Part shown: in pieces, positions 1-64,000 of the stretch
Numbering within the stretch: the stretch's first letter is position 1
How the letters are laid out: every line of letters begins with the position of its first letter
Assembly (NCBI GenBank): GCA_032622095.1
Contig: CP136069.1
Location: 187,787,122 to 187,851,121, forward strand
Length of the DNA stretch: 64,000 bases
Direction: 5' to 3'
From: Siphonodentalium dalli
Lineage: Eukaryota; Mollusca; Scaphopoda; Gadilida; Siphonodentaliidae
Program-made: the position numbers and the translations under genes
Notes under the pieces: model-generated
Told to the model about the DNA's origin: nothing
The model's input: the letters and a program-made list of their open reading frames with translations, nothing else
The model's database searches: none

Positions 1-77
1 TTGCATATATAAGAGAATACACTGGCACAAGATATTTAATGAAGCACCAGCGCATCTCCCGTCATGAAAGGTCTAAT
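1..77. mobile_element. Truncated CCCTTTCATG-type element, cut by the window start
   Basis: The window opens in a family B hairpin arm (ATATAAGAGAATACACTGGC) followed by a sequence ending CCCGTCATGAAAGG. The same ending closes related elements at 1224-1485 and 44.1 kb. The other end lies outside the window. Confidence 0.6.
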
Positions 78-170
78 GGGCTCATGGGTATACTATTATT
101 TTCTGGCAAATAAAAAAAAACATTTTAGTTTTTGTGTCAAATAAGATGCAGCATCTTTAGGCCATGCAAA

Positions 171-321
171 CAAGCCTTGAAATAGGGTGTCTGTCATTTG
201 CAGAATGAGGTCCCCAGAGGGTGAATTTGGTGATGCTAGCTCACTATGCGGGGTAGCATCACTAAATTCACACTCTGGGGACCTCATTCTGCAAATGACA
301 GACACACTATTTCAAGGCTTG
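171..321. mobile_element. Family A hairpin element, short form
   Basis: A 151-bp hairpin with termini CAAGCCTTGAAATAG and its complement, and an inner stem GAATGAGGTCCCCAGAGG. It is flanked by a perfect 8-bp direct repeat CATGCAAA (163-170 and 322-329), the target-site length of hAT transposons. It has no coding capacity. Confidence 0.85.
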
Positions 322-709
322 CATGCAAAGTCAATTTCCCATTTCTTAGATCAAAACAATTTTTAAAGTATGAGAGCGCGAAATTTTTAATTTAATTGTT
401 GATTTCTGGCGTACACGCCAATGAAGCATTCCGCTCCTGAATCGGCTAGATCTGGGTTTAATACCAGTTGCCCGCTGCCATTATTACCCAGATAAATCTC
501 CATAAAAGATAGTTGATAGACTACATGCGATTTATTTTGTAAAATCTTCACCCATTAAAGTATCATTGACACATATATTTTACTGTGTTTGCAGTTCATC
601 ATGACAGTCATGAATGAATCGGAAATTAGAATGTTCGATCTGAGTTCGGAGCAATTATTTTGTACCGATTATATAATTATTTCCAACATATAAAACACGA
701 TAAAAAAGG
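322..709. other. Intronic sequence with a tRNA-like patch
   Basis: There is no exon here. Around 405-480 the plus strand has TGGCGTACACG followed by GGTTTAATACC, weakly like A and B boxes of a tRNA-derived SINE. The match is too degenerate to call. Confidence 0.3.
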
Positions 710-1160
710 TTGCAGGTGCAAATAGTGTGTCTGTCATTTGCAGAATGAGGTCCCCAGAGGGTGAATTTAGTGATGCTATCCCGCATAGCGGGCTAGCATC
801 ACCAAATTCACCCTCTGGAGACCTCATTCTGATTAGGCCTCATCTTCTGGGAATTATCTATAATCTCAAATTAAACATTGTTATTACTTACGTTTTCCCA
901 TCTGGGAAGTTTCTATATCCCCTAATTTTCAGAAGGTAAAATCCATAATCGAGGTGCCCAATGGGTACCCATCACCAACTTCAACTGGGGACATCATTCT
1001 GATCCTAGATCTACCATAGAAGTTGAGGGCCTAAGCAGAATGAGGTCCCCAGAGGGTAAATTTAGTGATGCAAGCCCCCTATGCGGGATAGCGTCACTAA
1101 ATTCACCCTCTGGGGACCTCATTCTGCAAATGACAGACACGCTATTTGCAGGCTTCGGGG
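710..1160. mobile_element. Family A element, two-hairpin form
   Basis: Two hairpins built on GAATGAGGTCCCCAGAGG (738-832 and 1036-1125) flank a central non-palindromic stretch. The outer ends carry GTGTGTCTGTCATTTGCAG and its complement. No clean target duplication is visible. Confidence 0.75.
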
Positions 1161-1223
1161 TTGAGGACCATGCTCGTGGGCTGAGAAATGGAAAATTGAC
1201 TTTGCATGTCTGCAACAATGATT

Positions 1224-1485
1224 TTAACCCTTTCATGGCGGGAGCTGCATTGGTGCAGCATTAAAGATCATGTGCCAGTGCATTCTCTTATATATGCGAG
1301 TCTCCAATAGGGTGCCTCAATATATAAGGGAATGCACTGGCTTGCAAGACCAAGGTAAATATTGTTAGGCCAATGCATTTTCTTATATATGCGAGGCACC
1401 CTATGGGTGACTCACATATATAAGAGAATACATTGGCACAGGGTTTTCGCAAAAATTAAGGAAGCTCCAGTCATGAAAGAGTTAA
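1224..1485. mobile_element. TTAA-flanked CCCTTTCATG element carrying a family B cassette
   Basis: TTAA-CCCTTTCATGGCGGGAGC on the left mirrors GCTCCAGTCATGAAAGAG-TTAA on the right. The TTAA target and CCCTTT start are typical of piggyBac-like MITEs. Inside are two family B hairpins (about 1274-1345 and 1370-1436). Confidence 0.75.
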
Positions 1486-1857
1486 TGATTTCCAAATTGG
1501 TCATCAATTATAGTCAGCCCAACCTCATAGTTCTAAACAAATTATAGTACAGCCTTCAATGCAGTTATCAATAGACATGTCCAGATACATGCATGTGTCC
1601 TTCTGACAGTTGTTGCTCTAGTATTGCTAATAGTGATAAACCTGAACGAGAGAATGATGAGACAGATAATAAATGAGTTATTGATACGGATACCACATGT
1701 CTTTAGTGAAAGGGTATTAATATTCTCAAATCCAATCAAACAATCCAAATCGAAAGCCAAACATGTGAGGAGTGTATGTAATAAATAAACAGAACACAAT
1801 GTGCATCTTAATCAAGAATCTTATATGAAATGAGTTGCTGATGGCGCAAGGATATAA
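1486..1857. other. Intronic sequence, nothing recognised
   Basis: AT-rich sequence downstream of dynamin exon 12 with no exon, RNA gene or repeat boundary that I can support. Confidence 0.5.
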
Positions 1858-2256
1858 GTGACCCGCCATATCAAATCCAGTCGTAAGTCGGGATTTTTTT
1901 ACCCTGTGCCAATGCATTCTCTTATATATGCGAGTCGACCATAGGTCGCCTCGCATATATAAGAGAATGCATTGGCCTAACAATTTTTTACAATTTTAAT
2001 AATTTGTTCTTGTATTCTTTAACAATTTTATAATTTCACCCATACAGAGCCCCAGACAAACATGAGCAGACGACACTCTTCTATATGCTTCTATATATGT
2101 GTGGGGCTGCCTGCAGGGTAATGAATGTTTTTTATTTTATGTCCTAAAACTTGTCAGAAACATTTATTTAAAAAAAATGATAAAAAATATAAGAGAATGC
2201 ATTGGCACAGGGTAAAAAAATCCCGACTTACGACTGGATTTGATATGGCGGGTCAC
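1858..2256. mobile_element. Family B element with GTGACCCGCC termini
   Basis: A 399-bp element with near-perfect inverted ends: GTGACCCGCCATATCAAATC on the left is mirrored at 2237-2256, and the match continues through CCCTGTGCC into GCATTCTCTTATAT. Inside are a full family B hairpin (1912-1975), a T-rich spacer and a second, partly lost hairpin. No clear target duplication. Confidence 0.75.
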
Positions 2257-2678
2257 ATATTTCACGAAGCAGAGCTTTTGCAAAATTATCTATGCTCTGT
2301 TCACAACAAATTGCAAAAAATAATTTGAGATTTGATGCAAGTTGTGTTCTGTATTTATTGAACACACTTATGTTGGATAAAAATTCATAACATACTTCAA
2401 TACCTCCATTGATATCATTGACTTAAGTCTGATAAAAAACAATCATTTTTGGGGTATCAGCGGAAGCGGATCATTGACTAATCTATACACCATCGATCTT
2501 TGCAACGTCAACACAAAGTAGTGCCGATATGTATTCAACAATATGTATTCAATGGCTGTACTTCCGTTGAAAACATCTGAATACCATAGGAAATACAAAC
2601 AATCAGAAATGACAAGCACACGTATCTGAACAAGTCTTATAATGAGCAGCCATTAAACAGATAGACTGGTTCTCATAC
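2257..2678. other. Intronic sequence, nothing recognised
   Basis: I searched this stretch for the missing PH-domain exon and found no reading frame with dynamin similarity. Confidence 0.5.
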
Positions 2679-2792
2679 CTCTTCATCTTTAAACCACTGT
2701 AGAGACTCCGCTGACAGCACAAACCAGAAGTCTTTGGATCCACCTTTCATAAAACTGATATTATGTAAGCAGAGCCAGCCTTTCCTTATCAC
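2679..2792 (-). CDS. DNM: Dynamin exon 12: first part of PH domain
   Basis: A 114-bp exon encoding residues 518-555: [20 protein letters not shown] then [18 protein letters not shown], the first beta strands of the phosphoinositide-binding PH domain. Acceptor ctgttgtag/GTGATA, donor GAAGAG/gtatga. The next PH exon, with the membrane-inserting loop, was not found between here and base 1, so the gene continues off the left edge. Confidence 0.93.
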
Positions 2793-5700
2793 CTACAACA
2801 GATCAAGATTTATATCAAGATGTTGCTATGGAGACTAATGTTTGAAAAATTATGGATGAATATATGAAAAATTTACCCTCTGGGCACCTCATTCTGCTTA
2901 GGCCTAATATTCTGGGAAGTGTCTACAGTCTCAAACTAAAATTGTTTTTAGTTACTTATACCCTTCTGTTTAGTTTCTATAGCCCCTAATTTGCAGACAA
3001 TAAATTGCATAATGGAGGCGACGAATGGGTGAACATTACCAACTTCAACTTGGGAACTTAAATCTGATCCTAGGTCTCCCATAGCAGTTGAGGCCTAATC
3101 AGAATGAGGTCCCAGAGGGTGAATTTTGAATTTAGTGATGCTAGCTTGCTGTTCGGGACAGCATCACTAAATTCACCCTTTGGGGACCTCATTCTGCAAA
3201 TGTCAGACACACTATATCCCAGCTTGCTCGGAATTCAAAACAATTTATGCCAGAGATTTGTATTTATAGCAAACTGGACATCTTTTCTGTTGAATATCAA
3301 AGGGAGCTAATCCATGACTTAGAATTTGGAGACATATCTTTCAGCTAAATTTATTAAATATATATGGATTCTCAAGTTCAGTTATAAAAGTATACATTAG
3401 CATGTTCTATCATTCATTTGGAGTGATGTTCAGGAATTATAAGCAGAAAACAAACAGATAATACAAGTTCAGAAAGTTTCATATTCACTGATGTGAAATG
3501 TTCAGATAATAAGTTCAGCAAATGGCCTTAACCCTTTCAGTGCCAAGTCCGATTTTTGTATCAACCCATATTTCCTTGATCATTTTTCAAATTTATTGAT
3601 TATAATAATGTGATACATTGATGGAAAGAGCTCTAAGAGCTCTTTCCATAAATGTATCACATTATTATAATCAATAAATTTGAAAAATGATCAAGGAAAT
3701 ATGGGTTGATACAAAAATCGGACTTGGCACTGAAAGGGTTAATTAGAACAATTACTGAGGGAACTACTTCTCAATGAGAATTTAGTACACAAAATCATTA
3801 AAATTACCTGATTGCCTATTTTTCGTTTAGATGTGTTCTCTGATTTCTGTGAAGCACTGAAATTAGACAATGGTATATCAGAATTTAATGATTTTTAATA
3901 CCTGCTGTAAAACATAAATTCCATCGCCTTCAATGTGTCTCTTGATACATATTAACTACCACTTACCAAAAGTAACAGTGACATTCAAATTCTCGTTTCA
4001 GGCATTGTTCATATCTTCCCTTTATAAGGTCATTTAAAGATACTCAATCCGATCAGACGGTCCAAACATCATCAAGTTACAACATAACAACATTTCTTCA
4101 AAATACGCTTTACCTATCAGAATCAATTAATTACAACAAAATAATGCTAACCGCTGATAACTATAGTATAAAATTTCCCAAAACGTGTTATTTATCAACC
4201 TGTTGTTCAACGAAATATGGCCGTATTATCACTGGAGTATCATGAAATTTGGCCGTATTACCACTTGATTTTAGAATTATCCATCTTCATCCGCAATTTT
4301 GGCTGAGACCATCGGTTTGACGACTTTATTCTGGACCACAAATAAGTATACATTTCGAGAAATAACAAATTTCAAAAATTGATATCTGATCACTATGAGC
4401 TTTGATGGGTGGGTTTCTCGACTAAAATCAAATATTTTTACCCTGTGCCAATGCATTCTCTTATATATGCGAGTCGACCATAGGTCACCTCGCATATATA
4501 AGAGAATGCATTGGCCTAACAATTTTTTACAATTTTAATAATTTTTTCTTGTATTCTTTAACAATTTTATAATTTCACCCATACAGAGCCCCAGACAAAC
4601 ATGAGCAGACGACACTCTTCTATATGCTTCTATATACATTGTATGTGTGGGGCTCCCTGCAGGGTAATGGATGTTTTTTATTTTATGTCCTAAAAATTGT
4701 AAGAAACATTTATTTAAAAAATGATAAAAAATTGTTAGGCCAATGCATTCTCTTATATATGCGAGGCATCGTCGACTCGCATATATAAGAGAATGCATTG
4801 GCACAGGGTAAAAAAAAGCCAACGAAATAGTAATTTGGAAGCATTAGTTCCGATTATGCATCTTTAACTACACAAGTAAATAGCATTTTCCTATTGACCA
4901 TATAATCTCTTCACTCAAGCCTGGATATAGTGTGTCTGTCATTTGCACAATGAGCCCCCCAGAGGGTGAATTTAGTGATGCTATCCCGCATGGTGGGCTA
5001 GCATCACCAAATTCACCCTCTGGGGACCTTATTCTGCTTAGGCCTCATCTTCTCTGAAAAGTTTCTTTATTATCAAATTTCTATAGAAAATTCTTCATAT
5101 AGATTCTATTTTATTTTTTTTATAGTTTAGTTTCTCCATATCCCCAAATTGGCAGACAACACATTGCATAAACAAGGTTCCCAATGGGTGTACATCACAA
5201 TATTCACCATTTGGGAACTTCAATCTGAGTCTATGTCTCCCACAGCTGATGAGGCTTAAGCAGAATGAGGTCACCAGTGGGTGAATTTAGTGATGCTAGC
5301 CCGCTATGCGGGATAGTGTCACTAAATTCACCCTCTGGGGACCTCATTCTGCAAATGACAGGCACACTAAACTCAGACTTGGTCAAACATGCTTGTAACT
5401 GAACCTGGCTAATTTTGTGAGTCCAGTATATTTTATTCTATGTAGATTAGGCCAAAAAAAAAGTGTTTTGGTTCTCGGGCAATTATTTTTTCAAATCAAT
5501 GAGGGAGGGTTTTATTTTTATTTTTTTCTGCGCATAGTAAGCATGGACAAAGATACCTTCCTCTGTCTAGTAATAACCAGAAAGGTAGAGGGAACTGTTA
5601 TGCATATAAACTCATTTAGTCTTATATAAAAATGACATTGTACTACCAGTGTATGACTGGGATTACCTAACAATATATAATGCCCCTGACATTAACTACT

Positions 5701-8700
5701 GTTATTGTTGTCTAAAAACTGATACCTCCCCATTCTAATATGTGATCCTGAATTTAGTCCTGTGCCTTTCAATTGTATAAAGTTACAATTAGTGTAAGAA
5801 GAGCCTGAGGATCAGCTAATCATTTTCTTAATTGTAGTCATCTACTTCATGTTGTAAGCCTGCAAGTCACTTTTTAACACATTACATGTTCGAGCTCAAT
5901 GCACACTAATATTCAACACATATCTGCTATGGACATGTTGATAAAATCCACACAAATTATTATTTTTGTTTTTCAAATTTTTTTTTTCGTAAGTTTTTTT
6001 GTCATTACTTCAGGCATTGCAATAAAAAGGCCTAATGCGGCCCTTTTTATTCAATGCGGCGGGGCCTGAGAACCAATACTTTTTTTTTTTTGGCCTTACC
6101 TTTCTTCAATATACTCACTTTGCGAAGCCAATGAAATCCTCGTGGTTTGTGTTCATATATGACAGCTGAAAGTCGACCAGTAATAATAACTGATCTTTAG
6201 TTTTTTGTTCTTGTTCTCGAATTCTTGAACTGACTATCCGTTCTGTTTCTTCTTGTAACCTTGGATATTTTTTCATCTGAAAATTTGAGAAATTATTTTT
6301 AAATGCATCAAGCTTTCAGGGCCCAAAATTACAACAACTCTTTTATAGAACTCAGTCAAACATCCAAGTCAAAAAAGTGTGATAATGCTATTTAATCACA
6401 GGTGCACATGTTAGAAAGATTAATATCATACCAAACCTCTACATCAATTGACTAAAGAATAAAATCAGAAACAAAATTAATGCACCCAGGGCCGATAAGG
6501 TTCAAGGTGATTTATGTGATTGTCCGATCTACTTCATCTGTCAGACATTCCGGGTTTCAGTATGATCCATTCCATATCAGCTGAACATAAAATCCGCCCG
6601 GAATGCTGCTTCCTTCTGTCGACATGAATTGTAAGTCATTCGTAAATTCTATGTGTCGTGATCCCTCCCTACCCCTTGGAGCTCCATGCCCGCCTTGTTC
6701 GGCATTGCGGAGTGGCACGCCCTCTTCTTTGTCGTGTGATGCCATGTTTTGTGCCTATGTCCTTGATTGTTTGCCTCTCGCTGCTGCTGTTCTTTGTATT
6801 TCAGGTGCTGTGTCATCAGTGCCATTGGTCCAGCTTTGGTGCATCCTGCAATGGTAACGGTTGAGTTACCCGCCCGTTCGGTCTCTGGTCGGCTTATTCC
6901 TTCATGCTCTTTGCCAGAGTGTTTTCTCACCAAGCCGGTGCTTAGCCATAGGGAGTTGGGCTGTCCAGTGGTCTCTCCTGCCTGTACCCGCATCGCGCTC
7001 GTTGGGCCTCACCCTGTTGGCCATGTGTGCTTACTGCTTAGTGGCGCCTCACAGCACCTCTTAGACGTTTGCTCCGAATCGTATCTCGTCGGGCCATTCT
7101 CATAATGCCCTGCGCTGTACAGCAGTGTTTCTTCAGCGTTTCTCTGCGTTGGCTTCTCCTCAGAGCTGAGGCTCTGTTATAAATTAGTTAAGTTGCGAAT
7201 GGGCTATCTGCAGGACAAGCTTGTAAATAATCGTGCATTAAAGCTGAGATTATACCCCACTCATGTGTTGTCGCTTAAATATCCCATGCAGTCAGAGAGT
7301 GATCTCCGTAGTGCATAGACAATTGATGCAGTAGTGGCAGGGTTGTCACTGGTGGGGGTGGGGTGTCTTGGATCGGAGTAGTCACATAAGTATGTTGTAA
7401 AGATGCCTATGTCAAAAAAGGTTGATAATTCTGTCTAATAAATTAATTTCACTGATGTCATAATCATATAGGTGTATGGTATAGATATACAGAACAGCAA
7501 TAGTGTGTCATTAGCTGTCAACTTATGGTAAGTGCAATGAAATAAGAAGTAATAAAAGGTCAGCCGACCACAGTGTCCCCCGAAAACGTGGCAAGTTGAT
7601 GCCGTTTTGTTAAAGAAATAAAAAAAAATGTTGAAATGTTCCAAGTCGAAAGGGTTAATAATTCCGTAAAGAAATAATTTTCTGTCATCTATATATATGT
7701 TGCACATCTCCAATATGTGGGTAACAATACTCTGAAGTTTCAAATATCTACGATCAAAACTGTAGGAGGAGTTGATTACACCATGAAGGTACAAACTCAA
7801 ATTCGAACTTGACCTGTATTTTGATATGAACGACCTACAAAAAAACTGAATTTCCAATTAAACAATCCAAACTTGAGTTATCATCCGGAAACCAAAGAAA
7901 AAACAAGAAAAATTTAATTTTCTAAGTCGAAAAGCCCATAACTCTGAGAAAAATCATCGGATCAAACTTACAACTCTGGACGGACGCATGGATGGATGGA
8001 CGGGACGGGATGCACAGATGCGGCTGATTACAATAGTCCCCCAAAAATAAATTTTTCGGGGGACAATAAGAATGTTGTAATTGAATGGAGGTCTTGAATG
8101 TTGTAATTGAATGGAGGACATTTTATATCCTAAATACTCATTGAATACACCTTTAACTCTTCCATGATTGGAGCTTCCTGAAATTTTGCGAAAACCCTGT
8201 GCCAATGCATTCTCTTATATATGGGAGTCTCCTAATAGCCTAACAATTTTACATTGACCTTGTAAGCCAGTGCATTCTCTTATATATGCGAGGCTCCCTG
8301 TGGGAGATTAGCATATATAAGAGAATGCACTGGCACAGTTCCCATCAAGAAAGGGTTAACAACACCTAGATTTTCATTTTTCTATCTCAAAACTCTGTTA
8401 ATTACAAAGCATTTTATATCCTAAATACTCATTGATGAGCAGTTCCCTTAGGAAATGTTCAAATATTAAGTTCAACAAACAACAAGGTCGTTTGTAGAAC
8501 TTATTATCAAAACATTTCCAACAAATGAATATGAATTCTTCTGCACTGGTATTATCTTTTCGTCTGGTTATCGTCTGCTCATATATCCTTGATATCCCTC
8601 CAAATGAAAAAATAGACCATTCCAATGTATGCATTTATAACTTAATGGGAGAATCCATTAAGTATAGAAAAGGTTAAACATCTACTGTCATAGTTCAAAC

Positions 8701-11700
8701 TTTCCTTCTATAAAACATATTTTCATACTTCCATTTGAATACACTTACATTTTCTGAACATTTCCGCACTACAGTTGTCAAGTCATTAACAACTTGATCG
8801 ACACATTTCAGTGACGGTTCTTGTAATTTCTTGATCTGTTCTTTAACAATAAATTCAAAGGCTAAATCTGGTGTGAACAATCCAGTTCTGTGAAGAAAAA
8901 ACAGAAAACAAATTAGGCAAGAATGAATTGCCATCAAAGTCATTTTAGCCTCTTATATAATTGAAGATAAGGGCGGTCTTCCTGGTGGGTATAGCTGTTA
9001 AAATAGTCACATCCGCTGAAGCCACCATAAACAGAAAGAATATTATATAATAGACAGATGTTATCCTTATACCAATAATAGATATCATATACATTGCATG
9101 TTATTGTCACGTGTGTATGCTTTGTTATGTATACAAACTTAAAAAACATTACAGAACCATTGTTTATAGACAAACATTCAGGACTATCGGATCGTCCAAT
9201 GAAAATGTTCTGTTGTGCCGTGTAAGGCGAAGATAAAATTATTGGTGCCATCAACAATCGCATTCAAATCACACCAAATTTTATTTTAATCGACCCATTC
9301 TACCCACTGTCAGTTTAAAATCCAGCTAATCCAGGGTACTTCATGATTGGGAAATGATCAGACAGAAAACATCTGCATAATATAATTGTTCATGCAAAGA
9401 GATGATTATTCTCTAACACAAAGCGTGTTTTGTGAATAATATCACATTCATATCATCGTTATGCTATGCTAATTTCTTGAGGAAATTATCATAATTTGAC
9501 AAATTTTATTTCTAAATTCTAACCTACAACGATTAATTGCAATGTAAATCGGGTAGTCACAAATGTTATGTTTCTCAAACACCAACTTCCCAAGTGAAAA
9601 ATTATCCAAGTCACATATTACCTCAATTATGAACTGCCTGTAGAGACAGCAGAACATATAGCGCTGGTAACTATGAACTGCCTGTAGAGACGGCAGAACA
9701 TATAGCGCTGGTAACTATTGAGTGCGCTCGATGGATATAGTTGGTTTTTTTTAAATATTTATAAATTGCCATAGTTTGTATGTTAATGTAATTTCATGAA
9801 TTATCAGGCCTCAAAATATAGAGTTGGTCATATGTAGAATGAGATCCAAAGGGTGAATTTAGTGATGCTAGCCCACACATTTAGCATAACTAAATTCACT
9901 TTCTGGGACCTCATTCTGCTTAGGCCACATCTTTTCTGGAAGTTATCTTTATTATCAAATAACTAGTTTTTAAGTTTGATTTTCTTTTTAGTTTAGTTTG
10001 AATTTCTCTATTAGTTTAGTTTCTCTATATCCCAAAATTGATAGACGACACATTGCATAATTGAGGTGCCCAATGGGTGCACATCCTAATATTCACCATC
10101 TGGAAACTTAAATATGAGTCTAGGTTTGCCATAGCAGATGAGGCCATGCAGAATGAGGTCCCCAGAGAATGAATTTAGTGATGCTAGCCCGCTGTGCGGG
10201 GTAGCGTCACTAAATTCCCCCTCTGTGGACCTCATTCTGCAAATGACCAGCACCACATCTTGAGGCCTGTGAACACGTTCGTGGTACCACCGCATTACCA
10301 ACAGTAACGAATGCTAGTACCAAAGTGACATGCGGTAATGCACCACGTAAAACGCGGTGACATTACCGCGGCGCGGTAGTGTTTTTTTTAACGAGGTTAA
10401 TGACGGAAGGCGATGTGTGACTGCCAATGTGCAAACAAATGGCATTCGTCGACAGTCTCTGTGAACTGTATTGCCAATACACAATAGTGTGAGCCAAATG
10501 CCAAAATGTGCGGCCTGTATTGCCAATACACAATAGTGTGAGCCAAAATGTGCGGCTGATTGTCTTACCGAGTGTCTGAGTGTATCAAACAAACGTACGA
10601 ATATACAAAACAATTTAAATCATCTTTGAATTCAGTATGTTTTTTTGTTTTTTTGCAACAAACACTTTCAATTTAGTTAGTGTTATTGTCGTTACTCAGA
10701 TTATCAGATTTGTGTGTAATTATCTTGCGCGAACCAAACAGACTTAATTATTATATAGAGGCATACTTTTCCCCTTTCCAATGCCAAACACGCATGCGTT
10801 TCATCCGAATCGTGATTAGATAAGAATATGTGAAATTAATTTGTACCCTGAATTGCCGATTACAGCAAATGCAGGCGACCGCTAAACGTTGCAAGAGATC
10901 AAACAATGCCGCCAGACAATAATCACGGACGCGCACATGCTCAGTGACTGTTGACGTAACAAAATCAAATCTTTTCCAAGCGCAATACGTCGGGTTATTG
11001 TCATAGAATTTATAATGTTCAGTTGCGATAGGGACACTAGATTTTACTGTGGTTCGAACTTATACAGCGGTAGTGAACCCAAATAAGTTTGAGCTATTTG
11101 GTATTGCATACAATAATATAATGCAGAACATACAATTATACATATTTTAGTTTGCATCCCTTTTATGTACCTCCAATCTATTTGTACATGAAAGTTAAAT
11201 GGAGACTTTTCACCCATCGTGAACCCCATGGTATCTGGAGACATGCACGTGCTCCATTGTTTGATGTACCGGTAATTTACTGTGTGTCAATCACATGCCG
11301 TGACGTTGAGTGTTTCGAATCTCTGCATTGCATTTGGTACTTTGAACTGTAATTACTGTAACTTCATTCTCCCGACTAATTGGTCAATAAAATTTAACTT
11401 TTATCTATAACTTTCAACATTATACGATTTTGAGCCGGCCAATTGCCATGTACGTGCACTTATTTTTGTGTCGTGCTGATCACGGTATCGGTACCTACAA
11501 AATTTGCTGTAACATCAAACAAGAATTACGTCAGCTTTGTCAAGAAATTGTGCACATCGTAACTGGTTGAGTGAACATGATTTATGATTACTTGGTGTCA
11601 CTTTCTCTGCGAGATTCCCTTTCATCCTCGATCAAAGAAAGGACCATGATGCCACGGCTTTGTCTTTAACTATTAAAAAGTCGTAATTCAGTATTGATTG

Positions 11701-14700
11701 TAAATTATATCGGTATCACTGCAAGTCGCATGGGACTTCACCTTGTTTATACAAAACGTCACTTTATTTGTGTTTCACATTTATGTTTTGATTTTGGTAC
11801 CGGGAAAATATATGTGGTCGGAAAAATATTTAGGGTCGGCATCCAGAAATAGAAATACCGGAAACACACATATTTTTTTGTTTTTGGCATAAGATATAGA
11901 AGTTATATACATCATGTATCCAACCGCGTGACGCTATCGTGCATAGACATAGCCCGAGAGAGAATGAAGGCGGTACCATCCTTACAATAATGTATTTTTA
12001 ACTTCCCGAGATCCCGAATTGGATTCCTGCAGGCCGCCTAGTTTGTTTCACACATGCTTTCGCGGTGGAGGGCCGTTCGCGGTAAAATTAACGCGGCTAC
12101 AAGCGGTCACGTAAAAAATAACGCGGTGTACGGCGGTAACGAGTACCAATAACGCGGTGACCTGCGATGACCAGCGGTAATAATACCGTTCAGTACCGTG
12201 GGTCAACCGCCCTCCATTGCGGTACAAAATTATAAACGCGGTATTCTGGTGGTATAACCGCGGTAAGTACCGGCCCATAACCTCGTTAAACAGGTCGCTT
12301 AATAAGAGCATAGCTGTATGTGTATGTTTGTATGTGCATGGACATGCATGTATACAACTGCAGGTATGTAAAACATATGAATCATGTGACTAAGGATTCA
12401 CAGTTTAATAGCTTCGCGACTGTAAAAGAAGTAACAAATGTCTTCCAACTGAACTAATACCATCATCAGTGATAATAGGAAACATACATATATATGATCC
12501 ATATATCATTCAATTTCATTTTCAGAAAATATATGTACCGGTATGTTAATATTTCAATAGTTCAATAAAAATAACTCAGACTGTATTTAATGGCGGTGAT
12601 TCTGTGGAATACATGTGATTCATGCTTATTCAGCATGTAATAGAGTTTATCAAATCACATACAGAATGTTCATAACTTACCTGATACCGTGAATGTTCTT
12701 TATTGCTATACTAATGGCCCGGCGTAATAATTTTTCATCAAACTCCATTTTGACGAGTTCAAAAGGGAATCTTTCATGGAATATTCGGTTTATCCTGGCT
12801 CCTCCCGATAACTCACTGACGTTTATCTCAGTGCCTGCTCCTTCAATGTCCTTATCAAAGTCTGTTGCGAACTGTTGTATCATGCTGAAAAATATAATTG
12901 AGGAATATTAAGTATGAGGGCCTGTTAATTAACATCGGTTATCGGCTGAGCCGTGGCAAGCACCTACGCAAAAAGAAAATTTTTTGGCTCTCAGAATCTG
13001 TCAATGTTTTGTGCAAAATTGAAACAAATTGCTGCAGACATTGTCTTAGTGTCGCACTGTGGAAGTCTGTAGACAGAAAAAATTCATTGTTGAATGCCAA
13101 GGACTACTGAGAGAACAATGATTACACATATATCTTGATACTCAGCAATTTTAATTTTAAGTTCTAATTGTGAACTGAAATTATACTTGTATGTGTAGAG
13201 CATGCAACTACATGTATGTGGATCCTAACCATTTTAGCCAAGGAAATATTTCTGGACTAGGAAATGTTTTAGCATAGGCAAATTTTTGAAAATTAACAGG
13301 CTAAGTATGTGATCCATTGTAAAATTTATTGAAAATATTTACAAAGAAGGAGAAAGTGAAAACATTGAATTGTAAATTGAAAATTGTAATGAAAACGAAC
13401 AAAGATTGAGTATGTGAACCATTGAATTTATCAAATTTACTGGAAATATAAACAAAGGCTGAGAATGTGAACAACTGCATCTTGTAAAATGTTCTTTAAA
13501 TATAAACAAAAGAGGAATATGTGAATCAGTGAAAGCCAGAAGGATTTTCTCGAAGGCACCCTTGTTCTGTGTAATTCATACAAATCACTATATACTGATA
13601 TATTTGCTTAGGTACCGTATTGGAAGGTTAACACTGATATCAATACCAAATACATAATTCCAATAGAGTTTATCTCTATAAATATTGTTTATCTGTATTC
13701 ACCTACTCCTCCAAGCTGAACCCGGGATGGTGGTTGATGAGAGAGTATACACTGTAAAAATTTTGAAGATGATTGACAAAGGGGTGACCAGGCGAGTTTT
13801 ACAGATGAATGACCAAGTCTGCAAATAGCGTGTCTGTCATTTGCAGAATGAGGTCCCCAGAGGGTGAATTTAGTGACGCTATCCCGCATAGCGGGCTAGC
13901 ATCACTAAATTCACCCTCTGGGGACCTCATTCTGCTAAGGCCCTCAACTGCTATGGCAGACCTAGGATCAGATTGAGGTTCCCCAGTTGAAGTTGGTAAT
14001 GTTCACCCATTGGGCACCTCGATTATGGATTTTACCTTCTGCAAATTAGGGGATATAGAAACTTCCCAGAAGGGAAAACGTAACTAAAAACAATGTTAAT
14101 TTGATACAATAAATACTTCCCAGAAGATGAAGCCTAAGCAGAATGAGGCCTCCAGAGGGTGAATTTGGTGATGCTAGCCCGCTGTGCGGGATAACATCAC
14201 TAAATTCACCCTCTGGGGACCTCATTCTGCAAATGACAATGGGGTGACGAGCACTAAACTCAGGCTTGTACTCACCCCATCATGGCTTTTGTTTTTCTTG
14301 TTGGGTCGTCTGGCCGATAGTTTTTATATTCCGCCACCTCCTTCTCCATGGAGAGTAACTGGGACTGTAACTTGTTTCGGAATGACGGCAGTGTTTCTCT
14401 AATATGATTCGTTAGCTGCTGGTTGAGAACTCTTTGCAAGTATGGCGTTCCCATTCGATCTGCCATATGCCTGAAAGAATCAAGTAAATTTCTGATATGA
14501 CCACTACTGTTGACCATATGGCAAAAAAGCGCCACGAATCTATAGAAAAATTATTTTAGACCACAATCAACCGATTCAATAATGATGGTTATATTGTATA
14601 TAAACCTTACAAACACTTTCAAAGGGGGAAATGTTTTTATGATTTCAGCTAGTTTCTATTACTCTATGGGCACCTTCTGACACATAGACATTGCATATGG

Positions 14701-17700
14701 TGATGAATTATACTATTTTAATCATATTTTATGGTATAGATTGTTATTAAAACCGTATATCAACTTATCAAGGCACTATAACAAAAAAAGTCGGTGACTC
14801 AAAAATTAAGTGGGCCTTTAACATTGAAAATAATGCAATGAATACACATGTAATGTCAGTAGTTTTCCATTGATTCGACCAAGCCTTGAAATAGTGTGCC
14901 TGCCATTTGCAGAATGAGGTCCCCAGAGGGTGAATTTAGTGATGCTACCCCGCATAGCGGGCTAGCATCACTAAATTCACCCTCTGGGGACCTCATTCTG
15001 CTTACACCTCAGCAGAATGAGGTTCCCAGAGGGTGAATTTGGTGATGCTAGCCCACTATGCGGGGTAGCATCACTAAATTCACCCTCTGGGGACCTCATT
15101 CTGCAAATGACAGACACACTATTTCAAGGCTTGGATTTGACCTTTATACAAACATTTTCCTAAGAGGATACCATCACTGAGATGAACATGCCTGATTATA
15201 GAGTGTCTGTCATTTGCATAATGAGGTCCCCAGATAGCCAAATCACCAAATGCACCCTCTGGGGACCTCATTCTTCTTAGGCTTCATCTTCTTTGGAAAG
15301 TTTCTTTATTATCAAATTTCTATAGACACTTAGATTCTATTTCTTTTTTAGTTTAGTTTCTCTATATCCCCAAATTGGCAGATGACACATTGCATAATCG
15401 AGGTTCCAAATGGGTGTACATCACAATATTCATCATTTGGGAACTTCAATCTGAGTCTATGTGTGGGATAGCGTCACTAAATTCACCATCTGGGGACCTC
15501 ATTCTGCAAATGACAGGCACACTAAATTCAGACTTGGATGTAAATGGTATTGTCACAAGATCATGATAATCCTGGAATCTTACAAAAGTTGCCTGTGCTG
15601 TTCTATGCTATTTTGTGCACTTTTTTTATGGCTGCGTCTTGTGGTGGGCACAAAAAGAGGCAGTCTTGACATATTAACCCTTTCTATCTACCTTATTCGT
15701 ATTTAAATTCACGCAGTACTATTTTTCGCGCACCCATCGGTGTGCGAATTTAAAACTGAGCGAAATATAATACGACTCATATGTTTATACAAATTAAAAT
15801 TAGGAAAATATAAAGAGGGCTATTTTAGATAGAAAATAGAACATTATATTTACATGCAGGGAAACTAATCTCAACACATTATCCATATGTAGGCTACATG
15901 TAAAGCGTTTAGTCATGGTTAGAATCTTTCGTGTTGAAATGCTTCAAAAAAATACACACATTCTAGCCTAGAGGTGCACGAAAACCTGCATGGGGGTGAC
16001 ACTGTGGTCAAACAGTCTGAATTAGTCATGCATTTAAAACACGCAAACAAGAGTTGATTATTTCTGAAGTCAGCAACTCAACTCAAGTCAAGTTCAATTC
16101 CAGGATGTCCATTTATTAAATATCAGAATGATAAATTATAAATTGTACCATGCATGCATATAAGCACGCATCTTCACAATGAAATGATGATGCAGTTGTG
16201 TTTTATTCGATGTATATTTTATTCGAGACTGTCTTTTATATGTACACATATATCATTGGGGATAATTAAGAACTGAAGTTGTCATCAGATACAAGACAGT
16301 TACGAATTCAGTTACGAAAGTCAGTTTAGAATTCGCGCACCCGGGTACGCGAATTCAAAGTGCGCGAATTCAAAACTGAGCGAAAAATAGTACTGCGCAA
16401 ATTTAAATACGAGTAAGGTTTACCAAATTGCTTCTACCATCATTTATAATAGTATATACTGGAATGGTCTATTATTCATTTAGAAAGGTGTTCAGGAAAG
16501 AAAAGAAGACGACAGACAGAAAAAGAGAAAATGCAAGAGCAGAATGATTCATAATTAATGGTGGGAAATGTTCAGATTATAAGTTCAACAAATGACGGCC
16601 ATTTGTTGAACTTATTATCTGAACATTTCCTAAGGAACTACTACTCAATGAGTATTTAGTATATAAATGATTAACAGATACCTGTATGAAGGGTGACTGA
16701 GGAAGAATTTTCGCTCTCCAGCTAAAGCTTGCCGAATGTCCTTTCTTCCCTCAATATCTTTTTGACTTCTGTTTACAACACCAATATATCCTGGAATAAA
16801 TCAGACTAGCTTGAAGAATACATTGATTCCTGCTGACATCTCATATGTTTAGACTGCAAAAGGAAAGTCCAAGACCACATTGGGATACATAATGTATACA
16901 GTAATGCCCAAAGTAATTGACCACTTAACCACAGCAGAATTATGGGTAATTTTTCAGGATTTAGTCGGAAATATGGCTTGTTGCTATTCATCGGAAAGCT
17001 CTCGCCGAGAGCTTTCCGATGAATGGCAACAAGCCATATTTCCGACTAAATCCTGAAAAATTACCCATAATTCTGCTGTGGTTAAGTGGTCAATTACTTT
17101 GGGCATTACTGTAATGTATACATCCATTGATCACTAATATTATTTTAAAGGGGAACTGTACCCTAAATCCGGACATTTATGGGACCATCTCCTTTTGTAC
17201 TCAAAAGAATATATGCAACAAATGAATGAATTTGAGCCATGGATGAGTGCAAAATACACTTGTGTGTTCTATTACATGAACTAGTACCTTTTAAGTAATC
17301 ACATTTCCAGTCTAAAATGTCTTAAAATTGACAAGCTAAGGTAAAACAAATGTAAAACAAATCTGACAGACATGAGTTTCAAATTTTATCAAGATAATAA
17401 TGTCAGTGTATAATACAGTAATGCTCTAAATAATCAACTGCTTAACCACAGCAGAATTATGGGTAACTTTTCAGGATTTAGTCGGAAATATGGCTTGTTG
17501 CCATTCATCGAAAAGCTCTCACCGAGAGCTTTTCGATGAATGGCAACAAGCCATATTTCCGACTAAATCCTGAAAAATTACCCATCATTCTGCTGTGGTT
17601 AAGCAGTCGATTACTTAGAGCATTACTGTATATGGGTTACGTGGTTTGTTCTCAATTAACCCATTGTTTTATCTTACAGAATAAAATGTTTAACCCAATT

Positions 17701-20700
17701 TTTGGGCCAAGTCCCCTTGGATGACTTGAGCAACATTCTTGTAACAAGCCGCCCTGGGAATGGAGTCATAAATTCAATTTTATTATAATTAACATGTTGC
17801 TCGCATCGTTAATGGAGCGCATGAGTGTATTTTGCACCAAGGAATTCAACAAAATTAACATCCATTATTTATATTGACACTCAACTTGAGCATTAGTGCA
17901 AATTTTGAACGATATTCTGGCATCAAGTTGCAATATGAAAACAAGTTGGGCCATGCACGCTATGTCACATGATGTGCTATCAACCAATCAATGGTCTCCA
18001 TTCAAACCTTGAAATAGGGTGTCTGTCATTTGCAGAATGAGGTCCCCAGAGGGTGAATTTAGTTATGCTACCCTGCATAGCGGGCTAGCATCACCAAATT
18101 CACCCTCTGGGGACCTCATTCTGCAAATGACAGACACCCTATTTCAAGGTTTGGTCATTAGTGAACTTTTTCTTTTTAGACATTACCTCGCCGCAAAGGC
18201 AGGAGTCTGTTTTCCAGAATTTCTCTAGCATCTGTTCCTTCATCCATTAAATCGAGTTTTGTGATGACACCTATTGTCCGAGTACCTGAGGAAGAGATAT
18301 GAGTAAATGTTCAAAACAGATGTAAGGGAAGTAAAGTCATTTTAAGTTAACATGTGGAGGGTTGGCACCGGACTAACATTTTATCTCGCCAAATGAAATT
18401 TGTTTTTACAAAATTTCAATTGAAATGAGGGTCCAACTAGGGAAAAGTGAGGACAAATTTGAAATTTTTCATCTGTATTATATGATGGCCAACCTTATAT
18501 CTGAAAATAAAATGTATATGTACAAAATCATGTCATTTAAAGTCATCTAGGTGGTTAGTCCAACTTCCTTTGGACATAAACCAGCTAGTGAAATCAGTAG
18601 GGATAATACTGGTTTACATCGACGTATAAACCAGCTAGTGAAATCAGAAGGGATAATACTGGTTTATGATGACGTATAAACCAGCTAGTGAAATCAGTAG
18701 GGATAATACTGGTTTATGATGACGTATAAACAAGCTAGTGAAATCAGTAGGGATAATACTGGTTTATGATGACGTATAAACCAGCTAGTGAAATCAGTAG
18801 GGATAACACTGGTTTATGATGATGTATAAACAAGCTAGTTAAATCAGTAGGGATAATACTGGTTTATGATGACGTATAAACAAGCTAGTGAAATCAGTAG
18901 GGATAATACTGGTTTATGATGACGTAAAACCAGCTAGTGAAATCAGTAGGGATAATACTGGTTTATGATGACGCATAAACAAGCTAGTGAAATCAGCAGG
19001 GATAATACTGGTTTATGATGACGTATAAACCAGCTAGTGAAATCAGTAGGGATAATATTGGTTTATGATGACGTATAAACAAGCTAGTGAAATCAGTAGG
19101 GATAATACTGGTTTATGATGACGTATAAACCAGCTAGTGAAATCAGTAGGGATAATACTGGTTTATGATGACGTATAAACAAGCTAGTGAAATCAGTAGG
19201 GATAATACTGGTTTATGATGACGTATAAACAAGCTAGTGAAATCAGTAGGGATAATACTGGTTTATGATGACGTATAAACCAGCTAGTGAAATCATTAGG
19301 GATAATACTGGTTTATGATGACGTATAAACAAGCTAGTGAAATCGGTAGGGATAATACTGGTTTATGATGACGTATAAACCAGCTAGTGAAAAAAGTAGA
19401 GATAATACTGGTTTATGATGACGTATAAACCAGCTAGTGAAATCAGTAGGGATAATACTGGTTTATGATGACGTATAAACAAGCTAGTGAAATCGGTAGG
19501 GATAATACTGGTTTATGATGACGTATAAACCAGCTAGTGAAATCAGTAGGACTAATACTGGTTTATGATGACTTATAAACCAGCTAGTGAAATCAGTAGG
19601 GATAATACTGGTTTATGATGACGTATAAACCAGCTAGTGAAATCAGTAGGGATAATACTGGTTTATGATGACGTATAAACCAGCTAGTGAATCAGTAGGG
19701 ATAATACTGGTTTATGATGACGTATAAACAAGCTAGTGAATCAGTAGGGATAATACTGGTTTATGATGACGTATAAACCAGCTAGTGAAATCAGAAGGGA
19801 TAATACTGGTTTATGATGACGTATAAACCAGCTAGTGAAATCAGTAGAGATAATACTGGTTTATGACGTATAAACAAGCTAGTTAAATCAGTAGGGATAA
19901 TACTGGTTTATGATGACTTATAAACAAGCTAGTGAAATCAGTAGGGAAAATACTGGTTTATGATGACGTATAAACAAGCTACATGTAGTTAAATCAGTAG
20001 GGATAATACTGGTTTATGATGACGTATAAACAAGCTAGTGAAATCAGTAGGGATAATACTGGTTTATGAAGACGTATAAACCAGCTAGTGAAATCAGTAG
20101 GGATAATACTGGTTTATGATGAAGTATAAACCAGCTAGTTAAATCAGTAGGGATAATACTGGTTTATGATGACGTATAAACCAGCTAGTGAAATCAGTAG
20201 GGATAATACTGGTTTATGATGACGCATAAACAAGCTAGTGAAATCAGTAGGGATAATACTGGTTTATGATGACGTATAAACCAGCTAGTTAAATCAGTAG
20301 GGATAATACTGGTTTATGATGACATATAAACCAGCTAGTGAAATCAGTAGGGATAATACTGGTTTATGATGACGTATAAACCAGCTAGTGAAATCAGTAG
20401 GGATAATACTGGTTTATGATGACATATAAACCAGCTAGTGAAATCAGTAGGGATAATACTGGTTTATGATGACGTATAAACAAGCTAGTGAAATCAGTAG
20501 GGATAATACTGGTTTATGATGACATATAAACCAGCTAGTGAAATCATTAGGGATAATACTGGTTTATGATGACGTATAAACAAGCTAGTGAAATCGGTAG
20601 AGATAATACTGGTTTATGATGACGTATAAACAAGCTAGTGAAATCAGTAGGGATAATACTTGTTTATGATAATACTGGTTTATGATGACGTATAAACCAA

Positions 20701-23700
20701 CTAGTGAAATCAGTAGGGATAATACTGGTTTATGATGACGTATAAACCAGCTAGTGAAATCAGTAGGGATAATACTGGTTTATGATGACGTATAAACCAG
20801 CTAGTGAAATCAGTAGGGATAATACTGGTTTATGATGACGCATAAACAAGCTAGTGAAATCAGTAGGGATAATACTGGTTTATGATGACGTATAAACCAG
20901 CTAGTTAAATCAGTAGGGATAATACTGGTTTATGATGACATATAAACCAGCTAGTGAAATCAGTAGGGATAATACTGGTTTATGATGACGTATAAACCAG
21001 CTAGTGAAATCAGTAGGGATAATACTGGTTTATGATGACATATAAACCAGCTAGTGAAATCAGTAGGGATAATACTGGTTTATGATGACGTATAAACAAG
21101 CTAGTGAAATCAGTAGGGATAATACTGGTTTATGATGACATATAAACCAGCTAGTGAAATCATTAGGGATAATACTGGTTTATGATGACGTATAAACAAG
21201 CTAGTGAAATCGGTAGGGATAATACTGGTTTATGATGACGTATAAACAAGCTAGTGAAATCAGTAGGGATAATACTTGTTTATGATAATACTGGTTTATG
21301 ATGACGTATAAACCAACTAGTGAAATCAGTAGGGATAATACTGGTTTATGATGACGTATAAACCAGCTAGTGAAATCAGTAGGGATAATACTGGTTTATG
21401 ATGACATATAAACCAGCTAGTGAAATCAGTAGGGATAATACTGGTTTATGATGACGTATAAACAAGCTAGTGAAATCAGTAGGGATAATACTGGTTTATG
21501 ATGACGTATAAACAAGCTAGTGAAATCAGTAGGGATAATACTGGTTTATGATGACGTATAAACCAACTAGTGATATCAGTAGGGATAATACTGGTTTATG
21601 ATGACGTATAAACCAGCTAGTGAAATCAGTAGGGATAATACTGGTTTATGATGACGTATAAACCAGCTAGTGAAATCAGTAGGGATAATACTGGTTTATG
21701 ATGACGTATAAACAAGCTAGTGAAATCAGTAGGGATAATACTGGTTTATGAAGACGTATAAACCAGCTAGTTAAATCAGTAGGGATAATACTGGTTTATG
21801 ATGACGTATAAACCAGCTAGCAAAATCAGTAGGGATAATACTGGTTTATGTCGAAGTACAATTGCCTTACTCTTCTATAGAAGACTTTTCGCCCAGATCC
21901 AGTGGCAGGATTTTTCGTCAGTTTTAATTGACTTTATCAATACAAAATGCCATATTTATTGGAAAGAGTGATTGATATCTTATGATCATAATGATGTATT
22001 ATAACACTGATGATAATCTAACATTTATGCTAAATTATGCAAAAAATATTCTGTGTCATCAGGAGCAACTCACATTTGATCTTTGTTGTTTACGTTCAGA
22101 GAAGAATGAACTGTTACAAACTTTTGAAATTATGTATACTTTTATAACTGAGTGGGAGAATCCTTTCAGTATAGAAAGGGGTTAACTGAAAGAATTTCCT
22201 TTATGAATTATGTTTCTGTTCTACCTCTTACTCTCCTCAATTATAGTAATTATAGTCACCCTTCAATTTAGTGTCGTGATAACCCGAAACAAAAAATAAA
22301 AATAACATGTATAACTTGACTTAAAAACTTCAAATCGTTCTCTGTTGCATATCATGATTTCCATTACAATATAAAAGATTGCCCGATCGCCTGTTTAGAG
22401 CCAATTGATGCCCATTGATGTACATGTAAGTAAGAGTGCAAGCTCGAGCGCATGAAGGAGTGTATGCCTGAATGTATGTATCAGATGAATATTATCTATT
22501 GTATTCAACATGTAAAACCATTCATTCTGTATGTAAAATCATCTGACTGTCTCAATAAAAAAAATTTTTTTTTTTTTTAAACTGAAAGAATTTGATGCCG
22601 TTCCTCACAGGTAGGTGTATGGCCTCCACTCATGACCAGTAGGCCAAAAGTCATGCTATGGGAAGTGACATAAAATATTCTCAGTTAATTTATGTTCCTA
22701 AAACTTACCCTGTGGATCAACTTCTTTTGCAATTTTGAGGGCATCAGAGTTTGCTAAATCTGTGTTGGCTGGTGATACTGCTAGAATCAAACAACTTGGG
22801 CTCTGTATAAACTCCATCAACATAGTCCGAATAATCGTTTCAATGTCTTTTGGCTGATCACCGACGGCAACTTTTGTCATACCGGGTAAATCAATGAGTG
22901 TGAGGTTGAGTACTGAAAAAATTAAAATAGAATAAAATTAAAGAAACATGCAAGGTTTCAGGCTTCCAAATACAACAAGAACATTTTATAATAACATATA
23001 ACTTTACACTATTTTTCACTTCACACAACCAAGTCTGAGTTTAGTGTGCCTGTCATTTGCAGAATGAGGTCCCCAGAGAGTGAATTTAGTGACGCTATCC
23101 CACATAGCGGGCTAGCATCACTATATTCACTAAAGACCTCATCTTCTATGGAAAGTTTCTTTATTATAAATATTCTATAGAAACTTCTTCACATAGATTC
23201 TATTTCTTTTTAGTTTAGTTTCTCTATATCCCCAAATTGGCAGACGACACATTGCATAATCGAGGTTTCCAATGGACGTACACCACAATATTCACAATTT
23301 GGGAACTGCAATCTGAGTCTATGTCTCCCATAGCAGATGAGGACATGCAAAATGAGGTCCCCAGACGGTGAATTTGGTGATGCTAGCCCGCTATGCAGGA
23401 TAGCATCACTCAGCTAAATTCACCCTCTGTGGACCTCATTTTGCAATGACAGGCACTAAACTCAGGCTTGCACACAACTAAAATGTTAGGAAGGTTTAGA
23501 TCAAGATCTTCAAATTAAAACTTTTTAGGCGCTGTCGGCTACATGTACAAAGGACAAATGATGCATGCCAGATATTCCCACATGAAAACGATGTATCATC
23601 TGACGGTTGGTAGCGGACAGCAACTACATGTATTATCTGAGCGTTGGTAGCGGATGGCGATTATATGTATCATCTGACGGTTGGTAGCGGACAGCAACTA

Positions 23701-26700
23701 CATGTATTATCTGAGCGTTGGTAGCGGATGGCGATTATATGTATCATCTGACGGTTGGTAGCGGACAGCAACTACATGTATTATCTGAGCGTTGGTAGCG
23801 GATGGCGATTATATGTATCATCTGACGGTTGGTAGCGGACAGCAACTACATGTATTATCTGAGCGTTGGTAGCGGATGGCGATTATATGTATCATCTGAC
23901 GGTTGGTAGCGGACAGCAACTACATGAATTATCTGAGCGTTGGTAGCGGATGGCAATTATATGTATCATATGACCGTTGGTAGCGGACAGCAACTACATG
24001 TATTATCTGACCGTTGGTAGCGGATGGCGATTATATGTATCATATGACGGTTGGTAGCGGACAGCAACTACATGTATTATCTGACTGTTGGTAACGAATG
24101 CCGATTATATCTATCATCTGACCGTTGGTAGCGGACAGCAACTACATGTATTATCAGACCGTTGGTAGCGGACGGTGATTATATGTATCATCTGACATTG
24201 GTAGCGGACAGCAATTATACGTATCATCTGACTGTTGGTAGCGGACAGCGATTATATGTATCATCTGACTGTTGGTAGCAGATGGCAATTATATTTATCA
24301 TCACCATTGGAAGTGGACAGCAATTATATGTATCATCTGAACATTGGTAGCAGACAGCGATTATATGTATCATCTGACTGTTGGTAGCGGATGACTATTA
24401 CATGTATCATCTGTCCGACCGATCGATGGTAGCGGACAGCACCTAAAGATTGAAGTTAGAAGTTCTCATTCTAAACCTCGAGCTCACTATTGTTAGAAAC
24501 TATATATTTGTATACACTAAGCTTATAAATAGTACATAAAGAAACTTTTTATTGCAAAATCAAGGCCATATTTTCTCAGCTACATTGTAAATCATTAAAA
24601 GTAAATAGCAATATTGTACTGTTGCGGGCAAAAATTGTCCACATAGTTACAGTAGATGGTCATAAATTTGAACATCATTTTCAATTGACAACGGTGTATA
24701 TCAAGTTTTATCTTGCAAAATATTTAACACACCATTTTATGGTATGTAGGAATAGTATCATATTGTGTATTCAATTTCCATGAAACCCAACAGAAAATAG
24801 TCTCATATTTGTAACTGGCTGTAAATGCAAACTTAGAACATAAATTTCCCAACACTTATTATAAACTTATAATACACTTGTGAAATATAAGGGAACTCAC
24901 CGTGTGGGGAGTAAACCCTAAGGTTGATGGGAATGTTTGATATGCCTCTGTTGCTACCAGTGGCACGATCGGTTTCATCTTCGATTTCCTTCCGAACAAG
25001 GTTGAAGTCTGTGAATTGCTTGCCTTTTTGATGAAGAAATTCTGCATGTTCTGTAGAAGAAACAACAAGATGATATAACCCATGGCTGAGATACATGTAC
25101 TTACATTGTAGGTGAGTGGGAAAAAATCAATATTTCCTATAAACAAAGATGAATAACTCTAGAATGAAGAATGCAAACAAACACCATTTGACATTCTATT
25201 GAAAGCTCTTGTGATGATGAACATCTATTCCGTACCAAATTTCATCAATATCATATAACTCATGGCTGAGATACACAGACAGACGGACAATTCCAGGAAT
25301 TATGAATCTGTTACTTTTTTGCCACAGTAGGGATCTTTTAACATGCGCACATTGTTGGATACGGGACAGCCATTAGATTTTGGCTCCCAATCCAATGTTA
25401 TGCTTAGCATAGTGTGATCCCTGGCCATGACATTACAAGAGGAGCAGAGGTATGAAATTTGTCGAGTACGTATTTTTCAAATTTGTCTGAGATTATTTTA
25501 GTATCTGGAATCGTTCTCAGAGCACTGATCACGGCATTGTTGATTGATTCATGTCATGTCATGGCAGATGGCAACACAATGAACCCTATGCATATACATG
25601 TAACAGTCCTCAAAATTGGCCATGGCAATAAGCAATGTCGTGGGAAATGCTGTGGTAATATGTGGAATCTACAGTAATGCCCTAAATAATCGACTCCTTA
25701 ACCACAGCAGAATTATGGGTAATTTTTCAGGATTTAGTCGGAAATATGGCTTGTTGCCATTCATCAGAAAGCTCTCACTGAGGTATAATAATACAAAAGA
25801 TCATAACTATAATATACTCTGTCTTCTGTATGAAATGTCTTTAGAAAATGGGGAAGAAGCAATAATGCAAGTGATCACAAGGCAAGTTTTATGTTCTGCC
25901 TCCAACATATCATTGATTGCTAGTTCAATAAGAAGTTGTGTAACTCCCATATAGATGTTGAATATTGAACATAAGGGATGCCATTTAAAGATGGTCTCTC
26001 TCTTCCCAGAAAGTTTTAAATAGATTCTGAGGTATAAAATATATGTTTTCTTAAAAGCATCACTTTGGCATATCAACATCGCAGCTACATGTACATCAGC
26101 AGAATCCACTAACATCATGGGATTATCATCAAGACCAGAGTATAAATTTATGTCTAAAATATACTCATGCAAATCTACTGTACTTTACTAGCCCATCTGA
26201 AGTAAATTTACAGCTGTTGGCACCAATATTACATGTTACTGTATAATTACAAAGTATGGTCTGAATGTTAATATTAAATGAAATGACACATGTGTGTAAG
26301 ATTATAAGGGCACACCAGAACTTTCTTCACACAAATTCCTTAATTACATGTGTATAATTATTTGTATAGGAACAGTGTAGTGCTGTATTTACTTACTATA
26401 TACGCGATTCAGGTAAATATAAATGAGTGACTCAGAGTGAGTCCAACAAATTAATAACAAGCATGTTACAATAGAATAGTACATGTGTACCAAATGTTAG
26501 TCGATCCAATCAAACTTCATACTTCTGGAAAAATATATTTTCACGCAAGCCTTGAAATAGGGTGTCTGTCATTTGCACTTACACCTCAGCAGAATGAGGT
26601 TCCCAGAGGGTGAATTTGGTGATGCTAGCCCGCTATGCGGGGTAGCATCACTAAATTCACCATCTGGGGACATCGTTCTGCAAATGACAGACACCTATTT

Positions 26701-29700
26701 CAAGGCTTGTTTTCACGGTAAATATTTTCTTCAGAATATACATGCTCCGCACAGAACATAAATGTGGATGTTGTATTCTAATAAGTGAGAAAATCACCAT
26801 CAGGGCTGTCAATCTTAAAGGGACTAAAGTCCTTTGAAGTGGGTTTCATGGGAGTCTGTAAGACTACTATCATCAACAAGTACAGTAATGCCCTAAATAA
26901 TCGACTCCTTAACCACAGCAGAATTATGGGTAATTTTTCAGGATTTAGTTGGAAATATGGCTTGTTGCCATTCATTGGAAAGCTCTCGTGAGAACTTTCT
27001 GATGAATGGCAACAAGCCATATTTCCGAATAAATCCTGAAAAATTACCCATAATTCTGCTGTGATAAGGAGTCGATTATTTAGGGCATTACTGTACTTGT
27101 ACATGAAAAAAATAGATTGACTTTGTTCTTATTTTCCATTATTAATAACTCTCAAAAAATGAGAAAAAATAATTATGTAAACATTACTGTTACAGTGGAA
27201 TTACTGATCAATATCCAATTAGTCCAATAAGTTTAATTCAACCTTGAGAGTAAACATTGGAAAAGGTCAAAGCATTGAAAAATATTTTGAAAATCATATA
27301 TTCAAGACTATAATACCAGCATTTGAAGTCACTGCACATCAGCGATGTTTGTTGACAAATCACTGTAATAGTTCTGCATATATATCGGTAACAACAATTC
27401 AATGCACAAATTTGGTATTGGAGAACTATCAATAAGGAACATAACAACGAACTTTTATCTATTTCTCCATGTTCTTCTTTAGTGGTGATGTTTTACAGAC
27501 TTTCAAATTTTTTAAACATTTACCCACTGCAAGTGCCTTGGGTCACTTTAATATAAGGGGTTTCAACATATAATCCTAATTTACAAACATTCCATACAAT
27601 ATTAATGGACGCAACGAATCTACATACATTTACAGATAAATTGGGCTAATTTGGGGATGTAATTAAACTACCGGTACATGTAGTTCTTGCAAATGGTGCT
27701 GCCTTTCATAAAACTGTGAATATTTTTAATTTCTCTGTGATAATCTACTTTATACCAGTAACAGTTATCTTGACTACCTGTATTATTTTGACTGAATATA
27801 ATAAACAAGGATCATTGTTGTACCTGCTATGGTTGCCATCAAAGGTAGATGTCGCTGGTTTGGTAGAATTTCTACCAATTAAGTTGACAAGGTCTACGTT
27901 TGACAGAAGTGCAGTCACTTGGCAAAGAATGCATTTAATTTTTAGTTCCTATTGAAATTTTTGAATCATAACAAAACAACAGAATTAGTTTTAAAATTAA
28001 TACAATAAAAATAAAAATGTCTCATTTGAAATATGCAGTCTTATCTAATTGTGGATTAGGCCAAAAATATATATACCTGTGTTTCTGGTGACATGCAATA
28101 ATAAAATAGGGGCGAGGAGGTGGCTTTTCATTTTATTTTATTTTTTCATTTTATTTTCGACTATGCTCAAAATAAATATGAATGCGACCCCCAAGCCTAC
28201 TTCTTGTTTGTAATTGACTATAAAATAATAAAACTAAGTAGATTCTATTGAATATAGTGTAATTTATTGTTTTATTGAATAAAACATGGAAAAACATGAT
28301 GTTTACAATAGAGATCAATATTTGCCATGAATAAGCTTCAGAATGCAAGGAAAGAACTTCACATACATATATGTACTGCATACGGTAGTGGTGATCTTAA
28401 AGCCACATTGTAGTTTGAGCTCCAAAATAGACTTAATAGTATATGCTTTTGAATTTTTCCCAGTATCCAAATAGGTCGATAAATACTTTATCTACATTTC
28501 TATTGAAGTCATAAGAATTTAAAGAAATACAACTTTAAACACGGTGTTTGGGTCCCAAACAAACAGTCATGTGCAAGACATTGAACAGAATAGAGCATTC
28601 CGTGCTAGTCTATTCCTGATATGGTAGAAATAATGAGTGTTAAATTGTTTCACTTCTGTGGGAAAAATTTAAAACAGCTGGAACATGGCTATGGCCATGG
28701 ACAGTATTTTTATGTAGCCATTAAATATACTATATAGCATATGTAGCCATTACAAGTATGTTGATATTTCGTTTATTTGTCAATCTATCTTATACTTCCT
28801 TCCAAAATTACTTAGACAAAATTTGGAAGCTTGAATGAGCCATGTCATTCAGAAGCTTGAATGAACCATGTCTGTTTAAGACAAAATTATGAAGCTTGAA
28901 TGAGCCACGTCCATTTAAGAACAACTGTGTTAAATATTATTAGCCAGGAAGGCTGTTATGTCATGTAGCTAGTAGTTAAAACTATTACATTCAAATTAAT
29001 AGTCCTAAATATATTTATGATCTAGATATATTTAGAGTTCACTCCATTGCAGTGGCTATGCCATAATAGCATGCTGTGTGAAAGCATGAGTTCCCTGTAT
29101 GTGAACAATATTCAACCTGCTTAAAAAATCACCACCCTACATGTACCATGCACTAATGTTCAATGTTTGCATACAGACTAGTGTTACACCTTTTAATATC
29201 TGCCTATCACAACAACAGAACTCGAATTTAACTTCAGAATGTTGAGAAAATCTATGTCCAAACTCATTTAAATTCTATTAACCAATACCCCTTCACATAT
29301 CATATTGAGTTAAACGCATATAGGCTCAATCATGAACCATGAGCCTAAAAGACATCGTTTATTCTTGCTTCATGTTCCCTATTTTCGAGGTAGTCCGTTA
29401 TTTTGCGATGAAATTCCCGTTTTTGGATGTTTGATGTGTTTTCTGAGCATGCTTTACACAGTTAATTAACTTAATTATGCTATTGACTCATTGAATTAAA
29501 TTAATGACTGCAACTGATAGAAAATGGAAGATGATTTTACATATCTGTGCATGGAATTTTTCCAGGTGGCACGAAAATAAAACCGAATGCGGACTAATTT
29601 TGCAAAATGAATAAAATGAAAACCGTCGGGAGGTCCCAAGTAGGGGCGGGTGGGTCACCAGAAACACAGGTCTTTTTTTTTTTTGGCCTTACATATAGTG

Positions 29701-32700
29701 ATAGAATTTTATAAGTTACATAACTTATATTACAATATTAAGAAAGAATAAAATAAAAAATACTTGGAATTTAGAGACCTGTTCTACTGGTACGCCCACA
29801 ACCCATTAAATAACCCCACAGGCACATCCCAGAATAACAGACTGAGTACGGGTATATGTGTAACTCTTAAGCATTTAACTCCCTAAGATTCTTGCCTTCA
29901 ATCTACCTGACGTTTAATTACGGTTATGTGCACATACTCAAGAGTGATTTCCAATTAAAAGTTGACATAGGGTTATTTTATGGATCTTTTATACTATATA
30001 AGGTCTCTGATCAGCCGGCCACAGCATGAGTTCCGAGTGCGTTGTCATTGATTTTCAGATAATCTGGTATAAACTCTGCTTCTGAACTCCACAATCCTCC
30101 AGCCTTGACCCTGGGATGCAATAATTAAAGCTACATGACTGGCGACTGCAGGTTGTACATACAGTAATGCCATAAATAATCGACTCCCTAACAATAGCAG
30201 AATTATGGGTAACTTTTCAGGATTTAGTCGGAAATATGGCTTGTTGCCATTCATCGGAAAGCTCTCAGAAAGAGCTTTCCGATGAATGGCAACAAGCAAT
30301 ATTTACGACTAAATCCTGAAAAGTTACCCATAATTCTGCTGTGGTTAAGGAGTTTATATTTAAGGAATTACTATAGAATATTAATGGGGCTATCGCAGTT
30401 TTAAGTCTCAAATTGTACCATGATATTTTACTGTAAATAATGCTAGCTGAGGTCACATTTTGGAAATCAAAATAGGTTGATAAATATATGAAATATGTTA
30501 TACAGAATATACATGTATACATGTAACTCAAAAAGATTTAGTGAAATCATATAAATTACAGGTTCGAAAAGAAAAGCTTAGTCTTATTTTTTCCAGACAA
30601 TTTGTATTGATGAAGGCAGCTTGTAAATTATAAGAAACAGAACTTGAGTTTCAACACTATATTGACGAGTTTGTTTGGAAATCTTATACATAATTTACAG
30701 GTTCAAGCGAGCCATGTCGGTTTAGATGTACAAGCCATAACCTATATAAGATCTCTGAACAGCCGAGTGCGTTGTCATTGATTTTCATATAATTTGGTAT
30801 AAACTCTGCTTCCGAAATAACAATCCTTCAGCCTTGACCCTGGGATGTGATGATTAACCCTTTACCCAACAGAACGGCCCTGTGCCAATGCATTCTCTTA
30901 TATATGCGAGTCGACCATAGGTCGCCTCGCATATATAAGAGAATGCATTGGCTTAACACATTAAAAATTATAAAATTGTTAAAGAATGTAAGAAAAAATG
31001 GCAAAAAGTGTTAAAAAAAGATTTTTTTTAGGCCAATGCATTCTCTTATATATGCGAGGCGACCTATGGTCGACTCGCATATATAAGAGAATGCATTGGC
31101 ACAGGGCATAACTGTAACTATCACAATGTGGTCAAGGAGCCGGTTCCAATGATATCCATATTTGTATGGTTCTATTGAGACAGTCCGAAGATATTTTAGG
31201 CTGTTGAAGCTTTATTTGGCCGGTTTTGGCCGGTTTGTTGGGTAAAGGGTTAAAGCTGCATGACTGCAGGATAAATATAGAATATTAAAAGGTACATGGC
31301 CGTCTTAAGCCTCAAATTATACCAAGCAACTTTACTGTGTACATGTATGTATGTACATGTATATTTATCACATAATTAACATACAAAACCAGCTTCATAA
31401 TTATTGGTGAGACACACATGAACATGTAATATTAGCACATGTAATGATGTCACGCCATTATTTAAATGACTTGCGATTGCTGAAGTTTAGGATTGTTGTT
31501 TTCGATGAATACTTCATGTTGCTTCGCATTTATTTGATCATGTGATAAAAGGTATCTCAAACTCGTTCTATTGTATACGTAATTTATCAACCTCGTCAAC
31601 TAAATTCTATTTGAGCCTCGGTAAACCTCGGCCCTAAAATCGTATTTAGTGAACTCAGTTGATAAATTCTGTATAATAATAGAAACTCATGTGAGATCCT
31701 CTATGTATATTGTATATATGTGTGTATGTATATGCATGTGTATGTGTATGTACATGGGTGTGTATGTCCATGTATATATTATATAACTCATTTCCATTAC
31801 ATATAATAATCATGCATTGCCACATATTAATTCATTAATAGTTTAACATAATTGATGTATAGTACAACCCATATATATATGGTTATTTACAACATCTTGG
31901 CTTCAAAAACAATGACAAAGCAGCACTGTAGCATCTATATATATTGATCATGATTTATACCTAATGTAATTTCTTTTTTGGTTTGCTTAGAATCTTTAGA
32001 TAGATCTGTCAAAATGTTCTTTTTCTATTCCAGACATGATAATGCAATATTGGACCATAACTGATTATTGTTTCCATTGTATTTTATTTATGAATACTTG
32101 TACCCTGCTGGACAAAACAAGTGTCCACTTAACCGCGGTGCGGTTAGCGTTGCCACCGCGGCCGAAATGCAACTACACTGCGGCTCCACCGGCTAACAAC
32201 AGTTGGGCTGCGGTGTACTTGCCATTCGGCTATGGTGTAGTTGCCGCGGTGTACGTTCATTAAACTGAAAAAAGATGATACAAACCCGAAATCTAACCAC
32301 GATGTACATGCCATTCGGCCGCGTTGTAGTTGCCTTTCGGCCATGGTGTACTTGCCGCTCGGCTGCAGTGTACTTGCTGTTCGGCCGCGGTGCTCAACTG
32401 CAGTTACAAACTCTGACACCGCGACCGAACGGCAAATACACCGCGGTGCCAATGGACACTTGTTTTGTCCAGCGGGGTAATTAAGGTAAGTTCCAATATT
32501 TCTAATTTGTATATAGACTTTTTTATAGTGTATATGTTTTCTCATGTACCATGTATAATGCTGAGAAAAATAAAGCATTACTTACTTACAAAAAACGCTT
32601 CACCAAGAAAATTTCATTTGGCCAAAATTTTAGGCCAAAAAGTTTAAGGGACTAGGCTATAGTCAGCAATCACCTCTCAAATTATCATCAGATCTCCATG

Positions 32701-35700
32701 AAATTTTTGGTGTACATTTAGGCATGTAGTTACTGTATTTACATGTCCATACTGAATACTTCAAAGTGTGCATATAAGGATGGTCCTGTCCTGTATCAGA
32801 GCAACTATTTGGCAATAAACTCATTAATTCTTAGTTTGGTTTTTTTCTCCCTATAGTGTTGGTGTCCCTTGTGTTTAAAGCTGCACTGAACTGACCGCTC
32901 CTCAGTATGCAAAGCCAGTTGGGAACCAGTTTTCTGGAATGTGTGCCCATTGAATAGCGCTATCCAGGTTCAGACGACTTGGTTCACGGGCAGCTCTGGC
33001 ATGCTGATAGATGGTCTGTTCGATTTATAGTTTTAATACAATGTGTTCACCAATTGTCCAGCTCGAAACGTTTGTGCATGATTCTTTATATTTTTGTGCG
33101 TGATTATTTATATTTTTGTTACTGTTTCGGTTTTCTTTTAATGATCCTATATTTTGGTTTTCCAATTTGTCAAAGTTTTTGAAAAATGACCGAAAAAATT
33201 CAGAAATGGCCCAAAAATTGCACAAAGAACTTTCTGGCCAGAGTGAACCCATCACATACTAGAATCAAAGTACATTACTATAAATTACAGCTTTGATCAG
33301 AGGGGTAGTCAGAAATTAAATTTCAGACACTACGATACTTTTTTTTTTTTTAGCTTCCGCCATTTTTGGACCCACCTACATGTACCCATTTACCCAAAAT
33401 GTTTTCCATTTCAGTAAGTTTTTTCCTACCATTTTTCGATACCCACCACCCCTAGAAACACAATTTTTTTTTTTAAAGAATAAAAGAATTTTCGCCACTT
33501 ACTGTCTATTTCCTATCAACTACATGTACCGGTACCTATTATAGGCTGGTGTCTGTGGTTAGCTCAGTTTGACATGACAGTGATTGCTTATGCAATGTGT
33601 CCATGTATTTTATGTTTGGAGTGCCCAGACTGAAATATACAGGGAATTTAACAACAAGAAACAATATCTGTACTGACCATCTAATGTAATGTCAGTTTTG
33701 ATGTTAAAATTACATAATATCTAAGTTTTTTAGGGCCATAAGTAGTTAACAAATATGGAGAAACGTTTTTTTTTTTTACCTGCAGAAAAAATGCCTTTCG
33801 GGTCCTCTTGACCACCCATATATGGGCATACAGGGGGGGGGTAAAAAATTGCTTGAACCCCCCCTCCTTTCAATAAGAAATTCCTGTAGAAAGTTTTTAT
33901 GAAGACTGCCTGCAATTCAATTTTTAACACTAGTATATTGACGAGTTTGTTCAGAAATCATATACATAAATATGCAGTTTAAACGCAATGTTCACCCACC
34001 ATATACCTGTACTATGTAAGGTCTTTGATCAGTTGGTCACAGCGAGAGTTCTGAGTGAAATGTCATTGATTTTCAGATAAGCTGGACTCGTTATTCTCCA
34101 CCCTGCCCTGGGATGGAATAATTCAAGCTGGTTGTAGACTATAAGATTTAACCATTTCCATGACTGGATTTCCTGAAATTTTCATTGGCCTAACAATATT
34201 TACCTTGGACATTGTAAGCCAGTGCATTCTCTTATATATGTATGGCTCCCTATGGAATACTCATATTTATAAGAGAATGCGCTGGCACAGGATGTTTAAT
34301 GGTGCAATGTTCACAAGCAGTTTAATACATGACTGTAGTAGTACAACCAAATAGGAATGTTACAGGGCTATTGTTGGAGTGGGGCTAATGTAGGCCTTGC
34401 ATTTAATAAGGACAAATGTTCCAGCTCCTCTCCAGTTCTCCTAAAATCAAAATAAGGAGGGTGGTAGTAAAGTCTGAGTATAGTGTGCCTGTCATTTGCA
34501 GAATGAGGTCCCCAGAGGGGGAATTTAGTGATGCTATCCCGCATAGTGGGCTAGCATCACCAAATTAACCCTTTGGGGAATCATTATGCATGGCCTCATC
34601 TGCTATGGGAGACATAAACTCAGTTTGAAGTTCCCAAATGATGAATATTGTGATGTACAGCCATTGGGAGCCTCGGTTATGTAATGTGTCGTCTGCCAAT
34701 TTGGGGATATAGAGAAACTAAACTAAAAAAGAAATAGAATCTATGTGAAGAAGTATCTATAGAAATTTGATAAAGAAACTTTCCAGAGAATATGAGGCCT
34801 ATTAAGCATAATGAGGTCCCCAGAGGGTGAATTTAGTGATGCTAACCCGCTATGCATGATAGCGTTACTAAATTCACCCTCTGGGGACCTCATTCTGCAA
34901 ATGACAGGCGCACTAAACTCAGGGTTAGTGGTAGTACCATATTGTTCTTCCACTGTTTGATCACTCATATACTAATAGAGCATAGTTTATAACCCCACAT
35001 TTTAATATACCATGTACATGTACAATGTATACAACCTACATGTACATGTAGTTTACAATCCACGTATCGACACGTACGAAGACACCAATGCATTAACATA
35101 TAATCATATATTCATATAACCATACATGTAAAGTGTGTGTTAAAGAAAAGAACATTGCAGAACATCACATACATGTACATGTACATATTAGCTTGCTCCA
35201 TATATTCAACTCCATAACAAATGTATACAGATGTAGGTCTATTAACATTACATAATTAAAATTTGATATGTCAGTAGTATTTCCTATAACAATCTACAGC
35301 CTTCAATGACTTCCTGAATAATTGACTTATGTTTAAAAAAAATGTTTTGTAGTTATTTTTACTGCATACTAATTTGATGTTCTACAGTGGTTACAGTGAG
35401 ATACATGTAGCCTAATTTATGTTATCAATGAAATTACTGTATGTATGCAGTCTGTTGATAAAAATACTTTCAAGAGACCTTAACCCTTTGAGTGCCAAGT
35501 CCGATTTTTGTATCAACCCATATACCCTGTGCCAATGCATTCTCTTATATATGCGAGTCGACCATAGGTCGCCTCGCATATATAAGAGAATGCATTGGCC
35601 TAACAATTTTTCATCATTTGTTATTATTTTTTACAATTTTTTACAATTTTAATAATTTTTTCTTATATTCTTTAACAGACTTATTTTGTAGGTTTAGTGC

Positions 35701-38700
35701 CAGGGAATCTTACGTTTTTCATGGGCATCAAAATTATTACTTTGAATACTTGGTGATAGTTTTGAGTTATAACACACCCCTAAGGTTTTATCCAGTTTGT
35801 TTTTAAATTTGCTATGGCATGCTAAAGCAGATCGGCCCCTGGCACTCAAAGAGTTAAACTAATAATAGTGCTCTGATAATAGGTTAATGAAATAATTACT
35901 CAAACTTGTGATCTCATCTCTTAGGTGTGGTGACCTGTGACTGAAGAGTCGTAAGTTACTCGTAACTATTATTTATACCTTCATTTATTATCCTCGTCCA
36001 AACAAAGTTTAAATCAAAAGCTTTCTTCAATATTCTGGTGTATGAGTCAAGTCTAAACTTAGTGTGCCTGTCATTTGCAGAAATGAGGTCCCCAGAGGGT
36101 GAATTTAGTGATGCTATCCCGCATAGCGGGCTTGCATCACTAAATTCACCCTCTGGGGACCTCATTCTGCTTAGGCCTCATCATCTCTGGAAAGTTTCTT
36201 TATTGTCAAATTTCTACAGAAACTTAGATTCTATTTCTTTTTAGTTTAGTTTATCTATATCCCCAAATTGGCAGATGACATATTGCATAATCAAGGTTCC
36301 AAAGGGTGTACATGTACATCACAATATTCACATTTGGGAACTTGAATCTGAGTTTATGGCTCCCATAGCAGATGAGGCCATGCAGAATGAGACCCCCAGA
36401 GGGTGAATTTGGTGATGCTAACCTGCTATGCGGAATAGCGTCACTAAATTCACCCTCTGGGGACCTCATTCTGCAAATGACAGGCACATTAAACTCAGGC
36501 TTGGTTTGAGTGTGTTGATGATTATATCAACAAACATTGAAGAGTATTGACATTCCTTTGTACCAAATGATGTTGTAAATACTAGTACACGTACATGTAG
36601 TTCATGCGACCAGGTCTCAAAATATGTTGCTGGTCGTTGTAGAATGAGGTCCCCAGAGGATGAATCTAGTGACGGTACCCACGCACAGCGGGCTAGCAAC
36701 ACTAAATTTACCATCTTCAGGCCTCATTCTGCTTAGGGCTTATCTTCTCTGGAAAGTATCTTTATTATAAATTTGTTTTAGTTTCTTTAGAAACTTCTTT
36801 AGAAAGTTTCTTTTACTTTTTTAGTTTAGTATTCTTTACACATGCATGTTGAGATGAACCTGAAGACTCATTCAGTGATTTCCACCACGCATTCAGGGGT
36901 TAACCCTTTACCAAACAAAATGGCCAAAACCAGCCAAATAAAGCTTCAACAGCCTAAAATATCTTCGGTCTGTCTCAATAGAACCATACAAATATGGATA
37001 TCATTGGAACCGGCTCCTTGACCACATTGTGATAGTTACAGTTATGCCCTGTGCCAATGCATTCTCTTATATATGCGAGTCGACCATAGGTCGCCTTGCA
37101 TATATAAGAGAATGCATTGGCCTAAAAAAAACTTTTTTTAACACTTTTTACCATTTTTTCTTACATTCTTTAACAATTTTATAATTTTTAATGTGTTAAG
37201 CCAATGCATTCTCTTATATATGCGAGGCGACCTATGGTCGACTCGCATATATATGAGAATGCATTGGCACAGGGCCCTTCTGTTGGGTAAAGGGTTAATT
37301 GACAACCACTGGTAAAGTGGCCTTGCTACAGCTATCCTTGAAGTAATTGGCCGCCTATAACGTGGTGTCACCCTGGTAACATCTTGCGGTAACCACAGTC
37401 AACACTGCGTTAAGGTTACCAATTCATAACTGGGATTTAACCCTTTGAGTGCCAGGGGCCGATCTCATCGGCCCTAAACCTACAAAATAAGTCTGTTAAA
37501 GAATATAAGAATAAATTATTAAAATTGTAAAAAATTGTAAAAAAAAAAAAAATTGTTAGGCCAATGCATTCTCTTATATATGAGAGGAGACCTATGGTCG
37601 ACTCTCATATATAAGAGAATGCATTGGCACAGAGTATATGGGTTGACACAAAAATTTGCTATGATGTTGGTGGGGCCTGCTAATTCGCTATGATGTTGGT
37701 GGGGCCTGCTAATTCATACAGTACTAATTGTTGACAAACTGCTGTAACTGTGATGTTTCCATAACAATGATTTCAACATGCGAAATATCGTTATTGGAAA
37801 ACTATTTAAAGTGAATATGTGAACAAAGTCAATCTACTAGTATTTTCCTATGTACATGTAGTTCATGGTGAAGATGACTTTACAGAATTTACTGATTTCT
37901 CACATCTACCCACTACGAATGACTTACGTCCCTTCGTTAACCAATATCTAACAATTACCTGTTTTTGCATTTATTAACTGTAATACCAATGGCCTTCTTG
38001 TGACAATGCCATTGCCTCTGGGTAAGAAGTCCCTGGAAATAGAAAATAATTCATGTACATGTACTGGGTAAATAGGATTTTTTTAAATCCTTTGATGACA
38101 CAAAATTCTGGATTTCTCTTTGGTAGCAATCAGCACGACTACATGTACGTATATGAAGAGCACAATACCTATCCTAAAATTTTGATCCCCCCCCCCCCCC
38201 TCCACAAGAACTTCATCAGAGAAATATTCAAATTTTAACATTTCCCTACTATATATAGGACTCCTTCTGTATTTGTATTATCTGTAGGCTGCTATTTTTC
38301 CTGAAAACCCCTTCAGATAAATAATAGACCATTAAAATGTATACTTTTATAACTGGGTGGGAGAATCCATTTAGTATTAGAGCTGGGACGGTTATGGGTT
38401 TTTCGTGACCGGTTATGAACGGCAAAAAACCGCGATTAACCGGTTAACCACATATTATAGGTACTATTATGGGTGTGTAAGCCCAGTATGCAGAACGGCG
38501 ATGATTGTGATGCTCACTGACATGGTAAGTTTGAGAACGGCTCCTGCCCATTATACAAAGAAGTTGTCACCCATGACACACATAATCACATATCTAATTA
38601 ATTACTGTATACACCCCGTCAGTAAGCCCAGGGGGCACGTGCACGTTTTTGTCCAAAAAGTGGGTACTGCATGGGCTTACTCACGGGGATCCCCCCCCCC

Positions 38701-41700
38701 CCCCCCCCCCCCCCCCCGTGCAAAATCTCAGTTAGCCTTGAGATGCTGGTTTACCATTGTATTTTATACTGATACCAAGAGTAGTTGCGTTATATAAAGA
38801 GAATGATGCGTTTTATTAAGATAAAATCATATAATAATAACAAGATACAGATGTCGACAGGTAAAACAAAAAATACAATTTATACGTTGTAAACATGCGT
38901 ATGGAACGGTTAATAGCGCACATAAATAGCACAAAGTTCAAACAACAAAGTTCAGAAGACGACAAGTCCATCGTCGTCGAAACCATCGAACTCCAGGTCG
39001 TCGTCAGAATCTTCCTCGAAGAAGAAAACATTTATGAATTTCGCGGTAATCGACGAAACGTATTATGTACGTTCTGCAACAAGAACAATAACTCTATAAA
39101 TTCGAGGTGGATTAATATTCGAATGGAAAAACTCATTATCTGATACTATTTTAAATGTAATGGTTCAAAAATGATTTAATATAAATATTAGCTGCTCTGA
39201 TATATATATTGCCTCATGTTAAAATGAAATAATCCAAGATTAATTAACGCCAATTGAGCCACAAAGATTGTAAACGAATTAACACCAGAGAACGTGGCAA
39301 CTTTTATATCATAGAAAGCAGGACTGCTCGTGGAAATTATTGCGCTCAATTTATATTTTCTTGGGATCAATTTGAAAACACAATAGTTGTGTAATGAGTT
39401 CACACCCAAATTTAGTTGGAGTAATGCTAATTAAATGCTAATTAATCAAGCCTTCAAAGAGCCGACACACCGCGTTTGATGTTGTTCCGTCAATCTCGGA
39501 TTCATTTAAATGACGGAGACAGATTAACCCTCTTATAGCCAGTTATAGCTGACCATCACATTGATCATACACTATAATAGTGATGTTACGGTTAACCGAC
39601 CACGGCAAATCCGTGACCGGTCACGGCCATACAATGTAGTTGGTGGTTAACCGGTTAACCGCATAACCGTCCCAGCTCTATTTAGTATAGAAAGGGTTGA
39701 GCAAATTTCGAAAGTTGAATGACCCCAAAAAGACTCGTTCCCATTTACATGTCATTGTTAACATCCATCACAAATTTCATGATGATCCGACAAAAGATAC
39801 AACCTGTAGCCTGTGTCAACGTATTTAGTCATGTAAAGAGTAAAATCCAAGATGGCTGCTGGCGGACATGTTTTTTGGCCGAACGACCCCAAAATTACTC
39901 GTTCCCATATACATGTCAATATTAACATCCATGACAAATTTCATAATGATCCGACCAAAGGTATGACATGTAGCCCGTGCTAAAGGAAATTGTTGACGGA
40001 TCACGCACACACACACATGGACGACGGACGACAAAGCCATGGCAATAGCTCAAACTTTACAAAGTAAAGTTGAGCTAATAAACTCATCATGATGGTACAT
40101 GTACCGTACAACCTGTTGTTTTGTGTTGTGGAGACCTTGTGATGTGGAATCCATTTTCAATAAAAAATTCCAATTATGCACATGATACAAAATTTCCTCC
40201 AATTATGGCAGTCATTAAGTTGCAGAAGATCTGAGCTGATGTGACCTTGCTCGACCTTGGCATCACAAGCCTACTTTCATTCATTCGCATGCAATCGTTA
40301 AGAAGATCAAGTAGGTGAGACTAATTTTAGGTGATTTAGTTCCCTGAGGGCATCATGCCGGAAATCTCACCAACAGTAATCAAATACCACAATTGTCCAA
40401 ATTGTGAGATTTATCGGCCCCACTAGGATATCGATTCCTGTATGTATAGGGAGATCTCAAACATGAGTAACGAGGCCGCCTTGCAGGGAAGAGCTGACAA
40501 AATCAATGCGTCTTTCGAACCAATCACTTACCCAACTAAACAACAAAATGCCAGGCAAATAGCACAGTAGAAACACGGCTATGGCAGATCAATATCATGG
40601 AATAACAAATCTATATAACCAATAAAGACAGACACAATTTCCTCAATGGTGATTGAAGGTTCATTTAAATTTGAATCATCCACCAGGGGGAGGAGTAATC
40701 CCTGTGTTATTAGATTAATTAGTTGTTTTTGATGACATTGGAATGTCACTGCGGGCTGTTCATTCCAATCATTTGTCTTCGTGCTGTTTTTATCACATAG
40801 CTAGCAGGCTCTTAGATTGGTTTGGGGACGGGATATTTCTCAATGCAATTTAACTTTAACTAACTTCATATAATGTTTGGCGAGGCAGGCCAGCAAATTT
40901 GAGGCAAACAACCATTCAGTTTGCCTGGAGGTAGGGACCTGCGAATATTTGAGAATCGATTCGATGTCGATATCGGGCACCCGATTCGAGATCGACACCG
41001 AATCGTCCGCTGATTCGGATATTTTTGAATCGGTGTTACTTTATTATAGTATCGTTTTTTGCGTCTAGATAACACATGACAAATGACCTGAAATCACAAA
41101 AAGTGAAGCACAAGGTTGCCAAGTTAGCCAATGTAGGTATTTATGAATGTATGCTGTTCAGAATAGACGTGCATTATGCAAATTATGTGCTTCGATCGCA
41201 ACCCGTGACAGTGATCAATCGCCACATATATTTGTAATCTGTTTCGACACTATATAAATTGTCTACACGGTGTGTGATCGCTAGATGCGGAACTCATTTG
41301 ATTACCGTATGTTTAGAACTTTGGATATCCAATTCAGATTATATGAATAAAATTAAATGTTAGCCGCCGTTATGCGCGACAAATAGTAGAGTGGAATGAA
41401 CAGAAACCTTAGAACAATCGGTCTATTACTTTCTTAAATGGACATCATTATGTGCGACCAGTTATCTGCGACACTGCCGGCAGAATTCATAGACATTTCC
41501 TATTTTCAGTTTCTGTTTCCCGGGAAATTGAGCGTGTAGCACCAAGTTTTGATCCGTTGAATCTTGTTGATAACATTTAACACTTGGATTTATGTCTGTT
41601 TTCTGGGAGCCCTCTGTGAAGACAATTACTGTGAATAGGTGTTTGATCTATTGTGGGTTGAAAAGTTTAACAATACATGTAACAGTCACAGATAACTACA

Positions 41701-44700
41701 ATTGGTATCGGACTACAACAATTATATAGCTGAATGGTGTACCCATGTCCAAGTGTGTCAAATCAAACAAGACAGTCAATGACTGGGATGACTCACCTGA
41801 CTGTAAAGATGGAGAAGACTCTGGGACTTTGAAAACTACAACAGTCAGTACTTGTCAAAATCGCTTTAACCCTTTACCCAACAAAACGGCCAAAACCGGC
41901 CAAATAAAGCTTCAACAGCCTAAAATATCTTCGGTCTGTCTCAATAGAACCATACAAATATGGATATCATTGGAACCGGCTCCTTGACCACATTGTGATA
42001 GTTACAGTTATGCCCTGTGCCAATGCATTCTCTTATATATGCGAGTCGACCATAGGTCGCCTCGCATATATAAGAGAATGCATTGGCCTAAAAAAAAAAT
42101 TTTAAACACTTTTTACCATTTTTTCTTACATTCTTTAAAAATTTTAGAATTTTTTCTTACATTTAAAAAAAAATTTATAATACTTTTCTACATTCTTTGA
42201 CAATGTTATCATTTTTAGTATGTGTTAAGCCAATGCATTCTCTTATATATGCGAGGCGACCTATGGTCGACTCGCATATATAAGAGAATGCATTGGCACA
42301 GGGCCCTTCTGTTGGGTAAAGGGTTAAAAAAAAAGTAATTCTAAACAGGGACATAGCTGGAGTTTCTCAGATGAGCAAGGATCTTCACCTTTAAATTTTT
42401 AATTGCACACCACTAACAAATCTACAAACCCTTCCTCTCTTTAAACAAAACAACCAGACCAAAGTCCTAAGTTCACAAAATTCCTTTTGCACATCCCTCT
42501 CAGGTTGAAATTTTACAACTGATACCGGTACTTCAAGCTCTCGAACTTGGACATTTCCAACCTGACATCCCTGTAAAGTTAAAATTTGTGGCCAATTTGG
42601 TCCATCAGTCAAACTCAAATCACACTATGAGAACAATTCTAACCTATTTTTTTGTGTGAAAATCTAATCTACAACTAATGTTGTATCAGGCATGTAATTT
42701 CCAACTGTTTAACATTTTGATCAAGTAGGGGGTCAAAACTGCACTCCCCCCTCCTTTACACTCCCTTCCAATTGCCGCACCCAGGCAGCTTAGAAATCAT
42801 TAGGAATCCGGATGAATCTATTTATTATTATACCAATACCAAACAACATAGATACAGGTACATGTAGGGTGGGTGGGGAGAGTTAAATCTCTGATCTCTG
42901 CCCCTATTTGAACAAATGTGAATCCCCATCTATGAGACCCATTCATCTAGTAATTCCAAATGGTAGATTTTAAGAGTTGAAGTGAATTGATTTTCCTTAA
43001 AAACATGAAACCATTTGAACAAATCTGAACTCCAGGCACCTAAGGACCCTCCATACCAAATATAAGTTAAATCGGCCCGATGGTTAAGTAGGCCTAATTT
43101 TTCTTTGCAAAATTAGGGTATACATGTACATGTACTTAGTTCACCTGGATAAGTGGTGGTTGAGAAAATAATATTGGAACAGCCAAGCGTGAATTTAGTG
43201 AGTCTGACAATTGCAGAATGAGGTCCCCAAAGGGTGAATTTAGTGACGCCATCCGGCCTAGCATACCAAAATCACCCTCTGTGGACCTCATTCTGCAAAT
43301 GTCAGAGACACTAAATTCAGGTTTAGGAACAGCATTTTGTTTTGATTTGATTTAAATGACACACACCCATATTCTGCTATGCAGTTGTTTACACCTGTCT
43401 GTTCAGTTTCTATATCCCCAATTACAACTGGGGAACTTCAATCTGCTCATACATTAGGTCTCACAAAACTGTTGAGGCCTAAGCAGAATGAGGATCTGAG
43501 ACGGTGAACTTGGTGACACTAGGCCACTGTAAGGGATAGTGTCAATAAATTCACCCTCTATGGCCTCATTCTGCAAAAGTCAGTGCTTGGTGCTTGGTGA
43601 AGGTATATTTCTGAATATAATTTAACTAGCCTCATAAAATGGCATTACTGAACTTGGGGAGGGGGTACATGTACCCTTATTTCTCAAAACTAAACAAAAC
43701 AACAAACCTGTTGGGGCTAATGGCACACAGTAGACACACAGCTGGATCAATATCGTGAAATAACAAATATATATCACCAATAAGAGAGCCATGATTTCCT
43801 CAATGGTGATTGAAGGTTCATTTAAATTTGAATCATCCACCAGGGGGAGGAGTAATCCCTGTTATTGAATCATCCACCAGGGGGAGGAGTAATCCCTGTG
43901 TTATTAGATTAATTAGTTGTTTTTGATGACATTGGAATGTCACCGCGGGCTGTTCATTCCAATCATTTGTCTTTGTGCTGTTTTTATCACATAGCTAGCA
44001 GGCTCTTAGAATGGCTTGGGGGCGGGATATCTCTCAATACAATTTAAATGGCTCTGAATGCCTTGGGGAAGGGGGTGTTTTTCTTCTTAACAAATTACCT
44101 TAAAACCCTTTCATGACGGGAGCTGCACTGGCACAACATTAAATACCCTGTGCCAAAGCATTCTCTTATACATGTGAGTCGACCATAGGTCGCCTCGCAT
44201 ATAAAGGAGAATGTAATGGCCAAACAATTTTTTATCATTTTTTTTATCAATTTTCTTCGTTCTACAATAATTTTTATAATTTGTTCTTACATTCTTTAAC
44301 AATTTTTATTTTTTTATCATTTTCTCTTAAATTCTGTAACAATTTTTATCATTTTTTTCTTATATTCTTTATCAGTTTGATAAATTTTTTGATAATGTTT
44401 TCTTACATTATTTAACGTTTTTTGATAATTTTTTCTTACAATCCTTATCAATTTTTATCATTCGTTCTTACATTCTTAAACAATTTTATAATTTTATATC
44501 AAGCCAAGAAATAGTGTGTTTGACGTTTGCAGAATGAGGTCCCCAGGGCATGAATTTAGTTGATGCTAACCTACACAGTGGGCTAGCATAACTAAACTCA
44601 CCCTCTGGGAACCTCATTCTGCTTAGGCCTCAACTGCTATGAGAGACATACAGGTAGGTCAGGTTAGGATCAGATTGAATTTCCCCAGTTATCTTCTGCA

Positions 44701-47700
44701 AATTGGGAGATATACCGGTAGAAAACTGAACAGACGGGGGAAAAAGTAACTAAAAACAATGTTATTTTGAGACAATACATGTAGATACTTCCTAGAATAT
44801 GAGGACTAAGCAGAATGAGGTCCCCAGAGGGCGAATTTGGTGCTAGCTCGCTGTGTGGGGTAGCATCACTAAATTCACCCTCTGGAGACCTAACATTCTG
44901 CAAATGTCAGATACAGTAATGCTCTAAATAATCGACTCCTTAACCACAGCAGAATTATGGGTAACTTTTCAGGATTTATTCGGAAATATGGCTTGTTATC
45001 ATTCATCGGAAAGCTCTCGGTGAGAGCTTTCTGATGAATGGCAACAAGCCATATTTCCGACTAATCCTTAAGAGTTACCCATAATTCTGCTGTGGTTAAG
45101 GAGTCAATTATTTAGAGCATTACTGTACACTATATCCAGGCTTGGTTTCAAGTGCTATCCGGATATAGTGTGACACTCATTGTTACCCCTAATAAATAAT
45201 ATAACCAATCATGTGTATATGATCTTCCCCCATTAACTGTGAAGCATCTGTATATTATTAAGCAATGATGCCATTTATGTCATGCTTTTTGCTCTATTTT
45301 TTATGATGAGTAAGGTCAGAAATGACACAATGACATGGAGTGATATGCAAAGAGCACAATAGATGAAAAGAGATAACAGGAAACAGCTAAGTTCATAACA
45401 AAGGTCAATGACAAGACAGTATGCTGAATTCACAAACTATAAACAGTAGATATCTTGAAGACAACTGTACATGTACAGGTATACATGTACATATGTACTA
45501 ATATACAATTAATGGAATGTTGTTTAAAATTCAGTCACCATTAGAGTACAGGTATTACTTCTGCACAATAACACACCAGTATGTATACATGTAGGTCAAA
45601 TCTAATAAATGAATAGGGAAAAATTACTTCTCCATGTTTCGAACAATTAAGTCTCTTGGCCGGACACTGAAATTAGCTCAGAACATTACTACAGTAATGC
45701 CCTAAGTAATCGACTCTTTAACTACAGCAGAATTATGGGTAACTTTTCAGGATTTAGTCGGAAATATGGCTTGTTGCCATTCATCGGAAAGCTCTAGGGC
45801 ATTATTGTATATTATAGTTATGATCTTTTGTATTATTATACCCCCTGGATGACCAAAGGAAATAGTGGGTATACTGGATTACATGCAGCCCTCGAAATTA
45901 GGAAAAATGTCCCATGGCAAATTTAATGCTGTGGCATTATAGATTCCACATATTACCACAGCATTTCCCACTAAATCCTGAAAAGTTACCGATAATTCTG
46001 CGGTGGTTAAGAAGTCGATTAATTAGGGCATTACTGTACCACATGTACTCATCAATGAGTATTTAGGATAGAACGGGATACAGGGGTAGGTAACAAGATA
46101 GAGGTAGCAGGGACCAGCCAAATTGACGACTTGTGAGAGGACCAGCCTAGAGAGTGACTTGTGAGAGGACCAGCCTAGAAGGCGACTTGTGAGAGGACCA
46201 GCCTAGAAGGTGACTTGTGAGAGGACCAGCCTAGAGAGCGACTTGTGAGAGGACCAGCCTAGAGGGCGACTTGATAGAGGACCAGCCTAGAGGGTGACTT
46301 GTGAGAGGACCTGAGCCTAGAGGGCGACTTGTGAGAGGACCAGCCTAGAGGGCGACTTGATAGAGGACCAGCCTAGAGGGTGACTTGTGAGAGGACCAGC
46401 CTAGAGGGTGACTTGTGAGAGGATCAGCCTAGAGGGTGACTTGTGAGATAACCAGTCTAGAGGGTGACTTGTGAGAGGACCAGCCTAGAGGGTGACTTGT
46501 GAGAGGACCAGCCTAGAGGGTGACTTGTGAGAGGACCAGCCTAGAGGGTGACTTGTGAGAGGACCAGCCTAGAGGGCGACTTGTGAGAGGACCAGCCTAG
46601 AGGGTGACTTGTGAGAGGACCAGCCCAGAGGGCAACTTGTGAGAGGACCAGCCTAGAGGGCGACTTGTGAGAGGACCAGCCTAGAGGGCAACTTGTGAGA
46701 GGACCAGCCTAGAGGGTGACTTGGGAGACATCTTCTCTGTAAAATGTGCCACTTCTCCCTATTTTTGTCCCAGCGAGAAGTGACTTCTCTCTCATATACA
46801 TGTACATGTACCAGTATGCGTACATGTATGTTCCTACATATTATTTAAACTATATTTACTGATAATGGGGTTCTTATTCACTATAATGTTTTCATAAACG
46901 GGCTATTGTGTTGCATAATACTTATCAGATCATAGATGGGTGATGTTGGAGTGTAAATTTTCAGCCATTTCACTTCTCTCTGAGAACAGTCCACTTCTCC
47001 CTAATAACCAAACAGTGAGATGTGACTTCTCTCAATTTGAAATCTCTTGCCTGGTCCGTTATAGGAAGTTATTGCCACTTATTCTCAGGAATGACTTCCT
47101 ATTTAAATGCCCCTGGTGGGAATTGATCGCTTCTAGTATTAACTGGGTCTGATATATTGATTAAAGATGTATTCCCATAGCTCTGTTCACCTAACCATAT
47201 TTTGATACTGCATAAGTAAAGCTATCGGACGGCAAGTCCCAACAGTAGAACAAGTAACAATTGATCAGATAGGGTAACCCCTCCATCAATATACACGACA
47301 CAAGGGAGTTTACAATGTTCAATGTATATATATTGATTTCTAAAAGAAGTCTAATAGTGGAGATAAAATTGGGCTAATTTAGATTCTCTACTGCATCTCA
47401 AATTGCCTGTGTATTGGCAGTTTGTGTCAAAAAAATTATTCTTGATATGAATGAGAAATGACATTGATCAAGTTTCATCAATATAAAAATGTTGAATCTT
47501 AACCCTTTCAAGACAGGAACTGCGCTTGTGCCGCATTACAGATCCTGTGCCAGTGCATTCTCTTGTATATTAGAATGTACTGGGTTAGGAGGTCAAGGTA
47601 AATGTTGTTAGGCCACTGTATTGTCTTATATATACATGTATGCGAGGCTCCCTATGGGACATACCGTCATGGAAAGGGTAATGCATTCTCCTCAAGTACA

Positions 47701-50700
47701 GTAATGCCCTAAGTAGTCGATTACTTAGGGCATTACTGTACGCGTGTACCAAAACAAATGTTTTAGTACAGGACTTAAGTTGGACTTTTGTGTTGAATTT
47801 CAAACTACACCACCCCAACAGACCAAATTCCCGATTGGGAATATACATGTACACCTCAGGGCCCATGCTACCCGGTAGGCTCCAATATTGCAACAGATTA
47901 AACATATTTTATTGGAATAAGGTCACACCAATATTATAGCCTGGTTTACGAACTTTTAAGTGGGAAAAAAGTACATGTTAGATGCAGGAGATGAATATAT
48001 AATAATAAATGAAAGTGTCACCGAAGTTCAACATGGAGAGGTGATAATGTCATACATTACAGTCAATTGAGTGATTAGGAATGCGGAAAGTTAAAATGTT
48101 TAAGCAGAAAAATGTTGGCAGTAGGGTGAGCTGAAGTATTTACAAGTAATTATGCAAAAAATCCATGATGGCCGTTTTCATCGAAAATCATTCATATTTG
48201 ATGGCTCCCCATCTAGAAGTGATGACCTATATTTTTATCGTGTGAAGGACCAAAAACAATATTAATATTATTCAACCACGTTTTCAATAATCTGGCAGAC
48301 ATAAACACTCAATGCTGATTCATCTTTTCAGACATTATGTTGTTCTATGGTGAGTTTTACTCCAAAAAAATAGTATGGCAAACTAAAATATGCAATGAAA
48401 AATGTTTTATTCATCTTCTCGGAGACAGTAAATGATTTTAGATGGTAGACAAAGCGATTGCACAAGCTGGGTTCATAAGCTAGATAATGCAGTGTGTTTT
48501 TGCAAATATTTCATGTCAAACTCTGTTGGCCTACATGTACCTCAAAATATAAACTTTTTTTCTAAAACAATTTTTATTTTTACATAATTAGATCACATCT
48601 CTCATATTGTGAGGGTAAACAGGTGTTGTTATACTCGCATATATAAGAGAATGCACTGGCACAGGATCTTTAATGGTGTACCAATGCAGCACCCATCATT
48701 AAAGAGTAAATGCTGCAAGTCGGCCAAGTCCCTTTGTTTATAATTGTATCACAATAGGAATTTTGAGAGCAGGGCGCGATTTAACTGGATTTTTTTATTC
48801 ACCTCAAATTTCTTCCCCTGCACCCCAAATCAGCACCGAAACCAATGCTAATGGCTGACCCACCCATGTGCAACAATGCGCAGTTGTAAAAGAACCCTAC
48901 CATGGTGAAGAAATCATGCATGAATTATGGCAAAATTACCTGGTAGAATTAAAGAGTGGAAATAAGCCACTACTCCACTAGTACACCTACATGTACACAT
49001 ATTCTCAAAATAAGTGTCCCCCTCGAATATATTGGAATCTGTGCTCTGACACAATGAACGTCAAATCGGTTTTAGTGTTAACGCAACATGGTTCAACATG
49101 ATTGCAATGTACCTCAATGCTGTGGAGATAACTGCCAATGCAACATAACACAGTACTCTTGAGTGCCTAATAAACATACATGTACGATTATTAAAATCAA
49201 GGTAAAATTGCCACCTGTACGATCGCTATTTGGTCCTGTACTATTATTCAGTTACGCAACATTTTCCAACCTGTACTATTATTCCACCCTGTACTTTTAT
49301 TAGGCACTCAAGAGTACATAGGTTCTGCCAGGGATATGTCTGGACGTCTTTGTGATGACCAGACTGGCCTGTTTTGGCAAACGATAGGCCTGTCGACCGA
49401 TATAGCTTGTGGTTTTAGAGTTGGCTCATAAGTATTTTTTTAATCTACCGGTATCAACTGAAATTAACTCCACCAGAACGTGGTTATAAACGAATTTTAC
49501 TATGTTGAATTTTTAAGAATGAAATATTTACTTGTATCAGTTGATAAAATATTGAGGCACTTTCAACGGACACATGAATAGTTGGGACGACATTATGTCG
49601 ACATACATGTATAATACATGTATTTGGTATAAACTGAATGGATGAAAATTGATCCTTGATCGATTTCCAAACAACTGAACTACGAAATAGAAATTATTAT
49701 ATTATAGTAAAAACAATTACAAAAAAACGGACAAAGCTCATTTGAACCCAGAGTAGGCTTACTAGGCTAGCGTGTGTTTTTAATTTTAGCAATTTGACAG
49801 TAGAGGCTTCTGGTACATACATTTAATACTGTACCTTGCAGGTTGATTATCAATAAGTAATATGAAATACTGGTACAGTACGGGGAATGACCGCGGTGTA
49901 AGGCGGTCGCGGAAAATACTACTGCGGTGTACACCGGTAACGGACTAGATTACCGCGGTGGACTTCAAACACGACCGCGGTCAGATACCGTGGGTCACCG
50001 TGAATGGGCGGTGTACTACCGCATGACCGCGGTTAGGGTTGGGCGGTATTGACATTTTTAAAAACCGCGATTTTTCCAAAATAACACTGCGATTTACGGT
50101 TTTATTGAATATTATTTTACTACTGAAAAATACCACGTAAAATCAAATTTTAAACGAGAGATACTCCGGGTTTTCGTTATGAGGGATGTAAAATTGTACA
50201 CACTATCACCAGGCAGTAAATGATAAACTATTCTCAGAATGGCATGTGCCCATTCTATAAAGTTCCTGCCTTCTGGAATACGCAACAACATTGAGTGAAT
50301 TACAGGCTCAAGTTATCCTGATTACTCCATTGTTTACATATCGGCATGAGATGCACATTCCCGTTACGTCATAGCTAAGCACATGTTCATAGGTTGATAG
50401 AGGACCTAGTAGAATTGGGCTAAGATGGTAGATTCTGGGTTGTCTGCAGTTTATCATACACTATGAATTACGGAACATTTTTAAAATAACTTTTGAACAC
50501 GGGAAAGATAATCATAATTAATCATTGAACAATATTGCAGTTCGTGTGTTTATTTGTCCAAATTCTTGGCAATATAATTGAACGACAAATACCGCTGAGT
50601 CATGAGTTAGAAAGTTTGGACAAAATATCGCTCGTGACTTTACACCGCTACCAGGTTGGATTCGGAAGAAGATACTCCATCGCTCTACTTTAGCCCAAAA

Positions 50701-53700
50701 TACAACCGTTGCGTCATTGGTTACAATAAAAGACAATGGAGACTTAAATTTGGAGCGACCGATAAAGGCTGCTTTCAATCAGCGGTCCGCTAAAGTATTC
50801 AACTCAGTATTGGATTGTAATTTGAAACCGTCTTTTGAGGTGATAAAATTGCGGTTGCGATATATTGAATTTTTATTTTACACACGGTTTCAATACGGTT
50901 TTTCTTTTCCAAACCGACTATAGTCAATATAATGAAATATCGCCCAGCCCTAACCGCGGTGTACTACCGCATGACCGCGGTGTACTACTGCATGGCCGCG
51001 GTGTACTACTGCATGGCCGCGGTGTACCGTGTACTACCGGGTGACCGCGGTATAGTGGCGGTACGACCGCGGTTATGACCGGCCCATAACCTCGTTAAAG
51101 GGGTCGATTAATTAGAGCATAGCTGTACATGTATATGGCCCTTATATACTACCAGTATATGAACAAACTTCATAAAACCATAACTTTCCAGACAATTTTC
51201 GCATAAATGTTCTTTTTTCATTCCATACCATATATTAAATAAACTAACATTAAAGGCACAGATGGAAACAGTTGGAATTGCTGTTAAAATTGTCACATTC
51301 ATTAAAATCGCCATCAACAGAACAAATATTAAAATATAGAGAGACCTTGTTCTTATACCCGGTACCAATCATAAATATCAGGTAAATACCGGGCAGTACT
51401 AGTATGTTATTGTCAAGTTTCTATGCTTTATGTAAATAAAAGCTAAAAATGTTACAGAACCTGGTTATTGTTCACATACATGTACAACATGTATTAAAGT
51501 TAAACACAGTGTACAAACTTGACAATAACATATTTATGCAATATTTATGATTGGTACTCGTATAAGAACAAACAATGTCTGTATTTTTATGTTCTTTCTG
51601 TTTTATGGCAGTTTTAGTGAACGTTCAGACGACCACGATACAATCGTAAGTGGAGGAATCGGGGCCCGACGAGATCGTGTATAGTTTGTTCACACGATTG
51701 CGATGCTGTTGTACATGATGATATCATAGGTTGTTCCTAAAGCATGTGATTGACTACCCTACGATCATTTCCATCTACAATTTTTACGTACACACGACAG
51801 CGATTACGTCGCAAGTGGGGGTAGCCAAGGATACGCCACAATTTTGCATCTAAAATCAAACAGTGCTTGATATTTTTTTTTTACTTGCGACAATGTTAAA
51901 TCTTTCCACTTACAATTGAATCGTGGTCATCTGAACGTTCACTTAACGGTTGTGACTATTTTAACAGCATACCCACCGCGAAGGTCAATCATGCCTTTAA
52001 ACACTTTTTGTTGCTTAATGCTGAAGAATACCAGGACCCAATTCTTCCGACTTCAATGACATAAATAATATATCTTTCATCTGCATAATAAGTTTGTAAA
52101 GAATATGCTTTGTATTATGACTCATAATTTATGAGTCTATTTTAATCCCAGTATCTGCGCTGGAATGTGACACATTTGAGCAATTAATAGCCCTACATGT
52201 ACATTATGTGACCATGTCGCATCCAATATTTCTGCCCCCTACCTATTCACAGATCGGTGTCATGTTGAACTCTTATTTGAGTACATGTACCGGTACATGT
52301 ATTTGCTCGTGCTGCTACAATGTCCGCATTGTCTTGTCTTTTGAAGTAAAAGAAAGTTATTATTAAATTTAGGAGGTTCTGCATCCATAGTTTTGTGGCC
52401 TGGCGATATATTACAATGTAGCAATTCGATAAAGATGGTTCCTGCTATCAGTTTGTCACCTATATTGATGACAGCATGGTTCAGATTTGAGTGGTGGGTT
52501 ATATTCGAGTGGTGGGTTGAAATGTTCAATCTCAGTTACGTGCCTCTCCTGTGGGCGCTGGGCATCAGTCAAGTAGATTGATTTTTCTGAATTTCTTCCT
52601 AGATTTTATTATATCATATTTCTGCATTTGTCGGCATTTTTGCATTCAGATCTTTATTCAGTGATCACGATTGAGACTTTTCAGCCTGACAAACTTGGTA
52701 TCTGACAGAGTTCTGATTTTTGTCAGAATACCCTGACGAGGTTGCAATCCCAGGTCCGAAAGCACGGGAGACCAGTACGCTACCTCTCGGCCACCGACTT
52801 CCCATTATAAAGTTATGATGTTGTCTACTTATCAGATTGTAACAACAACTTGTCACCAGATGCACTAAGATCTAAAACACAATAGATCGTCTGAATTATT
52901 TCCCTTCAAGGTCTCAATCAAACCTCATTTATCATGTCATTTATATTTTTCCAAATCATTTAAATTCATTTTGAACTCCATCCGAATGGAGACTATGAAT
53001 GGGAAAATAACAAGAAATTTTTCTGAGTTGAACGTAAATAAAACAAAATAAAATGATATACTCCAAATAGACTAATGCAATTCAGGTATATTTTTTCGGC
53101 AAGGTTATCAGAAATTTCAATGTGACTGCGGTTACTCCCAGGGCAGTGTGCTTAACTTGAAGCTGTACATTAACTTCAAAGTGATGATAGTGATAACAAC
53201 AAACTATAAACTCCACTAGTGATGAGCTGGTTATTAAAAAGAGCCTTGCGCCGATTATTTGAGATAACACTCGGCCGATTCCGATTATTGTATACCAGAA
53301 TATGTTATACTAGTATGTGTCAAATACTACTTATATTTGGAAGCACCAACAGCAGTAATATACCAGTATACGTAAGTATACGTTTGGGTAAGTCAGGGTT
53401 TCCGCCAGGCCGGCTGCGGTTCCGCCCCACGGACCCATTCCCCTCATCGGTCGTTGCATGAAATCCCGCTCATACACAAATAAATGACGTTGTTAAAAAC
53501 TTTTTCAGTCTTGTCTGTGTCGACAGGCTAAATATCTACACTTATTTTCATTAATATTGACAAAATGAAATCGACACAGTCCATCTCCCGAAAAAAACAA
53601 TAAGAAAGAGCGGGTCAAATTGCGACATTAGATACCGTACAGCGTAATACATGTCGCGGCAACATCAAAGAATGCCGGACTGTTGAGTGCGCATATTTTT

Positions 53701-56700
53701 GTGCACGGGATTCCATGGATGAAACTACTCACGCTCGAAGACCCTGTGCTATCGTACGATTATACAATTGGATCAAAGACCCAATTGCTGAATTTTATGC
53801 AAGGGATTTTCGTGGATGAAACTACTCAATGTTGATCATTTATCTTATTGCTGTATTATCATTTGTTTTGAGTTCGATGTAAGTGAAGTTCCTGAAATAT
53901 ACATGTGATTCTCTACGTGTGTTGATTATTATGCGTATATTGCCATGCATACTTAACAAAATCCCAAAGTGATTTATTTCACAATATTACAGAACATGTC
54001 TCAAATCAGTCATTATAGCGGGAATTCATAGTGACAACACCATTCATTTGAGCCATATTACATGCATGGAGGATAACATGAACACATACCCCCCCCCCCC
54101 CCCCCCCCCCATATGGATATAAAGTCAAAGTACGGTCAATAGTTTCGTTGGCTAAAAGTCTGTTCTATAGCTGTGGTCGTCGGTTGTTGGACTAATACAG
54201 ACTATTGAACAAGCTACGCGTTCCGATTGAAAGATTTTGCGACCATTCATATTTCGCCGCTATAAATATCTCCTGCAGTATGACGTCACAGCGCACAAAT
54301 AGTTTTACGATTGACAGAATATATAATCCGGTCAGTTTCATTTTCACTGACGCTTAGTTCTTGAAATTCTAAGAAATACTTTATTCAATTCCCCTTGCTG
54401 GGTATTATTGGTCAATGCGTAGATGCTTTTTAGTGTTTAGATTCATATTATACCTGTTGGAATCTTATTGTAAGTCATAAATTTGTAAACACTGTTTTAA
54501 ACTCGTAGCTCGTTCATTTATATAGTCTTCAATCAGACGGCAGTCTTACGTACGTAATTAAATGACTAACTATTTGGATACCATCAATAGAATTAATGCA
54601 CCCACGGAAATGATCGACTTGCATAATATACGTAGCTTTGGACTGCTTTGTGGGACACTCAGGTGCAAGGAAATGGCTTCGTTTCAGTGTCAATTTACTG
54701 ACAAATAACAAAATTTTCGCCCAACAGGACGAACCATTGTCGTCCCGCCGCGTTATGTGTCTCCCCAATACGGACTCATTAATTTCCCCCTGGCGGAAAC
54801 CCTGGGTAAGTATAAAGGTAAGTCATGGGTGGACTTGTTACTTGACAACTACTACACGTGTTATATTATGCTCAATTTACCATTGATTTCTGTCTAAAAG
54901 ACGCTACTTGCTGACCCAGTATTTCCCATCAAAACAACTGTAAGTAAATAGGGTAGTCTGAATTCTGGGCTACAGGTAAATTTTGGCATTCACCGCGATG
55001 ACAACTCAGAAGAGTGCATGACCGTTCACATCAAAACAGGAACGATATGTTTAATTACAAATAAAAACAATTAAAATATTAATAATTGTTACCAGTGTAC
55101 TCTCCCCTGCCTAATAATAGTGATGGCCAAATAATAGTGATGGTGCACATTTTCGGGTGTTATTAATAATAGTGATGGTGCCAAATAATAGTGATGGCGC
55201 ACAATGATGGCATTTTCGTCTGCTGTAGAATTATTTTAAATTCCAGATTGGAAACAAAAACGGAACAATAACGGAACGCGCGGTTTGAAATGCTGTAATG
55301 GAGCTTATAAAACGGACCACATTAATTCAACCAGTTCTATAATGCGAAAAACAAATATAGTGGGGAAACTTCTATTATTATTTATGATAAATAAAGTTCG
55401 GCATTTTGATCAGTGACAATGAGTAAAAGGTGGAACTTGCGGGAAATTAGTTGGCATATCGGTTGCATCATCCATCAATATTTCGCTCGAGATGTAAATT
55501 AGAGTTATCTTTCTTATGTCGCACATCGGCTATTTAAAATCCGACATAAAACTTAAATCCGACATAAAACGTAAGTTGTGGTTAATAATGTGGAACTGTT
55601 GCCAAGTCATCGCATTCATAATTAAACTGTGCTTTGAATACACGGACATGTTATTGTATTGCTTTATTGCATAGATTTAAATACATGTTCCTGTGTACAC
55701 ACAGAAGCTACTGCGGTGTCGTAACTTTCCATTTATAGCCAAAACCAGTCACGCATGTGTGCACACGACTCACAGCTTCTGTGTCTTCATGATAGCGCAT
55801 AATTGGGTCACGATAACAGTATTGTTTGGAGAAGTCGGCCACGTCAAGTTAAATTAGTTCATCAGTTGTCACTCAGATTAGTTTCACTGATTATTTTATA
55901 ATATAAGCCTGGTGATGTGATTTTAGCATTAAGTCCCGTTTTGATAGTAGAAGTCGGTTCCGTCCCAACGATAATTAGTTGTCACTGTGTGATTATAAGC
56001 TTTGATGAGTTGTAATTAACTGCGATAATCCGTCTGTTTATACACGGACATCATGATCTAGAGGCCTAAATCCTGTTAGGAATGAGATTCTCCCACATTC
56101 CTGTCAACTTGTCAAGTGCACTTCTATTTTTTTTAGTGAGCTGCACGTTTTTTCTAACTTTTTGACTGAAAATTCCGCGACTTTGCAAGAACTTTAAATA
56201 ATCGTGATGGCGCCTAATAATCGTGATGCTGTCGTATTTTTCTTTAAATAAATAAACGTGACGTCACATTTATTTGGCAGGAGAGAGTATTTATCCCTAT
56301 CCAATGAATAAAATATTATCATTACAAGAATCCAACATGAGACCTCTTCCATCTGAGGAAGGGCTTTTTATTTTATACCACATTATTCTGAACTCATGAC
56401 GCAACACTGGTTTACTGTCGACAGCGGTAGAACTTTTTTTTATGTTGGCTTAGAGATACTGTAAAAGGTCACTGGCTGACCTGATATCAGTGTGAATACT
56501 TGCAAATAGCGGTCATTTTGTTGAATAACTGTAGTTGTTAATTGGTGAAAAATGGGGATATTGTAAACACACTACACTATATATAACAGGTTTCGTCTGA
56601 CTATTTTACATACCCGGTACATGTTATCATTTCAATTCATTTGATATATAATAACTGTTACCGGTACTTGATATATTCTTAAGCATGGTAAATAGTGCAG

Positions 56701-57653
56701 TCAACTGCATAATTAAGTGTCACATGTACTTTCGGGTTATACCTGCGTTACGCAGGACATGGATATCATCAAGTTTGTGTTTGGTAACACTTTCCCCATC
56801 TTTACTCAGGTTTACTGGTCATTTATTCAACAAAACATCATTTAACACAGTTTACTGAAGAAAAACAAGCAACTGATTATTATTATTTAGATAATCGGTA
56901 ATGCTGATGTTGAAACCCCAGTGCCAATTGTCATCAGATGGGCCATAATCGGCCGATTCCGATTGTCGTTTCCGATCATCGGCTCATCACTAAACTGACT
57001 GAAGAAGCTGACTCAAGATTCCGACTAAAGTGAGTCTATATCAAAAGAGAATTGGACATTTGGACGTAGACATTCCATCACCTGATTCAGATAAAAACAT
57101 ATTTTTCATTTTATAAATTATATAGTCTTTAATGACTGTACGTTTAAAACTTCATGGGGGTTACTTAAAGGAGAATGGTATGAAATAAGAATAACTAGTA
57201 GTAGTAGTATGGGATTAACTAGCCACGCCCCCATAATTTTCAAAACACTAACAACACCACATCAATAAAATTATTCCACTTCCAGGAAGTGAATTTCGCT
57301 TGTCATTCAATAATGTCTTATCGACGTTACAACTTACACTTCAGTAGTCAATAACAGCAATACAATGTGTTTGTCGGAACTGCCGGGGTTACAACTAAAA
57401 CACGAAGTTGCTATAATATAAATAAGCATTACATATATAACACAAGTTACAAACTACGCCTGTGTTGTGATTTATTTTCTTACCTGCCGACAAAATTTTC
57501 CAGGACACTACTTTTTCCAGCACTTTGACTTCCTACAACCGCGATTTGTGGAAGATCCATGGATAATGGAACCCCCAAAGATGAGAACGCATCCTGTAGT
57601 TTATTGACTACAGGAATCAACTGTTCCATACCAACATTACCGGTATTGGACAT
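2679..57653 (-). CDS. DNM: Classical dynamin (large GTPase), 5' portion, 12 exons, truncated by window edge
   Basis: Dynamin is a large mechanochemical GTPase that assembles as helical collars on the necks of endocytic buds and drives membrane scission. Twelve minus-strand exons join without any stop into 555 codons (1665 nt). In order they encode the first bundle-signalling helix (about 8-30), the G domain with P-loop GSQSAGKSS (41-49), switch I around T68, DLPG (139-142), TKLD (208-211) and NRSQ (239-242), the stalk including [20 protein letters not shown], and the start of a PH domain (from about 518). Motif positions sit a constant three residues after human dynamin-1, so there are no indels in the G domain. 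The start [14 protein letters not shown] is the only methionine giving the complete N-terminus. The PH domain separates it from Mx and DRP1 proteins. The rest of PH, GED and the proline-rich tail are not in the window. Exons: 57484-57653, 37959-38032, 24901-25050, 22709-22912, 18187-18285, 16682-16790, 14276-14470, 12681-12884, 8749-8887, 6119-6276, 3808-3856, 2679-2792. Confidence 0.95.
2870..3226. mobile_element. Family A element, degenerate, left hairpin truncated
   Basis: It begins with the half-hairpin TTTACCCTCTGGGCACCTC and ends with a complete hairpin and CAGACACACTATATCCCAGC. The central segment matches the non-palindromic centre of the other full-length copies. It lies in intron 11. 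Confidence 0.7.
3360..3790. repeat. Family F dispersed repeat, interrupted by a TTAA palindrome
   Basis: It contains TTCATTTGGAGTGATGTTCA and AATGTTCAGATAATAAGTTC, and ends with CTCAATGAGAATTTAGTAC. The same blocks occur in order at about 8400-8665 and 16440-16675. It is split by the palindromic element at 3528-3742. Confidence 0.55.
3528..3742. mobile_element. Near-perfect palindromic TTAA element (CCCTTTCAGTGCCAAG type)
   Basis: Two 105-bp arms match with a single mismatch and almost no loop, centred on GAGCTCTAAGAGCTC. The ends are TTAA-CCCTTTCAGTGCCAAG and its complement, with TTAA on each side. This resembles a piggyBac-like MITE. The very low arm divergence implies recent origin or gene conversion. 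Confidence 0.85.
3808..3856 (-). CDS. DNM: Dynamin exon 11: short stalk-PH linker exon
   Basis: A 49-bp micro-exon with acceptor aatttcag/TGCTTC and donor AATCAG/gtaatt. It encodes [17 protein letters not shown] (501-517), the basic linker before the PH domain, equivalent to NAQQRSTQLNKKRAIPNQ in human dynamin-1. It is accepted because its phase joins exon 10 (AA/T) and exon 12 exactly. The four residues GEIL that are optional in dynamin-2 are absent from this join. Confidence 0.88.
3857..4438. other. Intron 10, unique sequence
   Basis: AT-rich intronic sequence with a short direct repeat (GAAATATGGCCGTATTA near 4214 and AAATTTGGCCGTATTA near 4246). No gene is seen. Confidence 0.45.
4439..4812. 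mobile_element. Family B element, two hairpins
   Basis: Two hairpins of the GCCAATGCATTCTCTTATAT type (about 4447-4515 and 4739-4801) bracket a T-rich spacer. Ends are TTTTTACCCTGTGCC and GGCACAGGGTAAAAA. The spacer is nearly identical to that at 1980-2200, including AGCCCCAGACAAACATGAGC. Confidence 0.8.
4916..5381. mobile_element. Family A element, two-hairpin form
   Basis: A 466-bp copy in intron 10 starting CAAGCCTGGATATAGTGTG and ending CACTAAACTCAGACTTG, with both hairpins intact. The two ends belong to different terminal subtypes (GGATATAG versus GAGTTTAG) and no target duplication is visible. Confidence 0.8.
5447..6098. mobile_element. TTA-flanked element with GGCCAAAAAAAA termini
   Basis: The left end GGCCAAAAAAAAAGTGTTTT and the right end, read in complement, GGCCAAAAAAAAAAAGTATT continue into a shared GGTTCTC. 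The element is bounded by TTA direct repeats at 5447-5449 and 6096-6098, as in PIF/Harbinger transposons. It is 646 bp and non-coding, with its right end 20 bp from the exon 10 donor. Confidence 0.65.
6119..6276 (-). CDS. DNM: Dynamin exon 10: stalk
   Basis: A 158-bp exon encoding residues 449-500 plus two bases of N501: [20 protein letters not shown], then [20 protein letters not shown] and HEDFIGFA. Acceptor attttcag/ATGAAA, donor GCAAA/gtgagt. A TTA-flanked transposon ends 20 bp beyond the donor. Confidence 0.94.
6530..7340. other. GC-richer island of unknown origin in intron 9
   Basis: This stretch is clearly richer in G and C than its surroundings. It has overlapping short frames on both strands, none with a recognisable domain. 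A solo LTR was considered (it begins TGTCAGACATTCC) but matching ends and a target duplication were not found. It may be a decayed retroelement or a captured sequence. Confidence 0.35.
7610..8075. repeat. Dispersed repeat with AACTTGACCTGTATTTTGAT and a terminal CCCCC hairpin
   Basis: The stretch runs through GAACTTGACCTGTATTTTGA, AGCCCATAACTCTGAGAAAA and a GGACGGACG-like tract. It ends in a short hairpin of AGTCCCCC and GGGGGACA (8036-8066). I recognise this arrangement as a common interspersed repeat of molluscan genomes, from general experience and not from a search. Confidence 0.5.
8153..8359. mobile_element. TTAA-flanked element with family B hairpins
   Basis: TTAACTCTTCCATGATTGGAG on the left and a right end CAAGAAAGGG-TTAA enclose two family B hairpin modules (8200-8230 partial and 8270-8335). 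It corresponds to a decayed CCCTTTCATG-type element. Confidence 0.6.
8400..8668. repeat. Family F dispersed repeat
   Basis: It contains CCTAAATACTCATTGATGAG, a hairpin AAATGTTCAAATATTAAG with its complement, and ends GGGAGAATCCATTAAGTATA followed by GAAAAGGTTAA. The same ending appears at about 22.13-22.19 kb and around the hAT element at 38.37 kb. Confidence 0.55.
8749..8887 (-). CDS. DNM: Dynamin exon 9: stalk; position of the vertebrate alternative exon 10a/10b
   Basis: A 139-bp exon encoding the end of R402 and residues 403-448: [20 protein letters not shown], then [20 protein letters not shown] and CSEN. Acceptor ttcttcacag/AACTGG, donor GAAAAT/gtaagt. In vertebrate dynamins the equivalent segment comes from two mutually exclusive exons. 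Only one copy is visible here in introns 8 and 9. Confidence 0.94.
8969..9170. repeat. Family E dispersed repeat, copy 1
   Basis: It has blocks GGTGGGTATAGCTGTTAAAA, ATAAACAGAAAGAA and ATGTTATTGTCACGTGTGTA in the same order as copies at 51.26-52.0 kb and 58.44-58.63 kb. No coding capacity. Class unknown. Confidence 0.6.
9629..9717. repeat. 44-bp tandem duplication
   Basis: The unit GAACTGCCTGTAGAGAC...GCGCTGGTAACTAT occurs twice in direct succession with one substitution, indicating a recent local duplication in intron 8. Confidence 0.85.
9805..10269. mobile_element. Family A element, CAGGCCTCAAAATAT subtype
   Basis: The left end CAGGCCTCAAAATATAGAG mirrors the right end CATCTTGAGGCCTG. The two inner hairpins begin GTAGAATGAGATCC and CAGAATGAGGTCCCCAGAG. 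The terminal subtype differs from most copies. Target duplication is eroded. Confidence 0.7.
10286..10400. repeat. GC-rich ACCGCGGT-type repeat fragment
   Basis: Short ACCGC and GCGGTAATG units end with TTTAACGAGGTTAATGACGG, related to the larger elements ending at 12.33 kb and 51.13 kb. Only one end is present. Confidence 0.5.
10400..12057. other. Intron 8, mostly unique sequence
   Basis: No exon is found, including no second copy of exon 9. A 32-bp direct repeat (GTATTGCCAATACACAATAGTGTGAGCC) occurs at about 10469 and 10518. Confidence 0.45.
12058..12330. repeat. ACCGCGGT-type repeat element, right part
   Basis: Multiple degenerate AACGCGGTGTAC-like units end with GGCCCATAACCTCGTTAAAC and then AGAGCATAGCTGTA. 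The same ending closes the 49.88-51.13 kb element. The left boundary is unclear. Confidence 0.6.
12681..12884 (-). CDS. DNM: Dynamin exon 8: stalk (middle domain)
   Basis: A 204-bp exon encoding residues 334-401 and two bases of R402: [20 protein letters not shown], then [20 protein letters not shown] and [12 protein letters not shown]. The [20 protein letters not shown] stretch is among the most conserved stalk segments of classical dynamins. Acceptor tttttcag/CATGAT, donor ATCAG/gtaagt. Confidence 0.96.
13280..13545. repeat. Degenerate tandem repeat, about 60-bp units
   Basis: Units of the form (G)AGTATGTGAACCATTG ... AAATATAAACAAAGG recur four times with substitutions in intron 7. Confidence 0.5.
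13814..14268. mobile_element. Family A element abutting the exon 7 donor
   Basis: A 455-bp two-hairpin copy from CAAGTCTGCAAATAGCG to ACTAAACTCAGGCTTG. On the minus strand the exon 7 donor reads gtgagta and the element starts at the very next base. The right end carries a short local insertion (AATGGGGTGACGAG). No target duplication. Confidence 0.8.
14276..14470 (-). CDS. DNM: Dynamin exon 7: end of G domain and start of stalk
   Basis: A 195-bp exon encoding residues 269-333 and two bases of G334. It reads [20 protein letters not shown], then [20 protein letters not shown], and ends [13 protein letters not shown]. It covers the end of the G domain, the second bundle-signalling helix and the entry to the stalk. 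Acceptor ctttcag/GCATATG, donor ATGGG/gtgagta. A family A element begins only 8 bp into the downstream intron. Confidence 0.95.
14880..15133. mobile_element. Family A element with 8-bp target duplication
   Basis: Two full hairpins are joined by only about ten bases of centre (CTTACACCTCAG), giving 254 bp. The ends are CAAGCCTTGAAATAGTG and its complement. Flanks are GATTCGAC (14872-14879) and GATTTGAC (15134-15141), a 7/8 direct repeat. Confidence 0.85.
15190..15537. mobile_element. Family A element, both hairpins partly deleted
   Basis: The left hairpin is reduced to its base (AATGAGGTCCCCAGATAGCC) and the right hairpin has lost its left arm. The centre (GTTTAGTTTCTCTATATCCC) and the right end CACACTAAATTCAGACTTG identify it. 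Confidence 0.7.
15691..16418. mobile_element. 728-bp element with 38-bp inverted ends (CCTTATTCGTATTTAAAT)
   Basis: The left end CCTTATTCGTATTTAAATTC mirrors the right end at 16381-16418 with few mismatches, continuing through GCAGTACTATTTTTCGC. A second inner hairpin pairs GTGCGAATT-type motifs. No target duplication or coding capacity is identified. It appears to interrupt a family F repeat. Confidence 0.65.
16440..16675. repeat. Family F repeat with a strong hairpin
   Basis: GGAAATGTTCAGATTATAAG at 16562 pairs with its complement ending at 16631 through GTTCAACAAATG. The hairpin lies just downstream of the exon 6 donor (16681), so it would form near the 5' end of intron 6. Confidence 0.6.
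16682..16790 (-). CDS. DNM: Dynamin exon 6: NRSQ motif
   Basis: A 109-bp exon encoding residues 233-268 and two bases of R269: [20 protein letters not shown] then [19 protein letters not shown] (239-242) is the G5-like base-contacting loop. Acceptor ttattccag/GATATA, donor TACAG/gtatct. Confidence 0.95.
16897..17113. mobile_element. Family C 217-bp hairpin element
   Basis: The two arms are near-perfect complements: TACAGTAATGCCCAAAGTAA ... CATCGGAAAGCTCTCG and the reverse. TA is present at both termini, consistent with a TA target as in Tc1/mariner-type elements. Located in intron 5. Confidence 0.85.
17414..17630. mobile_element. Family C 217-bp hairpin element
   Basis: A second full-length copy 300 bp from the first, starting TACAGTAATGCTCTAAATAA and with matching arms (CAGCAGAATTATGGGTAA). 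The two copies differ in terminal variants (CCC versus CTC), so they are separate insertions and not a tandem duplication. Confidence 0.85.
18003..18153. mobile_element. Family A hairpin element, short form, near the exon 5 donor
   Basis: A 151-bp single hairpin from CAAACCTTGAAATAGGG to its complement. It lies 33 bp from exon 5. No target duplication could be matched. Confidence 0.8.
18187..18285 (-). CDS. DNM: Dynamin exon 5: TKLD nucleotide-specificity motif
   Basis: A 99-bp exon encoding residues 200-232 and one base of G233. It carries [23 protein letters not shown] at 208-211 is the G4 guanine-specificity motif. Acceptor ttcctcag/GTACTC, donor CGAG/gtaatg. A family A hairpin transposon lies 33 bp inside the downstream intron. 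Confidence 0.95.
18563..21850. repeat. Large minisatellite of 50-bp units (about 66 copies) in intron 4
   Basis: The unit is about GACGTATAAACCAGCTAGTG AAATCAGTAGGGATAATACT GGTTTATGAT. Units vary mainly between AACCAG and AACAAG. CTGGTTTAT and ATAAACCAG around GATGACGT form a 9-bp stem at each unit junction. An irregular 66-bp unit appears at 20651 and again at 21267, 616 bp apart, marking an internal multi-unit duplication. Confidence 0.95.
22709..22912 (-). CDS. DNM: Dynamin exon 4: DLPG and switch II
   Basis: A 204-bp exon encoding residues 132-199 plus one base of G200. It contains the G3 motif [18 protein letters not shown] (D139-G142 is DLPG), followed by [20 protein letters not shown] and KIAKEVDPQ. 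Acceptor tttttcag/TACTC, donor CACAGG/gtaagt. It is flanked by the two minisatellites of introns 3 and 4. Confidence 0.96.
23030..23470. mobile_element. Family A element with perfect 8-bp target duplication
   Basis: A 441-bp copy from CAAGTCTGAGTTTAGTGTG to CACTAAACTCAGGCTTG, flanked on both sides by CACACAAC (23022-23029 and 23471-23478). The first hairpin is eroded. Located in intron 3. Confidence 0.9.
23585..24440. repeat. Minisatellite of 37-bp units, dimeric 74-bp period, in intron 3
   Basis: The units alternate between GTTGGTAGCGGACAGCAACT and GTTGGTAGCGGATGGCGATT, giving a clear 74-bp higher-order period from 23602. The array becomes irregular toward 24.4 kb, with single-monomer variants. 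Confidence 0.92.
24901..25050 (-). CDS. DNM: Dynamin exon 3: G domain
   Basis: A 150-bp exon encoding residues 82-131 and one base of V132. It runs [16 protein letters not shown], then [20 protein letters not shown] and VYSPH. Acceptor is tctacag/AACATG and donor CACG/gtgag. The reading frame appears to continue past the donor, but the spliced join to [11 protein letters not shown] in exon 4 restores the invariant dynamin sequence. Confidence 0.95.
25051..25668. other. Start of intron 2, with a GATATAACCCATGGCTGAGA-type repeat
   Basis: Two related segments (25073 and 25253) share ATATAACYCATGGCTGAGAT followed by ACAnACAGACGGACA. This is a common tail of dispersed repeats in marine invertebrates. 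Nothing else is recognised. Confidence 0.4.
25670..25786. mobile_element. Family C half element (single arm)
   Basis: Only the left arm is present: TACAGTAATGCCCTAAATAA ... GAAAGCTCTCACTGAG. Both flanks share sequence with the chimeric copy at 45.69-46.04 kb. Confidence 0.7.
25800..26545. other. Intron 2, unique sequence
   Basis: Open frames of up to 121 codons on the minus strand show no recognisable domain, and there is no dynamin exon. I do not call a gene. Confidence 0.4.
26546..26709. mobile_element. Family A element, short form, perfect 8-bp target duplication
   Basis: A 164-bp hairpin from CAAGCCTTGAAATAGGG to CTATTTCAAGGCTTG, flanked by TTTTCACG on both sides (26538-26545 and 26710-26717). 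Confidence 0.9.
26881..27095. mobile_element. Family C hairpin element
   Basis: A complete 215-bp copy with TACAGTAATGCCCTAAATAA arms and a GAAAGCTCTCGTGAG apex. TA at both ends. Arms differ at a handful of positions. Confidence 0.85.
27100..28055. other. Intron 2, nothing recognised
   Basis: AT-rich unique-looking sequence without exon, repeat boundary or RNA gene that I can support. Confidence 0.45.
28056..29691. mobile_element. 1.6-kb TTA-flanked element with GGCCAAAAA ends
   Basis: The left GGCCAAAAATATATATACCT and the right end in complement share ACCTGTGTTTCTGGTGAC, then GGGGCG-type and TTTTCATTTTATT blocks over about 100 bp. TTA repeats flank both ends (28056-28058, 29689-29691). The interior lacks a transposase frame. 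An alternative is two independent inverted repeats. Confidence 0.5.
29990..30160. repeat. Family H dispersed repeat, copy 1 (empty TTAA site)
   Basis: It contains GCGTTGTCATTGATTTTCAG, GGTATAAACTCTGCTTC and CCTTGACCCTGGGATG, then AATAATTAAAGCTACATGAC. It is paralogous to 30.74-31.28 kb and 34.01-34.15 kb. At the TTAA it lacks the insertion present in copy 2. Confidence 0.75.
30160..30374. mobile_element. Family C hairpin element
   Basis: A complete copy starting TACAGTAATGCCATAAATAA with apex CTCTCAGAAAGAG. The right terminus is eroded (GGAATTACTATA). Confidence 0.8.
30740..31280. repeat. Family H dispersed repeat, copy 2, carrying a TTAA insertion
   Basis: It has the same blocks as 29990-30160 (GCGTTGTCATTGATTTTCAT, CCTTGACCCTGGGATG). 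It is interrupted at TTAA by the 30854-31253 element and resumes with AGCTGCATGACTGCAGG. Confidence 0.75.
30854..31253. mobile_element. TTAA element, CCCTTTACCCAACA type, with family B cassette
   Basis: TTAA-CCCTTTACCCAACAGAACGG on the left and TTTGTTGGGTAAAGGG-TTAA on the right. Inside is a complete two-hairpin family B cassette (about 30885-31108), then ATGTGGTCAAGGAGCCGGTT. It is in reverse orientation to the copies at 36.9 and 41.87 kb. Confidence 0.88.
32101..32479. mobile_element. TA-flanked element with CCCTGCTGGACAAAACAAG ends
   Basis: TACCCTGCTGGACAAAACAA on the left and TTGTTTTGTCCAGCGGGGTA on the right form about 25-bp inverted ends, continuing as GTGTCCA. The interior consists of diverged GCGGTGTACTTGCCATTCGG units in both orientations. 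No coding capacity; overlapping short frames are products of the internal repeats. Confidence 0.75.
32490..33905. other. Intron 2, no gene seen
   Basis: Mostly unique AT-rich sequence with T and G homopolymer runs (33343-33354, 33832-33841) and weak GGCC-like repeat remnants. No exon or RNA gene is recognised. Confidence 0.4.
33910..34150. repeat. Family H dispersed repeat, copy 3
   Basis: It shares TATATTGACGAGTTTGTT with 30.66 kb, and ATTGATTTTCAGATAA plus CCCTGGGATGGAATAATT with copies 1 and 2. Confidence 0.6.
34148..34300. mobile_element. Decayed TTAA element with a family B hairpin
   Basis: TTAACCATTTCCATGACTGG starts the element. A family B hairpin follows (34206-34289, CAGTGCATTCTCTTATATAT and a mutated complement). 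The right terminus is not clear. Confidence 0.5.
34469..34927. mobile_element. Family A element with perfect 8-bp target duplication
   Basis: A 459-bp two-hairpin copy from AAAGTCTGAGTATAGTGTG to CACTAAACTCAGGGTTA. It is flanked by GTGGTAGT at 34461-34468 and 34928-34935. Its centre is inverted relative to the copy at 36048-36503. Confidence 0.88.
34980..35479. repeat. TACATGTA-rich intronic sequence
   Basis: The palindrome TACATGTA and overlapping ACATGTACATGT tracts recur many times here, as at lower density throughout the window. No gene or transposon boundary is seen. Confidence 0.6.
35480..35857. mobile_element. TTAA element, CCCTTTGAGTGCCA type, with a family B hairpin
   Basis: The left end TTAA-CCCTTTGAGTGCCAAGTC and ATTTTTGTATCAACCCATA match the palindromic element at 3528-3742. 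A family B hairpin and T-rich spacer follow (35525-35660). The right end is GGCCCCTGGCACTCAAAGAG-TTAA. Confidence 0.8.
36048..36503. mobile_element. Family A element with 8-bp target duplication (7/8)
   Basis: A 456-bp copy from CAAGTCTAAACTTAGTGTG to CATTAAACTCAGGCTTG. Flanks GTATGAGT (36040-36047) and GTTTGAGT (36504-36511) match at seven of eight bases. Both hairpins intact. Confidence 0.85.
36610..36845. mobile_element. Family A fragment, right part missing
   Basis: It begins CAGGTCTCAAAATATGTTG, the subtype also seen at 9805. A first hairpin and part of the central TTTAGTTTAG segment follow; the second hairpin is absent. Confidence 0.6.
36900..37298. mobile_element. TTAA element, CCCTTTACC type, with family B cassette
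   Basis: TTAA-CCCTTTACCAAACAAAATGG ... TCTGTTGGGTAAAGGG-TTAA. It contains AATAAAGCTTCAACAGCC, TGATAGTTACAGTTATG and a two-hairpin family B cassette (37053-37273). Almost collinear with 41866-42327. Confidence 0.88.
37438..37725. mobile_element. Truncated TTAA element, CCCTTTGAGTGCCA type, with a family B hairpin
   Basis: TTAA-CCCTTTGAGTGCCAGGGGCC starts the element. A T/A-rich spacer and one family B hairpin (37556-37627) follow, then TATATGGGTTGACACAAAAA. The right end is replaced by a 31-bp tandem duplication of GCTATGATGTTGGTGGGGCC. Confidence 0.7.
37959..38032 (-). CDS. DNM: Dynamin exon 2: switch I segment
   Basis: A 74-bp exon with acceptor ttccag/GG and donor ACAG/gtaatt. It encodes R57 to T81 and one base of E82: [18 protein letters not shown] and following residues. 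T68 is the switch I threonine (T65 in human dynamin-1), which coordinates the catalytic magnesium and water. Its phases fit exon 1 and exon 3 exactly, which is why this short exon is accepted although it is isolated by 12.9 kb and 19.5 kb of intron. Confidence 0.94.
38378..39680. mobile_element. hAT-like element with 8-bp duplication (TAGAGCTGGGACGG ends)
   Basis: TAGAGCTGGGACGGTTATG and its complement CATAACCGTCCCAGCTCTA bound 1303 bp, flanked by TTTAGTAT at 38370-38377 and 39681-39688. Inner arms repeat ACCGGTTAACC. No intact transposase frame is seen. It contains a 27-base C run. It is inserted in a family F-type sequence ending GTATAGAAAGGGTT. Confidence 0.85.
38691..38717. repeat. C homopolymer, 27 bases
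   Basis: An uninterrupted run of 27 C follows GGGGAT inside the hAT-like element. Length in the genome may differ because such runs are prone to sequencing error. Confidence 0.9.
39715..40078. repeat. Dispersed repeat with two 164-bp tandem modules
   Basis: GAATGACCCCAAAAAGACTC at 39717 and GAACGACCCCAAAATTACTC at 39881 start two similar modules, each with CATCCATSACAAATTTCAT. It ends with ACACACACAC, GGACGACGGACGACAAAG and GTAAAGTTGAGCTAATAAA. This tail is reminiscent of abundant molluscan repeats. Confidence 0.55.
40546..40860. repeat. Dispersed repeat, copy 1 of a 310-bp pair
   Basis: It contains TCAATGGTGATTGAAGGTTC, AATCATCCACCAGGGGGAGG and GGGCTGTTCATTCCAATCAT, and is about 90% identical by eye to 43718-44050. 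Confidence 0.8.
40880..41060. repeat. GATTCGAT-rich stretch, possible transposon end
   Basis: It has repeated GAATCGATTCGATGTCGATA and CGATTCGAGATCGACACCGA motifs with internal dyad symmetry. It resembles the sub-terminal part of a DNA transposon, but no opposite end was found. Confidence 0.35.
41866..42327. mobile_element. TTAA element, CCCTTTACCCAACA type, with family B cassette
   Basis: TTAA-CCCTTTACCCAACAAAACGG ... TCTGTTGGGTAAAGGG-TTAA, 462 bp. It is collinear with 36900-37298 but has a longer T-rich spacer between the two family B hairpins (42017-42086 and 42230-42300). Confidence 0.9.
42330..43180. other. Intron 1, nothing recognised
   Basis: Sequence without exon or transposon ends that I can support. 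Short frames lack recognisable domains. Confidence 0.45.
43184..43595. mobile_element. Family A element or pair of fragments
   Basis: One hairpin (43213-43303) has ends CAAGCGTGAATTTAGTG and CACTAAATTCAGGTTTAGG. A second, decayed hairpin (43485-43580) follows after a family A-like centre (GTTTCTATATCCCC). They may be one element with extra end sequence or two adjacent copies. Confidence 0.6.
43718..44050. repeat. Dispersed repeat, copy 2 of a 310-bp pair
   Basis: Paralogous to 40546-40860. It differs by a local tandem duplication of about 37 bp containing GAATCATCCACCAGGGGGAG. Confidence 0.8.
44100..44499. mobile_element. CCCTTTCATGACGG element start, family B hairpin and long T-rich tail
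   Basis: AACCCTTTCATGACGGGAGC starts the element. A mutated family B hairpin follows (44153-44222), then about 270 bp of TTTTTATCATTTTTTTCTTA-like degenerate units, apparently an expanded version of the family B spacer. No right end was found. Confidence 0.55.
44500..45144. mobile_element. Family A element interrupted by a family C element
   Basis: A two-hairpin family A copy (CAAGCCAAGAAATAGTGTG to CACTATATCCAGGCTTG) is split inside its right terminal repeat by the family C hairpin at 44912-45127. Removing the insertion restores GTCAGATACACTATATCC. Confidence 0.85.
44912..45127. mobile_element. Family C hairpin element nested in family A
   Basis: TACAGTAATGCTCTAAATAA and its complement bound 216 bp. 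The host reads CAGATA before it and TACACTATATCC after it, so the target was a TA dinucleotide. Confidence 0.9.
45690..46038. mobile_element. Chimeric family C element with captured sequence
   Basis: A left arm TACAGTAATGCCCTAAGTAA ... GGAAAGCTCTAGGGCATTAT and a right arm ending GGGCATTACTGTA enclose about 180 bp. This interior shares GTATTATTATACC and AATGCTGTGG-type segments with the flanks of the half copy at 25.67 kb. Confidence 0.65.
46110..46735. repeat. Minisatellite of 28-bp units in intron 1
   Basis: About 22 units of GAGAGGACCAGCCTAGAGGG TGACTTGT. Variants include GGCGACTT, TGATAGAGG and one CCTGAGCC insertion. It ends at GGTGACTTGGGAGACATC. Confidence 0.95.
46740..47498. other. 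Intron 1, unique sequence
   Basis: It begins with three AGTGACTTCTCTC-like motifs (46768, 46976, 47018) that partly echo the adjacent minisatellite. No gene is recognised. Confidence 0.4.
47499..47682. mobile_element. TTAA element, CCCTTTCAAGACAGG type, with decayed family B hairpins
   Basis: TTAA-CCCTTTCAAGACAGGAAC at the left and ACCGTCATGGAAAGGGTAA at the right. Remnants of two family B hairpins lie between (CAGTGCATTCTCTTGTATAT and TATGCGAGGCTCCC). Confidence 0.65.
47697..47740. mobile_element. 44-bp palindrome consisting only of family C ends
   Basis: TACAGTAATGCCCTAAGTAG joins directly to TCGATTACTTAGGGCATTACTGTA-type complement. It is the outermost 22 bp of each family C terminus with the rest removed, and TA is at both ends. 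Confidence 0.8.
47940..48630. other. Intron 1, nothing recognised
   Basis: AT-rich sequence with no repeat boundary, exon or RNA gene that I can support. Confidence 0.45.
48632..48709. mobile_element. Truncated family B arm with a GTAAAG-type end
   Basis: One arm CGCATATATAAGAGAATGCA is followed by CACTGGCACAGGATCTTTAATG and CATCATTAAAGAGTAA, matching the right part of CCCTTTCATG-type elements. Confidence 0.6.
49153..49317. mobile_element. 165-bp element with GTACTCTTGAGTGCCTAATAA ends
   Basis: The 21-bp ends GTACTCTTGAGTGCCTAATA(A) and TTATTAGGCACTCAAGAGTAC are perfect inverted repeats. The interior holds three CCTGTACTATTATT-like motifs. Related in design to the element ending at 56.29 kb. 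Confidence 0.75.
49320..49872. other. Intron 1, nothing recognised
   Basis: Unique-looking sequence. No exon, RNA gene or transposon end is seen. Confidence 0.4.
49875..51127. mobile_element. ACCGCGGTGTAC-repeat element, split by a hAT-like insertion
   Basis: The interior is made of ACCGCGGTGTACTACCGCAT-like units. The right end is GGCCCATAACCTCGTTAAAG then TTAGAGCATAGCTGTA, shared with 12.33 kb. The left end (TACAGTACGGGGAATGACCG) is less certain. The element at 50034-50952 interrupts it. Confidence 0.65.
50034..50952. mobile_element. hAT-like element with ACCGCGGT 8-bp duplication
   Basis: TAGGGTTGGGCGGTAT at the left and ATATCGCCCAGCCCTA at the right form imperfect inverted ends of hAT type. 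ACCGCGGT flanks both sides (50026-50033 and 50953-50960). The 919-bp interior has no transposase frame. Because its target is itself repetitive, the duplication is supportive but could be partly coincidental. Confidence 0.8.
51260..52000. repeat. Two inverted family E repeats, one interrupted
   Basis: Copy 2 (51260-51475, plus) and copy 3 (51500-51615 and 51943-52000, reversed) share ATGTTATTGTCAAGTTT, ATTTAGTTTT-type and TTAACAGC blocks. They face each other around CATGTACAACATG. Copy 3 is split by the 51618-51940 element. Confidence 0.7.
51618..51940. mobile_element. TTA-flanked element with GTGAACGTTCAGACGACC ends
   Basis: GTGAACGTTCAGACGACCAC and its complement GTGGTCATCTGAACGTTCAC form about 38-bp inverted ends with few mismatches. 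TTA precedes and follows the element. Excision restores GGCAGTTTTAACGGTTG, which matches other family E copies. A 3-bp TTA target suggests PIF/Harbinger. Confidence 0.75.
52665..52806 (-). mobile_element. tRNA-Ser-like SINE candidate
   Basis: The minus strand begins GTCGGTGGCCGAGAGGTAGC, which resembles the 5' half and A box of a serine tRNA (GGCCGAGNGGT). GGTCTCCCGTGC and GGGATTGCAACC follow in the B-box position. A non-tRNA tail with CAGAACTCTGTCAGATACC comes after. The anticodon arm is not intact, so it is not a functional tRNA. Confidence 0.5.
53394..54804. mobile_element. hAT-like element with CAGGGTTTCCGCCAGG ends, nested
   Basis: CAGGGTTTCCGCCAGG on the left mirrors CCTGGCGGAAACCCTG on the right. 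GGTAAGT flanks both sides (7 bp clear, 8 if offset). The 1411-bp interior includes a TATAAATA (54261) near TGACGTCA (54281) and a run of 22 C at 54089-54110. No complete transposase frame. Confidence 0.75.
54089..54110. repeat. C homopolymer, 22 bases
   Basis: An uninterrupted run of 22 C between ACACATA and ATATGGATAT, the second long C run in the window. Both lie inside hAT-like elements. Confidence 0.9.
55098..56290. mobile_element. Element with TACTCTCCCCTGCC ends and AATAATAGTGATGG repeats
   Basis: TACTCTCCCCTGCCTAATAA on the left mirrors AAATAAATGTGACG / TTTGGCAGGAGAGAGTA on the right with mismatches. Four copies of AATAATAGTGATGG lie at the left (55113-55197) and two of TAATCGTGATGG-like at the right (56200-56231), in inverted arrangement. 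Superfamily not recognised. Confidence 0.5.
57000..57480. other. Intron 1, first 480 bp after exon 1
   Basis: Unique-looking sequence immediately downstream of the exon 1 donor. I see no alternative first exon. Confidence 0.4.
57484..57653 (-). CDS. DNM: Dynamin exon 1: start codon, BSE helix and P-loop
   Basis: This exon encodes residues 1-56 plus two bases of R57. It starts [19 protein letters not shown], the first bundle-signalling helix, and continues into [17 protein letters not shown], the nucleotide-binding P-loop. K47 corresponds to the catalytic lysine K44 of human dynamin-1. The donor is GGCAG/gtaag. The next exon begins with G, restoring arginine in the conserved ENFVGRDFLPRG. The exon is followed by the longest intron of the gene (about 19.5 kb). 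Confidence 0.95.
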
Positions 57654-57739
57654 TTTTGAGAGTAATATCCACGTAACTCCTCAATGTTTTCAATATTTAT
57701 TATCGATGCATGGCGGAATAAATTTGACGACTTTCAAGA

Positions 57740-57749
57740 GCGCATGCGT
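57740..57749 (-). promoter_or_regulatory. NRF1-like palindrome upstream of the dynamin start codon
   Basis: The minus strand reads ACGCATGCGC about 90 bp upstream of the ATG, a 9/10 match to the GCGCATGCGC core bound by nuclear respiratory factor 1 in animals. The rest of the proximal flank (57654-58435) shows no clear TATA box. The 5' end of the transcript is not known, so placement in a promoter is inferred. Confidence 0.3.
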
Positions 57750-57753
57750 CATT

Positions 57754-58435
57754 TGATTTTCGTCGCTTACACCACGAAAAAAAAAACCTGTAAACAGTGT
57801 ATCACCGAAAACACATCCAAGTTTACATCCTTTTACTGTAGATTATAATGTGTTACGTTATCGATTAATTTATATCTTTGCTTAAATGAATATATTTATT
57901 AGAATGCCTTAATTTTAATAAGTTGAACTTTCGGGATCTTGATTTACCTTTAAACTTTGACCTCTGAAATAATCAGGTCATAGAGATACGGGTCATATGA
58001 TTATTTTCCATTTTTAGTACGTAATGCTTTTAGTCAGCTTTTTTGGGTGAATAACTTTGAAATGAATGTCAGCTAAATTTAAACATTACGATTAGTTATC
58101 GATCCCTTGTCACGAAGTTATGACTATCTGGCATGAAACTGATTCATTTTACCCCCAGTATAATAAGCCTACATTTATGGCGTTGTTATTCGTGTAATAA
58201 AACAAGATTATCAACGACTGTTGGATGCGTCATCTGACTGAATATTAATATCTATACTATTAAAATAAAACCCAATTCTGTTTGTTTGTTAATTAATTTG
58301 TCCGGGCTACTATAGACGATCAAATGGCTGGACTATCGGAGATGAACATTTGTACACAGTTGTAATTTGACCCGGGGAATCTTATTATAGATATGCCGTT
58401 GACCTCATGTAATATATGTCATTAACTTTAAAGGT
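57754..58435. other. Upstream flank of dynamin
   Basis: The likely 5' UTR and proximal flank. It is AT-rich and I see no clear TATA box or CpG-dense island. No upstream neighbour gene is recognised. Confidence 0.4.
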
Positions 58436-58625
58436 ACGGTTGGCCTTGGTGGTGGGTATCCTGTGAAAATATTTCCAACCGTCAAAAACCGCCACAAACA
58501 GAAAGAAGAACAAAATGTAGACAGACTTTGTCCGTATACAAATAAGAAATATCGCATAAGCAGTATGTTATTGTCATATGGTTGACCATTGTTATGTAAA
58601 CAAAAGCATAAAAAGTTACTTTTCT
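58436..58625. repeat. Family E dispersed repeat, copy 4
   Basis: GGTGGTGGGTATCCTGTGAA, CCACAAACAGAAAGAAGAAC and AGTATGTTATTGTCATATGG occur in the family E order. Confidence 0.6.
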
Positions 58626-59028
58626 GATGTTTGTTTATATTATGATGGTAAACATAAAGAGCGTTCTTTGTGGGTGAATTCCTGATATGGAACTAATATT
58701 AAGAGCGTTTATGCCATTTGTGTGTGATTAGCCAGTAACATTGTGCTGTCTTCTGTAACACAATCAGGCTCTTGCTTAGTTACAATATAGTAGGTCTTTA
58801 TGATAACATTCTGTTTACGCGATGATCATGGTATATATGAACGAAACTGTATGCGTTTTACTGTTTTTTTCTTTTTACGGTGATTGGAACAAATATGAAT
58901 ATTTTCGACAACTAAGGTCTCACGTGCCTTTAAAGATGCATAATCCGAATTAACGCTCGCAAATTACTATTCTTCTTCTTCTGGTTACAGCCGTCGGTCA
59001 TTTGCTGACCATTATTAGCCGTTGAGTG

Positions 59029-59806
59029 GATTTTTTTTTTGTATTTTTATACTATTAATAAAAGGTTAGTTTTCGTATTAAAAACAGTTAAAACTATGTA
59101 CAATCTCAGTTGCTTACTTGTTGGTGTGGTCTAGGAGGATAAGAGACTTCAAGACATCGGGCGATAGCGTCGACTTGAAGCCCCCTACATCCTCAGAAGA
59201 TACCGAGTCTTGTGTTAAATTATTTCATTGAGTGACAGTTCGGGGGTAAAAAGAGTATTTGTAATTGTCTGATGTTGTGCCTATCTGGATGAAATTTGCT
59301 TTGTTAACAGAGGATCGTGTGGTTTTGGATTTTGGGATGAGTACATTATTTGAATCAGAAAAGACAAGATTGTTATTAATTTTGTAAAGCATTCTGAGTC
59401 TGGATTTAAGTCGTCTCTCTTGTAGGCTTTGTCAGTGAAGGTTGTCAAGCATCTCGGTGACTGAACTGATGTTATGAAATCTGTTTGAGACATATCTGGC
59501 TGAGCGGCGTTGTACTTTTTCTAATTTGTCTATTTGTCCTTTGTGATGTGTGTCCCATATTGTAGCGCGATATTCAAGTTTGGGCCTAACGAGTGCTTGA
59601 TATGCTCTATTCTTGATATCTATAGATGCTACCTTAAGGTTTCTCTTTAAAAATCCAAGTGCTCTATTGCCATTTGATGTTATCTGATCAATATGCTGAT
59701 CCCAATGTAAGTTATTTTGGATAGTAAGTCCGAGGTATTTTACAGATTTGACTGCTTTAAGTGTGTGGCCTTTGAGAGAGTATGTATAGCAGTTATAGGA
59801 GATTTT
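59029..59806 (-). pseudogene. 3' end of a decayed CR1/jockey-type non-LTR retrotransposon
   Basis: The minus strand encodes the C-terminal part of a reverse-transcriptase ORF. It begins YSLKGHTLKAVKSVKYLGLT, continues with HWDQHIDQITSNGNRALGFL and KLEYRATIWDTHH, then KVQRRSARYVSNRFHN. After this the typical C-terminal tail runs to VLKSLILLDHTNK and a stop. This 'YLG' thumb and 'QRRAARY' region is characteristic of CR1/L2/jockey clades. Two in-frame TGA codons replace conserved tryptophans. A poly-A-like run of 10 A marks the 3' end near 59030. It is 5'-truncated before the catalytic motif, as usual for such insertions. Confidence 0.85.
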
Positions 59807-59809
59807 TGC

Positions 59810-61400
59810 CTAGAGATGCTTCGGGCGTAAAATATATTTGATGCGAGTGGAGGAAACTACACATCAACGCTCAGATATATCGATGTTTGAAATCTATTAT
59901 TTTTCACCACCGATAATTTTAAGTGGCCCAGTAAACAGTCTACGAGAAGACTTTCTCTGACCAAATTGCGGATGAAGATGGATAAAGCTCAAATTAAGTG
60001 GCTTTTTTGTGTGAGATCTATATTTGACAAACCGGCAAAATTTCGTTAACAAAATGTTGATAAATAACAGGTTTTGGGCAATTTTATACTAAGGTTGACT
60101 GTGGTTAGCATTATTTTTGGGCACTTACTCGATTCTGATAACTGGAGCGGCATTTCAATTTTATTTTTTTTTGTTCATTTCGTTCTCGCTCCATTAAAAA
60201 AGAAGTCCGTGTGACAGGCTAATTACCTTACGCCATGTTAAAAATAGCTTTACCAGACTTCAGCTAAATAATGATATCATGCAGCCCAGTCTGTCGGCGG
60301 TAGATCAAAGGTGATATCGCCGCAGTATATGCTGTGTGGCATGTGGGTAAGTTACGTAATCATGTGACACATGGAAAAATAAGCTGATACTGTTATCGCA
60401 TGTTTTTATTTCATTAAACTTCAAAAATGTACCAAGTGTATAATTGAAATCCGCGGTTGTGGTTTGAATCTTCAATGGCTCGAATCCGTTGATAAATAAG
60501 GAAATTACCCATGTGCATGTATAAATAAAAATATAATCTACACCCGAAATTAGAAAGAACTGAATCATACAATTAGCGATAAAAACGTGTTTATGCACGA
60601 TCGTTTGCGCATTGTTTATAGAAAATGCATGGTTTTGGGTTCCGTGTGCATTGAATGAACTAAAGTGTTAAATAGTGTTTTGGAAACTAATTGAATTATT
60701 TTGCTGATTTTCTAAAAAATAAAATTCGTTTGATTACTTTGTTTTGCTGCGTCATAATTGTTTTTATGGTTTTATTGGCTTCATTTTGTTGTTGATGTGA
60801 GGCATGATATAAAACTGTATACATTGACTAAAAATCGATGTTGCAAAATGATTAATTTTCGGACTCCTTTTTGGATAAATGAATTGAACAAGGGCGCCGA
60901 TTGTTTTAGTTTCGTTTATACTGGTATTTCCTAAACACACATGTGTCGTATATGATATGATTATTACCACGGCACGGTTACTATTGACATTATAGCTAGA
61001 AATTACTGAGGTCCAGAATTCTAGATACCCGGCCGAGTTGCGAGCATGATTGTGTATATGAGAAGTGCGTATATAATTTTAACGTCAGTACTTAAAAATG
61101 ATCGATATTCGGGCTCGCTTTTCCAATAAATAAATTGAACAAGATATGTATGTTTGAATAAATGAATGCCAAGCCACAGTGTATTTGGAACAAGCAAACC
61201 ATTTATACACGATACATAACAGACGTGAGAAAGAGTCGGTGCATGTGCGTACATATATATACAAGATAAATTAAGGTGTATACATTCAAATATAGATTTT
61301 GCATAATTGGCACCAAACAGAAATGCTAGTTATACTATACTGTATAACCGCAATGGTTCACTTTCGTTTAGATTGATATTTCCAAAATATATCACACTAG
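59810..61400. other. Intergenic sequence, nothing recognised
   Basis: AT-rich sequence without coding capacity or repeat ends that I can support. Short frames show no domains. Confidence 0.45.
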
Positions 61401-61435
61401 CCGATGAGCCCGACGTTGTCCGGGCTATTCAAAAA

Positions 61436-61870
61436 CCAAATTTCAAGTCGATATCTGGTCTGCGCATGCGCGAAGCTGGAGCCGCACGGGCTCGGTGACC
61501 CGATAAAATTCGTATCCGGGGCAAGATACATTCACATACCAAATTTCAAGTCGATAGCTCCACCCGTTTCCGAGATCTCGTCTGCGCATGCGCGAAGCTG
61601 GCGTCGCACGGGCTCGGCGACCCGATACAATTTGTATCCGGGGCAAGATACATTCACATAGCAAATTGCAAGTCGATAGCTCCACCCGTTTCAGAGATCT
61701 CGTCTGCTCATGCGCGAAGCTGGCGTCGCACGGGCTCGGCGACCCGATACAATTTGTATCCGGGGCAAGATACATTCACATAGCAAATTGCAAGTCGATA
61801 GCTCCACCCGTTTCCGAGATCGCGTCTGCGCATGCGCGAAGAGGACGCCGCACGGGCTCGCCAATACGAC
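61436..61870. repeat. Tandem repeat of 122-bp units with TGCGCATGCGC palindromes
   Basis: Four units start at CAAGTCGATA (61444, 61547, 61669, 61791). The first is 103 bp, then 122 and 122. Each includes CTCCACCCGTTTCCGAGAT-like and GCACGGGCTCGGCGACCCGA blocks. TGCGCATGCGC is intact in units 1, 2 and 4. It is markedly GC-richer than the flanks. Long frames on both strands are products of the repeat. Confidence 0.85.
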
Positions 61871-62025
61871 AACGACGACCACCTGGTCAAACTACACACA
61901 CGTACCAAGTTTCGTCCCGATCGGTCGAGAATCGTAGATTTGTATAAATGACAGACAAACAGACAAACAGACAGACAGAGGTCTTCAAAATATATATGAG
62001 ACTAGCAAGTTAGCCCGCCACCTGC
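61871..62025. repeat. Repeat tail with ACAGACAAACAGAC tract
   Basis: CCAAGTTTCGTCCCGATCGG is followed by AATGACAGACAAACAGACAA and then AACTAGCAAGTTAGCCCGCC. This looks like the end of the dispersed repeat whose body is the 122-bp array. Confidence 0.5.
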
Positions 62026-62027
62026 GG

Positions 62028-62132
62028 CGTTTGTCCGAAACATGACATTTGTTTTAATTATTTTGTTTTTATTTAAAAAAATATAAATAAAAACAAAATA
62101 ATTTTAAAAAATGTCATGTTTCGGACAAACGC
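62028..62132. repeat. Inverted repeat around GGCGTTTGTCCGAAACATG
   Basis: GGCGTTTGTCCGAAACATGA and TTTGTTTTTATTT pair with ATAAATAAAAACAAAATAA ... TCATGTTTCGGACAAACGCC. Arms are about 48 bp with a short A/T loop. No flanking duplication. Confidence 0.8.
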
Positions 62133-62195
62133 CTTTGTTTTTTTTTAATTTTCCCGTTATTTAACCTGCCCGTGGCCATTGAGCAGCCCCTGACA

Positions 62196-63390
62196 TATGG
62201 CAAGCCGTTTTCACATTTTCGATTGATTTAGACTTAAGTCCAATTATTTTGACTTAAGTCCAAATAATTGGACTTAAGTCCAAATAATTGGACTTAAGTC
62301 CAAATAGCAAATTGGACTTAAGTCCAAATACCACATAATTGTGAATTCGGCGAGGAATTGGACTTAAGTCCAATTGATTTGGACTTAAGTCCAAATACCG
62401 ATATTTTCATCTATTTGGACTTAAGTCCAATTCCTCGCCGAATTCACAATTATGTGGTATTTGGACTTAAGTACAATTCATTTGGACTTAAGTCCAATTA
62501 ATCTGTATAAGAAACACCCCCATCAGATATTAAGCAGGTCTGGTTTTGCTCATAGGGCGGAGTTGTGGGAAAATGGCCGTTTACATCTGGGTCTAATTCT
62601 TGTTGATCTTGTTAATTGTTACCTTTCTCAACATATATAATGAATCAGCTCGATGTGGACCAGATCAAATATAAGACACTTAGTAATGCAATAAACGAAA
62701 CTGCGTGTAGCCTACACTACATGCTGTCAAATAACAATTGAATCAAGTCGTGAATTAATTTTACTTCATTCATGCATGCAGTTAGCATTTATTAAGATGC
62801 CAATTCGGATTCGAAACATTTTCAATCTCGGCATGCCGAAAACAAGCCACGTGGCAAAGGGGACGTACGGAGTTAGTCTTGGAGTCAGGAATGCCCTGGT
62901 TAGTACGAAGTTTGACTGTCAATCAAAACTTGCAGGAATATACCATTACAAAGAAGGGGACTATCGTTTCAAACCAGATGAATTGGACTTAAGTCCAAAT
63001 GAATTGGACTTAAGTCCAAATCAATTCACTAATTGGACTTAAGTCCAAATAATTGGACTTAAGTCCAAATAATTGGACTTAAGTCCAATTATTGGACTTA
63101 AGTCCAATTATTTTGACTTAAGTCCAATTATTTGGACTTAAGTCCAATAATTGGACTTAAGTCCAAATAATTGGACTTAAGTCCAATTGATTTGGACTTA
63201 AGTCCAAATCAATTCGCTAATTGGACTTAAGTCCAATTCATTTGGACTTAAGTCCAATTCATTTGGACTTAAGTCCAATTATTTGGACTTAAGTCCAATT
63301 ATTTGGACTTAAGTCCAAATAATTGGACTTAAGTCCAAATAATTGGACTTAAGTCTAAATCAATCAAAAATGTGAAAACGGCTTGCCATA
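62196..63390. mobile_element. Foldback-type element packed with GGACTTAAGTCC palindromes
   Basis: Terminal inverted repeats of 50 bp with one mismatch start TATGGCAAGCCGTTTTCACA. CTGACA flanks both sides (62190-62195 and 63391-63396). Inside are 28 copies of the 12-bp palindrome GGACTTAAGTCC or close variants (10 left, 18 right), separated by AT-rich AATTATT-like spacers, around a unique core of about 470 bp (62517-62980). A secondary inverted repeat pairs CCTCGCCGAATTCACAATTA (62410s) with its complement near 62340. No transposase. Confidence 0.88.
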
Positions 63391-63523
63391 CTGACAGAGG
63401 TTGTTATGTTTTGTTTGTGTTTTTCAATGAGTTAATATTGGGTTTTTCAATATTTTACCCGATTTGACCTTGAATTGATAATTTTCAAGGTCAAGGTCAT
63501 GTCGGGGTCACAATATATAATTT

Positions 63524-63943
63524 GTGGGTACCCGTTTGAAGGTTAAGACTGACCCGATGAAAAATTCCCCCGTTCCTAGGAACGACAGACATAAGAATGT
63601 TTCACACAATGCGACGTCGACGATCCCCGTGTGTTTTTACACTTATATACGAAGTTTGAGCTCACCTAGGGCGGAAAAACTTACCCGATCCGCGTTCTTA
63701 GGAACACAACACGCTCCGCGTTATTATGAACACAACACGCTCATGTCTATACACGCCCAGACCCAGAAGAGGTATGATTTTTTTAACCTGCCCGTGGCCA
63801 TTGAGCAGCCCCTGACAGAGGTTGTCCACCCTTACGAGATGGTCAATAGTCCCCGCAAAGTTAATCCAGTCGTGAACCCCATCCTCGCAAAGAGCGGACA
63901 GTCAATTAATCCCGTCGTGAACGCCATCACCAACGCGACGTAA
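63524..63943 (+). CDS. Unassigned 139-codon reading frame
   Basis: The frame runs from MGTRLKVKTDPMKNSPVPRN to the end INPVVNAITNAT and a TAA stop. I recognise no domain. The base composition is GC-richer and more codon-like than the surroundings. NLPVAIEQPLT is encoded by a stretch whose nucleotides recur at 62163-62195, where the foldback element is inserted. There is no evidence for transcription, and it may be a fragment of a mobile element or of a gene continuing past the window edge. The start methionine is arbitrary. Confidence 0.3.
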   Translation: MGTRLKVKTDPMKNSPVPRNDRHKNVSHNATSTIPVCFYTYIRSLSSPRAEKLTRSAFLGTQHAPRYYEHNTLMSIHAQTQKRYDFFNLPVAIEQPLTEVVHPYEMVNSPRKVNPVVNPILAKSGQSINPVVNAITNAT

Positions 63944-64000
63944 TTTTGTTTGGTATCATGTGTTGCGTTCTAAAAATAGGAAAGCACTTGTTCCCGTATA

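Follow-up and report, generated by a model that had tools for sequence, protein, structure and literature searches.

Near the end of the window (the whole stretch of 64,000 nucleotides of Siphonodentalium dalli DNA that was analysed) lies a mobile element of 1,195 bp, at 62196-63390, which starts with TATGGCAAGCCG and ends with CGGCTTGCCATA. It opens with TATGGCAAGCCGTTTTCACATTTT, and the same end stands in inverted form on the right. The element is bordered by two exactly matching copies of CTGACA, at 62190-62195 on the left and 63391-63396 on the right. This match cannot be extended either way, leading to a target site duplication of 6 bp and an unambiguous element boundary; the chance figure for a 6-bp repeat is 0.00036, a value valid for a fixed boundary only. 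Approximately 390 bp downstream of the element, a block of 47 bp (63779-63825, forward strand) reproduces the two flanks joined around one CTGACA, without gaps and with 46 of 47 positions identical. This block is read as a paralogous empty site, representing the unoccupied state of the CTGACA target, and with it the insertion reading does not depend on the repeats of the element itself. In the single insertion examined, the element was inserted at CTGACA, with the duplication of 6 bp. A previous sequence-only reading of this DNA had proposed a mobile unit with these same boundaries, flanked by this hexamer; its coordinates are exact, and the proposal has been strengthened by the empty-site copy found within the window.

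The terminal inverted repeats extend over 62196-62300 (forward strand, beginning with TATGGCAAGCCG and entering a palindrome array) and 63286-63390 (reverse strand, closing with CGGCTTGCCATA), and 101 of 105 positions agree when the left repeat is compared with the reverse complement of the right one. Over the first 55 positions the agreement is 53/55, the mismatches of the complete repeat being located at positions 25, 55, 69, and 72. Inverted repeats of 50 bp had been described at these ends; they are indeed present, although they are longer (about 105 bp) and contain one mismatch within the first 50 positions.

The palindrome GGACTTAAGTCC occurs 28 times inside the element at one mismatch or fewer (23 exact copies and five with one change), in arrays located on both sides of a unique core, which confirms the count and arrangement initially reported. 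The left array (62230-62495) contains 10 copies, seven exact and three with one change, and the right array (62985-63356) contains 18, of which 16 are exact and two carry one change. In the 64-kb window as a whole, 29 GGACTTAAGTCC sites are observed, whereas 100 shuffles gave 0.08 on average, the sole site outside the element being a one-mismatch copy at 26821. Moreover, an exact 16-bp palindrome, TTGGACTTAAGTCCAA, is found at 23 of the 28 array copies. Substitutions affect five of the 336 bases of the GGACTTAAGTCC cores, at core positions 1, 11, and 12; array units were counted at up to two mismatches and without gaps, so that cores broken by insertions or deletions are uncounted and the contrast between cores and spacers is partly built in. 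The spacers between the 12-mers are 7 to 34 bp long, and 20 of the 26 within-arm spacings are of 19-21 bp, the rest being of 24, 29, 29, 36, 46, and 46 bp. In the right arm, the spacing fits a period of 10.0 bp (R 0.87) and does not fit one of 10.5 bp (R 0.15); in the left arm no clear helical phase was found, the best period being 9.3 bp (R 0.62). These spacings do not demonstrate same-face phasing of the palindromes. The array starts 34 bp from the tip of the element, within the terminal inverted repeat.

At E 1e-3 the unique core (62504-62980) matches nothing else in the window, and its folding is no better than that of shuffled sequences (-42.5, the shuffles averaging -45.8 with sd 4.2 and n=50). 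For a strand of the whole element, folding reaches -383.1 kcal/mol, against -112.7 in shuffles (sd 7.3, n=25). Of the listed open frames that reach 90 aa, a single one overlaps the core (62695-63042), and it gave no match in Pfam and none in PDB, with E up to 1 in each case. None of the 40 stop-to-stop frames listed for the window, all of 90 aa or more, matched a transposase (Pfam, E up to 1 or up to 0.1). The Pfam cut-off was reached by two of these 40 frames, both matching dynamin and both on the minus strand: 14275-14550, whose best PDB matches are dynamin-1 chains, and, barely, 24836-25126. These two frames appear to be exons of an intron-split dynamin gene.

The ends of the element are TATGG..CCATA. 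According to published descriptions, TA..TA ends are found in all complete IS3EU families, usually together with 6-bp duplications, and GingerRoot has 6-bp duplications and, mostly, TA..TA ends (PMC10045372), while in rust fungi IS3EU elements show TAYGG..CCRTA ends, inverted repeats of more than 30 bp, and 6-bp duplications (PMC12730594). The element studied here has a 6-bp duplication, the ends already mentioned, and inverted repeats of more than 30 bp (53/55 and 101/105). It probably belongs to the IS3EU (GingerRoot) superfamily, an assignment made through the ends and the duplication length of one copy and not through a protein; the TAYGG form is published for fungal families, and beyond fungi the available text of the two papers holds only the general statement on TA..TA ends (PMC10045372, PMC12730594). 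The "unfamiliar design" that had been attributed to the unit is not borne out, as its ends and its duplication length fit the IS3EU signature given in these sources.

When the window was scanned for TAYGG..CCRTA pairs separated by 60-4,000 bp and showing an exact 6-bp duplication and a match at 7 or more of 12 end bases, this element alone was recovered. Without the demand for TAYGG, four other TA..TA pairs pass at an end match of 10/12, and when other end dinucleotides were used, 13 of the 15 gave matches, from 1 to 93 pairs each, many of the pairs listed having a palindromic or low-complexity "duplication". Thus, a 6-bp match with similar ends is not rare by itself, and it is the empty site, together with the TAYGG ends, that carries the argument.

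Other repeats are present in the window. An abundant family of about 440 bp with long inverted arms (TAGTGTGCCTGTCATTTGCAGAATGAGGTCCCCAG...) is found at about 720-1165, 4927-5369, 9814-10247, 13815-14238, 23042-23456, 34480-34915, 36060-36510, and 44501-44918; the copy at 720 aligns over at least about 415 bp with at least seven others in the 64 kb, many shorter matches being found besides. A 3.3-kb tandem array at 18576-21850 is built from a partly symmetric 50-bp unit with inverted halves (ATAAACCAG...CTGGTTTAT), and just upstream of the mobile element, at 62026-62133, there is a hairpin-like repeat in which GGCGTTTGTCCGAAACATGACATTT and its inverse enclose a centre rich in AT. GTCGAT-TACTTAGGGCATTACTGTAC, the terminus of a repeat, occurs in both orientations at 46020-47741 and about 44930, once as two facing copies, and lies next to an array of 601 bp (46128-46728) built from a 28-bp unit. 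The segment 46020-47715, with TA ends, an end match of 11/12, and GTCGAT on both sides, was considered as an IS3EU relative and rejected, since GTCGAT is also found next to the facing copy of the terminus at 47722 and, as its reverse complement, next to a similar terminus near 44930; this hexamer therefore looks like a part of the repeat and not like a duplication.

Regarding the formation of the arrays, the symmetry of the GGACTTAAGTCC core means that orientation can be read from the spacers only. The spacers AATTATTT and AAATAATT, which represent opposite orientations, are both found in both arms, and longer spacer types occur in the arms in one or other orientation. The left array contains an inverted duplication (62310-62478), in which 62310-62373 is the reverse complement of 62415-62478 and each half includes two palindromes and a 34-bp spacer; the two halves are identical at 63 of 64 positions, a figure read off the printed alignment, the full alignment being 65/75 and reaching past the match on either side. 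A unit of 151 bp is present in the right arm in about two copies, with 93% matches, and the longest words common to the left and right arms are of 53 (direct) and 55 (inverted). Taking into account that simple slippage would keep one orientation, the spacers in both orientations and the block copied in inverted form suggest that the arrays grew via duplications in which strands were switched at the palindromes, or that exchange between the arms took place.

Considered as a whole, the locus may correspond to a non-autonomous IS3EU foldback element with putative transposase-binding palindromes, a reading to which we give an even chance of being right. An IS3EU integrase-type transposase made elsewhere would bind the 26-bp tip and the palindromes, the latter offering a protein dimer a series of two-fold symmetric sites; later, the transposase would cut at the TA ends and join them to a target staggered by 6 bp. 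A role of the palindromes as a dense binding array for a dimeric protein is plausible by analogy with other elements. The transposase dimer of piggyBac and piggyBat uses two C-terminal domains to bind palindromic subterminal sites, and activity is restricted by interior sequences of the ends (PMC11707139). In Galileo, additional transposase sites have been attributed to the arms, and it has been proposed that a greater number of sites raises efficiency (cited in the Tetris paper, PMC4079207). From these precedents, the arrays described here might either raise or restrict activity. More tentatively, it can be suggested that an IS3EU lineage turned its terminal arms, via palindrome-driven strand switching, into arrays of a two-fold symmetric putative transposase operator with a spacing of about 20 bp, close to two turns of the helix, that the array would concentrate or titrate the transposase, and that the resulting foldback would be of integrase-type, and not of Mutator or P, origin.

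The main rival proposal accepts the same IS3EU element and considers its arrays as by-products, generated by hairpins and template switching that multiplied the palindromes, with no binding role; this is possible, though we do not regard it as probable. The mixed orientation of the spacers in both arms, the inverted block of the left arm, the words shared by the arms in both orientations, and the two copies of a 151-bp block in the right arm agree with such an origin. The scarcity of core substitutions while spacer lengths vary, and the maintenance of most spacings at 19-21 bp, argue against it; however, recent amplification is compatible with both observations, and a count blind to insertions and deletions could also give the first one. 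Thus, core conservation could reflect recent amplification instead of binding.

Recruitment by the array of a dimeric DNA-binding protein of the host (a transcription or silencing factor), in place of the transposase, is unlikely. A two-fold symmetric site, dense and regularly spaced, would suit such a protein, but the first palindromes are found so close to the tip (34 bp) as to lie inside the terminal inverted repeat, and in other elements it is the transposase sites that sit within this region.

Returning to the proposed IS3EU foldback element, its long inverted arms with internal repeats are indeed foldback-like, as was first recognised in the sequence-only reading. Most foldbacks seem to be Mutator-related, with exceptions, and arms of this kind are those which foldbacks have (PMC4079207), so a classical Mutator-type foldback element has to be considered. 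The duplication falls in the range of 4-10 bp given for MuDR and its bacterial kin (PMC10045372), and its length alone does not exclude Mutator. However, it is of exactly 6 bp, against the 8-10 bp of Tetris (PMC4079207), and the ends of the element fit IS3EU (PMC10045372, PMC12730594). A Mutator origin is consequently very improbable, although it is rejected less firmly than Dada. Duplications of 6 bp are also made by hAT6 (PMC12730594), which the IS3EU-type ends make unlikely here, and by Polinton and some LTR elements (PMC10045372); compared with Polinton, in which the 6-bp duplication is accompanied by Polinton genes, this element has 1,195 bp and no recognised gene. Finally, the inverted repeats of about 105 bp practically refute a Dada element, the lead suggested by the earlier reading: although Dada-U6 makes 6-bp duplications, the available text of its description reports that its authors found no terminal inverted repeats and that all clear-ended copies lie in small-RNA (snRNA/tRNA) genes (PMC3706591), and no tRNA genes and no Rfam matches at gathering score were found in the whole 64-kb window.

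In searches beyond the window, the terminal 21-mer gave no matches in viral_contigs and the tandem palindrome pattern gave none in genome_contigs, while the palindromic 16-mer was found in three contigs of viral_contigs, at one site each, which has been taken as chance. A text search of the literature did not find the motif, and only the 12-letter terminus string was retrieved, in papers on unrelated subjects by title. In a survey of oyster satellites, two satellites are annotated as DNA/IS3EU, and the available text describes no such arrays (PMC8268682). Both the superfamily that the mobile unit would join and its architectural type are already known; their combination was not found in the published literature searched and is apparently undescribed, which speaks only weakly for a true absence, since the search did not take in Repbase or most subscription journals. 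If the IS3EU foldback reading is true, another transposase class would give rise to the same architecture as the foldbacks attributed mostly to Mutator (PMC4079207). Moreover, a near-perfect repeated palindrome provides a specific candidate binding site for IS3EU, a superfamily whose published descriptions give, in the text available, no subterminal sites.

As regards known systems, the element shares with IS3EU/GingerRoot the TA..TA ends, the TAYGG..CCRTA pentamers, the 6-bp duplication, and inverted repeats of more than 30 bp, and it differs in its palindrome-array arms, absent from the available text of the published IS3EU descriptions, and in that no transposase was recognised in it. With the Tetris and Galileo foldbacks it has in common a middle domain placed between long inverted arms that contain internal repeats and, with Tetris, the existence of copies without conserved open frames; for foldbacks, the repeats of the arms have likewise been proposed as extra transposase sites (PMC4079207). 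However, Tetris makes duplications of 8-10 bp and has arm repeats of about 220 bp, in contrast to the 6 bp and the 12-bp palindrome placed every 20 bp or so in this element. With piggyBac and piggyBat the element shares palindromic subterminal sequences, bound in those two by paired C-terminal domains of the transposase dimer; in piggyBat, an imperfect palindrome is present three times and insertion takes place at TTAA (PMC11707139), whereas the element described here carries 28 near-perfect copies and has used a 6-bp target.
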